Shown piece after piece: positions 1 through 64,000 of a stretch of 64,000 bases of DNA. How positions within the stretch are numbered: the stretch's first letter is position 1; each line of letters begins with the position of its first letter. Below the pieces are notes generated by a model. That model was not told the origin of the DNA. It ran no database searches and saw only the letters and a program-made list of their open reading frames with translations. The DNA comes from Symbiodinium sp. CCMP2592 (taxonomy: Eukaryota > Sar > Dinophyceae > Suessiales > Symbiodiniaceae): positions 310,001-374,000 of the forward strand of contig CAJNDT010005995.1 in assembly GCA_905221615.1 (NCBI GenBank). Reading direction: 5' to 3'. Made by a program: the position numbers and the translations under genes.

Positions 1-1
1 A

Positions 2-1777
2 TTCGCATACGTCAGCAACCGCAGCACCACGGACGCGATCAGCCGAGTATGCAGCCACTTGCATGAAGCGCGAACCCTGGCTACTGCCGCTGTTCCCAAA
101 AGACACCAGCGCCACTCTGGCGTCACCCCCTGTCAACTCGCCGGGGGTCTCTCGCTAAGCCTAGACGTTGACAAAGCTTTTGATTCGCTGCCAAGAGAAC
201 AGCTTGTGACTTCAATGCAGGCAGCAGGCCTGACATCAGAGGAGGTAGCGCTTGCACTCCACATCCACGACCAGGCCAAGCTCACCTTCGAGCTGGCAGG
301 GCACAAAGACGAAGTCGAGCTCTCACAGGGCATACGTCAGGGCTGCGGTCTCTCGCCCCTCTTGTGGTGTGTGTCCACAAAGCTCTACCTAAAGTTCAAA
401 GAGACAATCACTCACAAGAAGGAGATATTGGGAGAGCCCACCCTCTATGCCGATGATATCTGGTCCTCCTGGACCATACGGACACAGGAACAATTCCGTT
501 CCAGCCTGCGCGCGGCAGGCATACTGATCCAGCTCCTCCACGAAGCAGGCCTCCGAGTGTCGCCCACGAAAACTGTCTTCCTGCTCAATCTCCAAGGTAC
601 TGCGGCCAGAAGCACCCTTCGCCCCAGACTCGCCAAGCTGGAAACAGGCGAGCCCGCAATAAAGCTTCGCGTAGGTCAAACCACTATGCTCATCAAGATA
701 GTAGACGCCCATACCTACCTGGGAGCCAGAGTTGCATACCAGAACCATGAAGCTCTCAACCTGCAGCACCGACTGCACCTTGGCTGGCAGGCCTACTGGC
801 GACTGGCCAAGGTCCTCCGCTGTCGAGCACTGACCCTAGACAGCAAAATCCGCGCCTGGAAGACATGTGTCTACCCGGTTGTCCTTTACTCCCTGGAGGC
901 CACAGGCATCACCTACCACTCCCGCACCCTCCTCTCTCAGTTCGTCCACGCTCAGCTCCGCCTCATCCATAAATTACCGGGCCACATCACCAAAGTTACC
1001 TCCCACGACCTACTCCTCAGAAGCCAACTCGACCCGCCAGGCGACACCCTTGACCAGCGGATCCAACGACATCTCCAACAAGCCCCGGAGTTTCCAACTG
1101 CGGCGCAGGAAACCTGGTTCGATCTGCTGCAGGACTACTCGACGACGCCTGCTGTCTCTGCATCCGACCCTTCTGCCTCTATGACCCCTTCTCGGGGAGG
1201 CTCTACTCGCGCCCACCTCAAGCCCATCAGCAGCGTTCTCAGCTATCGGCCACTCAACTGCCCAATCTGCGGAGTTGGCTATAGCACCCTTCAGGCCGTC
1301 CGTCTCCACATGCGGAAGTCCCATCACACTCAAGTACGACAGGCACCTGCCTCCTCGGACTTGCGCCCAACTCCTGCTCAGGCTCCGGACCCAGATCACG
1401 CCCCCTCTACTCCAGCCGTCATGATGGACCCAGATGCTACCACGGCCCCGGCCTCGCTACCTGACTTCGCGGCAGATGAACATGCTCTGTTTGTTTGGCA
1501 GCATGGTCGAGAAGGTCTCCCACAGTGCCGACACTGCCTCCGCCAGTGTGATTCGTGGCATAACTTACGAATACACATCTCCACCAAATCCTGCCGAACT
1601 TTGGTCCCAGACGGCTTTAACGCCCTACCCCCAAAACACAATCTCAACCCGACTCCACTGTACCACAGGCCTGAATGTCAGCTTTACCTAGTCGGAAGTT
1701 GGGAAAAGCTCGCCTCCTGGCTGAAAAAGATGCTCCCTCAGGCAGTCCACCACTGCCCGTACTGTCAAAGGGGCTGA
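2..1777 (+). CDS. Reverse transcriptase with C2H2 zinc fingers (LINE ORF2-like), 5' partial
   Basis: Copies element RNA into DNA at a nicked target. Visible RT motifs: motif A as LDVDKAFDSLP (about base 160-195), motif B as GIRQGCGLSPLLW (about 325-365), motif C as LYADDI (about 445-460), so the catalytic aspartates are intact. After the thumb comes a Pro/Ser-rich stretch and two C2H2-type fingers: C-P-I-C...H-M-R-K-S-H-H near 1258-1325 and C-R-H-C...H near 1530-1590. A third finger starts with C-P-Y-C just before the stop at 1775 and is completed in another frame. No endonuclease is in the visible part. The lineage within non-LTR elements cannot be decided from this piece. Confidence 0.85.
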   Translation, partial: FAYVSNRSTTDAISRVCSHLHEARTLATAAVPKRHQRHSGVTPCQLAGGLSLSLDVDKAFDSLPREQLVTSMQAAGLTSEEVALALHIHDQAKLTFELAGHKDEVELSQGIRQGCGLSPLLWCVSTKLYLKFKETITHKKEILGEPTLYADDIWSSWTIRTQEQFRSSLRAAGILIQLLHEAGLRVSPTKTVFLLNLQGTAARSTLRPRLAKLETGEPAIKLRVGQTTMLIKIVDAHTYLGARVAYQNHEALNLQHRLHLGWQAYWRLAKVLRCRALTLDSKIRAWKTCVYPVVLYSLEATGITYHSRTLLSQFVHAQLRLIHKLPGHITKVTSHDLLLRSQLDPPGDTLDQRIQRHLQQAPEFPTAAQETWFDLLQDYSTTPAVSASDPSASMTPSRGGSTRAHLKPISSVLSYRPLNCPICGVGYSTLQAVRLHMRKSHHTQVRQAPASSDLRPTPAQAPDPDHAPSTPAVMMDPDATTAPASLPDFAADEHALFVWQHGREGLPQCRHCLRQCDSWHNLRIHISTKSCRTLVPDGFNALPPKHNLNPTPLYHRPECQLYLVGSWEKLASWLKKMLPQAVHHCPYCQRG

Positions 1778-2490
1778 CCCAAGCGCGTGGTCTTCGAGCT
1801 CATATTAAAGCCAAACACTCCCCAATGATCCCCTGCTGTGAAGAGGCAGTCCAGCGCATGCAATCCCACCGCAGGCTTTTGGCCCTTGGTCGCACCTGTC
1901 GCTACTGCAGCCTTTCCCTAACAGGAGCGCCCATCAAGCATGCCACTGAGTGTGCAGTCCTGTTTCTGGTTCATTTGCTACAGGCCACGCATGCGCTACA
2001 TCATTCGAACCACCTGCCTCAGGTCCGCGATGACTCTCCCCTCGATGTTCAATGCGCACCAAGTGAGCCCGGAGGACCTGGAAGAAGCCACTCAGGAGCT
2101 CAAGAGCATCGAAGCGCAGGTCCGGCTGATACCCAAGCAGCCCCAGCCCCTGATGGCCCCAACGACACTGATGAGCGAACCCCCACCACAGGGAGGCATG
2201 CCGGACTCCTCGAATCCCCCATCGACGGAAGTCCCCGACAGACCTTCCAAATGGCAGAGGGACAACAGCAAAGGAGCCACCCAACCAGGCAAGGAAAGGG
2301 CTCAACAGGCCGTGGAGCCCAGGGCCTGCCAACCGCCCTCCACCTCAGGGAGGTCCGCCAAGACGTCAAGGGGGTCGCCCATCCGGATACCACCCCCAAC
2401 CCCCATGGCAGCGACAAGGACAGGGATACGGGCCTTCTTCAGGTCCAGACCTCACTCTCATGTGCCACACCATGGCCAGACTCCTCATGA
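1675..2490 (+). CDS. LINE continuation, frame +1: last zinc fingers
   Basis: Only the first 250 bases look like real coding sequence. From about 1765 the frame continues the finger begun in the RT frame, giving C-P-Y-C followed by H-I-K-A-K-H, then a further C-x2-C...H-x3-E-C cluster around 1898-1950. The finger is therefore split across two frames, so a one-base change near 1765 joins them. Downstream of about 1990 the translation becomes Pro/Ser-rich without recognisable features and probably is not the coding frame. Confidence 0.5.
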   Translation: MSALPSRKLGKARLLAEKDAPSGSPPLPVLSKGLTQARGLRAHIKAKHSPMIPCCEEAVQRMQSHRRLLALGRTCRYCSLSLTGAPIKHATECAVLFLVHLLQATHALHHSNHLPQVRDDSPLDVQCAPSEPGGPGRSHSGAQEHRSAGPADTQAAPAPDGPNDTDERTPTTGRHAGLLESPIDGSPRQTFQMAEGQQQRSHPTRQGKGSTGRGAQGLPTALHLREVRQDVKGVAHPDTTPNPHGSDKDRDTGLLQVQTSLSCATPWPDSS

Positions 2491-3970
2491 GACACGAGGA
2501 CGCTCTCTCAGTCCTACAGCAATCCACCACCTGGATCCTCTTCCTCACGACTCAGCCCCCGGGCACTGTCCTCCCCAAGCTGTTCGCCACAGCCCAAGGA
2601 TGGCACGAGCTACGGTGGAACGACCCGGAATCCATCACCCATCCGATGCGCATCATTCTGTGGCAGAAACTGATGCTCGAGCTGTCTCAGCGTGCCCAGA
2701 AGGTCATCGACCAGGAGGATGCCCGAGAACAGGCGATCCAAATGGAGCTCTACAACCCGAACACGGGGTTCGGCTATCGCAAATGGAACAACAAGGAGGG
2801 AGTGATGCAGCCCATTCCCGATCGCGAACCGCTCACGGCACAGAAAGTGGTGGAGATTGCAAAGGAGCTAGCGACGCTGAGTGTACAACCGCAACTGCTC
2901 AACAGGTTCCATGCCACTCGCCAGCTGGAGGAGAAAATGGAAGGCAGCACAGTGACCTGGCTATTGGAAGTGGGCTGGAGGGGCGAGCACATGGCTCGCT
3001 TCTGGGAGCTGCTCCAGCTCCTTTCACACAATTCCTCTCTCCTGATGATCGGTTGCACCCTTCGTCCGGATCGCCTCCAGAGATCAGCCTTGGCCCAACA
3101 GCTGCAGACCCTCCTCCAGTCCATGCACATCCCTATGCCGAGACAGCCGCCGAGACCTCAGCCCTGCTCCCGACATTGCAGCTCCGCAATCCTTCCAACT
3201 ACTGTTACTCCCATGCCTGCCTTTTTATTTATCTTTGGCTTGTGTCCCAAACCCCCTCCTCCTTTCAGGTACTGGACAGGGAACCGTTGAGGAGCTTCAT
3301 CGCCCAGGCGCGCAAACAACAGCAAGTGACACTCTTGTCGCTCCTCCCGTGGAGGCAGGCAATGCGACGCTGGTCCCACCCAGCCAGGCAACATGATGCA
3401 GCGGACTTCCTCCTCCACTTACACCAAGTCCTCAATGCACCCTGCTTCCAGGGCCTCTGGCAGTCCTTTGACGACAGCCACATGCTTCTAGATGAAGGCG
3501 GGGTCTGCCCACTCATACTTTCCGGAATGCAAGATGCCTCTGACACAATTGCCACCACTGCCCAGTCCTGCATCAATCGCTGGTATTCGCAGAAACGTCG
3601 CCACGCCCTGATTGCAGGTACTGAAGCTGTGGCTGTACAGCTCAACCGCTTTCGCAATGAACAGGGCATTGCATCCAAACGTGACCATCGCATAGATGCT
3701 GATCCAGAAGTCCTTTTCCCACAATGGACTCCCTCATCCCCTGAAGGTATCATTTGGAGAACGTATCAGCTTCAGGCGATTGTCCAGCATATTGGACCGA
3801 CCACGGTCAGTGGGCACTACCGTGCTGCACTCAAACCTCGTTCAGGAACAGCGAACGTGTGGCATCACACCGATGACAATAGTCCTGCGCAATCGGTCCC
3901 ACCAGAAGCCTTGTCCACCTCCAATTACATCCTTGTGTACCGAATGAGGAGTGCTGCAACCTCAGCATAG
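1940..3970 (+). CDS. LINE C-terminal ORF: Pro/Ser-rich linker and USP (C19)-like cysteine protease domain
   Basis: The protease-like part runs from about 3170 to 3960. It shows a Cys box N-Y-C-Y-S-H-A (Cys codon 3203-3205), a QHDAADFLLHL segment typical of USPs (about 3389-3420), V-A-V-Q-L-N-R-F (about 3630-3655), a His box S-G-H-Y-R-A (His codon 3815-3817), W-x3-D-D for the third catalytic residue (about 3860-3880), and the terminal strand S-N-Y-I-L-V-Y. In known families these belong to ubiquitin-specific proteases, which cleave ubiquitin from substrates. The middle of this ORF, about 2440-3150, is probably not coding; the helical region in another frame there reads better. Activity and substrate are inference. 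Confidence 0.7.
   Translation: MPLSVQSCFWFICYRPRMRYIIRTTCLRSAMTLPSMFNAHQVSPEDLEEATQELKSIEAQVRLIPKQPQPLMAPTTLMSEPPPQGGMPDSSNPPSTEVPDRPSKWQRDNSKGATQPGKERAQQAVEPRACQPPSTSGRSAKTSRGSPIRIPPPTPMAATRTGIRAFFRSRPHSHVPHHGQTPHETRGRSLSPTAIHHLDPLPHDSAPGHCPPQAVRHSPRMARATVERPGIHHPSDAHHSVAETDARAVSACPEGHRPGGCPRTGDPNGALQPEHGVRLSQMEQQGGSDAAHSRSRTAHGTESGGDCKGASDAECTTATAQQVPCHSPAGGENGRQHSDLAIGSGLEGRAHGSLLGAAPAPFTQFLSPDDRLHPSSGSPPEISLGPTAADPPPVHAHPYAETAAETSALLPTLQLRNPSNYCYSHACLFIYLWLVSQTPSSFQVLDREPLRSFIAQARKQQQVTLLSLLPWRQAMRRWSHPARQHDAADFLLHLHQVLNAPCFQGLWQSFDDSHMLLDEGGVCPLILSGMQDASDTIATTAQSCINRWYSQKRRHALIAGTEAVAVQLNRFRNEQGIASKRDHRIDADPEVLFPQWTPSSPEGIIWRTYQLQAIVQHIGPTTVSGHYRAALKPRSGTANVWHHTDDNSPAQSVPPEALSTSNYILVYRMRSAATSA
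2460..3290 (+). CDS. LINE internal segment, unrecognised helical region
   Basis: An open frame of 276 codons overlapping the linker/protease ORF. Its composition (many Leu, Glu, Gln, Trp, few Pro) to about base 3140 looks like a folded helical protein, with segments such as W-I-L-F-L-T-T-Q and Q-K-V-V-E-I-A-K-E-L-A. I read it as the part of the LINE polyprotein between the zinc fingers and the protease. The last 50 codons are low-complexity and overlap the protease frame. I recognise no family. Confidence 0.5.
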   Translation: MCHTMARLLMRHEDALSVLQQSTTWILFLTTQPPGTVLPKLFATAQGWHELRWNDPESITHPMRIILWQKLMLELSQRAQKVIDQEDAREQAIQMELYNPNTGFGYRKWNNKEGVMQPIPDREPLTAQKVVEIAKELATLSVQPQLLNRFHATRQLEEKMEGSTVTWLLEVGWRGEHMARFWELLQLLSHNSSLLMIGCTLRPDRLQRSALAQQLQTLLQSMHIPMPRQPPRPQPCSRHCSSAILPTTVTPMPAFLFIFGLCPKPPPPFRYWTGNR

Positions 3971-4097
3971 GCCCTTCGGGGCAGCGTAGCTACGTAGCTA
4001 GATGAGATGAGTCGATCCAATCGAGATCGAGCGCCACAGTGCGCCGGGTGACCCCGCTCGAGTCATCGCAATGCGACCTCACCGTCCGCAGCGAGTG

Positions 4098-4252
4098 TGA
4101 TGATGATGATGCTGCTGCTGCTGCTGCTGCTGCTGCTACTGCTACTGCTACTGCTACTACTACTACTACTACTACTACTACTGCTACTACTACTTCTACT
4201 ACTACGACTACTACTGCTACTACGACGACGACGACTACTACTACTACTACTA
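4098..4252. repeat. Trinucleotide microsatellite (TGA, TGC, TAC units)
   Basis: Runs of TGA, then TGC/CTGCTG, then TAC with interspersed variants. It lies about 130 bases after the LINE stop codon. The long Leu, Thr and Ala/Val ORFs on both strands here are products of the repeat and are not genes. Confidence 0.95.
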
Positions 4253-5312
4253 TTGCGATTAGTACAGCTCTCACCGCTACTACCTGCACTACCGCCGAAC
4301 TAGTTATTGCTGCTTGTACTCGGACTGCTACATCACTCGTACTATTAGGACCCTGACCAGGGTATTTCGCATGGGCTCAAAGGCTCAAGTTTAGGGACTC
4401 TGCAAGGCGGGTTTGGTAGAAGTTGTGCGGAAGATCCGTGGAAGCTCAACGTCCAAATCCTTGACCGCCTATCCTTTCTAGCGGTCTGTTGACCTCAAGT
4501 TCTAGCTCAAGTGGGCAGTTTCCAGGTACTTGTTGCAGCCGAAACGATGTTCTGTCATTATGTGTTGCAGATGAGAAGCCTTGAGCCTCGAAAGCTCTAG
4601 CAGTCTCTAGTAGCAAGCAGCTTCTAGCAAGCTCGGTCGTTTTGTCAAAATGCACCACAAAGCTATCAGTGTAAAAACCTCGCCGCAGAAGAGCACGGAA
4701 GGCTGAGCGGGAGGGATCTGTTTGCATAGCTATGGTCATCGAATTGTCGTCAATGTCTTAGCTCTGCGCAGGAGACCTTGCCGCAGGAGTTCGTGAGCTC
4801 ACTAGCGGGTGTAGCACCTTTGAAGCACGATCAGCCAGGCGAAGGCTGTTAACCGGCAGACCTCAAAGATGTGCTGATGCCAGCTGGCTTCTCGTCATCA
4901 TGGCACAGTCTGTCCGCCACACTTGTACAAAGTCGGTGCCAATGCAATTCGGCCCAAGTGTAAGACCCTAGTTTACTGTCACCCACCACGGCCAGCTGGG
5001 CGCTTGGCCCTGCGAGGCTTGGCCAGTAATGTGGTAAAAGAAATGAGATTTTGCGTGGCTAGGATTGATTTGTGAAACGGATGTGCAGCCTGATTGCTTT
5101 CGTTGCAGGCGATGTTGGGATGGCTCCTTCTTATGGTCTGCACAAGGTGCGGCATGGCATGGCGTATCTTGTTGCTGACCACATTACCATGCACTGTGAT
5201 TGTTGTTCTCCAGAATCGGACTGAGGATCTCTCAGATGGCAGAGGCAGGAGGCACCAAGGCAGGAGTCTCGGAGCGAGTGCAGTGACGTTCTGCGATTGC
5301 GGTGATCCACAG
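4253..5312. other. No gene recognised
   Basis: About 1 kb between the microsatellite and the first recognised exon of the glycosidase gene. It probably includes the promoter and 5' exons of that gene. A hydrophobic frame at 5094-5210 (Leu/Val/Met-rich) could belong to a signal peptide region but no start or splice site could be fixed. A 97-codon frame on the minus strand (4446-4739) has no recognisable features. Confidence 0.5.
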
Positions 5313-5910
5313 CCGAGTCAGGAAGTCTTAAAGGGGATCAGCTATGGGCCCGCTCCGCTCAAGGCCTCCATGATCAGGTGCGTCAGCGTGTGCATCGCAC
5401 GACCTTTGCTTTTGAGGCGGCAGGCAGGTTGCCCAACGATGATTTCATGGCAGACTCAGCCAAGGAGAGGTGTCGAGTCTTGGACGAAGGAACTCGACTT
5501 GTACTCGTGTTTCAGAGGCGCAGTGGAGCACATCTGGACGTGGAGATTTGGCCATCATGAAAAAGCTGGGAGCCAACGCGGTGACCCAGACTAGCAGACG
5601 AAGAGTGTCAAATCCGTTTACTCGACATGTGATCCAATAAAGTCGTCTCATGTCCAGGTACGGCTTTACGGCAATGACCCTCGAGAGGACGTTCAAGCGT
5701 TTCGGGTCCACTGAACGAGGATTGCTCTCGTGCAGGATCACAAGCCGTTCCTGGATGAAGCGCACAGTCAGGGACTACAGGCGGGAGTGTTATGGGGTGC
5801 CAGAATTATCTGACCCAATGAAGCGTTGGTGGCAGGTAATACCTGGGATGAGCGACTACCCATTCACGCAGATGCCGAAAAACTGCATCACGACGGACCG
5901 GCGCATGATG
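5313..5910 (+). CDS. Glycosidase exons 1-6 (N-terminal half of the barrel)
   Basis: Six exons separated by introns of about 45 to 77 bases. Donor and acceptor pairs with matching phase: 5378-5427 (GT-AG), 5581-5657, 5691-5735 and 5787-5835. Joined, they give short segments such as L-P-N-D-D-F-M-A-D-S-A-K, G-R-G-D-L-A-I-M-K-K-L-G-A-N-A and V-I-P-G-M-S-D-Y-P-F-T-Q-M-P-K-N-C. The acceptor of the third exon does not agree perfectly with the phase of the second, so one border there is uncertain. Confidence 0.8.
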
Positions 5911-8900
5911 GTACCTTTTTTGTTTTTTGTTGAAGGGCGGGCAAATGTATAATTTGGTCTGAAACCATCCACCGACAAGGTCAGCGTGCTTGCATAGCCT
6001 CATCTGACTGCTCATAGTTCAGGCGTAGGGCTGGGGGGGCCTCGGAAAGGGGGTTGTGGAGCTGCGAAGCGGCCCGGCGAACAATCGAAACGGTTTCGCG
6101 CCGGGCCTGGCAGTCTGACACAGATGCCTGGCGCCGTGTCAGGACACAAGCGAGCCTCGCTTCAGTGGTTAGACGCGGTGTGCCTCCATTCGTGACACCT
6201 GAGTCAAGCGTCGTTTTTTGGGGTTTGGCGAAATGGTTCAACGGTTCATGGTCTTGGCAGAAGAGCTCTCACGATGTTGTTTCGGTGGTGCATTTTTCGC
6301 AATGTAATTCTGCAGGAGTACAACTGCTATTCGCAAATCAAAGAGCAGTACAAGAGTAATCTGGAGAACGGCTTCCTGGACAAAGACGGTGCTTATCATC
6401 CTGCCCTAAAGCCAGCAGCTTACTGCCTGCTCGGCGGAGTATCTGACAAGCGGTGCTGAATCTCGCATTGCAGTGTTCATCTCGAAGGACCATCATAGTA
6501 ATCAACGAGCCGGACCTGAAGATTCCAGGGGAGTCACAGCCCAAAAAGTTCAGCAGGACGGCAAGCTGACGGCAAGTTGATCAGAAGTTGGCACTTGCAC
6601 TTGCTAGAGAGAGAGCTGTGCTCGTTTGCCCCTGAAAGGGCGATCATAAGTGCTATCGACGGCATGCTTGATGCTGAGAAGGAGTGTTCAGCAGAGGTTC
6701 AGCAAGCAGCAGGCCAACTTTGTCGTTGCAGGAGGCTGGTGCCAGTGGGAACTTCCCCAACTTCACGGCCACCTTTTCCTTCGGTGTCTGCACGGTCGCT
6801 GGGCCAGAGTAGCGCCCTTCTGACCGTCAGAAGGGGCTTGTTGCATCCTGTTCGTGATGTGTGCCTTGTGTGCCTTGTGCTTGTTCTTGCGAAGATGCAC
6901 GGGTGGCTTTCGGAGCAACCTTCAGAATCCGACGAGGCTTGTCCGGGATCGAAGTCGAAGCCCTCACTCGGTCAAGACCCTTGGGCAGAACTAGTGAAAT
7001 AGCGTTCCTGTTTTTGTCCACGTCTGGTTCGCCCGTCTCACGGCAGCGAGTTTTAAAGCCGAGATGTTGGAGCTGCGACGTGCCATGGAGAAGCCGGAGG
7101 CAAAGCGAGCTCGGAGAATGTGCCAATGCTTGCCTGCTGATCTTCAACGTTCTGTTTTCGCAAAGCAGGACTATGGCTACACACCGAAAAACGACCTGGC
7201 CAAGATTTACAGATCACGGTGGGCTCAGTGAATCGACTTACATGTTGTCCCTTCAAGTGCCATTCAGGTTCACGAACAGTTTCAACACCAACAACCCCGC
7301 GACTGACATGAAACCACTTTTCCTCGATGACTACGAGGCGCCTGGTGGGCGCCTGGCGGCTGCAATACATTACATGTACGTGTGTGCGGAGATTCGCGGC
7401 CAGGCACTGTTTTCAACGACCCCTGTTTTTATTGGTGAGTATCATGCGCCGCACATCCCAGTTGGCCAGGACAGACCGGGGAACATTTGAACCACTTCGT
7501 TCACCAAGTTTCTGAAGTTGGGTGTGCACATAAGGGTGATGCAGAGCACGTCTTCAGCTCGGAGAGCAGGCTGTTACCTAGACAAGCGAGGTGTCGAACG
7601 AGGTTGGGCAAGGCATTGTCTCGATCCGGATCGCTTGATGAGTCCTGCAGTGTCCGCACCTCCGCCAAGAGGTCGAAAAGTTGGGGCAAAAGTGAGCGTG
7701 TCGTTCGCACGTCCCAACAATTTTTGCCGTTTCATTGTGGCTGTCCTTGGAGCTGCTAGCTTCTCGTAAGTCTGCATCAACTCGCCGCCTCCATTGTTTC
7801 TACCAAGCCAAGAGTTAAATTACGTCAGATGTGCAACAGCGCAAGACAGCCTTCAGCCTTCGGTTTCCTGCATCATGTAAAGGACCTGGAGAAGATTCTG
7901 TCCATCGCACAAAGCTCGAGCTTGGCTCCTGGACTGCATCGCCAGAGTTCATAGTGGCTTCTATCGGTTTCTGTCGCCGAATGGCTTTCGGAACGATGGG
8001 CTTGCTTACGGGCTCAGACTTCGGCCGTCGTGCTTTCGTCGCTCGAAGTGGGTCACACCAGTTTTGCAGTTGGACTCATTTGGAGTTAGTTGGGCACGAG
8101 GGAGGGATACTGCTTCGCAACCACGACATGCAGTATCTCGTCCAGCCCTCCAAACCTCCATGACCAGATCTAGACTGGCTAGGTAGGGTCTGACAGGCAT
8201 TGACAGGCCAAGGGGTCGAATGGCAGCCCTTTGCCGAAACTTGCAACATGTGGACTGAACTTCGGGTAGTAGAGAAGAGGGCAATACCATGCACGCCCAA
8301 GAGGCATATCCGTCGAAGCTGTCACCGTGATCGGCACCTGATACCTTCATGTCTCAAGTGCCAACAGTTTCTGACTTCGAGCCAGAGCAAACTGCAGCAG
8401 TGTCAGTCGTGCTGCATGCATGGTCAGTGCTGTGAGAGGATCTTCGAGTAGAGTAGAACACGGGCACTATTCTCATGAATGGTTTCGGGAATGTCAGCGC
8501 GTATTGGGTCTTGTCGTGAACTGCTTGACGATGCATCGAGGTTCATCAAAGGGGATGAATTTCTGGCCATTCCGTCATTCAGCAGCACCGATGGAGCGCA
8601 GCTGCACAATGCCACAGTTTCAAACGCGGAAAGCAGCTGACCAAGAGAACTTGCATATGAAGAGGGCGGCACGAGGGCAGCAACGTCGTGGAACAACATC
8701 TTACTTCTGTGCCAGTAATGGGCCCGTGCCATGTTTGCACTAGCAGAATCGCATGCAGCCTCCCTCGGCGACTGGGGCGACTGCACGAGTACAACAAGAG
8801 GCGGTTTCGAGTTGGCACGAAACAGTCTCGGGAACTTTCACACCGATTCCAGCTTGAACAACCTGATTGAATTCCTCATGATCAATCTCCTCATCTGCAA

Positions 8901-9422
8901 AAGAACATTATCACGCCGCGCCCACCGTGAGCGCAAAGAACTTGAGGAACCCCAGGCCAATCAGAAGTCCCAAAATGCCCACTGTGGGACATGAATGGGA
9001 CACGGCATGAGCGGCAGTGCACCCACAGAAAACACGACGTATTGCCCGCTAACTCGGGTCTGCGACGATGGCCAAGCAGGTCCAAAACCCTGAACTCTAC
9101 CGCGGACCACTGCGAAAACGGGCCAGCACCCACAGGCAATCAATCAATCAACCAACGTAATACAGCAGGAACATCGGAGCCACGAATTCCCGAAATATCA
9201 GCGTGTGTTGCTGTCAACAAAGACAGGTGTTAACATCGCAACGGGGGTACTACTAGTACTCGTACGAGTACTAGTATTAGCTAATACCAGTCGTGGTATT
9301 GGTACAAGTACCGGTACTAGTATAAGTATTATGATGACGATGATGTTAGTACTACTACTACTACTACTGCTACTGCTACTGCTACTGCTACTACGACTAC
9401 TACGACTACTACGACTACTACG

Positions 9423-9471
<49 letters not shown>

Positions 9472-9661
9472 ACTTCCACTTCCACCTCCGCCTCCACCTC
9501 CGCCTCCACCTCCACCTCCACTTCTAGTTCCACTTGCACTTCCACTTCCACGTCGACTTCTACTTCTACATCTACTTCCTACTTCTACTGCTATTGCTAC
9601 TGCCACTGCTGCTGCTGCTGCTGCTGCTGCTGCTACTGCTACTGAGTAGCTGCTACTGCTC

Positions 9662-9697
<36 letters not shown>

Positions 9698-12600
9698 AGT
9701 TGCTTACAGCTCAAGCGGCCGCGAATTGTAGCCGTCGAATCACCACAGGACAGCTTGTCGAGGAGCCAACCAGTTGAGATCCTAGCAGATCCCGGGTTCT
9801 CCAACCAAGTCTTCAATTTAGATCGGTTTGTGCGTGGCAATGTTCTTTCATTCGCTGTGATGCGGACAGCCTCGCATTCTTTTCGCACTAGGTGGTGATA
9901 CAGGCACGCTAAGCCGCAGGCGCCAATCACGAGCTGGCCCGGACCCAAATCCGGGGGGAGACAACCACTTGCCAAGCCACTTTGTTCTGCTCCTAGGCGT
10001 GAGGGTTCCCGTCTTGTCGACTTGCCTTCAGACCGCTGCCCACTCTTCAGGGTCTGATGCGGACGTCGGGTCTATTGTGCTTCGCTTCATCGGCTGTGGT
10101 GTCACTCGGAGAGTGTATGAGACGCTAGAGGAACCAGGCCAACGCCACTGGGATCACGATGAAGCTCTCGCCTTCAAGCTGGCAGTGGAGCCGCCGACTG
10201 CTATTTTGCAGGAAGGCGGTCAGAGCGCGGTGTCAGCGTATAGAAATCAGAAATGAAGCCATTCTTTCCTGCCCGCAGCCCTGGTTGGTTCCGAGCATGG
10301 TTTCTTTTGAGGCCTCTGAGCTGGTTGAAACAACAAGGGTGCGTCATGCCTTCGCAGCCTTCAGAGATCTTTCACACTCGTGAGGCAGCCTCCGAGCACA
10401 CATGCGTCTTTGCAGCCATGGAGAAGCCGAGCCTGCTTCCAAGATGTCTCTTCCAGGTCTTTCTATACTTCGGCACAGCAAGCATCTACCCGAAGATGTC
10501 AAGCCGGCGAAGCGCTCAAGGGAAGATACAGCCGAGCCGCCGTCAGACTCTACTCGCCCTTCTCGAGACAGTGGGGAAGCCAGCAGCGAAAGCAGCCCCA
10601 CATCAGACAGAACCAATCGAGGACACTGACTCGGAGGAGGTTGCACCACGCTCTTCTCCGGTAAGAAATGGCTCCACGGCAAGTCCTCCGGCAGCTAAAC
10701 CAAATGGTCCCAGGCACCGCCGCCCGGCATTGCCAGCAAGACATCCCTTCGGGACTATTGCATCTGGATCACCGGCCCCTCACCTGCTAGCGCTGTGACC
10801 CAGGTCACCCCGAGCACACCCACGCCTGAGGGAGGCTTAAAATTACTTTAACCATTCCACCTCGGTGGTCTCGATCGTAGACGGGTGCGTAAGCCTCCCA
10901 TTCTCATGGCGAACAGTTGTGCATCCTATTGGATGCTTTGGCAACTCACCTTGAGGCGGTCCAGTCACAAAACAGTTTGCCTGCACCCATAAGTTCTCGC
11001 CTAATCTCGCCTATATCTCAGGCCCAATTAAAGACACGCGCATCCTGACGGCAGGTGCAACTCCCAACGCGACCATTGTCCGAACCCGATATTGTAGGCC
11101 GTTGCATGCTTCGGTGGCAACCAAAGGGATGTGCATATGTACCAAGCCACATTGCGTCGCTTCTTAACATCACTGGCTGCCCAGTGCTCCATGCTGAACG
11201 CTATAAGCCACCAGCTTCCTGCCCCAACCTGCGAGTTGCAAAGATAAACCCGTTTTCCGAGGTTACATACAGTGCTGTCTCCTCGGAGCGGCTGTATGTG
11301 CATGTGCTGCTCCCGCGGGACGGCATGCGTTTAAGCAGATTTTGCGGGAAGGCCATGCGCCTTGGGAACTCGTTCTCGTCGTTGAGGGAACGCCGCACAG
11401 TCACAGTATTCCGAGCAATAAGGGTTTCCTGAACAAGGTTGCACTTTCGATTTTGCGTGTCAAGCACCGTGCGACAACGGCCGCTGACACTGAGCGTCCG
11501 ACACACTGAACAAGGTGGTGCGAAGCAAGCCAGCCAACTAACAACAAATCATGACTTTGTTCTCAACTTTAACCGCGTGGAAGGATTGCCATGATTGGCC
11601 ATTGCTTGCTGGTTTAAGTCGGTGGATGGCGTTCTAAACCCCCACCTCTTGTAGGAAGAATCGGGTAGGCATTAGGGCGAGTGTGTGAAGACTCCTGCGC
11701 ACAAGACCGCACATGGGCGTGCAAGGATTCCTAGCACCTAGGCATTGTTGTTTCAATTTAGAACAACATCCGCGCCACCGGCTGCACGACGCTTCAAATG
11801 CCAGCCACCAAGTAGACACTCTTCGCGCAACACGCCCAACCAACAACACAAGGAAGGACAAACCCCCAGTTAGACACGGCCTTAGCCTGCAAAAGCAACG
11901 CCACTGCGATGAGAACCGTCCGTGTAGACGCAGCGCAGGCAGCACACCCCACAACAACCAAGAAATGTTAATCCATATGCAGGTGCAGAAGTAAGCCGTG
12001 AGCAAACACACCTCGATCGTCGAGAGTCTAGAATAAGTTCGATGTGCTCCAGCGCGCTTTACTGATGTCTGGTTTTTTCTGTGGGTTGGGCTGCGTGTTG
12101 CTTGCTCAAACAGGCTTGCACAAAAACAGAGTTTTTGTGCAAGACACGCCTGCTAGATTCTTGTGCAAAAACTATGTTTTCGGACCAACCCCTAATGCTA
12201 CGGTGTTGTCGATGTTGTGTTTTGCTTTGTCGTTTTCTACTACCGTTTCTGTTGCTTTTTGGAGAGGTGGCCAGGCAAGCGACTCAGACACCCTCTCGAT
12301 TGTTATTTGCCCGAACTGCCTCGCCTCTCTGGCTGGCTCCGTTTTTTTTTCTATGTGTTTCCCCCCTCGGCCATGGCCCATCATGGACCCCCCAAGCTGC
12401 CTGTGCTTCTTTTCCGGCCTTCCATTTTCATCTGTCATGTGCCTTCTTCGGGGCCTTGTCTTTTAGTTCTACGAGCCTCTGGGCTCATCTCAGTGTTCTC
12501 TGTTTGTCTACAGTTTGGACTTGGTGAAGGTTGTATGTGCCATCGGCAAGCGTTGCAGCCCTGCCTTTCAAGGGCCAAACAAAGTGCACGAAAGCTTTGT

Positions 12601-13622
12601 GCAGAGAGCTGCCGGTGGCATGTTGGCGCGTGCCCCAAAACAAGCAGTAAACGATCGCAGAAGACAGCTTGTGGTGACTGAATGTGGCAGGTCGCATGAG
12701 CATAAAACGGTTTTGAGCATCGGGAGCGTGATGAAAGCAAGAATATGCTTTTGGACCAGACTTGAGACGCGATGTTTTGAGTCACTTTTTCAGAGATATC
12801 TGCATGTGCTGCCAGCACATGCATGCCATTGTCGGCATTGTACAGTATGTAGCTGGCTCAGGTTGGAGTCAGCTTCTTTGAGTACCAGGTTCGCTATGAC
12901 AAGGGGGGATCCGAGATGGAGTTTGGCATGCTCCAGCCCCGGCTACGTGACAGTGGGGGTCCTTCGAAATGGTGGGTTCGCATCCCGAACTGAGCCAGGT
13001 TTGGTTTGGGCGTCCAGAAGATTGCCAGGTGCTGTGAGCTGTGACACGGCTGTGCACAGGGAGATCTGTCGGGGAAGCTTGAGCTCTGCCAGCATGGACT
13101 TCTTCGGCACCTCCTTCCCTGTGTGGTCTGGACTCCTGGACCTCGTCCTCTAAGTTGCAGACAGCGAGTGAGTTCTCAGGTGCCTGACCGAAGTGGCCGA
13201 CAAGCAGTCCTCCGGCGTCACTGTTGTTGACGAGCTTGCGAAAGCATTTGGAGGCCTCACCCCAGCACGCTGCATGCAAGACGCTGCAACCCCAAAGAAG
13301 ACAAGAAGCAACCAGGCCCCGGTATCAAGGCAAACGAGCTTTGTGTGATCGATCCACAGAAGGCGGGTGCCTTGCCGTCAGGCTTGTGCTTTGAAATGTC
13401 GGCAGCCAGGTTCCGATCTCTGAGGATGGCTACGAAGCCGGCTTCCCAGCGACTCCTTTTGCTTTCTGTTGTTGTGTTGCTGGAGCTCCTGCAGTGACCA
13501 AGGCTGTTTTGTCTTTGAAGGATGTCGACAAGATGGCAACCTTTGTGTCGCGTGTTGTGGAGCACATGGGAGGATCGGCTGTTGACCGTGTTTGCATAGC
13601 AGGCCTAGCAGGCTATGCATGA
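5313..13622 (+). CDS. Glycoside hydrolase, GH72/GH17-like (clan GH-A), multi-exon
   Basis: Probably acts on beta-1,3-glucan; GH72 enzymes are glucanosyltransferases of cell surface and wall. Spliced exons read K-G-I-S-Y-G-P near the start, L-G-A-N-A-V-R-L-Y-G-N-D-P (the GH72/GH17 beta-strand segment), F-L-D-E-A-H, then I-V-I-N-E-P-D-L-K at 6489-6530 with the presumed acid/base Glu, and P-V-F-I-G-E-Y-H at 7422-7445 with the presumed nucleophile Glu. Exons with agreeing phase: 5313-5377, 5428-5469, about 5518-5580, 5658-5690, 5736-5786, 5836-5910, 6316-6410, 6488-about 6530, about 6639-6684, 6731-about 6795, about 7060-7218, 7268-about 7475, 7883-7924, 12862-12930, 13180-13348 and 13521-13622. 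Most introns are 45-80 bases; one is 4.9 kb. The true start is not found. Family assignment is from motif memory. Confidence 0.82.
6316..6795 (+). CDS. Glycosidase exons with the N-E-P-D acid/base motif
   Basis: Exon 6316-6410 encodes N-C-Y-S-Q-I-K-E-Q-Y-K and ends H-P-A-L-K across a GC-AG intron (6411-6487). The next exon begins in phase and gives T-I-I-V-I-N-E-P-D-L-K-I-P. Two further exons follow: A-I-I-S-A-I-D-G-M-L-D-A-E-K (about 6639-6684) and N-F-P-N-F-T-A-T-F-S-F-G-V-C (6731-about 6795). Confidence 0.8.
7060..7924 (+). CDS. Glycosidase exons with the G-E-Y-H nucleophile motif
   Basis: Exon about 7060-7218 contains M-L-E-L-R-R-A-M-E-K-P-E and D-Y-G-Y-T-P-K-N-D-L-A-K-I-Y-R-S (it may hold a further small intron). 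Intron 7219-7267 joins in phase to F-T-N-S-F-N-T-N-N-P-A-T-D-M-K-P and on to P-V-F-I-G-E-Y-H (Glu codon 7437-7439). Exon 7883-7924 gives D-L-E-K-I-L-S-I-A-Q-S-S-S-L and ends at a GC donor that opens the 4.9-kb intron. Confidence 0.78.
9240..9705. repeat. Composite trinucleotide/hexanucleotide microsatellite inside the glycosidase intron
   Basis: Blocks of imperfect TAC/GTA palindromic words, then (TAC)n/(GACTAC)n, then (CTTCCA/CCTCCA)n, then (TGC)n. It is a mosaic of related triplets of the same pyrimidine-rich sense as the 4.1-kb repeat. The poly-Ser, Val/Glu and Leu ORFs over it on both strands are repeat products. Confidence 0.95.
9706..12861. other. Remainder of the large glycosidase intron; no gene recognised
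   Basis: The phase-matching exons at 7883-7924 and 12862-12930 imply that this whole stretch is intronic. A frame at 10402-10629 gives a hydrophilic Ser/Arg/Glu-rich peptide without family features, and 12044-12530 is T-rich with hydrophobic translations in all frames. I see no convincing independent gene here, although a nested gene cannot be excluded. Confidence 0.45.
12862..13622 (+). CDS. Glycosidase 3' exons and C-terminal domain
   Basis: Exon 12862-12930 follows a CAG acceptor and encodes V-G-V-S-F-F-E-Y-Q-V-R-Y-D-K-G-G, which completes the barrel. Exon 13180-13348 gives C-L-T-E-V-A-D-K...A-F-G-G-L-T-P-A-R-C and can end at the TGA at 13346. Exon 13521-13622 resembles it (D-V-D-K-M-A...H-M-G-G-S-A-V-D-R-V-C) and ends at a TGA, so the C-terminus may carry two copies of a small Cys-containing repeat. 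Which stop is used is undecided. Confidence 0.65.
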
Positions 13623-15841
13623 CCTGTGACGGCGAGGCTCCGTGAGAGACGAAAGTCAGTTGCAGAGCTTTGCCAAGAGGCGTGGTCAGGATGGAGATTG
13701 TTCCCGGGCGGTGCATGCTGCATGTCACATGCACTCTCTTCGTCTCGTGGCAAAGGTACGCAGGAAGCACACTTGCGGCTTATGCCCGAGACTGGCCTCT
13801 GCGAGCCTCCGAGGGCAACCTCAGCTTCGCCTCCATGGCCTCGGATCTCGGCGGGGAGCCGAGGGAAGCAGCCGCGGAGCGGAGCATCGCGGAGCAGCCG
13901 CGGAGCGCTGAGCCGCGTTGGCAGTCGAGGCCAGCATCCATCTTGGATCAGCTGGGATGTGGACACCCCAGTTGCTCCATTTCAATGAACACTCCAGTGG
14001 TCCAGTGGCACTTCGCATGTGGGCACGGCAAAAGCCTGTCAAAGCTCGTAGTAGGCAGGCCGTCAGCAGAAAAATGTGGGAGGAGCTGCAACCATAGTTC
14101 TAAAGAGTCCCCGGCGTTTTGTGAGGCCTGCTGGCAGAAAGCTTTGTACTTTCCCGTGCCTCGAGTTGGGAGTCGGGTAAATCGACTGAGTAAAGATTTG
14201 TTCCCTCACAGCTGTCGCAGCACGGGACATGGCCTGCAGAGGCAATAAGAAGCCGATATCATCTCAATCACTGCAGATTTACGAAAGGATTGCTGGGATC
14301 CGAGCAGGGGTTGTGCAGTATTGCCCATCATTTGCGAGTTTTGGCGCTGCACACTTGCCGTGATGCGATTGAAACCGCGTGGTGGTGATTATTGACGTTT
14401 CACGAGGTCGCATGACGGCCTCGATTCCATGCATATCCATCCATGATCATCCATGCTTGTTGAGTCTGCAAAAGGATCCCCAAAGGTGATGCGAGTGGCT
14501 GGTTTGGGGCAATCAAGGAAGGAATGTGAGACGCCCTGTTAACCCCTGCCCGACAAGTCGAAGTAAGGTGCAAGAGAACAGGAAGCATCGCCTAGCCTTC
14601 GACGAATTCGCAGTTTCGTGCTGTGACTAGCAGCTGGCATGGTGTTGCGACCGTTTGCGACCGCAGAAGACAGGAAATGGCTGCTTGTGTTGCCGATCGA
14701 GCTTCAGATGAGAGCAGCGTGGGACAGGCAGTGCCTGCTGGAGTCCCCACAGCCCAACTGCAAGCTGCAAACGTCTGCTTCGAGGCAATCAGCTATGCTT
14801 GCGGCAAGCTCCACTCCTTCAACTGTTCAGAACTACCAGATAGCTGCAATCAGGCCGCCGTTGCAGGCCGTTGTGAAAGCGAGACACATGCGTGGCCCTG
14901 AGGACATCTGGCTGAAGGCGGACTACGCAAGGCGCCCAGTAAAGCTCGAGCACCGGCCCCGACATCCCCGACTCGAGCACTGTTCCAGCATCGCTGCTTC
15001 GAGAGCCAAGCCCCAGCCGATTCGCTCGACGACGTGTTTTGAGGCTTTGAGGCTTTTTTCAATTCGCTCAAAGGCTTCGTTTTGCAACATCCGAGCTTCA
15101 TCATAACACTTCCCAAACTATGCTCGGAACAGCCCACTGCCCATCGGACACGAATCCCTGGTGAGTGAATATGGGTGAATCATGTCGGTGAGCCATGACG
15201 AATCTGCACCGTCATTGCGCGAACCCTGGTTGCTCCGAATCCGTTACTTCTGGGGCGGAAATCTCTTGTGCGCACATCCCGCGAGCACGAATCGTTCCTG
15301 CGCGAATGTGTACGAATGCACCACCGCAGTGAGCGAATCCATTGCCGAATGTTTGAGGAGTAAGTGCGCCGAATGCTTGTTCCAAAATCCGGTCTCTTCA
15401 GTGCGGGATCGGCGTTCTACTAGCCTGCAAGCCTTTACGCGATGCCTCAACCAACATAAGCCAAGGTCCTCAGTTTGTTCTACTTGCGGCAGGTCGGATT
15501 CCCCTTTGCAGCGGGAAGATTGGTGAAAACCTCGTGCATGTCGTGTGACATGTTCCTGTTCCTGTCAGGTCACCAGCCGAACTCCACTACAGGATTGCAG
15601 CTTCAATGGTGCTGCCGGAACGCGAGAGTGCCACATGTCTAAAGCGTGGGTTGTCATGACTGAGCCCAGGCCATGTTCGCACCCGCGTCCACATACAGAC
15701 CTGTTGCATCGACCTCGGTGCGACCTGACTCTGTTGAGGGCTGGAGACGCGCCTTTTGCAAAAGTAGGCTCGAGGACTGCTTTATTTCAAGCTGATGTAG
15801 AGAGTGTAGAGGTCTTGCCCACTTTCGCTGCGCCTCGGTGC
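13623..15841. other. Intergenic; no gene recognised
   Basis: Two overlapping open frames (13670-14248 and 14639-15106, plus strand) have no family features and a composition no better than chance. The region separates the glycosidase end from the TDP1 start and presumably holds the TDP1 promoter, for which no motif could be identified. Confidence 0.4.
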
Positions 15842-17933
15842 ATGAGTTTTTTGAGGGACTTCTTCCGTGTCTTGGAACTGTCGGACGAGTCGGAGGACGA
15901 GGTAGATGCAAGTACAAGAAGCGATCCCGAGAGCAAAAGACGAAGGACCGAGGCAAGTGCTTCTGGCATCGTGAGCACGGCCAACAGTGATGTGGTGCCC
16001 GCAGAGCCTGAAAGCAAGCGTTTTGCAGACGGCCGCTCCGGAGACGAACGCTTTCACTCTGCCTTGTACTTCAACAAGCTTATGGACTGCATATGCACTT
16101 GTGGTAACTTGGATAATCGACTCTTTCGTTTAGTGCCTCACACCCCAGTCGCATGTTTTGCATGGTGTGTTCCCCCGGCTAGAATTCTGGCTGCTGGTTT
16201 TCAGACAGGCAGCTGCCAGCTCGTGATGGATGCTGACCAATCCGCTGCACCCCCTTAAAATGCTCGCAGACTGTTTACACCCTGGAACCCTAAACCGAAA
16301 GGCCGTAGAGGGCCGTAGCACGTACACAGTATTCAAGCGTGTTCAAGTGTTCAACAGTCAGGCAGCACAAACATCATGGCTTGTCTGAGGTGATGATCTG
16401 ACGCTGCAGGACATTTTTGAGAATCACCCAATGGGCAACGACTTGGCCACGCATGTTGTCCTCGTGAACTTTATGATAGATCTGCCATGGCTTTGTCAGC
16501 AATGTCCGTCTCTGCTGCGTACGCCGCGCATGTCCCTCCTGTATGGCGATGGTGGTGATACTTGCAAGCAGGTGGAACGAGAACGAGCCCGCATGGGATT
16601 GTCCACGTCGCTGCATTCTCCATCCTTGCCCTTGCAGTGGGGAACGCATCACAGCAAAATAGTGTTGTTGCTGTACAAGAACTGTCTGAGAGTGTGTATT
16701 CGCACCTTCAACGACATCTTTGCAGACATTCACGAGAAATCAAATGCAATGTACATTCAAGACTTCCCTGAATTGCAGCAGCAAAATCGACCCGACAAAG
16801 ATAATTTCGGAGATGACTTTCGGAACCAGATTGTCAAGTACTTCCAAGCATGTGGTGGCTTCGAGCCTGCAGAGCTTCATGCATACGATTTCTCTACTGC
16901 GGCGGTTGCCATCGTGTGTTCCGCGCCCGGATATCATGCATCTGGCAATTTGCATGAATGGGGCCATCTACGTTTACGCAAGCTACTGGGTCAGCATGCT
17001 AAAGGGTTGCAGCATCCAGCTGGGACTCACGGCGTAGTTTGCCAGGCAAGCTCTTTTGGAACTTTGTCCAAGAATTGGATTGACGAATTCCATGCCACCT
17101 TGTCAGCAACATGTGACGCAACACATACGGCATTTCTCAAGAAGCCTATGCTCACTTTCGTCGCTCCCACTGTAGGACAAGTTCGCGATAGTATCGAGGG
17201 ATGGGTTTCCAGCGCGTCTTTGTTCATAAAGCGAGCGACTGTGTCGGCTTGGCCCACACTCTGGCGACGATGGGGTCCCAAGGTGGGCTCGCGAGATTCG
17301 CGATCAATGCATCGGGCCATGGCTATGCCCCACTTGAAGACATTATGCAGATATGTCACGTGGAACAAAGGTGACGACGAAGATGCGCTCTTGCTTTGGC
17401 TCTATGTCGGTTCGCACAACATGAGTAAGTCGGCATGGGGAGAAATTCAGAAAGGTGGATCACAACTCTGCGTCCGCTCGTATGAGATGGGTGTAGTCTA
17501 CTTCCCGTCGCGTTTGGCGACACTTGAGCGTGACACGTCAAGAGGAGCCTTCTTCTTGCACAAGATTCATAACGAGGCTAAGCATGAGGCCGTGTTTGTG
17601 CCCAGTGCAACGCACTCCAGGCAAGCCAAACTTCTTGAGAGTCTGCGGCTGCGGGCCTTGCCCATGGTCTTTCCAATTGCCATCCCGCCTGCACCTTCCC
17701 CCGTGGCAGACGATCCAACGTGGTCCCGTGACCTGCCTAAGGAAATGTATGCAGGACTGGACCGCTTTGGAACTCGATTCGGAGAACGAGGTCCCGAGTT
17801 CTACGGCCACCGCGCCGTCGCGCAGCGGGGAAAAGGGGTTGCTGTTGGCTCACAAAAGTGGCGTGGGGGATCCGCATCGAGGATTCGAGGTGTATCATCA
17901 CCAAGGACATCTGAGCGCATCAGCTGGAGGTGA
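15842..17933 (+). CDS. TDP1: Tyrosyl-DNA phosphodiesterase 1
   Basis: Removes topoisomerase I peptides and other 3' adducts from DNA ends; phospholipase D superfamily, nuclear. The main exon (about 16410-17933) carries both HKN motifs: G-T-H-H-S-K with N in C-I-R-T-F-N (H74, K76, N94 counted from the ATG at 16431) and M-P-H-L-K with N in G-S-H-N-M-S-K-S-A-W-G (H301, K303, N330). Other family segments: W-G-H-L-R-L-R-K-L-L, S-S-F-G-T-L, V-R-S-Y-E-M-G-V-V-Y-F-P-S and a late W-S-R-D-L. The first exon, from ATG 15842 to about 16080, is Ser/Asp/Glu-rich with an E-S-K-R-R-R nuclear-signal-like motif and then F-H-S-A-L-Y-F, matching the unstructured N-terminus of TDP1. The exact first intron is unresolved, and the last 60 codons extend beyond the usual C-terminus. 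Confidence 0.92.
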
Positions 17934-20300
17934 TGCAAGCATCGCGAGCATGCACTTCTTACTTCGTGCAGGATGCTGCCACCACGGCTCTCAGCGAGGA
18001 AGGCTACCAGACAGTGATCAGCAGCAACAGCACTGCTCAGGCGCATTCTTGCGCTGTGCCGTGTGCCCTAAGTTTTCGGTTCATGTTGATCAGCCGGATG
18101 CATCTCAGGTCGATTTTCAATGGATTTGATTAGCAGGTGAGTGCGAAGCGCAACGAATACTTTTGTTCCGCGTTGGGGCCAGGAGCTAGTCGGCGCTGCG
18201 AGATAAATTGAAGCTACTCGTAGGAACGCGCGCTGCAAGCAAGTCCACTTTCGGCAGATTCTCGTAGTATGGCCGGATTGCTCCGAGATGGAGGGGGAAC
18301 ACGGGGGCAAAGCTGCACACGATATGCGTGTGAAGGTCGGTTGACACATAGACAACTTCACAGGATTTGATCAATCGACAGAGAAAATGAGATTTGCAGC
18401 AATTGCCAGGTTGCCCCGACTACTCAGTACTCAATATTCACATCTACTTTCAGACCGCAGGTTTGCTGCTGTGCTGTCTTCAGGTGAGCACTTTCATCGG
18501 GCGAGAAGTTCTGAATCAGAATATGGAGGCCGACGCCTTCGATTGCTGAACATCGCTCTGACTCTGACTCTTCAGGTGACGGACCAGGCTGGCCTCACTG
18601 CATTTTCAGCTCATCCACCGACCAGCTTCCACATGCTGGAGGCCACAGAAACAAGCTTCTCCGCAGTTGCACACAAGTTCGGGCTTCCTTGCCGCTGACA
18701 GACTGGGAGGGCACACTGATTGGGGATCAGCTTTGAAGGGGGTGGCACAAGGATGGAAATTGTGAAGGTGGTTTGTGAGGGGGGTGCGGGCACTCGACTA
18801 TGCACTGCTGCAAGTGGACGTGTACAGTACTGCCCTGAGTGGTGAAGGTGTCGGTGGTAGTCGCCGCGGCTTTCGCCCGATCTGTGATTTGGATGGTCCA
18901 GTCGATCTCCTAGCGCATGTTGAGTTTTTGAGTGTGTACACTTATATAGGTCCTAGGTGTTTACAGGTCAATTGCTAGAGGATGGGGCGGTCCCTCTGGG
19001 TGGGGCCTGATGTCAAACAGTTTGTGCTATCGTAACAGCTGCAAATCAGCCGATCAGGAGCATAGCTGCCACACGTTCCATGACTCTTCGTCACACTCTT
19101 CAATAAGCTTACCATTTGTCCGACAACCCGTAGCTACCCCAGTGGCGACAGCCTCGCTTAAGAGACATGTTGGATCGGGCGAGGGAAACGAGAGCTCCCT
19201 CGATTTCTTAATTGTTGAATTCGCGCATTTTCGTAGATACTATGCTATAGCGAGCTCACTAGTCCAGGCGCCCAATTTCACAAATCAAGGATTTTTGAAG
19301 CAGCACTGTCGCTGTGGGTCAGGTCAACGTCTAAGGTTTCAAGGCAGGATCTATACCCAGGCCGACCGAGGGACCAGTTGGCCCACTGTAAGCGGACGCA
19401 AGCAGAGGCCCCCCGCCAAGCCAGCCGCGAGACGACGCTAGGCCCCTGGCCGAACCCAGCTAAGTCTGTCTTCGGCACAGGAGGAGCTTTCGCAAGTGCC
19501 GTGGGTCTGCGGTGGTTCTTCTGGACGGAATTGTTGGGAGCTCAGCACAGAGCACAGTAGACTCGCAGATTCGGTTTTGGAGTGGCCGCGACCTCGCGAA
19601 TAGATAGGCCCCCCGAAGAAGAGCTCCACTGCGTGGTTGGAGATAGGCCCGTGCAACCTGAGCCCTGGGCATGTGGTCGGTGCTGCCCATTGTCTCACGA
19701 TGCAACAACACTTTCTGGCAGCTGGCTCAGAGTGCCGCACGTCATGTGCAACTTTCAGTTCCAGATCTATGCAGGCTGTACACTTTGGACACAGCAGCTG
19801 CACGCTGCCTTGTGGCAGGAAAGACTAAGTCAGAGCAGCCATTATGGCCGGTGTTTCGTAAACGGCTGTATTACCGCGGGTGAGTTTCTGTCATCCGGTG
19901 TCATGATACATGGGACTTGATGGACGTCACGAACTTGGGCTGGCTTCTGAGCCACTCGGATTCAGAGTGCCAGCCAGTAACTTGCCCAGCAAACGCAGCT
20001 GCCGACCCAGGCCGGTGCTGAAACAGGCGCGCGGGGGCGGAATGCGGAAGTCGGGCATCCGCGAGTCGTCTGGAAATGCTGCTTTCCAGGAAGGCCGCCC
20101 TCTCGCTGCTAGCGAAGTGGGTCGGGCCTGGCCGTTTACGATATATAAAGGAGAGAGCTGTGCGCGCGTCCTCCCAGGTTCCAAGCAGCTGGCCTTGTCA
20201 CCTTCGCTTCATTTGGATCGAGTGCAGGCAGCGTGTTCGTTCGTTCTCTCGCGCTCCCTCTCCCTCTCTGTCTCTGTCTCTTTATTCGATGAATCGGGAC
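17934..20300. other. Intergenic; no gene recognised
   Basis: Short open frames only, none with family features or a convincing run of exons. A TC-rich tract at 20240-20283 lies just before the coiled-coil exons described next and could be the polypyrimidine tract of an intron. Confidence 0.4.
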
Positions 20301-20309
20301 GTTTTATGA

Positions 20310-21080
20310 TATCGTCACGAGAAAAGGTGTTCCAGCAGCTGGGCTCCTTGCACGAGGCCCTTGCCGAGCACAGGCCAGCACCCAAAACGCACGGTGTTGC
20401 AAAAGTATCCGATTTGCAAGCGTGGTTTTCGGCTTGGTCGTTGTTGGGGCCAAGGCCAAGCTGCAACGAGGCGAAAGGGTGACTCTTTGAATTTGGCAAA
20501 GTCTCGCGTGCCGTGTGGACAAAGGATTCTTTGTGGCGTGAAAATCGCCGCCTCCGCGGCGAGGCAACGCATCGGGGGAGGTTCTTTGGGAAAGCGGAGC
20601 ATTTCTCGGGGTCTCAGGTGCAGTCCTGGAAAGATGAAGCGGCAGCTCGGCATCGAGAGACAGCAGAGCTCCGGCTGGAGGCATTGATTAGCATCGTGCA
20701 GAAGGGAACATACAGCACTGGTAACCATGAGAGTTGCGATGTGTCGCTGTCCCTGGCAAGGTGGCTCAGCTACATGCAGAGTTGCAGGCCCGAAGCTTGA
20801 AGGCTGAATGACGGCTGTTTCCACGCAAACAGAATGTCGCAAGTCATGTTGCAAAGCATTGATGAGGCTGAGCAGTCAAGATCCCAGGAGCTGTTCACTC
20901 AATTGGAGGCCAAAACAAGAAAGTACAAACTGTGAGGAAGCATCCTGCTGTCGTGCTGCCATGTCCAAATCTCACACAGCTTCAGCTCATGTCGCGAAAC
21001 CGCACGAGCTCGGTCTGGAGGAATGGGCGCTATGCGTCAAGTACATGATGCAAAAGCCGCACCGATCATGTCGTAGCATC
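20310..21080 (+). CDS. Probable coiled-coil gene, exon fragments, unrecognised
   Basis: Several short frames following AG acceptors share heptad-like, Gln/Glu/Leu/Arg-rich sequence: F-Q-Q-L-G-S-L-H-E-A-L-A-E-H (about 20330-20372), W-R-E-N-R-R-L-R-G-E (about 20533-20562), V-Q-S-W-K-D-E-A-A-A-R-H-R-E-T-A-E-L (20620-20700), V-A-Q-L-H-A-E-L-Q-A-R (20760-20800) and S-I-D-E-A-E-Q-S-R-S-Q-E-L-F (20857-20935). They lie in different frames, as expected of exons separated by short introns. No family is recognised, and neither the start nor the end can be fixed. Confidence 0.45.
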
Positions 21081-21199
21081 GTGCTAACAGGCGGCAGCGG
21101 CGCTTCCATGAAGCACTCTACAAGCTGGTTCTGGTTCTTTATGGGTCTCTCGGCATTCGAGGCCTTCAAAAGACAGCATTTACACACCAAACCTTGTGC

Positions 21200-22180
21200 T
21201 GAGAATCGGTGAGAAACAACTCGCTGGCCATGCGTTCCGACGGCCGTTCTCGCGAAGCGTCTCACTCAAACTGCAACTGGTGATCCCAAAATTGAGTTGC
21301 CCAACGTCTTAAAGCCTTCTCGGAGCCCTCCGACACCCCATAAGTGATGATTGGTCACCACTCGGCATGACAGAAGTTCAATATCAGAATCTGTCATCTG
21401 CCCGAAGAGACGGAATAGACGGACCAGAAGGATCGCGGAGTCTTGCGGAGGGCGGGGAGAGTGCACACTTCCTGAGCAAACTCTGATGACATGCCGTTTG
21501 CATTAGAGCAGCGGGTCAGCATCTGCATTGTTTTCAGAAGTGAGTCAGGTCAGTGGTCGGCGAGACCTGGCCGTCGAGGCCGCTTGGCCATCCCTAGCTG
21601 CACAAGCGATCCTTGGGCTGTGAGGGGTGTCCTGGGTCGTCTTCGAGCTGCTTTCGAGCTGAAGGCCACCATTGCTACACATTTCTGCTGCCAGGTTGAA
21701 GTCTCTTGATGTCTGTGCCAGGGCTGAGTGGCTAGGGTCGCCTGTTAACCAAATCAGCTTGCTCAAAGTGGCTCCAAACGCCGGCGACGAAGACGGTCAA
21801 TGTAGGACAGTGCCCTTAGAGGTTTAGTCAGGTTTGGTTTTGTGCAGATCTCCGTGTGAAGCTTCTCGGGTTTGCAGCACCACATTTCATTGGCAACTTC
21901 TGTCTTAAATCGCAGCATTCTGACCAGATCAGACCAAGCCAAGCCTGAGGCTTGACCAACATACAGAGACACACGGACATAGAGATAGCGACGTAGAGAC
22001 ACACCAACACAGACACGGAGGCACAGAGACCAAGAGACACAGAGACAGATAGAGGTGTTGCTTGTCGTCCTGCAACCGCTACCCAAAACGAGGTCATGAA
22101 TCCCATATTGTGTGTATCGTTTCTGAAGCAAATGTCTGTGGGTGACACGGTGCTGGATCAGGGTTGCGGTGTGGTGTGTG
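21200..22180. other. Intergenic; no gene recognised
   Basis: No exon-like sequence seen. The stretch 21970-22060 is rich in GAGACACA words (imperfect dinucleotide/tetranucleotide repeat), and 22170-22192 is a TG run that marks the left edge of the next mobile element. Confidence 0.5.
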
Positions 22181-22515
22181 TGTGTGTGTGTGTAAGCCTC
22201 GATTCTAAGCTAGAGGTGTCTGGACAGTCGTGCAATTTCAATATGCAGGGGGCCCGGAGAGCCCGAGTGAGGTCCGGGCCAACGAAGACCCTCACTCGGT
22301 GCTCGTGTAAACGTACCTGCCATCGAGATGGCCACCAGGCTAAGCCACAAACCTGGCATGTCGAAAGCTGTTTGAGACAGTTCATGTACGGTTGCTGCAA
22401 TCTGATCAGGCAGGTCTTACTCAGGCTTTAGATGATCATCGACTACACCAACAGATTATCATTATTATTACATTTTGGCGATTCTGTCCTGATGGACTCC
22501 CAAACTCCGTGTGTG
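22181..22515. repeat. Left terminal direct repeat
   Basis: Starts and ends in TG-rich words. Identical to the right copy at 29981-30318 except for T versus G in the word CTTACTCAGG/CTTACGCAGG and one missing ATT unit. Contains no recognisable hammerhead ribozyme core on either strand. Confidence 0.95.
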
Positions 22516-22863
22516 GCCTTGTTGCCAACGGCAACAACCGCTCCTGCGGACTGCCAGGGTACGTTGTGCGGCCCAAGATGGTAACACAACAGGCCGTACT
22601 CCTTCGGGACAGGTCAATGGTGCAACGGCACTATAAAGAGTGGCCCTTTCTTGTCAGGTGATGGGTCTAAGTGCTCCTAGTGAGCAAACGGAACAATGGT
22701 GCCCCGATTGGTCAGGTGATGGGCTTGTGTGACCTAAACGGTCTCTGAGTGGCTCTAGTAGCCTTGAGTGAACCAAGAAGCAACAGTTACCGAAGATGAG
22801 TGGTTATGGCAGCATCTCGGCTTCATTTCACTTGTTTCGTGTGTTTGCAGCCCTTTTTGCACC

Positions 22864-24339
22864 ATGAACATGGATTCCTTGCCTGATGCAGATGTTACCG
22901 GGATTGATATCTCGGAGGGTGAAGGACCCTCGCCATCGGAGATTCCGATGCCCAATTTTGGGTTTCAGGGAATCGAGATTGACAATGTTCTGCCGGATCG
23001 ACTCTCTACAGGACAGGACATTCCGATGGGAGATTCTTCTTCTGAGTCTCGAGATGATACTTCAGAAGTGGTCTCGGACAGTGATCGATCGATTGCACCC
23101 CCACAGCAGACACCTCAACTCACCTCGCGAGGAGTTGCCCGTGCAAAGAATGCTGCTAAAGTTCCTAAGGGATCAGTGGGACAAGTTTTGCAACAGAGGA
23201 GGGAACAGATGCTGGGAGCACTTGAAGTGTGTAAACCTTCAGAAGACAGCATTTTGTCGGCTGCCGAGTCTTCTGCTTCTGACAGGGAGATACAGGTTCA
23301 ACAGGACCTGGCGGATCGTGCTGTTGAGATGGCGACTTTGCGCAGTCCTTCTGCAGGAAGAGAAGTCAAGGACAAAAAGTCAGCAGCACCATCGACGGCA
23401 GCACCACCACCCCCTCCTCCACCACCTCCACCTCCACCGGTGATTCCTACAGGAAATGCAAGTGCTGTTGAGTGTACACCGATGCAACCTCCGCAGTATG
23501 CAGGTGATCCCTTGCTTACAACTAGTGGTCAGGACGTGCATTCTGAACTGGTATTGTCGAGGACAGTGGGAGGAGCAGTCAGTGTCAAGCTTAAGAGCTG
23601 GCAAGGTCGCCTCATCATGCAAGGAGCGCCTGAGGACCAGATTGAGCGCAACATGAAGATCGTAGCAGATCTTTGCAATGAATCAGGGATTCAGCTTCTG
23701 CCTCTCTTTGAACTTCGGTGCTTTGCAACGCTGATGTGTCGATACACCGGAGATACATCTCGCATGTTCTGTCGAGTGAAGTGTCATGAGTCCAAGGCAC
23801 ATGTTTACTGGAGTTTTGATCTGAACGAACGTTTTGTTCCACATGATGATTCTTCTGCAGAAGAACGAACTCTATATTATTTTGCTCATGGCTCGGACAT
23901 GGCAGGTGTGCAAGGGATAATGCAATCCCGGTTTTTGGCACCAGCCACAATGGCGGACGGCCCGGAGGCTGTAGGCCATTATTCGCAGGCAACACCGTGG
24001 AGCGATGACATGTCGTTTGTGCAGATTCTTGATAGGGTCGCGAATACTGCAAAATGGGCCTGTCCCATTATTACACATGGGTATGCGAGTGTTCCGGGCC
24101 AGCATTTCGTTCTGAAGTCGGGCGGCGGAGAGGACGCCCAGCAACAGTGCCTCATACATGGGGTCGTTCACTTCAAACGAGACCATAAATATGTGATCCA
24201 CAGCGGAAGGACCACGGTGGCAGGTTTCACAGTGGCAGTAGCCAAACAGTTCACTCCTTTGAGAGATGCTTTCGGTCGCCCGCTTTTTCGGGTTCCTCTG
24301 ACACATGCTCAGCAGATCCAGCGTGGTGCAGGCAACTGA
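22864..24339 (+). CDS. Element ORF A: Pro-rich N-terminus, possible ADP-ribosyltransferase-like C-terminus
   Basis: The frame is open from 22768, but the ATG at 22864 (CACCATGA context, just after a TTGCAG acceptor) is the likely start, giving 491 residues. Residues 1-170 are Ser/Asp/Glu-rich and disordered; a run of twelve prolines follows near residue 185. From about residue 220 the protein looks folded: G-A-V-S-V-K-L-K-S-W-Q-G, then L-Y-Y-F-A-H-G-S-D-M-A-G-V-Q-G-I-M near residue 340-356, and H-S-G-R-T-T-V-A-G-F near the end. The H-G followed by an I/L-rich helix recalls the NAD-binding H-G of ADP-ribosyltransferases; this is a weak, motif-level guess. It is the first ORF inside the left repeat. 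Confidence 0.7.
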   Translation: MNMDSLPDADVTGIDISEGEGPSPSEIPMPNFGFQGIEIDNVLPDRLSTGQDIPMGDSSSESRDDTSEVVSDSDRSIAPPQQTPQLTSRGVARAKNAAKVPKGSVGQVLQQRREQMLGALEVCKPSEDSILSAAESSASDREIQVQQDLADRAVEMATLRSPSAGREVKDKKSAAPSTAAPPPPPPPPPPPPVIPTGNASAVECTPMQPPQYAGDPLLTTSGQDVHSELVLSRTVGGAVSVKLKSWQGRLIMQGAPEDQIERNMKIVADLCNESGIQLLPLFELRCFATLMCRYTGDTSRMFCRVKCHESKAHVYWSFDLNERFVPHDDSSAEERTLYYFAHGSDMAGVQGIMQSRFLAPATMADGPEAVGHYSQATPWSDDMSFVQILDRVANTAKWACPIITHGYASVPGQHFVLKSGGGEDAQQQCLIHGVVHFKRDHKYVIHSGRTTVAGFTVAVAKQFTPLRDAFGRPLFRVPLTHAQQIQRGAGN

Positions 24340-24430
24340 CGTCGTCTCGCAGAGGACCAAGAAAATAAACCAGGACCTGCAGTAGTGGCATGCTTCGTTT
24401 GCAGGATGCAGGACCGCTTGCAGTCAGTTC

Positions 24431-24712
24431 ATGTCAACATGTGTCTTTGCACAGCTTTTGATCTTTCAAGTTTGCTGCCAGAGTACTTCAGCCATGTCAT
24501 ATCGTCGCCGTGATTCACGATCTCGAAGCCCACCCCGCTCGCACCGCAGACGTCCTGAATTCTCTTCTTCGGGTCGCACTACTCGGCATAGATCTCGCAC
24601 TCGCTCTCCCAGAGTTGAACCACGAAGTGCAAACCTCCCGGGTCGTGGCGGTCAACATCGCAGGAGTGGGACTCGAATAAGGTGTATGGTTTGTCGTTGC
24701 CGAGACGAGTGA
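24431..24712 (+). CDS. Element ORF B: RS-domain (SR-protein-like) peptide
   Basis: Possible ATGs at 24431 and 24494. From 24494 the product is dominated by Arg-Ser and Arg-Arg pairs (S-Y-R-R-R-D-S-R-S-R-S-P-P-R-S) for about 60 residues. RS domains in host proteins bind splicing factors and RNA and are phosphorylated by SR kinases. The frame closes at 24710, but a GTGTATG...TTGCAG stretch at 24682-24748 could be an intron joining the RS part to the next ORF. The phases only match if the donor is one base earlier (GG), so the join is unproven. Confidence 0.55.
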   Translation: MSTCVFAQLLIFQVCCQSTSAMSYRRRDSRSRSPPRSHRRRPEFSSSGRTTRHRSRTRSPRVEPRSANLPGRGGQHRRSGTRIRCMVCRCRDE

Positions 24713-24750
24713 CTTCCAATCGACTTACTCGAGAAAACGGCATTGCAGGT

Positions 24751-25668
24751 ATGGAGATCTTTGAAGTGCCTTTGCATCGAGTGGTTTCGGGGGGTACTTC
24801 TAATTGGGCTTTGCGGCAGATTGCTCATGGTCGTACTGTGCACTGGGAGAATTTTCGGTCGAAACAAGAGGGTGTGTTTGCTGGGGTGCTCATGCGGGCA
24901 CTTCGATCGGAGCAAGCAGAGCAGGAGGTCACCGATTTTGTTACCATTCTGAATGCTACTCAGAAGAAGTTGTTTCCAGATTCGGAGCTTCATGATTGGC
25001 CAGCTCGCTTCAAGACCATCCAGAAGCTAGCCGAGGACCTGGTGAAGGACTTTCGTAAGCATGCACCAGTCCAGACCAATCAGACTTTGTTGCAGCGACT
25101 TCATGCTCTTGAGACTGAGAATGCACGTTTGAAGGGTAAGCAGTCTCGTTCCTCCCAGCCAGCTCTTCCTCGTCGCAGAGGAACACCTGCCTCCAAATCT
25201 AAGCGGACAGCACCGGAGAGCCCCAACCCCGATTTCGAAGACGAGGACCTTGAAGCCGTTGGTGATGGTGAAGCAACCACCAAGTTCAGATCGCCTGCCG
25301 AAGATCCCTTTGAAGAGGGAGAAACGGACAAGGACCAAGGCCCAATCGATGCTCGGGATACATACTCGCAGTATCTTCCGAATCGCGAGAGCACTCTTTA
25401 TCTAGAGAACTGCAGCTTGGAAGGCCATAACATCAAGAGTGTCAACAACTGGCTAGCATCTACTGCTCTCGGGAAGGGCAAGAACAAAGTGATTGACACT
25501 GCAGTTTCCGAGTTCATTGCTGCTTGTGCAAAACTTGATGATGGTAGCAGGAAGCCAGTTGACAAAATCGCAGTGGAATGGGGTCTCTCAGTTTCTTTAG
25601 CTTCTAAGCTGAATGAGAAGTGCCTCACTCGCTTGATCGCGGGAGCTCACGTGCTGGCTAACCAGTGA
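24751..25668 (+). CDS. Element ORF C: coiled-coil and acidic protein, unrecognised
   Basis: Start chosen at the ATG at 24751 just after a TTGCAG acceptor; the frame is open from 24682. About 305 residues. Residues 1-110 are helical with L-L-Q-R-L-H-A-L-E-T-E-N-A-R-L-K-G forming a leucine-zipper-like coil; the middle (about 130-215) is basic then strongly acidic and disordered; the C-terminal 90 residues look folded (N-W-L-A-S-T-A-L-G, D-K-I-A-V-E-W-G-L-S). A role as an RNA-binding or Gag-like structural protein is possible from position only. Confidence 0.65.
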   Translation: MEIFEVPLHRVVSGGTSNWALRQIAHGRTVHWENFRSKQEGVFAGVLMRALRSEQAEQEVTDFVTILNATQKKLFPDSELHDWPARFKTIQKLAEDLVKDFRKHAPVQTNQTLLQRLHALETENARLKGKQSRSSQPALPRRRGTPASKSKRTAPESPNPDFEDEDLEAVGDGEATTKFRSPAEDPFEEGETDKDQGPIDARDTYSQYLPNRESTLYLENCSLEGHNIKSVNNWLASTALGKGKNKVIDTAVSEFIAACAKLDDGSRKPVDKIAVEWGLSVSLASKLNEKCLTRLIAGAHVLANQ

Positions 25669-25789
25669 CTATGACTATGTGCGACTTCGAGCGCGACAAG
25701 GACCAAGCGACAGCGATTTGTTGTCACTTTTCTCCGATGGTTTTCATTGATTCTCCCAATCATCTACTTCGTCTTGCCCCACAGGATGG

Positions 25790-26341
25790 TTGACAGATTC
25801 ATGTGGGTTCGTTCCCACATTTTTTCCGTGTGCTCTATTTTCGAACGCTTTACCTCGGTTTTCTACAGGCATTTTCGCTCGCATTCGTGATCTTCTGATG
25901 CAGTTCCGTGTACCCCAACATTATCCATGGACCTGGCATCAAACTTCACACATGGTGTATCTTCGTGTGTCGGTGAACCGACCAGCCACCACGGCTCTAC
26001 TGTATGTTGGAGCAACCAGGACAACCGTCTCGGGACGAGAAGCCTCAAGACGACGGAAGTTCATTCAGTTGGCCAGGAAAAGATTATCCCATTTCAAACC
26101 CGCACTCAAAGTGTTTCATCGTAAACGTGATTTCTATCAAGGTATCGTTTCGGCCCTGCGCCAGGACTCTGACCCTTTGTCTTTGCTTGCAACGGAAGCT
26201 GCCTTGATTCGGACCATCAAACCAGCTTTGAATTATCCATGGGTTCAGGACCTTCTGAAGTCACTGCGTATCAAGCAGAACAGATTTCGCCTGCCTCAGG
26301 CCAGAACAGGACATCGGTTTACCAGAAGTGTCAGGCTCTGA
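25790..26341 (+). CDS. GIY-YIG endonuclease domain of the element
   Basis: Cuts target DNA to prime reverse transcription in Penelope-like elements. The domain shows M-V-Y-L as the first strand (in place of G-I-Y), A-L-L-Y-V-G-A-T as the Y-I-G strand (25994-26017), the conserved Arg in G-R-E-A-S-R-R-R-K, the catalytic Glu in A-T-E-A-A-L-I-R (Glu codon 26195-26197), and the late Asn in P-A-L-N-Y-P. A TTTCTACAG acceptor at about 25868 may mark the true exon start. The frame overlaps the next ORF by 100 bases and precedes RT, so the order is endonuclease first. Confidence 0.75.
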   Translation: MTDSCGFVPTFFPCALFSNALPRFSTGIFARIRDLLMQFRVPQHYPWTWHQTSHMVYLRVSVNRPATTALLYVGATRTTVSGREASRRRKFIQLARKRLSHFKPALKVFHRKRDFYQGIVSALRQDSDPLSLLATEAALIRTIKPALNYPWVQDLLKSLRIKQNRFRLPQARTGHRFTRSVRL

Positions 26342-27150
26342 TTCGACGTCGTCATGGAGTTTATCATCAGCATTTTTTGAGCAACAAACAAGTGTTTCTC
26401 TCTCTCTATCGCTTGGGAAGTGACAGCTTGGAGAAGTTCCTGGAATCCAGGCGACTTCGTTCTCATTGCACACCTCTGCAGGAGCTGTATCTTCGATGCA
26501 GGTTAGTCAACATGATCGACGAGCCGTTCAAAACCCGAGCTGTGCAGCAACTGCGGTTGATCGTGGAATTTAGGAAAGGACATATGCCACCCACCAATGT
26601 GCCCCTTCGTCTTCCACCTCTTGCGCATGATCTTGATCAGGAAGTATGCAGGATGCTTCGTGAGATTGTACAACAAGAGCGAATAAATTTCCCGCCTTTT
26701 CACTTACCGTCATGCAAGATGATTGAGATCAAATCTCGTCCATGGTCCAAGACTGTGTTCAATTATCGATCTTTTCTTCGATCCTGGCAACCAGGGAAAC
26801 CGGAGCCCTGCAGGTGCACGAGATACACGAGCTCATCGGGGACAGGACATCTGTTTGCTCATGTACGAGTGATTCTTCCGGACTCCCCGTTGACTCTCTT
26901 GAATCTCAATGACACATGTTACTTGCCTACAGCACAATGGAAGAGAATTGCGAACAGGGAGGTGTACCGCTGGTGCAAAAGGTGGAGACTACCTCCTCGT
27001 GTTCATTCAGGACTGCGGCAGTGGGTTGAGTGTCAATGTCAACTACATGAACAGACTGTATGTCATGACAAGTCTTCAGTCCATACAATGCCATACAACA
27101 GTTCGTCGAGATCTTCGACACATGCAAGGACTCGTTTTCACTCCAGCTGA
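26239..27150 (+). CDS. Penelope-like polyprotein: linker between endonuclease and RT
   Basis: Continues in frame 1 from the endonuclease (frame 2) and overlaps the RT ORF (frame 2). Probable coding part is about 26300-27060. It contains helical sequence (F-L-S-L-Y-R-L-G-S-D-S-L-E-K-F-L) and a C-R-C motif followed by G-T-G-H-L-F-A-H-V-R, the type of Cys/His pair found between domains of Penelope-like proteins. Frame changes at both ends need either small introns, frameshifting, or mutations. Confidence 0.6.
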   Translation: MGSGPSEVTAYQAEQISPASGQNRTSVYQKCQALIRRRHGVYHQHFLSNKQVFLSLYRLGSDSLEKFLESRRLRSHCTPLQELYLRCRLVNMIDEPFKTRAVQQLRLIVEFRKGHMPPTNVPLRLPPLAHDLDQEVCRMLREIVQQERINFPPFHLPSCKMIEIKSRPWSKTVFNYRSFLRSWQPGKPEPCRCTRYTSSSGTGHLFAHVRVILPDSPLTLLNLNDTCYLPTAQWKRIANREVYRWCKRWRLPPRVHSGLRQWVECQCQLHEQTVCHDKSSVHTMPYNSSSRSSTHARTRFHSS

Positions 27151-28350
27151 TCATTTTCCATACTCCCTGCATGTTGCTTGTCCTTTTGCTTTTCATTCGT
27201 TATTGGACACTACTTTTCTGGGTGAGTCAGTTTTTCAGAGATGCAGTGTGGGGTGTTCGTCCATTCTGTCGAACCTGAAGATGAGATTTCAATCCACTTC
27301 ACGGTGGTCACAAAGGTACGGATGGGGATGTCGATGGACAGCATCTCTTCCTGTAGCAAGAATTTTGCCCAAACCCAACAAGGACTTTCGGAAAGCACGT
27401 CCGATTATTGCATGTGATCACTGTTGGCATTCCCGCCTGACGACTTTCTTGGCCAAGGCGATTTTTCAGATCATGTTGGTGGCTTTTCCAGCAGGATCCA
27501 CCTTTAATGTGTTGTCGGTTCAGCAAGCAGTTCGCATGATGTGGCATTCTATGATGGGCTATTCTGCAGACGAACCCACCATCATGAAGCAACAGGACCT
27601 CATCGGCTTCTTCAATTCAGTACCACATGATCGCATTTTGCACTCTTTGCTCTTTGCTTTACAGCTACTTGCAGGTCATGGGCACAAACCATGGCAATCG
27701 CAATCCTTGCAGGTTTCTGTTCGCAGCAAGGATCCCAACTTTCGCATCTTTCGTGGACGCCGTAGGTTTGCTGCGAGGAATACCAAGACAATTTATCTGG
27801 AGGACCTACCTGATTTGGTCACGTTCTTGTTACGATCAAGCTTCTTTCAGTGCGGCTTTCATACGTTCAGGCAGATTCAAGGAGCCAGCATGGGATCGGC
27901 ACTTGCACCGGTACTGTGTACACTGGTTGCTTCGACCATTGAATTTCTGTGGCTTCGGAATTTTCGCGTCATTCTGAACAACATTGGTTTTCAGACAGCT
28001 GCTCGCTACGCAGACAATCGTGTCTTTCATGTTCATGCTGGCATTCAAAGAAACCCGTGGCTTCAGCTGCTGTTTCATCTTGAATTTTACGGGGTACCCA
28101 TTATCCTGGAGGACGTGCCGACTGAGAATTTCCTAGGAACTACATGTTCTGTTACACAAGGCACCATCACGGTGGTGCAACCGACCGATGCTTCGACCAT
28201 TCGCACATTGCGGTCAGTCGGTAGGAGGGAGCATGTTCTTTCTGGTTTCTCGGCCAGGGTTCGCACTATCATCAGACTTTCACGACCAATGCGTTTGATT
28301 CGGCCACAGGTGGAGGACTTAATTGAAATCTACCGGGCCCAAGGGAAGCA

Positions 28351-28408
<58 letters not shown>

Positions 28409-28444
28409 CAGATCGTTGAGAGTGCATATTCAACCGGTTTATAG
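26909..28444 (+). CDS. Penelope-like reverse transcriptase
   Basis: Synthesises the element's cDNA. Motifs in order: L-V-F-T-P-A-D-H (RT1-like, about 27130), A-R-I-L-P-K-P-N-K-D-F-R-K-A-R-P-I-I-A (RT2, about 27355-27410), Q-D-L-I-G-F-F-N-S-V-P (motif A, Asp codon 27596-27598), I-Q-G-A-S-M-G-S-A-L-A-P-V (motif B, about 27867-27915) and R-Y-A-D-N-R-V-F (motif C, 28004-28027). In motif C the first Asp is present (28013-28015) but the second catalytic Asp is Asn. Coding before about 27060 is doubtful. The end of the frame runs into a TC microsatellite, and a different frame (to 28643) may supply the true C-terminus. Confidence 0.82.
28351..28404. repeat. (TC)n microsatellite
   Basis: About 54 bases of TC dinucleotide immediately followed by TTGTGCAG. 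It is translated as a Ser-Leu run in the RT frame. The arrangement looks like an expanded polypyrimidine tract ahead of a 3' splice site. Confidence 0.95.
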
Positions 28445-28643
28445 GATCAAAGAATTGACAGGACGTCGCCCTCAATTGCAGTGCTTTCAATTGCATCAAA
28501 ACGGGAGACACTTCTCTTTTCTGGAGCCTATCACGGCATTGGCCACCTTGGATGTAGTGCAATTTGTGAGGACCGCCCCAGACTACAGGGATTCCGAGGA
28601 TGTACAGAACCACCCGACCCGGTGGAACCCACAGGTATGGTAA
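28412..28643 (+). CDS. Possible C-terminal exon of the RT polyprotein
   Basis: After the TC tract and CAG, the frame ending at 28643 reads R-V-H-I-Q-P-V-Y-R-I-K-E-L-T-G-R-R-P and F-L-E-P-I-T-A-L-A-T-L-D-V-V-Q-F, a protein-like sequence of about 75 residues. It is out of frame with the RT by one base. It may be joined by splicing; no donor with matching phase was found. Confidence 0.4.
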
Positions 28644-28776
28644 CGAGATTCACTCTTTCGTGACAAAAAGGACAGGACTTGCAGCCGGCTTTGATTTGGT
28701 CTGCATTCACATTCTTTTGTGTGTTCTGAGTTTTGCTCATAAGGGGTAGTTGGTCCTTTCCTTTGCTGAGTGTATC

Positions 28777-29433
28777 ATGTCGGACTGGGAAGTTGATTCG
28801 ATGGACTTTGATTCGGCACTCTTCGACCATGAGGACTCTCGTTTGGCCGATCATGACTCAGTAGTTCGCGACCACGAGGAACCCCATTCGGATGTTGAGG
28901 GCAGTTCTGTCAGCTTCCATTTCCCGGAGCTCTACAACGAGGACTCTCAGTCTGAAGTTGTGTGCAGCTCTGTCAGCTTCGATGTCAGCGATGTCAGCCT
29001 CGGTATCAGCGAGCAACACTCGGCTTCGACACACACCTTCGACAACCTCGCAACCAGCACTGTTCATCCCAGTACTGAGAGGGCCACTGAGTCGAAAGGT
29101 GGCTCTGAACAGGTTTCGTACAATCCTTCAACGAACCTTTCATCAGGACAACTTTCTGTAGAGAAGCCGCCTAAAAGACGACTTAGGATGATGGATGAGG
29201 ACAAGGACGGTGTCCGCATCAAGATCTTGCCCTCTCCCAAAAAACAGTTTAGGGAGAGAATGGAGGCCACTCGACTACTCGGTGATGATTTCTACATTCC
29301 GAATCGAGCGCAGTTGATCTTAAACTTCTTGAAGAAACAGGGTACTCGATTGACTAAAGAGAAGCCAGGACCGACCATCAAATTTTCAAGTACATTAGAA
29401 CTTGTTCAACATGTACTCAAGCGTCAGTCATGA
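28777..29433 (+). CDS. Element ORF D: acidic protein, unrecognised
   Basis: ATG at 28777 (M-S-D-W-E-V-D-S) chosen as the first in an open frame; 218 residues. Residues 1-90 are Asp/Glu/Ser-rich with an imperfect internal repeat built on E-D-S-x-S-E-V and S-S-V-S-F. The C-terminal half is basic and better structured (R-R-L-R-M-M-D-E-D-K-D-G-V-R-I-K-I-L-P, then R-A-Q-L-I-L-N-F-L-K-K-Q-G). Lies 330 bases after the RT. No family recognised. Confidence 0.6.
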   Translation: MSDWEVDSMDFDSALFDHEDSRLADHDSVVRDHEEPHSDVEGSSVSFHFPELYNEDSQSEVVCSSVSFDVSDVSLGISEQHSASTHTFDNLATSTVHPSTERATESKGGSEQVSYNPSTNLSSGQLSVEKPPKRRLRMMDEDKDGVRIKILPSPKKQFRERMEATRLLGDDFYIPNRAQLILNFLKKQGTRLTKEKPGPTIKFSSTLELVQHVLKRQS

Positions 29434-29475
29434 GTTCGGTGCATACACAGCAACAAAATACCTTGAGGACCGCGG

Positions 29476-29847
29476 ATGCATGTTTGGTTGCCTATTGCAG
29501 GAATTGAGACATTGATGAAGCCAGGACTCACTGTTGTTGTTCTTGACATGCAGCAGGTTCGAAGTTGTGTCTTCATAGGTCAGGTAGCCATGGACAGTCA
29601 AATGATGAGAGACACTCAGTGGCGCGTTGATCAAGCATCCACCGCTCAACTGCTTGAGCTGCTCTGGCAGATCTGGGACCGACTTACTCGCAGATTCCGG
29701 TTTCAGGATGGACCCATTCGCTGTCGACATCGGTGTCAACACTGCGAGAATCGGTGCTGCTTTCATAGTCACAACAATACTCAGGAGCAGCGACATGAGT
29801 GGTACGGACCACACTACTGTTTCTTGCATGATGAAGATGGATATTGA
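29476..29847 (+). CDS. Element ORF E: small protein with Cys/His cluster
   Basis: 123 residues from the ATG at 29476. The N-terminal part is amphipathic (T-A-Q-L-L-E-L-L-W-Q-I-W-D-R-L). The C-terminal 40 residues carry R-C-R-H-R-C-Q-H-C-E-N-R-C-C-F-H-S-H, then H-E-W and H-Y-C, enough ligands for one or two zinc ions. It ends about 130 bases before the right repeat. A nucleic-acid-binding role is a guess from the metal-ligand pattern. Confidence 0.5.
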   Translation: MHVWLPIAGIETLMKPGLTVVVLDMQQVRSCVFIGQVAMDSQMMRDTQWRVDQASTAQLLELLWQIWDRLTRRFRFQDGPIRCRHRCQHCENRCCFHSHNNTQEQRHEWYGPHYCFLHDEDGY

Positions 29848-29980
29848 CATTTGTGAGGAGTAGTTTCCGACAGGACGACCTGTTGCGAGTTTTTGAAAAG
29901 AGACACTGATTGATGCGATTGGACACAGGACTCAGGACGGGGAGTTGTTACTGCGCTGTTTTCTCCCCTCATTGAGGGGT

Positions 29981-30318
29981 GTGTGTGTGTAAGCCTCGAT
30001 TCTAAGCTAGAGGTGTCTGGACAGTCGTGCAATTTCAATATGCAGGGGGCCCGGAGAGCCCGAGTGAGGTCCGGGCCAACGAAGACCCTCACTCGGTGCT
30101 CGTGTAAACGTACCTGCCATCGAGATGGCCACCAGGCTAAGCCACAAACCTGGCATGTCGAAAGCTGTTTGAGACAGTTCATGTACGGTTGCTGCAATCT
30201 GATCAGGCAGGTCTTACGCAGGCTTTAGATGATCATCGACTACACCAACAGATTATCATTATTATTATTACATTTTGGCGATTCTGTCCTGATGGACTCC
30301 CAAACTCCGTGTGTGTGT
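29981..30318. repeat. Right terminal direct repeat
   Basis: Near-identical copy of 22181-22515 in the same orientation. Flanks differ from those of the left copy on both sides, so the two mark the ends of one unit. Confidence 0.95.
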
Positions 30319-31880
30319 GTGGTGTGCTGCCGCAGGAAGTGGTGGAGAACAAGTAGCTGATTCAGTGATTGGTTGTTGGCTGTGCTGGGTGGGGTTGATG
30401 CCACGGGGCCGTGGGTTTGCAGGGTGCAGCGGAATTGCGCTGCCATGGGGTTGCAAACTTCTTTCTGGGGATGGAGGGTTCCGAGCCAAACTGGACTCAA
30501 GGTTCAATCGATATCTTGCACCATTTACGTGTTTTCCAGGTTGTTTTTCTTGGGTCCCATTGCCCCAGGTACGCCACTGCACGTCTGCAGTGGTGTCACG
30601 ATAGAAATGCAGCTACTTCGCTGAGTGGTGAATGCATCCAGCACGCCTTGCTTTTTATGAAAAGGGAAGTGAAAGCTTCACTCGGTTACTCTTTGTGACA
30701 CGGTTGGACACACGCACAGACACAGATACATAAAGACATACCAGGGCGCGCACACACGAATACCAGTGGTTGTGAAATATGAAGGCTTTCGCCGCCACTA
30801 GTTCCATGATGTCAACACCTTAGTACTCATGGGAACTCCTTAGGACTCGTCAGAACACCTGCGTCAGCTCAATAACGAATGTTTCCAGGTCCTCGGCTTA
30901 GCCTGGTTGCTATACGATGGAAAAAGCAGGTACGTTCTCAGGACGTACCCCAAGAATATCAGCATGTGCAAAGGCCCTCAACGTTGGGCTGGCGACCAAG
31001 GCACATGTCCAGCCCCCCTGCCTACTTCAAATTCCAAAACCCATTAGCCTAGAATCAAGGCGTGTGCGCACACACACATGTAGATTCCGATCAATGCCGG
31101 TCTTGTCTCCATTTTGATTGATCTTGGCTTCTTCCTTCGTATCTGCTCCAATTGATGACTGTGAAGAAGGGTTCCTGAAACCCGACAAGATAAATAGGAT
31201 GTAGCTGCATTTACAACAAGGAATCTGAGGCTGATGGACTCAAAAGGCTCGTCTCTAGGCAATCCGCAGTGAAACACTGCAGGTATGTGTGGTTCCGGCG
31301 TCCCAGAACCATATCAGCACACTCAGAAGAGCACTGCTCTTAAATCACAACTGGAAGGACTCATTAAATCAATGTAGCACGCAATTCCCTTAGAAACAGG
31401 ACTTCCGCACACACACACACACATGCATGCAAACGGAGAGACAACGAGACACGCAGACTCAGATAGATTGTGTGTTGTGTAACATCGGGCTTTGAAGCTG
31501 ACAGTTTTGCCTTTTCTCGGGAGGCTGTCTGTGTGCTGACCAGGTCTCGTAGATGGGCTACGTCCCAAGCCCTTCTCCGCTGCACGAGAGATGTCGAAGC
31601 CCGTCTTCCCAGTTATTGCGCACTTTCTGGAGATGCGAAGAGGTGCGAAGAGGTGCTTTTCAGATCCCGTCAGGTCGGATTGTGTCGAAGCAAGAGCCGA
31701 TGCTGCGCACGGCAAGTAACTTACGTCAACAGAAATCTTGAACGAAGGGAGCTTGTGCATTGTGCAAAGTACGATTGCAAAATACCATCACAGTTTTTTG
31801 TTCCAAAAGATTGTGGTACTTGTCGTTCTCAAACTTTATTTGCAGGGCCAGCCTGTTTTTCAAGGTGTCTCGCTCGGCCT
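30319..31880. other. Intergenic; no gene recognised
   Basis: Contains short CA/TG runs (31410-31424) and scattered open frames under 150 codons without family features. Confidence 0.4.
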
Positions 31881-31889
31881 GGCAGCCAT

Positions 31890-34800
31890 GTGCGGTCCAC
31901 AGTTCAATCCGAGTTTGGGGATGTCAGGCTGCGGCTAAAGAGACTGCACGCTGCAGCGATCAACCAGCGTGACGACAGTGACTACAGACTAAACGACACG
32001 ACTCCTCGATGCTAAGGCCTACTAAGGAGCTGCTTTGTCACCCTTACATTCAGGTCCACGCGGCACGCGTGTGAAGTCGCCGAGATGCAGTTGCAGCACG
32101 CGTCTGCCCTTCAGGCTGTGACACTTGCTGATACCTGCTAAATAACCCACATGAGCATATAGAGACAAGTCAATTCTTTACTGAAGGCGCTTCAAGGTAA
32201 AGCAGATGTTGCACTTGGACGTGCGCGCCTGGCAGAGGTGCCTCGTCACCTTCCTAATTTCCTGCCTTGAGTCACTCATGAACAGGTCCAATGCACGAGC
32301 TTGAAAGCCAAGAAGGTCTCTTCCGTTCAGTCCGAGTAGATGCGGACACGTGGATGCGTTCCTGGAGTCTGCGAGGCGCGATGTTTAGCAATGATGGCGC
32401 GTCAAACGGAGGCCAAACTGCTCAACGCTCTGAAGTGGTGCCGTGAGTTGCTTGCTCGACAGTGCTGCCAGGCTCACGTTTGTTATGCGTGTCTGTGTCT
32501 CTGGAGGAGAGACGCTCGACTGCAATTTGGAACCCTATCTAAGAATCTGACCACCCATTGAGGAAGGACCTCACAGATCGCAGAAGCATGCGCTCACAAG
32601 CTCAATCTGCACGGGAGAACGCACACAGTCACGCCTGTTCGAAGATGCTGAAGCTTTTCGACAGCAACAAAGTCGCTTTGTTTCCCGTGTGCACATCAGC
32701 AAAAAGATCACATGCTGCCAGCAGGTCCTCAGGCAGCTGCCCAGGATGCTGCGATTACAATGTGTAGCCTTCAGGGTCGGCCGTCCAAGAATATCATACA
32801 CACACACAAACGCTCACAAACGAAGCTGATTACATGAAGCCTGGAATCAGGCAGGCAAAGCGTTTGACACTTAAGGCTCGATCTTTCTGCCACAAGTGTT
32901 GTAATTTTGCACCAATGCCAAGCATGGCCCATGGCTTGTAAGGTTTGCCAGTCGGCCAGGGAGCTTCGCCGAACAAAGCTGTCGACAGTGTCCGTCTGGC
33001 ACCGAGCAGACTTGTTTGTTTTGTGGCCAGAGGAGCTCGGTCATTGAATTGAGGTCTTCTTGCGTGCCTTTCAGGAGCGCGAGGTGCTGAAACTGGGGTA
33101 CTCACTTAAACCAGATTCCTGCGTGTGCTCAGTCGCTGCCTGGCATGGTCCTTCACGGCTGGAGGGCTGCCTTCGCCTCGGCCATCGAAGTCTGCAGGGG
33201 ATGCCGCAGATGCCGCAGTCTGCTTTGGCGCGAGGTCTGCCTCGCCGAGCGGACGCAGCGGAAGCGAAACGAGCTGGAGGCATTTTTTTCATCTGTCGCC
33301 CCCGAACTCCGAACTGCAGTTGTTTTGCAGGGGTTGCTTTTGCCACGTTCTTTCCCTTCAGGCAGAGCTTTCAAGCCGTGAGTCGGTGTGACTTGGGCTA
33401 ATGTGGACACCGAGCGCCCATGAGCGTCTGTGCTCTGACGACCAAGGCACCGAGCACGGCTGTCTTGGCTAATGTCTTACCAAACATCGTCCAAGCTGCA
33501 GGCGATGCGGTACTGCGGTGCAGTGACTCTGCAGTGTTCGCAGTGCGACAGTATGCGACAATGCGATTGTGTTCCCAACCCGTAGAGGCTGATGCCAAAG
33601 AGCTCTTCTTGTCTTGGAGATGTTTGGTGCCTTGGTCTTCATGAGATGCATCAAAGTGTGCCACTGACCGAAAACCAACTTAGGCTTTGTCCGCTGGTTC
33701 CAGCGGTTTGCATGCGCGACTGCGCCTTGAAGAGGTGTTTGCCATGAGAAGCCTGAGAGAGGGACGAGGGTTGCGACTCTCGGCTTCACCCTGGCTGCAG
33801 GCTCGTCGAAATTCTGCGCAACGATATCTGTTGCAGTCCCTTCCCACAGTGGTTTTTGGCGAGCTTGTTCGGATCTGCTTCAAGAGGTTTGAACCTGTGT
33901 CGCAGGCAAAGGGAGCGACAGGGCTCCAAATTCACTCTGCAAGATGTCCTGGCGGTTTGGTCTCATGAGGCCGTGCTGTGCTTCAGAGTGCCTGGGGGAA
34001 CGAACCTCGGCGCCATGCGACAAGGTGTTGGTCAGACGCCACCGCGAGGTCCTGGAGCAATCCGAACTGGCCCGAGCAGTAACCTTAGCTTGGGCGACCG
34101 CACCATGTAGATCGTGACGACAAGATGCTAGATCTAGAAGTCGAGGGATGGCCGGATCGCAAGATTTAACTGAACCATGACCACAAGTGGGCCTTCCTGT
34201 ATCAGTCCATGGGTTGCCCAGGTGCGACATATGCAAGCGTCCACGGCTCTCTCCTTGAAGTGGCTTGCTCTGCTTCAAGGCTCAAAGGAGGAGAAACGGT
34301 GCACTGTGGCGGACGTTTGATTTGTCGTGCGGGTGTTACGATTGCGCAGATTTCTGAAAGCAGGAAGTCCTGCTTTCTCGTGCGTTCTCGGCTCTCCGGC
34401 TTGAGGTCCAGGAGAGGGTGCAGCAGGACGCGCAGAGGGAGCGGAGCGCATGCGCGGAGTGCATGCGGAGATCCTCTCTGCCAGCGTTTTGCAGAGGCTC
34501 GCGCAAGGGCGCTAAGTGCACAGCAGGCCTCCGAGTTGGTTTCCTGTCAGCTCCCCGGGAACTTCCACAGAGCCTTTGCCGAGCCTCGGTCAGAACATGA
34601 AAGGCGCAAACGGACGAGCCGTCCAGGCTGTGGGGGCCCATAGGGCTCGCATCTTCGCATATCTTCGGTCCTGCTTTGCCAGCGCTGTCCGTGTGAGGAG
34701 TTCTCTGAACTGTTCTCTGAGGTGCTACTCGCCATGGACCGAAGTGGACACTCCCTCCAAAGATGTGCCCATTTCTCAGTGCGGCTGGCATCTGAGGCAG

Positions 34801-35415
34801 TGCATGCTTCCACGCTGGTCCCGCATCAGGCCTTTGCAGAGTGGCGTGCTGCGGTTCATGCTGGCAAGACTGTGCGCAGGTTGGAGGCCATGTCATTGTG
34901 ACACAAGTAGCCAAAGAGCAGCGAAACTCGGGAAAAATTCAGGACCACGAGCGGACGGTCTCAGCACTGCGGCGCCACTTCGACTGCATAGCCACTGGGT
35001 TCTCGAGGCGCTCCCTGGTTCTGACGGGGCCCCAGTCTCGCCGAGAGGTGCAGGCATGTGCAGCATGTGCCAAGACGTGCCAAGCGCCGCCAAGCGCCGC
35101 CGAGGAGAACGCAGGGGAGAGCTTTGATGGCCTGGGCCCGCGCCTGTCGGCAGCGGCAGCTGGAGACCTTCCAACAACAAGAAAAAGTCAGCGGCCCGGG
35201 GCCTCCGAACGTGGGAAAATGATGAAAATGAGAGGACTTTCGCTCCCTTGCGCGAGGCACGGTCCTTTGATTTTCGGCAGAAGTTCGTGGAGATGATCTG
35301 CTGGCACGGAAAGGCCTTTCCGTGCTGCCACTCAGGCTCAGGGTGCGGCTTTGTGCAGCTGCTGCAGGATTGCGACGACCACCTGGCGTTCCACATCTGG
35401 CAGGTTCCATACTAG
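31890..35415 (+). CDS. Probable multi-exon coiled-coil gene with Cys/His-rich last exon
   Basis: A chain of short plus-strand frames, many after CAG, reads as coiled coil: V-R-L-R-L-K-R-L-H-A-A-A (31920s), E-V-A-E-M-Q-L-Q-H-A-S-A-L-Q (32075-32115), L-L-K-A-L-Q-G-K-A-D-V-A-L-G-R-A-R-L-A-E (32180-32240), E-A-K-L-L-N-A-L-K-W-C-R-E-L-L-A (32410-32455), F-E-D-A-E-A-F-R-Q-Q-Q-S-R-F (about 32640-32685), A-E-R-T-Q-R-K-R-N-E-L-E-A-F-F (33244-33290), V-R-R-H-R-E-V-L-E-Q-S-E-L (34030-34070) and R-Q-L-E-T-F-Q-Q-Q-E-K-V (35150-35190). That they form one gene is inference. No family is recognised, and borders are not resolved. Confidence 0.42.
35128..35415 (+). CDS. Exon with TRAF/SIAH-like Cys/His cluster, ending in a stop
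   Basis: A plus-strand frame without ATG reads F-D-F-R-Q-K-F-V-E-M-I-C-W-H and then F-P-C-C-H-S-G-S-G-C-G-F, C-D-D-H-L-A-F-H, followed by a TAG at 35413-35415. The spacing C-C-x5-C...C-x2-H-x3-H recalls zinc fingers of TRAF or SIAH type, but the match is loose. It probably is the last exon of the coiled-coil gene just upstream. Confidence 0.4.
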   Translation, partial: WPGPAPVGSGSWRPSNNKKKSAARGLRTWENDENERTFAPLREARSFDFRQKFVEMICWHGKAFPCCHSGSGCGFVQLLQDCDDHLAFHIWQVPY

Positions 35416-36760
35416 CACACAGTTCAAGCGGTCGCTTGCGAACTCGAGCAACAAGCAAGGTCTTTTGTGGGTGATATCTCTGGTGTCGTACCTTTACATA
35501 GAATAATGTGTCGTGTCGTCAGTGGTACCCTGGAGCTGCCAGATGCCGTGATGCAAATGGTTCACCCACCTGAAATGGAGCCGCGAAATGCCGGACATGA
35601 ATCTGTGTCTGTCACTAGCTATTTCCAACCCTTACTGTGCTTGGCCACATGCAAGCTTGGCAGGACTGAGGCAATCAGGAAACGGCAGGCAGTCTTGTCT
35701 CCCGAGTTGGTTGTGGATGCGATTCGACCCCTTAGCGATCCTTAGCGCCTTAGCCACGAGCTCGCCTCTTCGCGGGAACTGTTGTCTTTCGTGCACCTCG
35801 CTTGCAAGAAGTCTGTTTGCTTCCACCTTCTCTAGCTCCCGCAGCTTCTGTCCCGGCATACACATCCAACCACACAGATTTTTCCGAAAACAGAATGCTC
35901 TCTGCGTTTTAGCCCTGCCAGAGACCGCTATCGTGCCCGCTGTATGTTCATGCTACCGAAGTCCCCGACGTATATGGTGCGCTACGGTTTGTTGATGGTT
36001 TGTTGGCTATTCCCAAAGATGCCATGATGCTCATGTACATGTTTTACACGCCGTGCGCAATTCTTGAGCAGCTGGCAACGTTGTACACGGACCGTGGGGG
36101 CCAAAACGCAGCTCTGAGCGAACTTCAGGCCTGGATCCGGTTTTGCCAACTTGCAGCCAGGCTTAGAAGCACCTTCGAAGCACGTTCGTGTTCCGCACTT
36201 CTCTGGTTGCAGTCCTGTGGCAGGGATCGTGCAACTGAGCATTTTGTGGGTCAGTTGCAGCAGCTTCAAGCGTGCGTCGCTCAGTCTGCCGGCAATATCG
36301 TTGTCTCTGCCGGAGCATGCTCCTGGCAAGGAGCTGGTCAAAGTCGCAGATCCTCATGGTCGGGGCGTCGCTGCAGGTGCTTCTGCGCTATCCGCTATCA
36401 AATGCTTGCTATCAGTTGAGTCTGGGTTCACTGGTTGGTCAGTTACCGCAGAGACAGGTGCAGTTGCTCTTTCTGAAGAGAGCTTGCTTTGCAGCTTGGC
36501 GCCGTGCACGATGTTTGGCGCAAGCTTTGTGCGATCAGCAGGACAGCTCGATTCCAGCCGCCTTGGAATTGTGCCACCCTTGTCGTCAATGCTCCGCAAT
36601 GTTACAAGGAGCGTCAGCGACTTCATTTTCGCACTGCACAGCTGCAATATTCCCGAGATTCGGTGCTGCAAGGTGGGCAACCTTGATCGGTTTTGGAGCT
36701 GCTCTTGGGCTCTTGACTTATGCAGTTCTTGTAAACCAAAACCCCGGCGCAGAAGCTTGA
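35416..36760 (+). other. Exon-like stretches of an unrecognised gene with a C-terminal membrane segment
   Basis: The frame 36000-36419 is protein-like (L-E-Q-L-A-T-L-Y, Q-A-W-I-R-F-C-Q-L-A-A-R-L). The frame 36272-36760 ends in R-W-A-T-L-I-G-F-G-A-A-L-G-L-L-T-Y-A-V-L-V, a membrane helix 11 residues before the stop, as in tail-anchored proteins. No domain was recognised and the link between the two frames is not established. Confidence 0.3.
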
Positions 36761-39700
36761 GTGTAACCCGCCAGCCACACCAAACTTCAAGACGAGCACC
36801 ATGAAGACAAGGAGACAACCGCCCCAAAAAGAAGACTTCTCTTGGAGGGTAGCCATCCTTGTAGTGGCCGCACCGAATTTCCGGTAGGGTTCTCACAAGG
36901 TATCCAAGGAGGCGCAAGATCAGCACACATATCCGAACTCCTCCAAGCAAAAAGAACGCCTAAAAAGCTGGCTCTGGCATGCCATTGGGTCCGAGCATCT
37001 CCGAGCTAAAAGGGGCAAAAGGCATATGAAGCAGAGATAGACGCATTTTTGCTTTTCTTTGGAGGTCTTGCAAGACGGATGGAGGAGGATGCCGTAGGCT
37101 TCTGGTTCCGATTGGCCCCTCGGAAGCAGTCCCGTCCCAAGCACACCCCAAGCAATCTGGACAGAGGCCTGGGCTCTCTGGCGACGGCTGCGCCCCAGTC
37201 CAAGAAGCTCTCTCTACCACGCTTGCACCTGCCGCGTGCCATCGCCTGCCGCCTGCAGCTCCTCAGGACTGGAACGAATGATGGCTGAGGAGAAGCCTGC
37301 ACAGCATAGCGCATCGAGTTGCAGCTTTGAGAAGTGCTTTCTACTGCGTCTGCACATCGTCTGCACGCCGACATGGCTCTGCATTCTAAAGGAGTGCGAT
37401 ATCGTTGGCAGACTTCTGGTGGAGTTGCAGGTGATGTCGGTAAATTTGGTATTATATACACGGCATAGAAAGCAGAGCAGTCGCAGAGCCAGGAACGCTG
37501 GGCCCAGCACGAAAGGCTTCGAGAGGCGCAGGACTGCGACAGTTGAGCCGACTTGTCGGTGGCATCCCGAGAATCGGAGGAGCGAGCTGATCAAGAGGCT
37601 TTCGGCCCCGGGGGGCGGGGCGAAAAACGTTGCCGTTGCCGCTGCCCAGAGGTATGCTCTCGTCTGGAGCTGCCATGGCCTCAGGATCAGCTGTGGAGTC
37701 TATAGACGCCATCCAGCCGCCAGCCGCTGGAGCCGGCTAGGATGCGCTACCCCTAGGGTGTGGGGTTGTTAGATTGTAAAATGACTCCTCGCCTGCTGAG
37801 ATTACCTCCTGGAGTACCCAACCCCACAGACTATGGTGAGAATACCGTGAGAATCCCTGGAGTGCCCAAGCCCACAGACTACCGTGAGAATCCCGGGAGT
37901 GCGCAACCCCACAGACTACCGTGAGAATCCCTGGAGTGCCCAAGCCCACAGCCTTTTGCGTGTAGGGAGGACAAGGCGCTAGGGTGGGGATGTTCGAAGT
38001 AAACTAGTCTTTTTTGATGGCCCTCGAGGCTAGCACTCTCTTTGGGGCGGGGGCGGCGGCACTAAGGGTTCTTGCCCGATGAGCACCCCCTTTCCCCCGT
38101 TCCTTGTGCTAGGGCGACGGTGCCCTCTAGTATTCTGGCTTAACTGTTGTTGCAACTGATCCGACGATGGCGACGTCTCCACCCATCATGGGCCTGAGGA
38201 CACCCAGTGTAGAGGTGAGGTATTCCATGCTCATAACATGCATTAGCCGCTCGCTGGATTGCTGCCTTTGTTATCGGCTTTGTTCCAGAGCTGCGCCTCT
38301 GTACTGTTCGATGCCGCGGGGGTGTGTATGATTAGTTACTGTACCTGACTGGTGGCGAGCTCGCCCTCGGTGCTGGAACAGTGTTCCCTCGGCACATGGC
38401 ACGGGCCTTTGGGTCGCCTTGTGTGCATTAAACATCGCTCCCTCGGCACTGGCCGCACGGTTCGCCCTCTTGCAACTCTTTGTGTCTGCCGGTTACTTGG
38501 TGTGTTCTTTGGCGCATCCAAGCATAAGTATTATCGGTTGGTGACGTGTGGCTTGGCCTCGTGCCCAAGGGCTATGCCTCCCAGATTCTTGGGCTAGAAA
38601 CATGTATCTTAGTATTCTACACCGTGACCTGTCTGCACTGGCTAGTTTTTCCCCCCACTTGAACTCTGGGACGGAGGGGGGCGATGACGCGTGCGGAGCC
38701 CCCCTGGGGTGTTGAGAGGGACGTGGGAGGTAGGCCGCACGGTAAGTGCTGGTCGACAGTCACTCACTCTTTTGTAGATGGTTTCCAGGCATATTGAGGC
38801 TGTGGTAGACCGAGCTACACTAGCAGCCCATGCCAAGGGGCCAGGAGGGCATCCGACAAGTTCTCGCTGGGTGCCAAGACGACTCAAGACTGTTCTTGGA
38901 CGCTTGGAGTCGAGATGTCTTGAGATGACGAGACGGGGACGGATATGAGACGGGCAGAGTCTTGCACAGCAGCTCATTGGCCCGGCAGGCCAGCAGCGGG
39001 ACACGGTTGCCAGGCTCCATCGGCGTGCCGTGCCGTTTCGCATTGCATCTGCGCACGGAAGATGTATGCGCATGGCTCAAAGGGATAGGGGAGAGAATGA
39101 AATTCCAGGGTACGACCTGCAGTCTCATGCGCCGAGTCTGAGCAGCCTATCTCTAACGAGGGCTGCAGTGAGCCGCGATAAGCCGGTGTTTAACCAATGA
39201 ATGCGGGGAAGTGCCGCCAGCCATGGCTCTGCAAAGAGTGCAAGAGGCTGTCAATTCTCGTTGGATCTTCTCGCCACATGTGAGAATGGCGCAGGTCTGA
39301 GAGGTCGCCGGGATCGCCTGCGTTGCTTCTCCAGCTTCTGCCATTTGTGCACTTTTCTCAGCGCGCACGCTCTGACAAGCGCTCAGAAAGTCAGAAGCCA
39401 AGTTTGATTTTTTGCATGTTACAATGGGTTGTGGACGATGTTGACTCATGTGGACGCTTCGTTTTTTTTGGCTGAGGCGCCGCTGGCATGCATCGTCCGA
39501 ATCGGCACTTCAAGCGACGAGCTGCACGCGTTTGCAGCTTCAGCCCGGACGTGGGGAGTTTCTCGGCTGCAAAGTGTGGAGCAGCGTTACATAGCCAAGC
39601 GATCTCTGCCCCAAGGGAAGCGCGTAGGCACCACAAAGGGCTGATCCGAAACAGCCGCGCATCAGTTGGTGCCTTCCTAATCTGAACACTTGGCAAGGAG

Positions 39701-42500
39701 CCCCATCTTTGGGGGTTTGATAAGAGTTTTCCAAGCACGTTTCGTACTTGCACAGCTTTTCACATCACTTTCACAGCAGTTTGCTTACCTTACACGGCCG
39801 GAGCGCCTGCGCAAGCCATGGATGTAGCCTCGACCCCAGCACCTTTCCCAATTGCGCCCCCCTGAAGCGGGGACAGCGGCCGATGCAGCACCTCCCTCCA
39901 CCTTAGCAGCAGGTGATCCACCGTTCTGCGCAGTACTCCCAGGACGCCACCTTCAGAATGGTTTCAGAGACCCCATGTATGATTCTCTGCACCAGCAGCA
40001 TTCTACCGAACAACAAGCCTCCAAGACCTCCATTGCTGCTCATACAACCGGTGGGCACAGTCTCCAAAGCCGACAGTCTCTGTACTCCAACGAAGACGAT
40101 ACAAATCATTGGGGGGGCATGCACAAAAGTTGCAAAGTCACCCGCGGGGGTTTAGGGCATTTCGCCTTAAGAAGAAGCCCAGTAAGCAAGCAAAATTGGA
40201 CACAGGTACAGCCCAATCTTCCACGCCCACTGATGTCCAGCTCCTCCTAGCATCTCCGAGCACACAGTAGCCACGATCTCACAGACAAGCGTACAGTGAT
40301 GTTTCATTTTGTTTCCAAGAAGATCATCGACGATAACCTGTAGTATTTGTTCGGCCTCTGACCGAATCATGGAGCCTTCCCCAGCAGATTGCTCAAACAA
40401 ATGTTTGGCGCGCCTGATTTTCTCCAGTCGTAAGATACCAATGGCATTACACCCAGATTCCCAGAAGCGTTTGCTGTTATGGGGACACTTGTACCGTCAC
40501 CACGAAACCTTGCATTATTAGGCTGCCGGTACGAGCTCACATGTAAACAGACATGTTTCTTCTCCCAATAGGGTAGGCAGATCGCGCCCGAATTGGACCG
40601 AACCATGCCTCAACGAGGCGTCACAAAGAATTGATTAGTTATTTTACCTCAAACCAACCTCCTCCCCATGCAGACAAACACAACGCCTTCTTTACATTTC
40701 TTCACCATCCCTACAATCCAGAAGATACAAGAAGCTGAGAGATGCTTCCTTCCTGATGCGGATGGATCGGATATCTGCTCGGCAAAGTCGAACCGTGTTG
40801 CCAAAGCAGGAATCGATGGCGTGCTCTTGTTCATAAACCCCGAACTATTAGGTTACTAGGCCTGCGTATTAAAATCCGTGGATTAGTTAGTTCTGTAAGC
40901 AGTTGGCGTTGATGGGCCACCGAGAGTGTTGCCACGCATGTGCGAAACAGAAAGTGTTACATAGAGTTTGGAGAGGGCATCCAGTGATGCTGCCACTAAG
41001 GCAAATTGCCGTTGGCTTGTCGGCTTCGTGCCTTCAGCTTCAGCTGGCCAAGCTGTCAAAGAGCTGCTAAGCTGCGGGAATGCTCGCACATGCTCGCAAT
41101 CAACGGATGGACTTGTACGGAAGCAGTGGAAGGCTTGTCAACGGATCGAAAGCCAAGCTCTTCGAATCGAAAGCCAACACTTCCTTGGAGGCTCGCAGCG
41201 AATCGCAGAAATTGCGACGCTTTGTTAAGTGTGCTTGTGGAGGTCCTGTTGCATGCCCAGCACCTTCTAGGGGCTTTCCCGCGTGGCCCTCCGACGTTGA
41301 TGTGCGGCTTTGCTGACACGCCGTGGCCTGGGCCGAGCCGTTCTTGCCGGGACGTTTCAGCGCGGGCCTGGAGTCAGGTCCATGTTTCTGATTGTTGAGA
41401 ACCTGCTGTCAAGCTTGCACAAGGCTTGCAAGCAGGTCACGCACAGAAGCGTATTCTGCGCAGCTTGAATCAGGCAGGCTTGGATGCATCTTCTGACGTG
41501 TTCTCAGCTTTGTGCGGGCATCGTTTGCTTTGCCAGGCTTGTGGCTTTTGCAGTGTCTTGTGTTGAGCTTGCATGAAGGGCAGACAGCCGTTCCAACTGA
41601 AGATCCTAACATACCGCCCTGGTGAGACCGTGGCTGCTGGACGAGCCCTCCTGCAACTCCCTCTGAGGGAAGCTGCCAAGCGGTTGCAGGAGAGATCCGC
41701 TTTGCGTTGTCCGAGTCTGCTCCGAGGGTGTGGGCGAAAAAATGCAGGAGAGGGCTCTTCGTTTGGAGTTTTGTGGGCATCGAGCAGAGGAGGTCCGACC
41801 TTTGCGAACTTCATGCGATCTGCGAATCTCTTTTCATTTGTTGTCGCAAATCAGGTCTGTGCTGCTGCAAGCACAGGACTCTCCCGGATCATGGGCATGC
41901 TCAGAAGTTAGCCGTTGCACATTTTGCAGGGTCGGCGTAGATTCTAGGATTCGATTAAAGGGGCCGAGTGGTACGAAAGTGGAAAGGGGGACCGGGGATC
42001 ACGAAACGAACACAAGCCAGACCTCAAGGACACAGCACCGACTTGCGAGTTGTGACACCCTCGTACCCGTATGCTTATTTTGGTCGCGTTGGGCTCCCGT
42101 CCCATCTTCCAGAAGGAAAGTTTTGAAGCTTCCAAGTCTGCGGGACGACGAATGGAATAGGGCATCATAAGGCACTTGCGAGTGCAGGACCGGTTTATCC
42201 TGCAGCGCTGCATGCGACGGGAGCTGCTGAGCACCACAGTTTCCTTCTGAGTCATGAGAAAAGGGTTCTCGAACAGAGCGTTCTCGAACAGACTTGATTG
42301 CAAGGCCTTTATGCATCACTTTATCGGAGCTTGCCACTGGCGTCGGCGTGGCATTGCAGGCACACAGGTGTGAACAGCTTTCTAAGGCAGAGTTGGGTTG
42401 CCCTGCCCGGCCCAGATCCAGGCCAGAAGCTCCTCTAGCTGTACGCGGGCCAGCTGCGGCAGCAAAGCGTTTGCGCATAGCAGTGAGCGGACTCAGCTTG
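36761..42500. other. Gene-poor region; one minisatellite
   Basis: Open frames are short and none carries family motifs or a run of phase-consistent exons. A minisatellite lies at 37806-37955. The stretch 38000-40900 is interrupted by many stops in all frames. Confidence 0.45.
37806..37955. repeat. 37-bp minisatellite, about four units
   Basis: Unit reads CCGTGAGAATCCCTGGAGTG and then CCCAAGCCCACAGACTA. Three full units and a leading partial unit differ by a few bases each (CTGGAG/CGGGAG, CCCAAG/GCGCAA). Confidence 0.9.
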
Positions 42501-44345
42501 TGTCAGTGGAAGGAGCCATTGATCAGTGCGAGATGCCTTCAAGGTTTTAATCGGATCTTTGGTGCGTGCCCCCGCAGCCACGGTTTTGCTTCTCGGCCGG
42601 CTCTTTGTCGAGGAGGTGCGGTTTTCTGGCATTCAATTTCTGAAAGTTCGCAGATTTTCGCAGTGTGAAGCGCGTTGCAGGTGCAATACCAAGTCTTCGC
42701 ACCTTTGTGGCATTCTGCAGACTGCTATGGCAAGTCGGCAAGCAGAATCGTCGGTATTCGATGGGGGAGCAACACAAGTCGAGGTGTACACAGCTCCGAT
42801 TTTCAAATCACCTGGCTGCGACGACGCAATATCAATTCTTCTTGGCGATTGGATTTCAGCGAAGCTGCAGGCACTGGCCAGGGGATGCCAGGGGCCGGGG
42901 CCGGGGGTGTGGCTCGAGTCCAGTTCGGGAGGTGGCATCCATCGAGGACGTGATTCTTGAGGAGCACTTCCAGTCCATTGTGGGATCCCGCCACATGCGA
43001 CAGTGGTTCAAGCTGCGGAAGGCCTACGCCATGATGGAGGAGTCATAGCCGTCGATAGCCAATAGCCTCACGAGAAGGGGCCGAAGGGCATGGAATGGCC
43101 GCATGGCATGGCATCTGGCCAGGACCACGAGCGGATCAGCGGCCTGAAGTATGATTTGGCGCCTCGTCTGAAGGGCCAGGCCCCCCCTGAGACCTCACTT
43201 CCATTCCTATAGAGCACCAGCTGAGGTACTCAAGTTTCGGACGGACGTGGAGCTGGCTGCGCCCATTCGCCTCGCAGATTTTCCAGAGGCGAGGGAGCAA
43301 CACAACTTTGTGCCTCGTTGATTGCGGCACCCGCAGATCATGACCGGTTCTGTGGTCTACAGTGCACACGACCTGGTGTTCTTCTGCAATCGGAAGGTGC
43401 AACACTGCACCATGCATGTCGTGTTCTTCACCACAGACGGAAACCTTCAGGTTGCTCATGTCTTACTGAATGATATCCTGGAGAAGCTCGTCAGTCGCGC
43501 CGGGAACGAGAGCAGGTAGCCGATACGCGTCGCTTGCGGTTGGGATCCTGCTGGTCCCTGGCATCCACAGGGCACCCAACAGGCAGCTTGCAGTGGCAGG
43601 CTCTTCCCGCTAAACTACGACAGACTCTTGCGTTCGGATGAGGGCAATGCAATGCCACTTCAGGTGCGATGCCGTAGCAACAGCTGTCATTACATTTACA
43701 TTACATTACATTTACAGGAACGTGGCCCGGCTTTCTGCCAGGTGTTTCCAGACGTACATTCGAGTTTTCGCGCCGCTGTGATCGGTTTCGGCCATACATA
43801 CCCAGGCAGGGAGCCGCACGTGAGATGTGATTTGCAGGGATTGGTGAAGCTTTCTGGCAGCACCCGGATCGTCCTTCAGGGACCTGTGAGGCCTGTGCGG
43901 TGTAATCTTCCGCTGGCGCAAGCAAAATGGGGCGTCGGAATTTCGCGTGGCCAACGAATTGTTCAGTCTTGAACGAACGGTGACGAACCTTTGTAGGTTT
44001 ATGGTAACCTCAGCTCTGGGCGTGGGCAGCATCATTTTCTTCAACTTACCCCTTACGCAGGGAATGGTGCCCCCCAGGAACGGACAAGGCTGCCATTCCA
44101 GGACCTGTTCATCCAAACGAGACTCCAGCGCATCAGCAGAAGCGCCTGCAGCGACAAAGGAAGCCAGCCAAGAGCTTGCCGAACACGACGACCCTTTTTC
44201 GAATATCCTGCAGCCACGATGGAGCTCGGATGAGCTCGAATACCCACGATGCACCTCTGCAAAAAAAATATTTCCTGTGTATGTTGTAGATTCCTTCAGG
44301 ACTCAGCAGGCAGGGCAGCTGAACGTTTTGCAGCAGTACTTTTGA
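42500..44345 (+). other. Exon-like stretches of one or two unrecognised genes
   Basis: Plus-strand pieces that look coding: V-L-I-G-S-L-V-R-A-P-A-A-T-V-L-L-L (42530-42650); S-I-E-D-V-I-L-E-E-H-F-Q-S-I-V ending at a stop at 43046-43048; a new ATG near 43106 giving M-A-S-G-Q-D-H-E-R-I-S-G-L-K-Y-D-L-A-P-R-L-K; F-R-T-D-V-E-L-A-A-P-I-R-L-A-D-F-P (about 43230-43280); V-V-Y-S-A-H-D-L-V-F-F-C-N ... L-L-N-D-I-L-E-K-L-V-S-R-A-G (43350-43510, followed by a GT donor at 43516); and a membrane-like segment at 44000-44050. I cannot name a family for any. Confidence 0.35.
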
Positions 44346-46142
44346 ACGGTATTCAGTATTCAAGCCTGGTCACTGCGAGCTGCACCAACATCCACGAGGC
44401 CGTCAGCGAAGCCGAGTTTACGTGATGCATTACACAACGCCTTTTAACGTGGCCTTTGCAGCACCGCAACGCAAGCATCACCTAAAACTTTTGATGCTGG
44501 GCTTCGCGAGCGGCTGCCATAGGTCAAGGACTCAAGCCACAGGTCGGGTGTCGTGTGGAAAGAAGTTGGCCAGGTTTTTTCATGAAAAAACAAGTCCTGG
44601 ACTGCTCCATCGCACCTTGGTCCTTTGCATGTCGACAAAGAAGGCAGCAAGATCAAGAAGCAAAAAATCAGGACATTACAGGAATTTGCGGGAGCCAGAC
44701 AACGGTCAGCTCCCCTGTCTGCTGAGACTTCCTTGGGCCTTGGTCCCAATGGTGGTTTGCTGTTTAAGTGTTGGACCATGTCAATGTGTTGATATTTGCT
44801 GTGCTCATACCAGTCGGGCAGCTCGTGTGGGAGGCCTTCTCATGCCGGCCATTCGCAAGTTCAGAGCCGACTTGGAGGCAGCCCACAGGCGAAGTGAGAG
44901 GGGAGAAGCTGCGCAGCACTGAGGCTTCCAGCAAGGGGTCAGTCTCTTGCCTGTGCAACATGTGCGACTAGAGGTGCCAACGGTTTCCGGTCATTGGAGG
45001 ACGGCTCACTTCAGAGAGGTCAACTAGGGAAGTGGTTAACGAACGAATGTCAACGACCTCTACTGCTGTTGAAGGTTTCGGAGCGATACAAAACAGTACC
45101 AGCACTGGAAGCAGACCAATCGCCTCCCGCGAGACAACGAAATGTGCTCCATGAGGCCTTGCTGCTGCGGAGATCATTGCTCCAGTGATTGCTTGTTTGG
45201 TGCCGTCACAGTCGTGTCATGAGGCATTGGTTCTATCACGTCCACAGCGCAGAACCGGAAGTACTGATGCGTCTTTGGTCCGGAAGCACCATGAAGCTCT
45301 CGAAGACAAGGCGAGCTCTCGGACCTTGTCCCTGCCGGTGCTGTGAGCTCGGCTTGCATTCCAGGCACTACCACCATTGCAATTGCGAGCCGCCAGAGCC
45401 TGGCACTCGGAGTCTAAAGAGATGAAAAATGCGTCCGCCGTGCCTGATTCAGGTGCGTGCCAACTAGTTGGCCTCAGAAATGGCCGCCGTACCGAATAGT
45501 CAATGTCTCACACTTTGATGAGCACTGCTGCATGGCGCGAAAAGACACTCGATCACGAGCGGCCTGTTGGGTAGCATTCGTGCGCCTGATTGCTTTCGTG
45601 CCTTTTGCTTTTGCTGACGTCCGACTTGTCTGGGTACTTTCAGTTCCTTTGCTGTGTTGCAACGTGCACATTGTTGTTCAGTGATTTACACGTGCCTCTC
45701 CATGAAAATGGTCGAGTGTGGATTGACATCTTTGTATTTTGCATGATGATCCTCTTGTTTCAGCTTTTGGATTTTGGTTGCTCGAGAAGATAATGATAGG
45801 TGTTTCTTTTGGCCTTCAAGAGTACAGTGGCAGAGAACGGACGAGGAGAGGGCGAGTGTACTGTAGCAACTTGAGCACAGACCTTAGCTGCTCGTTTTTC
45901 ATTGTTGGTACCGCTGTTTTGAACTTTGCGATCTTTCGTATTCAGTGCTAATCTGGCATTCGTACATTTGTTAATCCCCTGTTGAGGCATCATGATGGCT
46001 GAGATGGCCGAGCCTGCACAGCGGCTGCCACCTCCGCATCTGTGTAATGCAGCGCATGAGTCGCTGGTGTAGCTTGGTGTAGCAGCATTGCAGCATCGCT
46101 GCTGATGTCGCGATGCGTGGCCATCGCCGCATCAAAAGAGCC
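44346..46142. other. No gene recognised
   Basis: Short frames only. One plus-strand piece near 44860-44920 is Arg/Glu/Ala-rich and could be a coiled-coil exon, but nothing around it supports a gene. Confidence 0.4.
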
Positions 46143-47315
46143 TCATTCGCGAATTCGAGGTAGTTTCAAAGTTTCGTTCTTCGGTGTGGGTAGGTCGGTC
46201 GAGCCAGGCCTCGTGGTCGCACTCGTGCTCCTCATTGCAGCTGTCTTGGGGACGCTGTATGTGAGGAGAAAGCGGCAGCAAGGGGCCGCTTGGAGCAGTT
46301 TAGAGACTGCCAGACTGCGTCTGCGAGTGTTTGCCTTTGGCTGCACCTTTGCCAGGCACGCGAGATTACAGAGCCGCTGCAGGAAGCTTGATCTTCCTTC
46401 CTCGCCTCGCTCGTCGCCCCACACGGCGAATCGCGTCTTGCAATGCCTTCGGCTGTAGCCAAAAAGCGAGGCCTTCAGTAGATCGAGCTCGGCCATGAAG
46501 CCGTAGATTGCATGCGCCTCCTCAAGGATTCTGGAAGACATGCATCTTCACAGGCTTGGACGAATCGCTCGTGCATACTCGTGCCGTTTTTCTGCCACTC
46601 CCTTCTTGAGTGTTGCAGATTCATTTTTTGCCAGCACCTTCTCCCCCACAGCTAGGTTCAGACATAGCAGCACTTACGATGCTACCTGGGTATGTCCGAC
46701 TGATCAAGCTTCATGCTGCCCCAAGAAAGATTTGCAGCACACAATGTCACGAAACAGTGGCTTGCCTGTCGCAAGTCCTCTCAGGATGTGATCATCACTG
46801 ATTATGCGCTCAAGTAGTATAGGTATGAAAGATGAGTTGCTTCTTCGACACCCTCCCTCCCTGGCACGGGTGACGGCCTGCAGCTGAGTGCCGATCGCAC
46901 AGAGGATCTTCGAAGGTTTGCGAGAGCGAGGTGCATGCGCCGGCGCCCCAACGGAAGTTTGCTTTGCTCGCGGGCTTCGTGGCGGCTCGGCATGAAAGTC
47001 TTCGTGACGCCCTGCACCTGCTGACATGACAGCATCCATGAGTGCCAGGCTCTCCATGGGCTTGCACTGCAATTTTGCATACAGACGTCCGGGCAGGCTC
47101 ATCAGGTGGAAACCCGCTCCGCTCATACCGGTACAGACTGAAGTGATAATCAGTTCTGGTGTCAGGCAGCTCTTGAGCGAGTCCGCAAGCTCAACAGGGA
47201 GCATTTCCTCAATGGGACGAAGGAAGAGGCAGCCAACGCTGGCAGCGTGTGACAGCAACCATGCACACTTCCGGTCGTGCATCGCTTGCGAGTCGTATTT
47301 GAAGTGCACGCGCAT
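46143..47315 (-). CDS. Unrecognised open frames on the minus strand (possible two-exon gene)
   Basis: Read leftward, a 203-codon frame (47315-46704) begins M-R-V-H-F-K-Y-D-S-Q-A-M and contains V-E-L-A-D-S-L-K-S-C-L-T-P-E-L and L-P-G-R-L-Y-A-K-L-Q-C. A second frame (46541-46143) starts S-R-I-L-E-E-A-H-A-I-Y-G-F-M-A-E-L-D-L-L-K. The first is long for a chance frame at this base composition. No family features. It would be divergent from the P5A ATPase gene. Low confidence that it is expressed. Confidence 0.35.
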
Positions 47316-48149
47316 GTCCAGATGATCTTCGACCTTCCATTGCCGTTTGTTGTACTGCAGCCTTTGCCTACTACCTAGGTGAAGAGTGAAGACTCAACGT
47401 TTTAGGTTCACTCGCCCACTGCACAGCTCTCGGTGGCAATTAGACTCTGTTTCAGTCAGACACACATGCAATCACGTCAAGTACATGGAGTAGAGTATAG
47501 TAGAGTGTAGCGCAGGACAAGATTCCGCAAGAGCAGCTGCCTTCAGAGTGGGCCGGAGGGTCAGTGGGAGGGTTCAGATCGCCTGCAAGATGTTTTGACA
47601 TCGCCCCGCTAAAACGCTCTTCTCTCCGTTGCCCGCTGTGTTGCACAGCCTTTACTCTGAGGCCCCAAACCCGTGGGCGAGCGCATCGCTCTTTGCGACG
47701 ACCCTCCGCCGCAGAATCGACGTATACGATACAATGACCTCCATTCGCACACGTCTGACGGCTCAGGATCTCCCTGCACGTCTTTTTCCATCTTGTCTGC
47801 CATTGGAAGGCGTCTTGACTTGACACATCGTGCAGAGAGCTTCGATGCTGTTTGCAGGTCGGTTTCCGAGCCTCCATGTTGTTCCAACCTGCTCGCAACG
47901 TGCGGGAAGGTTTCTATGTCCAGGCGTTGTGGGTGCTTGGAAGCTGCTAAGCTGTCCTGTGTCTGTGGGGCTGCAGAGGTCACTCCGCTGCCGCTGCTCA
48001 CTCAGACATGGTCGGAATGTGAGGAAATGAAAACGCGAGCCGCTGACGATGACTCTAGGCACCGTGGTCGGCCGGCTTTGGTGCCCTTGAAGTTTGCACC
48101 CCTGAGACTCTGAGAGCCTTTCGCGTTGGAGACGACTGGCTTCGATAGG

Positions 48150-51100
48150 TTTTGCGAGACCACCCTGCGCCTGACCTTCATCTTCCAGCGCCAGCACTAC
48201 GAGTGCCTAGAACCGGGCCCGCCTGAGTCGGCTTTCCAGTCGGACGAGACGAAATTCGGACTGCCAGGCGAGAGCGGCACGGATCCCGACGAGGAGGCGA
48301 TTTGCGGGTGTTCGGCGTTCTTTGGGAATGTGAAGACATCGCAATGGCCATTCCAATCTTGAGTGCTCTGAAGCACGTCGGCCTAACACCGAAGCTGCTC
48401 CCACGATCACTCCGATGTCAATTCGCAGCGCTGCAAGATCCCGTCGCGAAAACGGAGACCAGTGTTACAGTAGGTTACAGGGGGTTAGGGGGGAAATCTT
48501 GGGCATCAGTCGGTCCGCAGCATTCATTGCATAGATTGTCATGAGTCATGATGTGTAGCAAGACAATGGATGGTTTTCCGAGTCACTTGGGCTTACGAGA
48601 CGGCGTGTCGATCGGTCCTCTTCCCGGCCAAGTCGTCAACTGTTAGCCGGCCGCGAGTTTTTTAGTGCGACCTTCCCTTCGACTTGCGCTTCCAGAGCTG
48701 TTTTCGTTGCTAGCTTGTGCCTTCCTCACATCGTTTTGTTGCAGGTCGGAGAGGTTCGGTTGACGCCATGTCCGGTCTCGGAGCCACTCTCCAAGTACCT
48801 GCAGGCCGGCGCCATCCTGCGCCCTGAGACTCACGAAATTAGCTTATCGAGTGCTTTGAGGCGACGGGCGTAGGCAATGATGATGCTGAGCACCTGAAGA
48901 GTCGCTTTGGCGATAACCTGCTGGAGGTCCGTAACAGCGTGATATCACCAATTGTGTTGTCTCTTGCTTGGGTTCCGTGCGGCCGTGCAGGTGGAGCTCC
49001 CGAGCTTTTTCCAGTGCTACAAGGCTCCCGATGGCTCCCGGTGGGTGAGGCTACTGACTCTTCTGCTCGAAATCTGTCGGGAGCCAGGAGCAGCTTTTAT
49101 CGCCTTTAGTCATCTTCCAGGCGCAGAGAAAGCACATGTCAGCACATCCCTCTTCCTCTTTGCTTTGCTTTGTTATTGCTCTTTGCCCGATGACCCAGAT
49201 CTTTGTGGCCCTTATCTGGGCAGCTGACGATTTCTTTGGCTACACCTTGATGCAGTTGTTGCCCAAGGCTCAGCTATTGGGAGGCAGTGGACATGATCAA
49301 CAGGGAGTGCTGGATGCTGTGTTGGCCGAAGGAAACAACCCTCTCGCAATTGGAAGCTCAGAAAGTCCGAACAGTTGAGTAGTTTCGTTATGTTTCGTTC
49401 TCTGTGTTGAAAACGAGTCGTGCAGGCGGATGAAGTCCTAAAGGAATCGTGCTTCATGACATGCTGCATGCAGCGAACGCAGGAAGCATCATGGCACCAT
49501 GGCGCTGCCGCAAGCGTGTGCCTGTTGGACCTAGGTTCATTTTGACGATGGAGTCCACAAGCGTTTTCCAGCGGCTGAAGACGATGAAGATGCTCAACAG
49601 CATGGGCACGAAATCCTACGGCATCATGGTAAGCCCTGACCAAATCCTAAGTGTGTGGTGGATCCAGTGAAGTGTCGACAGCCAGGTCTTCCGAGGGGGA
49701 TCTTGGGTCGAGAAGAGCCGGGGCCTCGGGCTGGGGCTGCCCTACAAAGACTTCCGTCACACTGGAACTGAAAGCACATGGGCCGGGCTTTGAGGTCAAG
49801 TGCGAGCGAGCTGTTTTATTCGTAACGATCGTAAGGCAGTCTTTGGGCAGGTAGCTTTGTGAGAAATTGCAATGTACCCCCTCGTCTAGGCCCGTGGCGA
49901 TACTCCAACCCGAGCCGTCACAACTTCCGAGTCTTGTGTTCAACATCTGAGTCCTAGCCTCAACCATCTTTGTATGTACGTAAGTACGTACGTAGGTACG
50001 TACGTAGGTATGTATGCATATATATATATGTATGTATATATGTATGTGTGTGTAGAGTTTCGTTTTTCGGTCCTTGCCTGGATCCGTCGCATGACTAGAT
50101 TGCAGATTGCAGCTCATTGCAGCTCGACTATTCAACCAGTCAGTCGAGAAAATGCCAACTGCCACAAGGATTTTACGTGCCTGAGGCACACAGATGCTTC
50201 GGCAGTCTGCTACAGTCTGCTCTGAAACTCTGCTTGTTGATCTTGCATGTGTAGCCTTGGTCTTGAGCTTATCTTGTTACATACCGCTGCCATAGGGCCC
50301 TTGAGTCATACCGCTAGCTTCGCAGTTGCAAAAGGGAACGTCCACCAGTTTGAAATCGGTACCGGAGCTGGTACACCAGCCAAGCGGGGACTACTGTAGT
50401 ACCTAGCCACTAGTAGGTCAGTGGGGCGAGGGTAGCGGATTATCGACCCATTCCGTTGTGTAGCTCTCCCTTTTCATTTTTCATTGTTCCGATCAACAAT
50501 GAGTGTGGCCGGACTCAAGTGCCACCGTGCCAACACCCCGAAAACCCGAAGTGTCCCCTAGATGACGGGGGCGATCCCAGTACATCTCACGACTGGGAGC
50601 TTACGAAATGCGGCGTAAGCTACTCGAGGACGCGATTCGTGCTAAATCGATGACGAAGAGCGACAAGTCAGCTGTCGACCCGGACGAATCAGGTTCCGAT
50701 GCAAATGTCGAGACAGCCAGCCCAGCCCGACCAGAGCAGCAGCCGCACCTTCCGAGGATTACCGCCGCGGCACATAGAGTCGCATAGAGTTTTCGAAGGA
50801 CTTCGCGAGGAAGCCTTTGAGCTGGCACGAGATATCGGTATCGAATCACTCGCGGCCCCCGCAGGGCACTTCGTTCCCTCCTTGGCAAAATGTGCGTAGG
50901 GCGGTGTTTCCACTTGCAGCGGAAGAAGCCCGATAACTCTTCCGATCCGAGCCGATGCGTGTTGAGTTGCTACTTGACTTGTCTGGGCTATCCCGCCAGT
51001 AAGCCCTTGAGATCAAGGGTTGCGCCCCAAACAAGAAGTCAAGCAGTGAAAGCTTGTACAAACTGTACAATGGTAGGGGCGAAAGCCTTGATGTATCATA

Positions 51101-54100
51101 GCATGAATTCACGTACAAGGCTTTTGTGAGAAGTGTATAGACGCTGTCAATCTGGGAACCCAATACACGTAGAGAAGTCTGCAAGCTTAGCCTCACACGC
51201 AGACTAGGAAAGGTACCAGGCGCCAGAAGGGGCAAGAATCAGAATAGCCAAAAAAAGAAAACCATAGGCTGGACCTAACACATACAGCAGGCAGAGTTTT
51301 TGTTTCAGGAAGGCCGATGCACAGAACATAGAAGGCTTCAATAGGAAAGGCAGAATTACAAGCCAGGTAAAAGACCAACGGACAACGGAGACGAAAGTCC
51401 CTGGCACTTTCAACGTACTCGACAGAAAGACCTAGCGCATTTCAAGAATTCTCCAGAAACCCGCAAGAACTTTCTGAGGCGGGGTGTTCGTTTGTAACTA
51501 GTGCACAGTAGTCCCAAGTAGGTAGTGTACAGTAATCACAGGAACACACGGAAAGCCATGTTGTGCGTCCGCGAACGGAGGCTTAAGCAGACAGCCTGCA
51601 GGAAAGGAAAAGTTCTTTGTGAGTTTAGTGTGGGAAGGAGGGCTAAGAAGCCTTTAGTTTCAACACGTGCACTTCAGGGCCGAAATATCAAAGAAAAGTG
51701 CGACTCCAGAAACTGAGCGTAATGACGGCATCAATAGGTCGCAGCACGGACGCATCCACTTTGCAGTTCCAGCGGAACAGCTACGTGATCCGAGTTGTGA
51801 CTGCCATCGCCGTGTCCTTCTCAAGCACCACGATCAAAAGAGTATGCCGGGCAACTCTTCAGGCCGAAACATACGCTTTGCAAAATTACCAGGAGAAAGG
51901 TGATCGCGTACGAGCGGCCCCGGCAGCGGTCTTTGGATTCGGATCTCAAAAGACCGAATGGGAATCTCGGGCCGGGCACAATCCCGAATGTCGTGCCCAC
52001 ACACTGCGGTAGCCTGGCAGACCACGTGAATTCTGAAACCCTGCCCGGGTTCAGGATAAAAGGCTTCAAATCGAGCTAAGTGCAGTGCACCGACGTATTT
52101 TCAACGAAGGTGGCATGAAAACCTGTGAGGTCGACGCGGTAGACTGGATTGGCACAACTACCCAAGCACATGTGTCTAAACTAGAACAAGGGTCTGTGCA
52201 GTTTAATTCAGTTCGAAGCTCAAACCAAGAGAACAGCTTGAGTGCTTGTTGATCTTGCATGCATAGCCTTGGTCTCGAGTTTACCTTGTTACACACGGCT
52301 GCTGCAGGGCCCTGGGAGTCATACCGATAGCTTCCCAGTTGCACAACGGAACGTCCACCAATTTCAAGTTTGTCTTGGAGGTTGATGGTTTCTTATTGTT
52401 CTCAATGCATGGGGTATCCGAGGAACGTTGAGTCTGTCAGATGGGACATCCAGGCGGCTGATGAATGTTTGGTCTATGTCCAAAATGGTTGCGTGCAGAA
52501 TGTGCAGCCCACGTGCTGCAGAGAACATAATAGCCTAATCGTGCTTTTAAATTAAACCAATGTTGTTTGACATTCTCAAAAGTGTCACGGGCAACGCAAG
52601 GCTCCGAAACTTGAATCCGTCCAACGCAGGTTTTCAGGCCTGATCGGGTTGTGGAGAAGTGCCGCGAAGCTGGAGATAGATGGAGTCAGCAAGCCAAATG
52701 CCGACAAGTGACAGACAAATGCACAAAGTCCGCTTCAGTGGCCTTCGTAAACAATCCCGATACGAAATAGCATGTTAGAATAGAAAGTATCCAGGTCTCT
52801 GGCTGGGAGAATGGCTTTCGGTTGCCCGTGGGCCTTTGGTACTTCAACCGGGCATTCTCCGCCTCGGTGTTTCGCTCCGTTGTCCAAGCCTTCGCACCGT
52901 GAGGTCCGACCCTGACACATCCTGATACCGATACCGTTTTCCCTACACTGGAGTGAAAGCTTCGAGTCTCGGGGGCTGTCTCCTCCATTGTATGACGAAC
53001 CCAGGACATCGGAAATGCACTTGTTTGAAGGGCTTCGAGTTGGGGAAGATGCATGGCTTGAACAATTGTTAGCCGCTTCAGAGCAGTTTAGAGTTTAGTT
53101 CATCAATCGTGAGGGTGGATCGTTGCCGTCACGTAGCCACGTGCAAACGGAGAGATGCAAAGGCACGTCCGATCTGGTCCCTGGTGATCTCATCGAGCTG
53201 GTGACGGTCTGCTGCTGTGTCTGCTTTGGGCTTTGCAAACAGTTGCTCCTGTTGCGTAGGTTGCTCGTCAAGAAGGGGCCACCGACAAGGCCCGGGGTGC
53301 ACCTTTGGAATGAAGCCATGCCTTTTGCTGAGTCTTTGTGCATGCGGTCGCGAACAAGGTTGCCCCGGACATCGTGCCTTGCGACTGTGTGCTGATTCGG
53401 GGCGAGGCTCGGCAATGGCTGCTGCCTCGGCGAGCGAACTGCAACCCTGGGTAGGCCGTTGCAAGCGAAGCCAGCCTGACTGGAGAGTCTGCGCCGCAGA
53501 TGAAGGATGCTTTGGTTCTCGAGGAGTGCTCCGCAATGCTCCGCAGTCCGTGCTTCACAACACTCTGCTCTCCACTCGAGCACACCAGAAGATCGCTCCA
53601 ATCGCGCTCCCGGCACGACGACGTGATCCAAAAGCAGCCCGAGCCAAAGTGACTCAGTCGACTCGTAGCCGCGAGGACGCCTGCGGGGACATGCACAAGT
53701 CGGGCGACTCTTCGCTCGCAAAATTCTGGGTCTGTCGAGGAGGAAAAAAGATTGAAAGTACTAACTGTGTAAGATCTCGCCCGTCCTGCTCGTTCGTCGT
53801 GAGTTGGCATTTGTTGGAGTTGTTTTCCGTTGCCTTCGTCTCCAACCGCCAGAAGCAGAAGGCAAATCCATTTGCTCCTGTCCAGCTGGTATACTGGCCG
53901 CAGTCACGATATAGAGGGCGAGTGGAGAGCAGAGGTAAAGAAACAGCTGGTGGCCGCTTTTCTGTTGCCTAGACTGGTCTTGGTGGCATCCGACTGAGCC
54001 GCTCCTCGTATGATCAGTTGCTTCTCGTCGGAACTTTCTTCTGCGCCTCCATACTCCGCGGCAAACAGACGAACTGATTCTGAGACCTCCTTTGGTTCGT

Positions 54101-57100
54101 TGTTTTTCACAAGAGTCACGTTCCAAACGATGACCAAAAGTCGACCACCGGGTCAACGTGCAGCATGGTTCTCATGCTCCCTCTGGTTAGGTGACCTCAG
54201 GGGTAGGTTACTGTGGATAGCAGATGATCCCAGGGTGTCGCGTCCGACCAGATTATCGGATATTGTCTGGAGCATCAAAGAAACAGGATCCCATGTCCCT
54301 GTCGTCAGGACAGAAGCTTGGATCTCCAAGGGGCAGATCGTGTCCACTGCTTGTTCTCAGGCCCCCGCGTGGCAGTGGCAAGCTACTCAGCAGGCCGTGG
54401 TCGCAATGCCAGGCACCCGCATTGTACGTGCAACCGAAGGAAGCAACAAAGATGCGCCGCCCCTTTTTGGGTTCAGCCTCGCACTGGACACAACAACAGT
54501 AAAACTAAAGCTGTCATCCCAGGCGGATTTGCATGCAGGCGAGGGCCCTGAATGCTGCTGCTTTTCGTACCAGAGTCCGCTTGCGTCCATCGGCGAAGCA
54601 TGGACAGGTGGTGCTCCTGCAGCGTCACAGGCCGACATCATTGGACATCCATGTCGCCTGCATTTCACGTTTCATGCGGAGCGCAGGTACCAGCAACTCC
54701 AAATGGAGGCAGCTTGGTTTTTGTGGTCAGTTGCCTAGTGCCACGGTGCCACGGGCATCGCGTCCGGCGAAAAGACTCTGCCTTGCCGGTTTCTCGTAAT
54801 GTCGATTTGCATTCACGTTGAGGCTCGAACAGGATTTGCATCCTCGCAGGGCCAGCTTTTGCAGATGATCGAGTTCTCACAGGACAAGGTGGTATTGGAT
54901 TCGAAGAGGAGGTCATGTGAAGAGTCGGCAATCTAGCTTGCAGGTGTCGGGAGACACCAAGGAGGCCCGTTTGCATGTTCATATATGACGGCCGTGTACG
55001 CTGGCACAGACCCGGTAGGTAATCATTGCTTTGTTGATCCTGCTGGGCTTTGCTCTCGTTGCTGCAGGTCCCGGGGACCATCCTGCGTCAAGTGTATAGC
55101 AAGATAGATCGCACAGGCTACGTTCTGAAAGTTGGCTTGGAGAAGGGCGACAAGACCCCGCACGAGCTGCTCATCAAGTCAGTTGCTGAGACCCTTTTGC
55201 GGCCCGGCGGCCAAGGGCGGCAGAAGTCAAGGCCAAGCTCAATCCATTGAGGTGTGTGCTCATCCTTACGGCTGTGGTGCCAAAGCAGCTGCCGATCCAG
55301 ACGGCCATGGCGGTCAATACGGTCGGATGATTCGCTTTGTGAATTCAGGAGGTTTGTTTTTGCCAAGGGCCAGACTTGTGCTGACGTCATTGTGCCGTGA
55401 CAGGCCCTGATGGCCCTCTCTCGGACGGGAGTCTACTGCACTGAGCCATATCGAGTGCCTCTTGCGGGCAAGGCATTTGGCCGCTCTCATCTGACCAGCC
55501 GCCATTACCGGGAGCATGTTGGCAGTTGACACACTGCCTTTTCGACAAGACCGGCACTCTCACCACCGACACTTTGGTGCCTGTAGGCTCACCGTGTCCC
55601 ATGTTGCTTGCCATTGTTGTTTGATATCGTCCCTGAGAACGTGCTTGACGAAGGTGTGGTAAATGCCAGCAGCCAGCCTGAGAAGGACGGCCACCAACAT
55701 CCGCCGAAGGCACTTAAAAAGCAGCGGTCGGAGGAGCGTCAGAGCCGAGCGGATCGAGCGGGTTCGGAAACGCAGGTGAAGGTCTCCGATGCAGACGCGG
55801 CAGCAGCGCTTGTCCTGGCGGCTTGTCACTCCTTGGTCCGGTCCCGAGCCTCGCAGTATGCCCCAACAGAGCCGGCGGCCGGCCCTGCCCTTCCCAGGTC
55901 CACGTTGATGGCAAGCTTTCAGGAGATCCCATTGAGGCCAAAACTCGCCCGCTTCCACTTGTGGCCAGCCTTACCACATGATGTGAGGTCGCTGCTCTGC
56001 AGGGCGTCGGGTGGGCCTATGATTCACAGGAAAGATAAAGAGCACGTCAATAATGAGAGGTCTTGGGTGGCTTCCTGCTGTTTTGCCAGAGAGGAGGAAA
56101 CTGCCACGCCTGCGCAGATTCCAGCAAGCACCTCAGCAGATTGTTCTAGATTCCTAGAGAGTGCGCGGAAGTCGCATTTTTGGGTCTTGACAGCCAGCCG
56201 ATTCGAGGATAGCACTGATGCCAGCGCAAGCAGTCGTGCATATCTTAGTTGCTTTGGGACGTTGTCTGTGCTGTAGCCGGCCTTTTCATTTACAGCCTCT
56301 CCCTCTCCCTCTCCCTCTCCCTCTCCCTCGCTCAGACTACGCCGTCAGCAGGGCTTTTGACCGAAAGACCTCTGCCAGGTGCTGGTATCCACCGTGCGCG
56401 GATTTTGCAGCCCACGCCTCGGCAAACAGCAGTCCGACATTATCCAGCGGCTATGAGACTTTTAGTGCGGCGCCTCTCCACAGTTCAGAGGCGTTTTCAT
56501 TTCGCTTCACAGCTGCAGCGAATGGCTGTGGTTGCAGAGGCCGACGGGCCTGCGGCATCATAGCAGCTTGAAGCGTGTACTCGAACCTTCTCGGATATGT
56601 TGGAACATACACGAGATGAGGAGGATAAACCGACATAATGCAGCAGCATGTCCAAATCTGTCCATGCCCAATGTCAAACATCGCGTCGCTGCACCGCGAC
56701 TGCGGGAGGTCTCTGGTACTGATGGTGCAGCTGTGAATCTGAGCATGAAAGGCAGAAGCTTCGCCGAAAGCAGACCAAACAGACATGTCTTTGCTGATCA
56801 GGAGGTGGTGGCAATTATGTCCTCGTCAAAGGGTCGCCAGAGGCTGGTACCAAAGAACCACGTTTTCCATGAGAAAGCAACAAGTCATGTGAAGGCCCTG
56901 AAGCCACTCTTGGCTGCAAATGCTGCGCCGGGGCCGGACCGATTAACACTTATGCCAAACAACTTGTCAATCATGCCACGTTGCTGCCGACACCATCTCC
57001 ACTCAGTAAGCAACCTTTGTCTTCGTGGCCTTCGTGGCGAAGGTGGTACGACAGATCTCACCTGGACTTAGCAGAGCGTGGTCTCCGGGATCGCCTCGTC

Positions 57101-57868
57101 TGTTTGCCGAGCACCAGCGCATACCAGCGCCCTTGCAGAGCCAAGCCGCAGCCGCCAGGTCCTCGCTCTGGCATTCAGGCAGCTGCCGGCGGGGCAGGAA
57201 AAGTTGACACGTGAGGAGGCACACCGAGCAGAGAAAAGCGAATCCGTCGGAGTCGTGCCCGACTGCCAGGCAGAGCGGGAGCTCGAGTTTGCGGGCTTCA
57301 TCGCCTTCGAGTGCCTCGTCCGAAAGGACTCTGGGCTCGTCGTTGGAGCTCTTCAGGAGTCTGACCACAAGGTCAGGACATGCCAGCACATGCCAGAGCC
57401 AGGCTCGTCTCCGAAGGTTCGAGTGACACGTGCAGGTCATTATGGTAACTGGCGACTCGCCACTGACGGTGCTGCACTTGTCTTCCGGAAGAAAGGTGGC
57501 TATGTCGGAAACCTCATGACAAAGCCCTGGTCTTCGAGGCGCTTCACATCGCACGGACTTGCGGCATCTCTCATCCGCATCTGCCTGGGCTGCTCCTGTC
57601 ACTGCAGGCACGCTGCATGAATCAAGTTCTCCACTTTATAGCCTGCCAAGAGTGGCCATGCACTGAAGGCCGGAAGCCCATCTCCTGCATGGGCTGTGGC
57701 CACAGGCAAGGATTGCTGTCCGAGGTCTTTGTTGTAGACCTGTAGAAATTCCAGCCTTTGAAGGTGATCACTGTGGCGATTCCATCCCGCTCACGGTTGA
57801 CGGGATCACGAAGCTCGCAAACGAGTACGCCCTCATGACGACAGGACGGTGCTTCTGCCACTTGAAGG
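48150..57868 (+). CDS. ATP13A1: P5A-type P-type ATPase (ATP13A1/Spf1-like), many small exons, 3' end missing
   Basis: P5A ATPases sit in the ER membrane and dislocate mistargeted helices. Exons seen, N to C: about 48150-48260 (L-T-F-I-F-Q-R-Q), 48990-49022, about 49143-49254 (I-F-V-A-L-I-W-A-A-D-D-F-F-G-Y), 49535-49628, about 53114-53200 (L-V-P-G-D-L), about 53335-53406 (V-P-C-D), 53455-53526 (L-T-G-E-S-A-P-Q-M-K), about 54391-54460, 54687-54725, 54823-about 54910 (R-T-G-F-A-S-S-Q-G-Q), 55019-55067, 55117-55177, 55252-55321, 55404-55472 (Y-C-T-E-P-Y-R-V-P), 55526-55582 (D-K-T-G-T-L-T), about 55770-55835 (A-C-H-S-L), 55898-55936 (G-D-P-I-E), 56334-56378, 56411-56449, 56491-about 56541 (R-F-H-F), 56802-56846 (K-G-S-P-E), about 57030-57080, 57139-57371, 57436-about 57479 (T-G-D-S-P-L-T) and about 57764-57868. 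The hinge and last membrane segments are not in the window. Confidence 0.9.
48990..49628 (+). CDS. P5A ATPase exons for the first membrane segments
   Basis: Exon 48990-49022 gives V-E-L-P-S-F-F-Q-C-Y-K and ends at a GC donor. The next, about 49143-49254, matches the P5A F-Q-x-F-x-x-x-L-W-x-x-D-x-Y-W-Y region. Exon 49535-49628 follows a CTAG acceptor, encodes M-E-S-T-S-V-F-Q-R-L-K-T-M and ends at a canonical GTAAGC donor that opens a 3.5-kb intron. Confidence 0.75.
49970..50053. repeat. TACG/TATG/TG simple repeat
   Basis: Tetranucleotide words TACG and TATG grading into TATA and TGTG. Confidence 0.9.
50231..50358. repeat. Left LTR-like repeat of the Copia relic
   Basis: Pairs with 52243-52368 in direct orientation; shared blocks include TGCTTGTTGATCTTGCAT, GTCATACCG and GGAACGTCCACCA. 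Confidence 0.75.
51698..52012 (+). pseudogene. Copia pol fragment (RNase H region)
   Basis: 104-codon frame with R-V-C-R-A-T-L-Q-A-E-T-Y-A-L-Q-N, the short conserved block (R-x-S-T-x-x-A-E) found near the C-terminus of Copia-type RT/RNase H proteins; here the Ser is Ala. The rest of pol is absent or unrecognisable. Sits in the P5A intron in the same orientation as the gene. Confidence 0.65.
52243..52368. repeat. Right LTR-like repeat of the Copia relic
   Basis: Second copy of the repeat described at 50231-50358. Confidence 0.75.
53114..53526 (+). CDS. P5A ATPase actuator domain with T-G-E-S
   Basis: Three exons: T-S-D-L-V-P-G-D-L-I-E-L (ends 53200 at GTGACG), V-A-P-D-I-V-P-C-D-C-V-L-I-R-G-E (ends 53406) and, after a 48-base GC-AG intron (53407-53454), A-V-A-S-E-A-S-L-T-G-E-S-A-P-Q-M-K-D. 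The T-G-E-S dephosphorylation loop is at 53479-53490. Confidence 0.85.
54687..55321 (+). CDS. P5A ATPase exons around membrane segments 3-4
   Basis: Five exons joined in phase: 54687-54725 (T-P-N-G-G-S-L-V-F-V), 54823-about 54910 (A-R-T-G-F-A-S-S-Q-G-Q-L), 55019-55067 (helix V-I-I-A-L-L-I-L-L-G-F-A-L-V-A-A), 55117-55177 (Y-V-L-K-V-G-L-E-K-G-D) and 55252-55321 (C-V-L-I-L-T-A-V-V-P-K-Q-L-P). Introns are 97, about 108, 49 and 74 bases. The membrane motif that is P-P-E-L-P in most P5A proteins reads P-K-Q-L-P here. Confidence 0.88.
55404..55582 (+). CDS. P5A ATPase phosphorylation site exons (D-K-T-G-T)
   Basis: Exon 55404-55472 encodes A-L-S-R-T-G-V-Y-C-T-E-P-Y-R-V-P-L-A-G-K. A 53-base GC-AG intron (55473-55525) follows. 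Exon 55526-55582 encodes C-L-F-D-K-T-G-T-L-T-T-D-T-L-V; the phosphorylated Asp codon is 55544-55546. The Y-C-T-E-P-x-R-x-P segment before D-K-T-G-T is diagnostic of P5A rather than P5B or other P-type pumps. Confidence 0.92.
56297..56331. repeat. (CTCCCT)n polypyrimidine tract next to a P5A 3' splice site
   Basis: Six-base pyrimidine units directly followed by CGCTCAG and the exon encoding Y-A-V-S-R-A-F-D. Confidence 0.85.
56334..57868 (+). CDS. P5A ATPase nucleotide-binding and late cytoplasmic exons
   Basis: Reads S-D-I-I-Q-R (56411-56449), R-F-H-F-A-S-Q-L-Q-R-M-A-V-V-A (56491-about 56541), N-Y-V-L-V-K-G-S-P-E-A (56802-56846), W-Y-D-R-S-H-L-D-L-A-E-R (to 57080), V-L-A-L-A-F-R-Q-L-P and L-E-F-A-G-F-I-A-F-E-C-L-V-R-K-D-S (57139-57371), V-I-M-V-T-G-D-S-P-L-T-V-L-H (57436-57477) and I-T-K-L-A-N-E-Y-A-L-M-T-T-G (about 57805-57850). 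Introns here are as short as 41-64 bases. The last exon seen can end at a GC donor at 57869. Confidence 0.85.
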
Positions 57869-58593
57869 CTTATGTGTTACTTGTATTGTTATTATTGTTG
57901 CTATTATCGGAATTTGCTGCTGGAGCATGGGGTAGCCACACGAAGCCATACTACGACCAAGCTCGGCGGAGAGGCATTGCCGCAGTGCCATGTCGAGGAA
58001 GTTGTGGCTTCCTCTCCCTCACTTGATATCGTCGGGGGGGTACAGGAGTATCTGGCGGGGCCCGCCATTTTTTGCACTGATGATGCTGGTCGGTTCCCTG
58101 CCCTTTGGGTTTGGAGTCCGCCTCGGTCGCAGACTATCTGCGTGTCTGCGTGCAGCTCGCACGGCACTTCCGGTCGCCGTGAGTGGATTTCCCAGGATGT
58201 TTCTACATGGAAGCGGAGCTAGCGGCCAGCGCAGAGCACCCACTTTGCGGCCCCACCTCAGCCTTTGGGTGGCTCAGGCTCTGCATCCTCTCTACCCTAG
58301 TGCCAGCAATTTCCCTTGCTGTGCCGGGAGCTTCCGACGGCGAAGGTTGCGGGTTGATGCCGGTGCTATCCGCTATCCTGTGCTGAGTGTGAGTTCCTTG
58401 GGCATGCTTGTGAGGTTTTCTGCTGTGACTGTGAGCCTGGCGACCGCAGGGCGGGACTGCTCGAGCCGAGCCAGAGGGCAAAAGAGTTGTAGTTGCGGGC
58501 GTCGTTGCCTGCCAGTGTTTACCGGGGCTTGCCAGCTCGATCATGGCAGCGGAGCACTTGGTGTGCTTCCATTGATTGCGGTGACCTTTGGGA
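57869..58593. other. Junction of the P5A gene and the Copia-like element; probable LTR/leader
   Basis: No further P5A exon is found. The sequence before the gag ATG at 58594 must hold the element's LTR and leader, but the LTR limits and primer-binding site could not be recognised because the 3' LTR is outside the window. A 223-codon frame at 57990-58661 has no protein features. Confidence 0.45.
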
Positions 58594-59160
58594 ATGAGCA
58601 AGGACTTCTCTTTGGACGTGCCGTCCTGGAACGGAGACCCCTCTACATTCCTCTCTTTTGAGACTGTCTGCCGGTGGTATGAGAAGACGCTCAAGGAAAC
58701 AGATCGGAGGGACGCTGCTGCTCCTGTTTGGAGTCGCTTGACAGGACCTGCCCGGAGCGTCGTCAAGCATTTGAGTCCGGACGATTTTGATTCGAACTCT
58801 GGCTTGGATAAGCTCTTCCAGGTTTTAAGATCCTCTCCTTTGCAGACGCTGCCGATTCCCGACTCCTTCTCGAAGCTGGAGCGCTGGCACTCTCTTCGGA
58901 GAAAAGAGGAGGAGTCGATTCCGGAGCTGATCGTTCGTGAAGACGACCTGTTCAGGGAATTGCAGAGCAGCCTTTTGAGGTCTCGGGCTCGGAAGCCTGA
59001 GGTTCTGGATGGACCGCCGGAGCTGGCGGCAGAGACTCCCAAGTCAGGGGCGGCGGACGCTTCCCCGAGTTCGGCAAAGGAGCCGGCTGGCGGCGATGAT
59101 GCTGGAGAGGCGGCTGCCAAGGAGCCGGCCCCTGTGATTGAAAGCCGGCTGTCAGCTTAG
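58594..59160 (+). CDS. Copia-like Gag, N-terminal part
   Basis: ATG at 58594 (M-S-K-D-F-S-L-D-V-P-S-W-N-G-D) chosen as the first in frame. 188 residues. The W-N-G-D-P-S-T-F start and later L-T-G-P-A-R-S-V-V-K-H-L resemble the capsid-type helical Gag of Copia elements. The C-terminal 50 residues are Ala/Glu/Pro-rich. The stop at 59158 is bypassed if the frame moves by one base: the next frame immediately continues G-F-F-E-D-E-L-R-G-Y-R-L-L-K-A-A-G-L. Confidence 0.72.
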   Translation: MSKDFSLDVPSWNGDPSTFLSFETVCRWYEKTLKETDRRDAAAPVWSRLTGPARSVVKHLSPDDFDSNSGLDKLFQVLRSSPLQTLPIPDSFSKLERWHSLRRKEEESIPELIVREDDLFRELQSSLLRSRARKPEVLDGPPELAAETPKSGAADASPSSAKEPAGGDDAGEAAAKEPAPVIESRLSA

Positions 59161-59640
59161 GCTTAGGCTTCTTCGAGGACGAGCTTCGGGGCTACCGCCT
59201 TTTGAAGGCGGCTGGCCTTAACAACGACCAGCAGATGCAGATCTTGACTTTGACCTCTAGCTCGGTTGCCTTCGAGAAGGTGCGCCAGGCTCTGCGGGCA
59301 CTTTTCGGAGATTCCGATGACAGGCAAGTTCGCCAACCTTGTCGGCGGGGCATTTGGCTATTGGGGAACCTCCGAGTGGGCTGCGGCTGCCTGGCAGGAC
59401 GGGGACACCGAGACCTTTCAGGACTTTGCGGCTCCAGACGTCGGTGCCGAGAACCCCCCGGACGAGGAGGACGCTGAGGACGAGGAGGCCCTAGTCAATC
59501 AGGAGCATGATGCTGCGGCGCTGGTGGCCGAAGCTAACAAGACTTTGGCAGAAGCTCGGGCAGCAATCTCTCGAGTCAGGTCGGCAAGGGGTTATACCCG
59601 CTTGGCGGCAAGAAGGGCGGCTCTCCGATGGCGAAGGGCG
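59160..59640 (+). pseudogene. Copia-like Gag, middle part in two further frames
   Basis: Frame 3 gives Q-Q-M-Q-I-L-T-L-T-S-S-S-V-A-F-E-K-V-R-Q-A-L-R-A-L-F in short pieces up to about 59320, then frame 1 continues M-T-G-K-F-A-N-L-V-G-G-A-F-G-Y-W-G and an acidic stretch to about 59590. At least two frame changes are needed before the zinc-knuckle frame begins. Confidence 0.6.
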
Positions 59641-60938
59641 GCAAGGGCAACTTCGGTGGCAAGCAGAAGGGCAAGTTCGGGAAGCTTCCGGCCAAGGCTG
59701 CTTCCTCTTCTTCTTCCAGGGGCTCGGGTTGCTTGATCTGTGGTTCTGGTTCCCACTTGTATCGCGATTGCCCTCAGCGCTTCAAGGGCGGCCCTGGAAC
59801 AGCTGGCTTTAAAGGAAAGGGCCCGGGCAAGGCTTACTGGGCAGAGCCTGTCTACAGCATCTACTTGGGTGCGGCGGGCTGTGCCGAGGACCTCTCCGAC
59901 TGTTACACGATTCAGGACGAGGTGCAGCAGGCCTTCCCGGACCCCGGCCCGATTCTCTCGAACCTGCCGACCGCGATTGACCTCGAGGCCGATTACAGGA
60001 ACAGCCAGCTGACCTACGGCGAGAATGACTATGAGACCTTGTGCTTCCAAGGCGGCTGTGACTTCCACGGCCCGTCCCGGCCTTTGATCCGACAGCTGGT
60101 GTGCCTCATTGTCTGGAGCATGCTGGCAACAATTCTTACTGTGCACGGCGCGAGTGGCTTGAGCCAGGAGCCGGCTGGGGCGGTGATGGCTTCCACGAGC
60201 TCCCCGGGCTTCATTTTAGATACGGGAGCGACGGAGAATGCTGGGGGGGTCAAGACCCTTCAGGCCGTCCTCGAGAAGACACAAGCTCGCCACTCCGTGT
60301 CCTTGTCGCACAGGCCTATGTTCAAGTTCGGTGACGGGTTGTCGCTGAGAGCAACCTCTCGAGTCACTTTGTATGGGACGGCTCTGGGCGAGATTTCCTT
60401 TTATGTGTTGGATGGGGATTCGCGGCCTCAGACGCATTTGGCCGAGAACACGCCGGCCTTGATCGGCAGCCGCTTCCTGAAAGGAGCCCGGGCCAACATC
60501 TCATATGATCACATGTGTTTGTGGTTTCGGGATCGCAGTGCCAGGCTTTGGGGAACAGAGTTGCTGGAGACCCATTCCGGGCATTTGTTGATTCCTGTGC
60601 AGGGCCAGTTGACCGACCTTACGGGTTTGAGGAAGCGGGCCAAGGATCGCTACAAAGTGGCTCTTCCAGCTGATGCACCGACCTTGCTGGATCTCCTTTC
60701 CACCCCGGGGGCGTTGGCTGAGCTGCAGAAGTCCCAGGGAAAGTTGTGGAAAAGTACACGGCAAGGGTTTGTGCGAGCGAGTGTGCAGTTCCATGTGAGG
60801 GTTGCTCAGTACATGTCGTTTGATCCTGCTTCCGACCAGTGCCATTCTGAAGTTGCTGAGCAAAGTGTTTTTACTCTACAACATGATTGCCAAGTGAACT
60901 CGGTGGACCCCCGCTGTCACAAAGGCTTGGGAACCTAG
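59628..60938 (+). CDS. Copia-like zinc knuckle and aspartic protease
   Basis: Gly/Lys-rich basic start, then a CCHC knuckle C-L-I-C-G-S-G-S-H-L-Y-R-D-C (59731-59772) that binds element RNA. The protease active site F-I-L-D-T-G-A-T-E-N is at 60211-60240, followed by the flap region and A-L-I-G-S-R-F-L-K-G. The Asp-Thr-Gly triad is intact. The frame ends at 60936 without reaching integrase. Confidence 0.8.
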   Translation: MAKGGKGNFGGKQKGKFGKLPAKAASSSSSRGSGCLICGSGSHLYRDCPQRFKGGPGTAGFKGKGPGKAYWAEPVYSIYLGAAGCAEDLSDCYTIQDEVQQAFPDPGPILSNLPTAIDLEADYRNSQLTYGENDYETLCFQGGCDFHGPSRPLIRQLVCLIVWSMLATILTVHGASGLSQEPAGAVMASTSSPGFILDTGATENAGGVKTLQAVLEKTQARHSVSLSHRPMFKFGDGLSLRATSRVTLYGTALGEISFYVLDGDSRPQTHLAENTPALIGSRFLKGARANISYDHMCLWFRDRSARLWGTELLETHSGHLLIPVQGQLTDLTGLRKRAKDRYKVALPADAPTLLDLLSTPGALAELQKSQGKLWKSTRQGFVRASVQFHVRVAQYMSFDPASDQCHSEVAEQSVFTLQHDCQVNSVDPRCHKGLGT

Positions 60939-61029
60939 CTCTCCGCCTTGCGCATCGAGTGTCGATATCCACAATTTCTTCAAAAAAACAACCTGGTTCA
61001 AATTTTTTGAAATTCAAAGGCATGCATGT

Positions 61030-61749
61030 TCGTGCACCTGCGCCTCCGTGCTGCTCCTGATGGCTGCCTCGATAGTGAAGGAGGCCGCACCGTTCGACGA
61101 TCCGAGGCAGGCGGGCTGGCCATGCTTCGGAGCACACCGGGCTGGGGCTATGCGCCAAAACCAGTACAGCCGTTGGCAAGTGTGCAGCCGCTGTGGTCTG
61201 AGGTTGCATTACGAGACTCGCATGGCAGGCCACGGCAAGGACAGGTCGGCGGGCGCCTCGGTGGACATTGTGAGCCAGGCGATGCTGGACCTCCACGACG
61301 AGATGGAGGCGAGCAGTGTGACGGAGACCATCGTGAAGGGCAAGATCCTCGAGCTGCAGGGCAAGAGGCTCCAGACGGGCGAGAGAGTGGCGCTTCAGGC
61401 CTACATGGAGGAGCGCGGACCATCTTGTGGCGGGGATCGTCAGAAGCCGAAGGCCACTGCGAAGGCGGCCGTGGCAAATCGCGGGGCAACTCCAAAGAAG
61501 CCGCCAGTGCCAAGGACAGTGCGCGAGGAGTTGAGCGAGGGCGAGGACTGCGGCGCGGACCTTCAGGAGGCTTTGGCAGTGGTCGCCGAGCAGGAGAAGA
61601 AGATGAAGTCGCTGAAGGCCAAGCTCAAGCGTGCGGTGGCGGCCAAGGGCAGCGGTGCACATTCGCGGGCAAAGAGCGACCTGGACGATGCCGGGAGCCA
61701 GGCGCCGAGCAACATGAGCGTGGGCAGTTTCAATCAGGTTGCCGAGTGA
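61030..61749 (+). CDS. Copia-like accessory region: Cys motif and coiled coil
   Basis: Frame 61048-61749 includes W-Q-V-C-S-R-C-G-L-R-L-H-Y (about 61175-61212), a C-x2-C with later His, then helical sequence (V-A-E-Q-E-K-K-M-K-S-L-K-A-K-L-K-R) predicted as coiled coil. Lies between protease and integrase, where Copia elements normally have little extra sequence. I recall similar Cys motifs in dinoflagellate Copia proteins but cannot verify that here. Confidence 0.55.
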   Translation, partial: SCTCASVLLLMAASIVKEAAPFDDPRQAGWPCFGAHRAGAMRQNQYSRWQVCSRCGLRLHYETRMAGHGKDRSAGASVDIVSQAMLDLHDEMEASSVTETIVKGKILELQGKRLQTGERVALQAYMEERGPSCGGDRQKPKATAKAAVANRGATPKKPPVPRTVREELSEGEDCGADLQEALAVVAEQEKKMKSLKAKLKRAVAAKGSGAHSRAKSDLDDAGSQAPSNMSVGSFNQVAE

Positions 61750-61956
61750 GTGGAGGAGCCGGTGCCGGAGAAGTTTTGAGACCGGGCGTGGAGCGCCCAG
61801 TTGATCATGATGAGAGTGGCGATCCGGCACTTCGGGGGCTTCCTTCCAGGAGAAAGGGTTTCACAACCGCCGCGAGGCGGGCTATGCAAGCTGCTGGGGT
61901 TACTTACCTCACCACCCTGCTTTGCACTACGACGACACTTTTGAATTCACTTCAGT

Positions 61957-62530
61957 TTGCTGAGCTTTGGGAGATCAACGGGGGTTTCCCCAAAGGGCCA
62001 CTTTGGCTCTATGGCGGCCGATATGGGCATCACCTACCAGGCCTTCGCCAACGACTTTGGGCACAACCTCGCGAAGAAGAACGTGGCGAAGGAGGTGATT
62101 GCTGACCTCACTGTGAAGATGCCGGCCTTTGTGTGGATTGCGCCGCACGTGCGGTGCACTTTGTCCCAAGCAGGGCTTACGAGCCATGTTTCCCCAATGC
62201 AGTGGAGGAATCACCTTAAAGAGCTCAACGGCGATGCAAGGATGTGGCCTGGGAGGCGCACGGGGCATGCGCTCAAATGGATGGTGGAAGGCATTTTGCT
62301 TGGGAATGGCCAAGGGACCTCAAGTATGGCCATGATTGTGAAGCCACGCGGCTGATCTTTGATCGGGGCCGCGCTCTGGGCATCGACCTCTATGACTTTG
62401 TGGTCCACGGCTGCGCCTACCGCAACGATTCGGAGGTTCACGGGAAGATCATCACTTCGAGCCCTTTCTTGGCAACCTCGCTGAGAGGACGACGGTGTCC
62501 GGGGCATAAAGACCATTCTGAAGTTCCTCG
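61957..62530 (+). pseudogene. Copia-like pol segment before integrase, frameshifted
   Basis: Frame 1 (61957-62355) holds D-F-G-H-N-L-A-K-K-N-V-A-K-E-V and V-W-I-A-P-H-V-R-C-T-L; then another frame (about 62300-62470) continues W-P-R-D-L-K-Y-G-H-D-C-E-A and H-G-C-A-Y-R-N-D-S-E-V-H-G-K. The switch near 62330 and a second near 62480 mark frame changes. Confidence 0.5.
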
Positions 62531-63132
62531 TGGGCGCGTCGTGCTTCAATTGGAGGATGTGTACCGATGTGTTGGCAGGCGTGCTTTGGGAACTTCGAGG
62601 CCAAGGCCGAGCACTTCGTGAAGATGTGGAGGCATGGGCTGCCGGGGATGATTTCGAGGGCGAGACTGCTTATGCAATGGGCGGTCCGACCGCTCTCTCC
62701 ACCGAGCAGCCCACCGGGAAGAGGCGTCGGCAAATCAAGGACATGATGATTCGGGTGCACAAAGCATCGGGCCACACGTCCATGGAGAACCTGCCCCGAC
62801 TTCTTCTTCGACGGGGTGCTCCTGAATGGGCGGTATCGTTGGCCAGGACCTTGTCTTGTCCCGATTGCGATGAAGCCAAGCCACCACATGCCAGTGTCGA
62901 GGAGCCTGCTGCGCTTTGGGAAGTGTTAGGCCTAGATGTCTTTGAGTACGAACATGTTGTTGACTCCCAGCCTGTGAAGTCCAAGTTTCTAGTCATGGTG
63001 GATTGGGGCTCGCGGTTCACTATGGTGGCCTTCTTGAAAACATATCGTGCTGATGAGAATTGGGAGCCCCCAACCCAAGACATCAAGAGCGCCGTGGGTG
63101 AGAGTCTGGTTGAATGCGAATCCTTCCCCTAA
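62530..63132 (+). CDS. Copia-like GAG-pre-integrase and integrase, first part
   Basis: H-K-A-S-G-H-T-S-M-E-N-L with later C-P-D-C (about 62758-62880) is the HHCC zinc domain before integrase. The catalytic core begins with V-L-G-L-D-V-F-E-Y (first Asp of the DDE triad, about 62937) and V-M-V-D-W-G-S-R-F. The frame ends at 63130 inside the core and continues one frame over. Confidence 0.78.
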   Translation: MGASCFNWRMCTDVLAGVLWELRGQGRALREDVEAWAAGDDFEGETAYAMGGPTALSTEQPTGKRRRQIKDMMIRVHKASGHTSMENLPRLLLRRGAPEWAVSLARTLSCPDCDEAKPPHASVEEPAALWEVLGLDVFEYEHVVDSQPVKSKFLVMVDWGSRFTMVAFLKTYRADENWEPPTQDIKSAVGESLVECESFP

Positions 63133-63475
63133 GTGGCTGTTTGCTGACGCTGCAGCGTACTTTACTAGTCGTGAAATGATCGACTTCTGTGCGCAGAGCG
63201 GCGTGGGACTTCTCGTCGCGCCAGCGGAAGCCCACTGGATGATGGGCGTCGAGGAAAGGACAATCCAGGTCCTCAAGCGGACAGTGGAAAGGAGAAGTCT
63301 CCTCCTGCGAACCAAGGCCGAGGAAGCTTTCGTGAAAGCCGATGCTGCTGTCAAGCTGTCCAGGCTTAAGAACACCGTGGCCAGGGCAGCGAAGGAGTAT
63401 CGCCCCGGCTCTTTGGCGATGCTGTGTGGCGCGCCAGAGTTCGTCATGGGCACGGCGGTTGGACGGGCCCTTTGA
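63047..63475 (+). CDS. Copia-like integrase, second part
   Basis: Joins the preceding frame near 63110-63130 and continues W-L-F-A-D-A-A-A-Y-F-T-S-R (second catalytic Asp) and A-E-A-H-W-M-M-G-V-E-E-R-T-I-Q (third, Glu). Together the two frames keep all three DDE residues. A one-base change separates them. Confidence 0.72.
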   Translation: MLMRIGSPQPKTSRAPWVRVWLNANPSPKWLFADAAAYFTSREMIDFCAQSGVGLLVAPAEAHWMMGVEERTIQVLKRTVERRSLLLRTKAEEAFVKADAAVKLSRLKNTVARAAKEYRPGSLAMLCGAPEFVMGTAVGRAL

Positions 63476-64000
63476 GAGTGCTTCTTCAAGAAGGGAGCAC
63501 GGTGTGGCTGGCGACGGGCTCAACTTTGGTTCGGGCTAAGCTGAACCAGCTTCGCCCTTGCGCAGCGAGAGAGAAGCTCGTCGTTTCCACAAGGGGCGAC
63601 GATCCACCAGATTGGGGGGGACGAGCTTGAGGAGAACCTTGGGCCAGCTGAAGTTCGCGTAGAACCTCCTGCTCCTGAGCCGCGACCCGAGCGAGACGCC
63701 TGGGAGCAGAGGCCGGGCATGCTGGTCAGGGTCCACAACGTGTTGCGTCTGTCACTTTTCTCTCCTCTGAGGATGAAGGACCTCCCCATTTCGGAGGACC
63801 AGCTCACCGGCCAAAGGAGGACCATCGTCCGGGGTCCCGAGGGGTTGCAGACCATTGTTGATGATTTCCCGAAAGGACCCAAGGCCCTCTCGTGCCTTCA
63901 TGAAACAATGGCGCGGTGAGACCCAGTTCGAGCTCAAGGGTCCAGAAGGCGGCGGTCTGCCTCCTCAAGAAAGACAAGCTTCTCTTCAACCAGAACGGCT
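63476..64000 (+). pseudogene. Copia-like integrase tail to RT connection, running off the edge
   Basis: Short frames in changing register: G-S-T-V-W-L-A-T-G-S-T-L-V-R-A-K-L (63490s), D-L-P-I-S-E-D-Q-L-T (63780s) and T-Q-F-E-L-K-G-P (63920s). These fit the poorly conserved stretch between integrase and reverse transcriptase. RT itself must lie beyond 64000. Confidence 0.5.

Follow-up and report, generated by a model that had tools for sequence, protein, structure and literature searches.

A probable multi-ORF Penelope-like retroelement with an N-terminal endonuclease and a predicted pseudoknot in its terminal repeats

No mobile elements are more closely related to telomerase than Penelope-like elements (PLEs), and to our knowledge little is known of how their enzymes choose RNA. 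The Chlamys and Naiad PLEs of Craig et al. 2021 reportedly carry an N-terminal endonuclease (EN+). Such elements have a CxC motif between endonuclease (EN) and reverse transcriptase (RT), pseudo-LTRs (pLTRs), an insertion in the fingers domain, a bias towards microsatellites and no hammerhead ribozyme; the EN of Chlamys differs from that of Naiad in having no CCHH motif. According to one account (PMC12477816), the Chlamys group also occurs in Ectocarpus, and PLEs were unreported in the supergroup of the present host before the 2025 brown-alga finding. Hammerheads are thought to cut retrozyme transcripts to unit length and may do the same in canonical PLEs.

The window, i.e. the whole 64-kb stretch of DNA analysed, contains at 22179-30316 a full-length, frame-damaged element copy in the genome of a Symbiodinium-like dinoflagellate, akin to the algae found living in corals. 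Its features are as follows.

22169..22178, no strand: probable target-site duplication, left copy, GTGTGGTGTG; two occurrences in 64 kb, at the junctions
22182..22515, plus: left pLTR, 98.8% identical with the right copy
22245..22320, plus: left predicted pseudoknot core, 76 nt; shared with non-coding elements, helices paired in diverged versions
22251-22258 with 22273-22280, plus: S1 helix of the left core, after GCAGGG
22263-22272 with 22290-22299, plus: S2 helix of the left core, by pairing
22281-22289, plus: linker of the left core, AACGAAGAC, between S1' and S2'
22316-22320, plus: CCTGC, end of the left core
22870..24339, plus: ORF1, 489 aa; N-terminus acidic and rich in Ser, a polyproline stretch, C-terminal domain conserved; 8 relatives
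24494..24712, plus: RS-rich ORF, 72 aa; reading frame only
24682..25668, plus: ORF3, 328-codon frame with uncertain start; charged, conserved C-terminal part; blastp relatives
about 25771..28345, perhaps beyond, plus: EN-RT gene; N-terminal GIY-YIG, CxC (CRC), RT with YADN motif C; P0001 match
28354..28404, plus: (TC)25.5 microsatellite, close to where the RT frame ends
28777..29433, plus: ORF4, 218 aa; N-terminus acidic, C-terminal domain basic and conserved (LRMxDEDxDGVRIKI...); 4 relatives
29476..29847, plus: ORF5, 123 aa, C-terminus rich in Cys and His; may instead start at 29515; reading frame only
29965..29979, plus: terminal hairpin CCCCTC-ATT-GAGGGG, found by eye, immediately 5' of the TG that opens the right pLTR
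29979..30315, plus: right pLTR, from the direct-repeat comparison
30042..30117, plus: right predicted pseudoknot core, 76 nt; second exact match to the linker pattern, 30078-30114
30317..30326, no strand: probable target-site duplication, right copy; junction match to the left copy

The original prediction of near-identical direct repeats around same-strand ORFs holds, with 98.8% identity over 337 columns and frames that are real, and its call for target-site duplications is answered by GTGTGGTGTG, which adjoins both junctions, served to refine the element bounds and has no third occurrence on either strand of the window. The pair is probably a 10-bp target-site duplication, with limits ambiguous by a few bases because GTGTGGTGTG is TG-rich. 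Repeats arising by chance are ruled out by this identity together with the matching 10-mer flanks. No further match to the element was found elsewhere in the window (blastn, E 1e-3), a search of the genome by repeat sequence located no second full-length copy, and neither contig C5162, over 200 kb, nor the other loci examined showed a second copy of the EN-RT or of an ORF.

The EN-RT is, judging by its alignment, one gene that is broken into pieces in the window copy. An intact relative of 881 aa, P0001, matches it in four successive pieces at 74-84% identity; the window copy has three frame changes, and the first matching piece comprises 19 residues only. The predicted fold of P0001 relates the RT to telomerase RT, telomerase being the top match, and places a GIY-YIG endonuclease N-terminal to the RT, with a match to I-TevI at the N-terminus. 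Between the two the window frame reads CRC at the CxC motif. The order GIY-YIG-CxC-RT and these fold matches therefore argue for a PLE with an N-terminal endonuclease. The earlier naming of a GIY-YIG domain and a Penelope-type RT is thus borne out, as is the likeness drawn to the N-terminal GIY-YIG of the Naiad/Chlamys group, with EN preceding CxC and RT, a microsatellite setting and no hammerhead. The wording ‘endonuclease first’ fits the EN-RT protein but not the element, in which ORF1 and ORF3 precede the EN-RT.

Among 40 related RTs the CxC pattern was matched in 15 and not in 25, many of the unmatched being fragments, and P0002 and P0011 span the position yet are without the motif. Motif C carries DN in 23 of the 40, i.e. 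in all where motif C was matched, and the distance between motifs A and B is 92-95 residues in six of six measured. By eye, the EN region of P0001 contains no Cys. Profiles of RT and ORF1 yielded nothing useful against PDB sequences, and an NCBIfam search gave chance-level matches only.

ORF1, ORF3 and ORF4 are conserved protein families. ORF1 has eight relatives (42-71% identity) and is joined to an EN-RT-type RT in gene models P0008, P0037 and P0039; its structure model is poor and uninformative (pLDDT 38). The blastp matches of ORF3 are P0007 (77%), P0034, P0035 and P0039, all four with an RT of the element's type, and ORF4 has four relatives at 46-65% identity across 40-70% of the query. 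ORF1 and/or ORF3 are fused to an element-type RT in 6 of the 40 related RT gene models, and in P0039, a diverged relative whose RT part is 43% identical, both precede the RT in the same order. On this sequence evidence ORF1 and ORF3 belong to the element; a local cluster of unrelated ORFs is ruled out for these two, which neighbour the same RT elsewhere. The RS ORF overlaps ORF3 and is possibly its N-terminal part, in which case the two frames would come from a single gene that is either broken or spliced. ORF5 and the RS ORF have reading frame as their only basis, and as element genes they are unsupported. Thus, of the five extra ORFs first proposed, the claim stands for ORF1, ORF3 and ORF4 through database relatives, with ORF1 and ORF3 also beside an RT elsewhere, and is unsupported for ORF5 and the RS ORF. 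A spliced-leader acceptor before each ORF start was considered and rejected: the 7-12 pyrimidines found there do not stand out among the ATGs of the whole window, where 19% reach a pyrimidine score of 10, and the EN-RT start (12) alone falls in the top 2.3%. Pattern scans, which may omit records of the window's own genome, found no relatives among IMG/VR or GTDB contigs.

Both pLTRs hold a 76-nt core, GCAGGG-S1-S2-S1'-AACGAAG-S2'-..ACCTGC, predicted to be an H-type pseudoknot; a suitable search pattern for it is GCAGGGN{20,50}AACGAAGN{15,45}ACCTGC. In two other versions of the core in the genome the S1 and S2 sequences differ and both helices still pair, such that all three versions are able to fold into an H-type pseudoknot. 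The single strands AACGAAG and ACCTGC are invariant across the three, the linker being kept as strictly as the outer stem while the helix sequences vary. One core version lies in the flank of locus L009, outside any assigned pLTR. Compared with Rfam 15, the three versions match no family up to E 1, self-cleaving ribozymes included; no Rfam hammerhead was found in the window at gathering level or in the 8-kb element up to E 5, where five weak matches belong to no known ribozyme family. On these Rfam results a known ribozyme in the element is rejected. The core pattern was also absent from IMG/VR in a pattern scan. We judge the core, which the original reading missed, to be an undescribed RNA motif and the more novel part of the element.

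The core recurs at 96-100% identity in 14 non-coding elements of 0.96-2.8 kb that have no other detected DNA in common with the 8-kb element. They resemble it in their TG ends, in a correspondingly placed hairpin and in the core; their own repeats are otherwise different. Occurrence of the repeats elsewhere as an unrelated family, named at the outset as a refutation, is therefore seen for the 76-nt core and not for the rest of the repeats. A 10-bp hairpin at the matching position is present in 7 of 15 short elements. Of 16 elements examined for their setting, all but L012 could be matched at both ends, and in 14 of these 15, most of them non-coding, a TG tract runs on past the TG of the element itself at one end or both; the 8-kb element is positive and L019 negative. 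In the elements read, the orientation of the core relative to the element is constant.

We give a probability of about 70% to the reading that this is a multi-ORF PLE with an N-terminal endonuclease, whose pLTR pseudoknot is an RNA key used in trans by non-coding elements. The element would be transcribed from pLTR to pLTR, and ORF1 and ORF3 could be RNA-packaging or host-interface proteins. The EN would nick (TG/CA)n microsatellites. The transcript, ending 3' in the terminal hairpin and then UGUGUG, would pair there with the CA strand that has been nicked, and would be copied by the RT through target-primed reverse transcription, with the pseudoknot as the recognition key through which EN-RT selects its own RNA. 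The non-coding elements of 0.96-2.8 kb share only TG ends, hairpin and key with the 8-kb element, and it is for this reason proposed that they are copied in trans. L019, a deletion derivative of the same family, has another key and would therefore be assigned to a separate autonomous lineage; from this difference the key is proposed to be a swappable cassette. The odds are about even for a broader proposal, in which a new class of pseudoknot RNA is recognised by the enzyme in lock-and-key fashion, or else replaces the hammerhead as a new self-cleaving ribozyme, the non-coding elements capture the 76-nt cassette for trans copying, and autonomous lineages evade them through altered sequences of both helices with the fold kept.

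That the core, with its copy in each pLTR, is itself a new ribozyme that cleaves the transcript to unit-length RNA is unlikely but deserves mention. The core sits within each direct repeat, much as hammerheads do in PLE pLTRs and retrozyme repeats (PMC11167929, PMC7761336, PMC7229834); the pseudoknot topology, the unvarying AACGAAG and ACCTGC and the presence of the core in short non-coding elements would all suit catalysis. Against this are the Rfam results given above, and a protein-binding RNA would look identical. Slightly less likely again is action of the 76-bp core as DNA, i.e. a mobile or recombinogenic cassette or hairpin-forming EN site spread by gene conversion. The core is identical in unrelated repeats and replaced in related ones and therefore moves as a block, and such DNA strands can form hairpins too; however, its single orientation in the elements read speaks against this, and a strict linker with changing helices suits contacts with RNA or protein.

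A chance capture of host genes, or of other elements, by the two pLTRs of an ordinary one-ORF PLE could also explain the anatomy, which we consider improbable. Additional DNA may be present in the terminal repeats of PLEs (PMC6431247), ORF4 is seen beside an RT only here, and ORF5 and the RS ORF are supported by reading frame only. However, ORF1 and/or ORF3 are fused to the RT in 6 of 40 models, with the same order in the diverged P0039, P0046 (ORF1) and P0009 (RT) give the same 193,514-base longest contig, and the ORFs form a tight array on one strand. An LTR retrotransposon, or another RT class, would fit the long direct repeats but is barely credible for a telomerase-like RT with GIY-YIG, integrase, protease and RNase H being absent among the Pfam matches listed.

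Under the preferred reading, a PLE with a trans-acting RNA key, dinoflagellates would join the known hosts of PLEs, here with a multi-ORF anatomy. Telomerase, the sister enzyme of PLE RT, has a pseudoknot in its RNA, which the core would, if the broader proposal is true, parallel; a telomerase-like RT would then be linked with a pseudoknot RNA outside telomerase. A pseudoknot in three versions, with an identical copy in non-coding elements, makes RNA choice testable on a 76-nt RNA. Among the matches listed from open-licence literature, no dinoflagellate PLE and no such RNA were found, a dinoflagellate member in Craig et al. 2021 being possible.

Among known systems, the element is like Chlamys and Naiad in a GIY-YIG before the RT, a CxC, pLTRs, microsatellite insertion and no hammerhead. 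It differs from them in its length of 8 kb, at least three conserved accessory proteins, a pLTR pseudoknot core, DN in motif C of 23 of 40 relatives (those where motif C was matched) and a host that is probably an alveolate. Terminons, giant PLEs of bdelloid rotifers, likewise have several accessory ORFs, but according to PMC6431247 they are EN-deficient, telomere-attached and carry hammerheads, whereas EN is present here, and among their accessory types only a putative structural ORF could correspond to the window ORFs. Poseidon of Anolis (PAc) shares pLTR bounds, a GIY-YIG RT and, if the core is an RNA key, a protein that recognises a stretch of its own RNA; it differs, according to PMC11167929, in its C-terminal EN, AT-rich target and hammerhead overlapping the ORF start. 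The short non-coding elements are like retrozymes (PMC7761336, PMC7229834) in being bounded by direct repeats with a structured RNA motif inside them. With no Rfam hammerhead in the three core versions or the 8-kb element, they are not classed as retrozymes and resemble them at most in working: they carry a pseudoknot of another kind, lie mostly in TG microsatellites and share their genome with a PLE bearing the same motif.

The original prediction placed the Penelope-like element (PLE) between near-identical direct repeats, and this holds: the two repeats, here termed pseudo-LTRs (pLTRs), are 98.8% identical over 337 columns, and no further match to the element was found inside the 64-kb window. 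A search for a target-site duplication, also proposed there, gave GTGTGGTGTG, which abuts both repeats externally, is absent elsewhere in the 64 kb and is read as a 10-bp duplication within a TG-rich target. The element is bounded accordingly. As each repeat terminates in TG-rich sequence, the precise limits are uncertain. The features are as follows.

22169-22178 and 30317-30326, GTGTGGTGTG, read as the target-site duplication
22179-30316, the 8-kb PLE
22182-22515 and 29979-30315, left and right pLTRs
22245-22320 and 30042-30117, the core, a 76-nt pseudoknot-capable motif in each pLTR
about 25771-28345, EN-RT, the GIY-YIG endonuclease (EN) and reverse transcriptase (RT) gene

Within 22440-22515 the left pLTR contains the nine bases CATTTTGGC, which occur in the dinoflagellate spliced leader as well, a likeness that may be chance. 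Elsewhere the window holds a second direct-repeat pair (50231-50354 and 52243-52367, 85.6% over 125 bases), long arrays with units of three or six nucleotides (TGC, CTA, TACTAC, ACTTCC, ACTGCT) at 4110-4252 and 9350-9697, and about three tandem copies of a 37-base unit at 37839-37951.

Searched with the left pLTR, the assembly (1,098,105,373 bases in 5,383 contigs, the window being C5133:310001-374000) gave at least 42 matches, a lower bound with 40 of 113 candidates scored. Among the matches listed, only the two window copies are full-length, one repeat pair on contig C4701 accounts for four, and the remaining 36 are the approximately 76-nt core at 96-100% identity. Twenty regions were fetched from this list with pairs given priority, so that proportions among them are not unbiased; 16 hold two core copies and three hold one within the fetched stretch. 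L019, the element with the C4701 pair, has no core of the window version. It measures 1.66 kb and is a deletion derivative with a replaced core inside pLTR flanks that are 83-95% identical to the window element.

Fifteen short elements were compared. All-against-all comparison among the matches listed (at least 90), together with end motifs, groups six as family A (L009, L013, L015, L016, L017, L021) and eight, with subfamilies, as family B (L010, L011, L012, L014, L018, L020, L022, L023), spanning 0.96-2.8 kb. Among the matches listed, these 14 have the core alone in common with the 8-kb element (76 nt, 81 in L023), no other shared DNA being found at blastn E 0.01, and the element's proteins gave no tblastn match to any of the 14 at E 0.001. 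Their repeats begin TGTGTGTG and finish GTGTG, with a hairpin immediately 5' of the right repeat. A script detected a 10-bp hairpin in seven of 15, five with CTACTCCCCA/TGGGGAGTAG and two with CTACTCCTCA/TGAGGAGTAG, which differs by one pair altered on both sides; the remaining eight gave shorter or different helices. Read by eye, the family A helix is AGCCC/GGGCT; L019 has CCCCTC/GAGGGG, as does the 8-kb element. Head-to-tail arrays of partial units are known for PLEs, and the family B locus L018 (G000:C204:215800-219000), with five repeat starts, is probably such an array.

Most of the insertion settings are TG-rich. With the element's own TG run excluded (its length taken from the inner repeat), (TG)4 was sought in 30 flanking bases of 16 elements, 15 being counted and L012 unmatched. 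It occurs in the left flank of 10, the right flank of 11 and at least one side of 14 of the 15, L019 having it in neither flank; the window background is 20 of 9,139 30-mers.

The core is laid out as GCAGGG, S1 (8 nt), S2, S1', AACGAAG, S2' and ACCTGC, where S1/S1' and S2/S2' are helix strands. Two further versions were found, one in L019 and one (V2) in the flank of L009 (146-220, minus strand), the latter about 1 kb from the family A element and unassigned to any repeat. The pairing evidence comes from these few versions (n=3). In all three, S1 pairs 8/8 with G-U allowed and S2 has at least 10 uninterrupted pairs (10, 14 and 11). Per version, complete S1 arose in 6, 46 and 11 of 20,000 shuffles, S2 of at least 10 in 106, 102 and 131, and both jointly in none; S1 pairs are altered on both sides in 3/8, 5/8 and 5/8 across the three version comparisons. 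A scan of 331,720 fetched, partly overlapping bases for AACGAAG after a complementary 8-mer found, besides window-type cores, only the V2 and L019 versions (three places), all with GCAGGG upstream and S2' downstream, neither demanded by the scan. In the window the core's linker pattern occurs in both repeats only, with an expected count of none. Counting against the pseudoknot, a folding program incapable of modelling such structures favours S2 plus an outer GCAGG/CCTGC stem, invariant across the versions (-35.6 kcal/mol, z -2.5, equalled by 3 of 200 shuffles). S1 and S2 might alternate, since the full-length helices may be unable to coexist.

Accessory frames of the element also have relatives, eight for ORF1 (7,996 candidates scored) and four for ORF4 (160 scored). 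When window proteins were compared with 52 retrieved proteins, ORF3, first spotted within the RT hits, matched gene models P0007, P0034, P0035 and P0039, and ORF1 matched P0008 (34 residues), P0037 (84) and P0039 (115); this RT is present in all six. The order ORF1-ORF3-RT of P0039 is that of the window, despite an RT part just 43% identical. As gene predictions merge neighbouring frames, joined models are read as adjacency, not as a fused protein. The organism-named RT relatives P0007, P0034 and P0035 are from Symbiodinium, and the host is accordingly termed Symbiodinium-like. An ORF1 relative (P0046) and an RT relative (P0009) list the same longest contig (193,514 bases), which suggests that both lie on it. 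Judged by sequence, ORF4 is a conserved family, its adjacency to RT being seen in the window alone; as element genes, ORF5 and the RS ORF are unsupported beyond their reading frames. In Pfam, ORF4 and ORF5 had weak matches that fall under the curated cut-offs, and nothing matched ORF1, ORF3 or the RS ORF; the ORF1 structure model is poor, and neither approach assigned a function. RT motif C (window 27900-28030) could be matched in 23 of the 40 relatives P0001-P0040 and in all 23 ends in DN, not DD (YADN 19, YVDN 3, HADN 1). In the stretch from ORF3 to the first EN-RT ATG (25668-25790), similarity to the P0010 N-terminus persists in frame (50% over 40 residues at 25726-25845), so the true EN-RT start or a splice site may be further upstream.

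Given the observed anatomy, paired helices, and shared and swapped cores, a mechanism can be proposed in which EN would nick CA/TG repeats, the UGUGUG end of the RNA would base-pair with the nicked CA strand, RT would start copying at this pairing, and the core would be the feature, or key, recognised by EN-RT. The 8-kb element has its core in common with two unrelated families of non-coding elements and differs from them in everything else, as expected if this enzyme copies families that are matched to it. The replaced core of the related L019 shows the key to be transferred as one unit. The main rival reading gives the core a self-cleaving role, for which the hammerheads described in other PLE repeats, in the parts of PMC11167929 and PMC7761336 consulted, offer a parallel; no Rfam family matched the three core versions, and we regard this role as unlikely. 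A multi-ORF PLE with the core as EN-RT recognition key and non-coding elements copied in trans is the reading we favour, at a probability of about 0.7.

On the tests applied, the 8-kb element belongs with the N-terminal EN+ PLEs, the group of Chlamys and Naiad. Chlamys-group PLEs are reported in Ectocarpus in the part of PMC12477816 consulted, which states that PLEs were previously unreported from the alveolate-containing supergroup. Among the open-licence papers listed by the literature searches, which do not include the main paper on N-terminal EN+ PLEs, none showed this accessory ORF set or the core. Terminons, according to the portion of PMC6431247 consulted, are PLEs able to carry many ORFs, and in this the 8-kb element resembles them.
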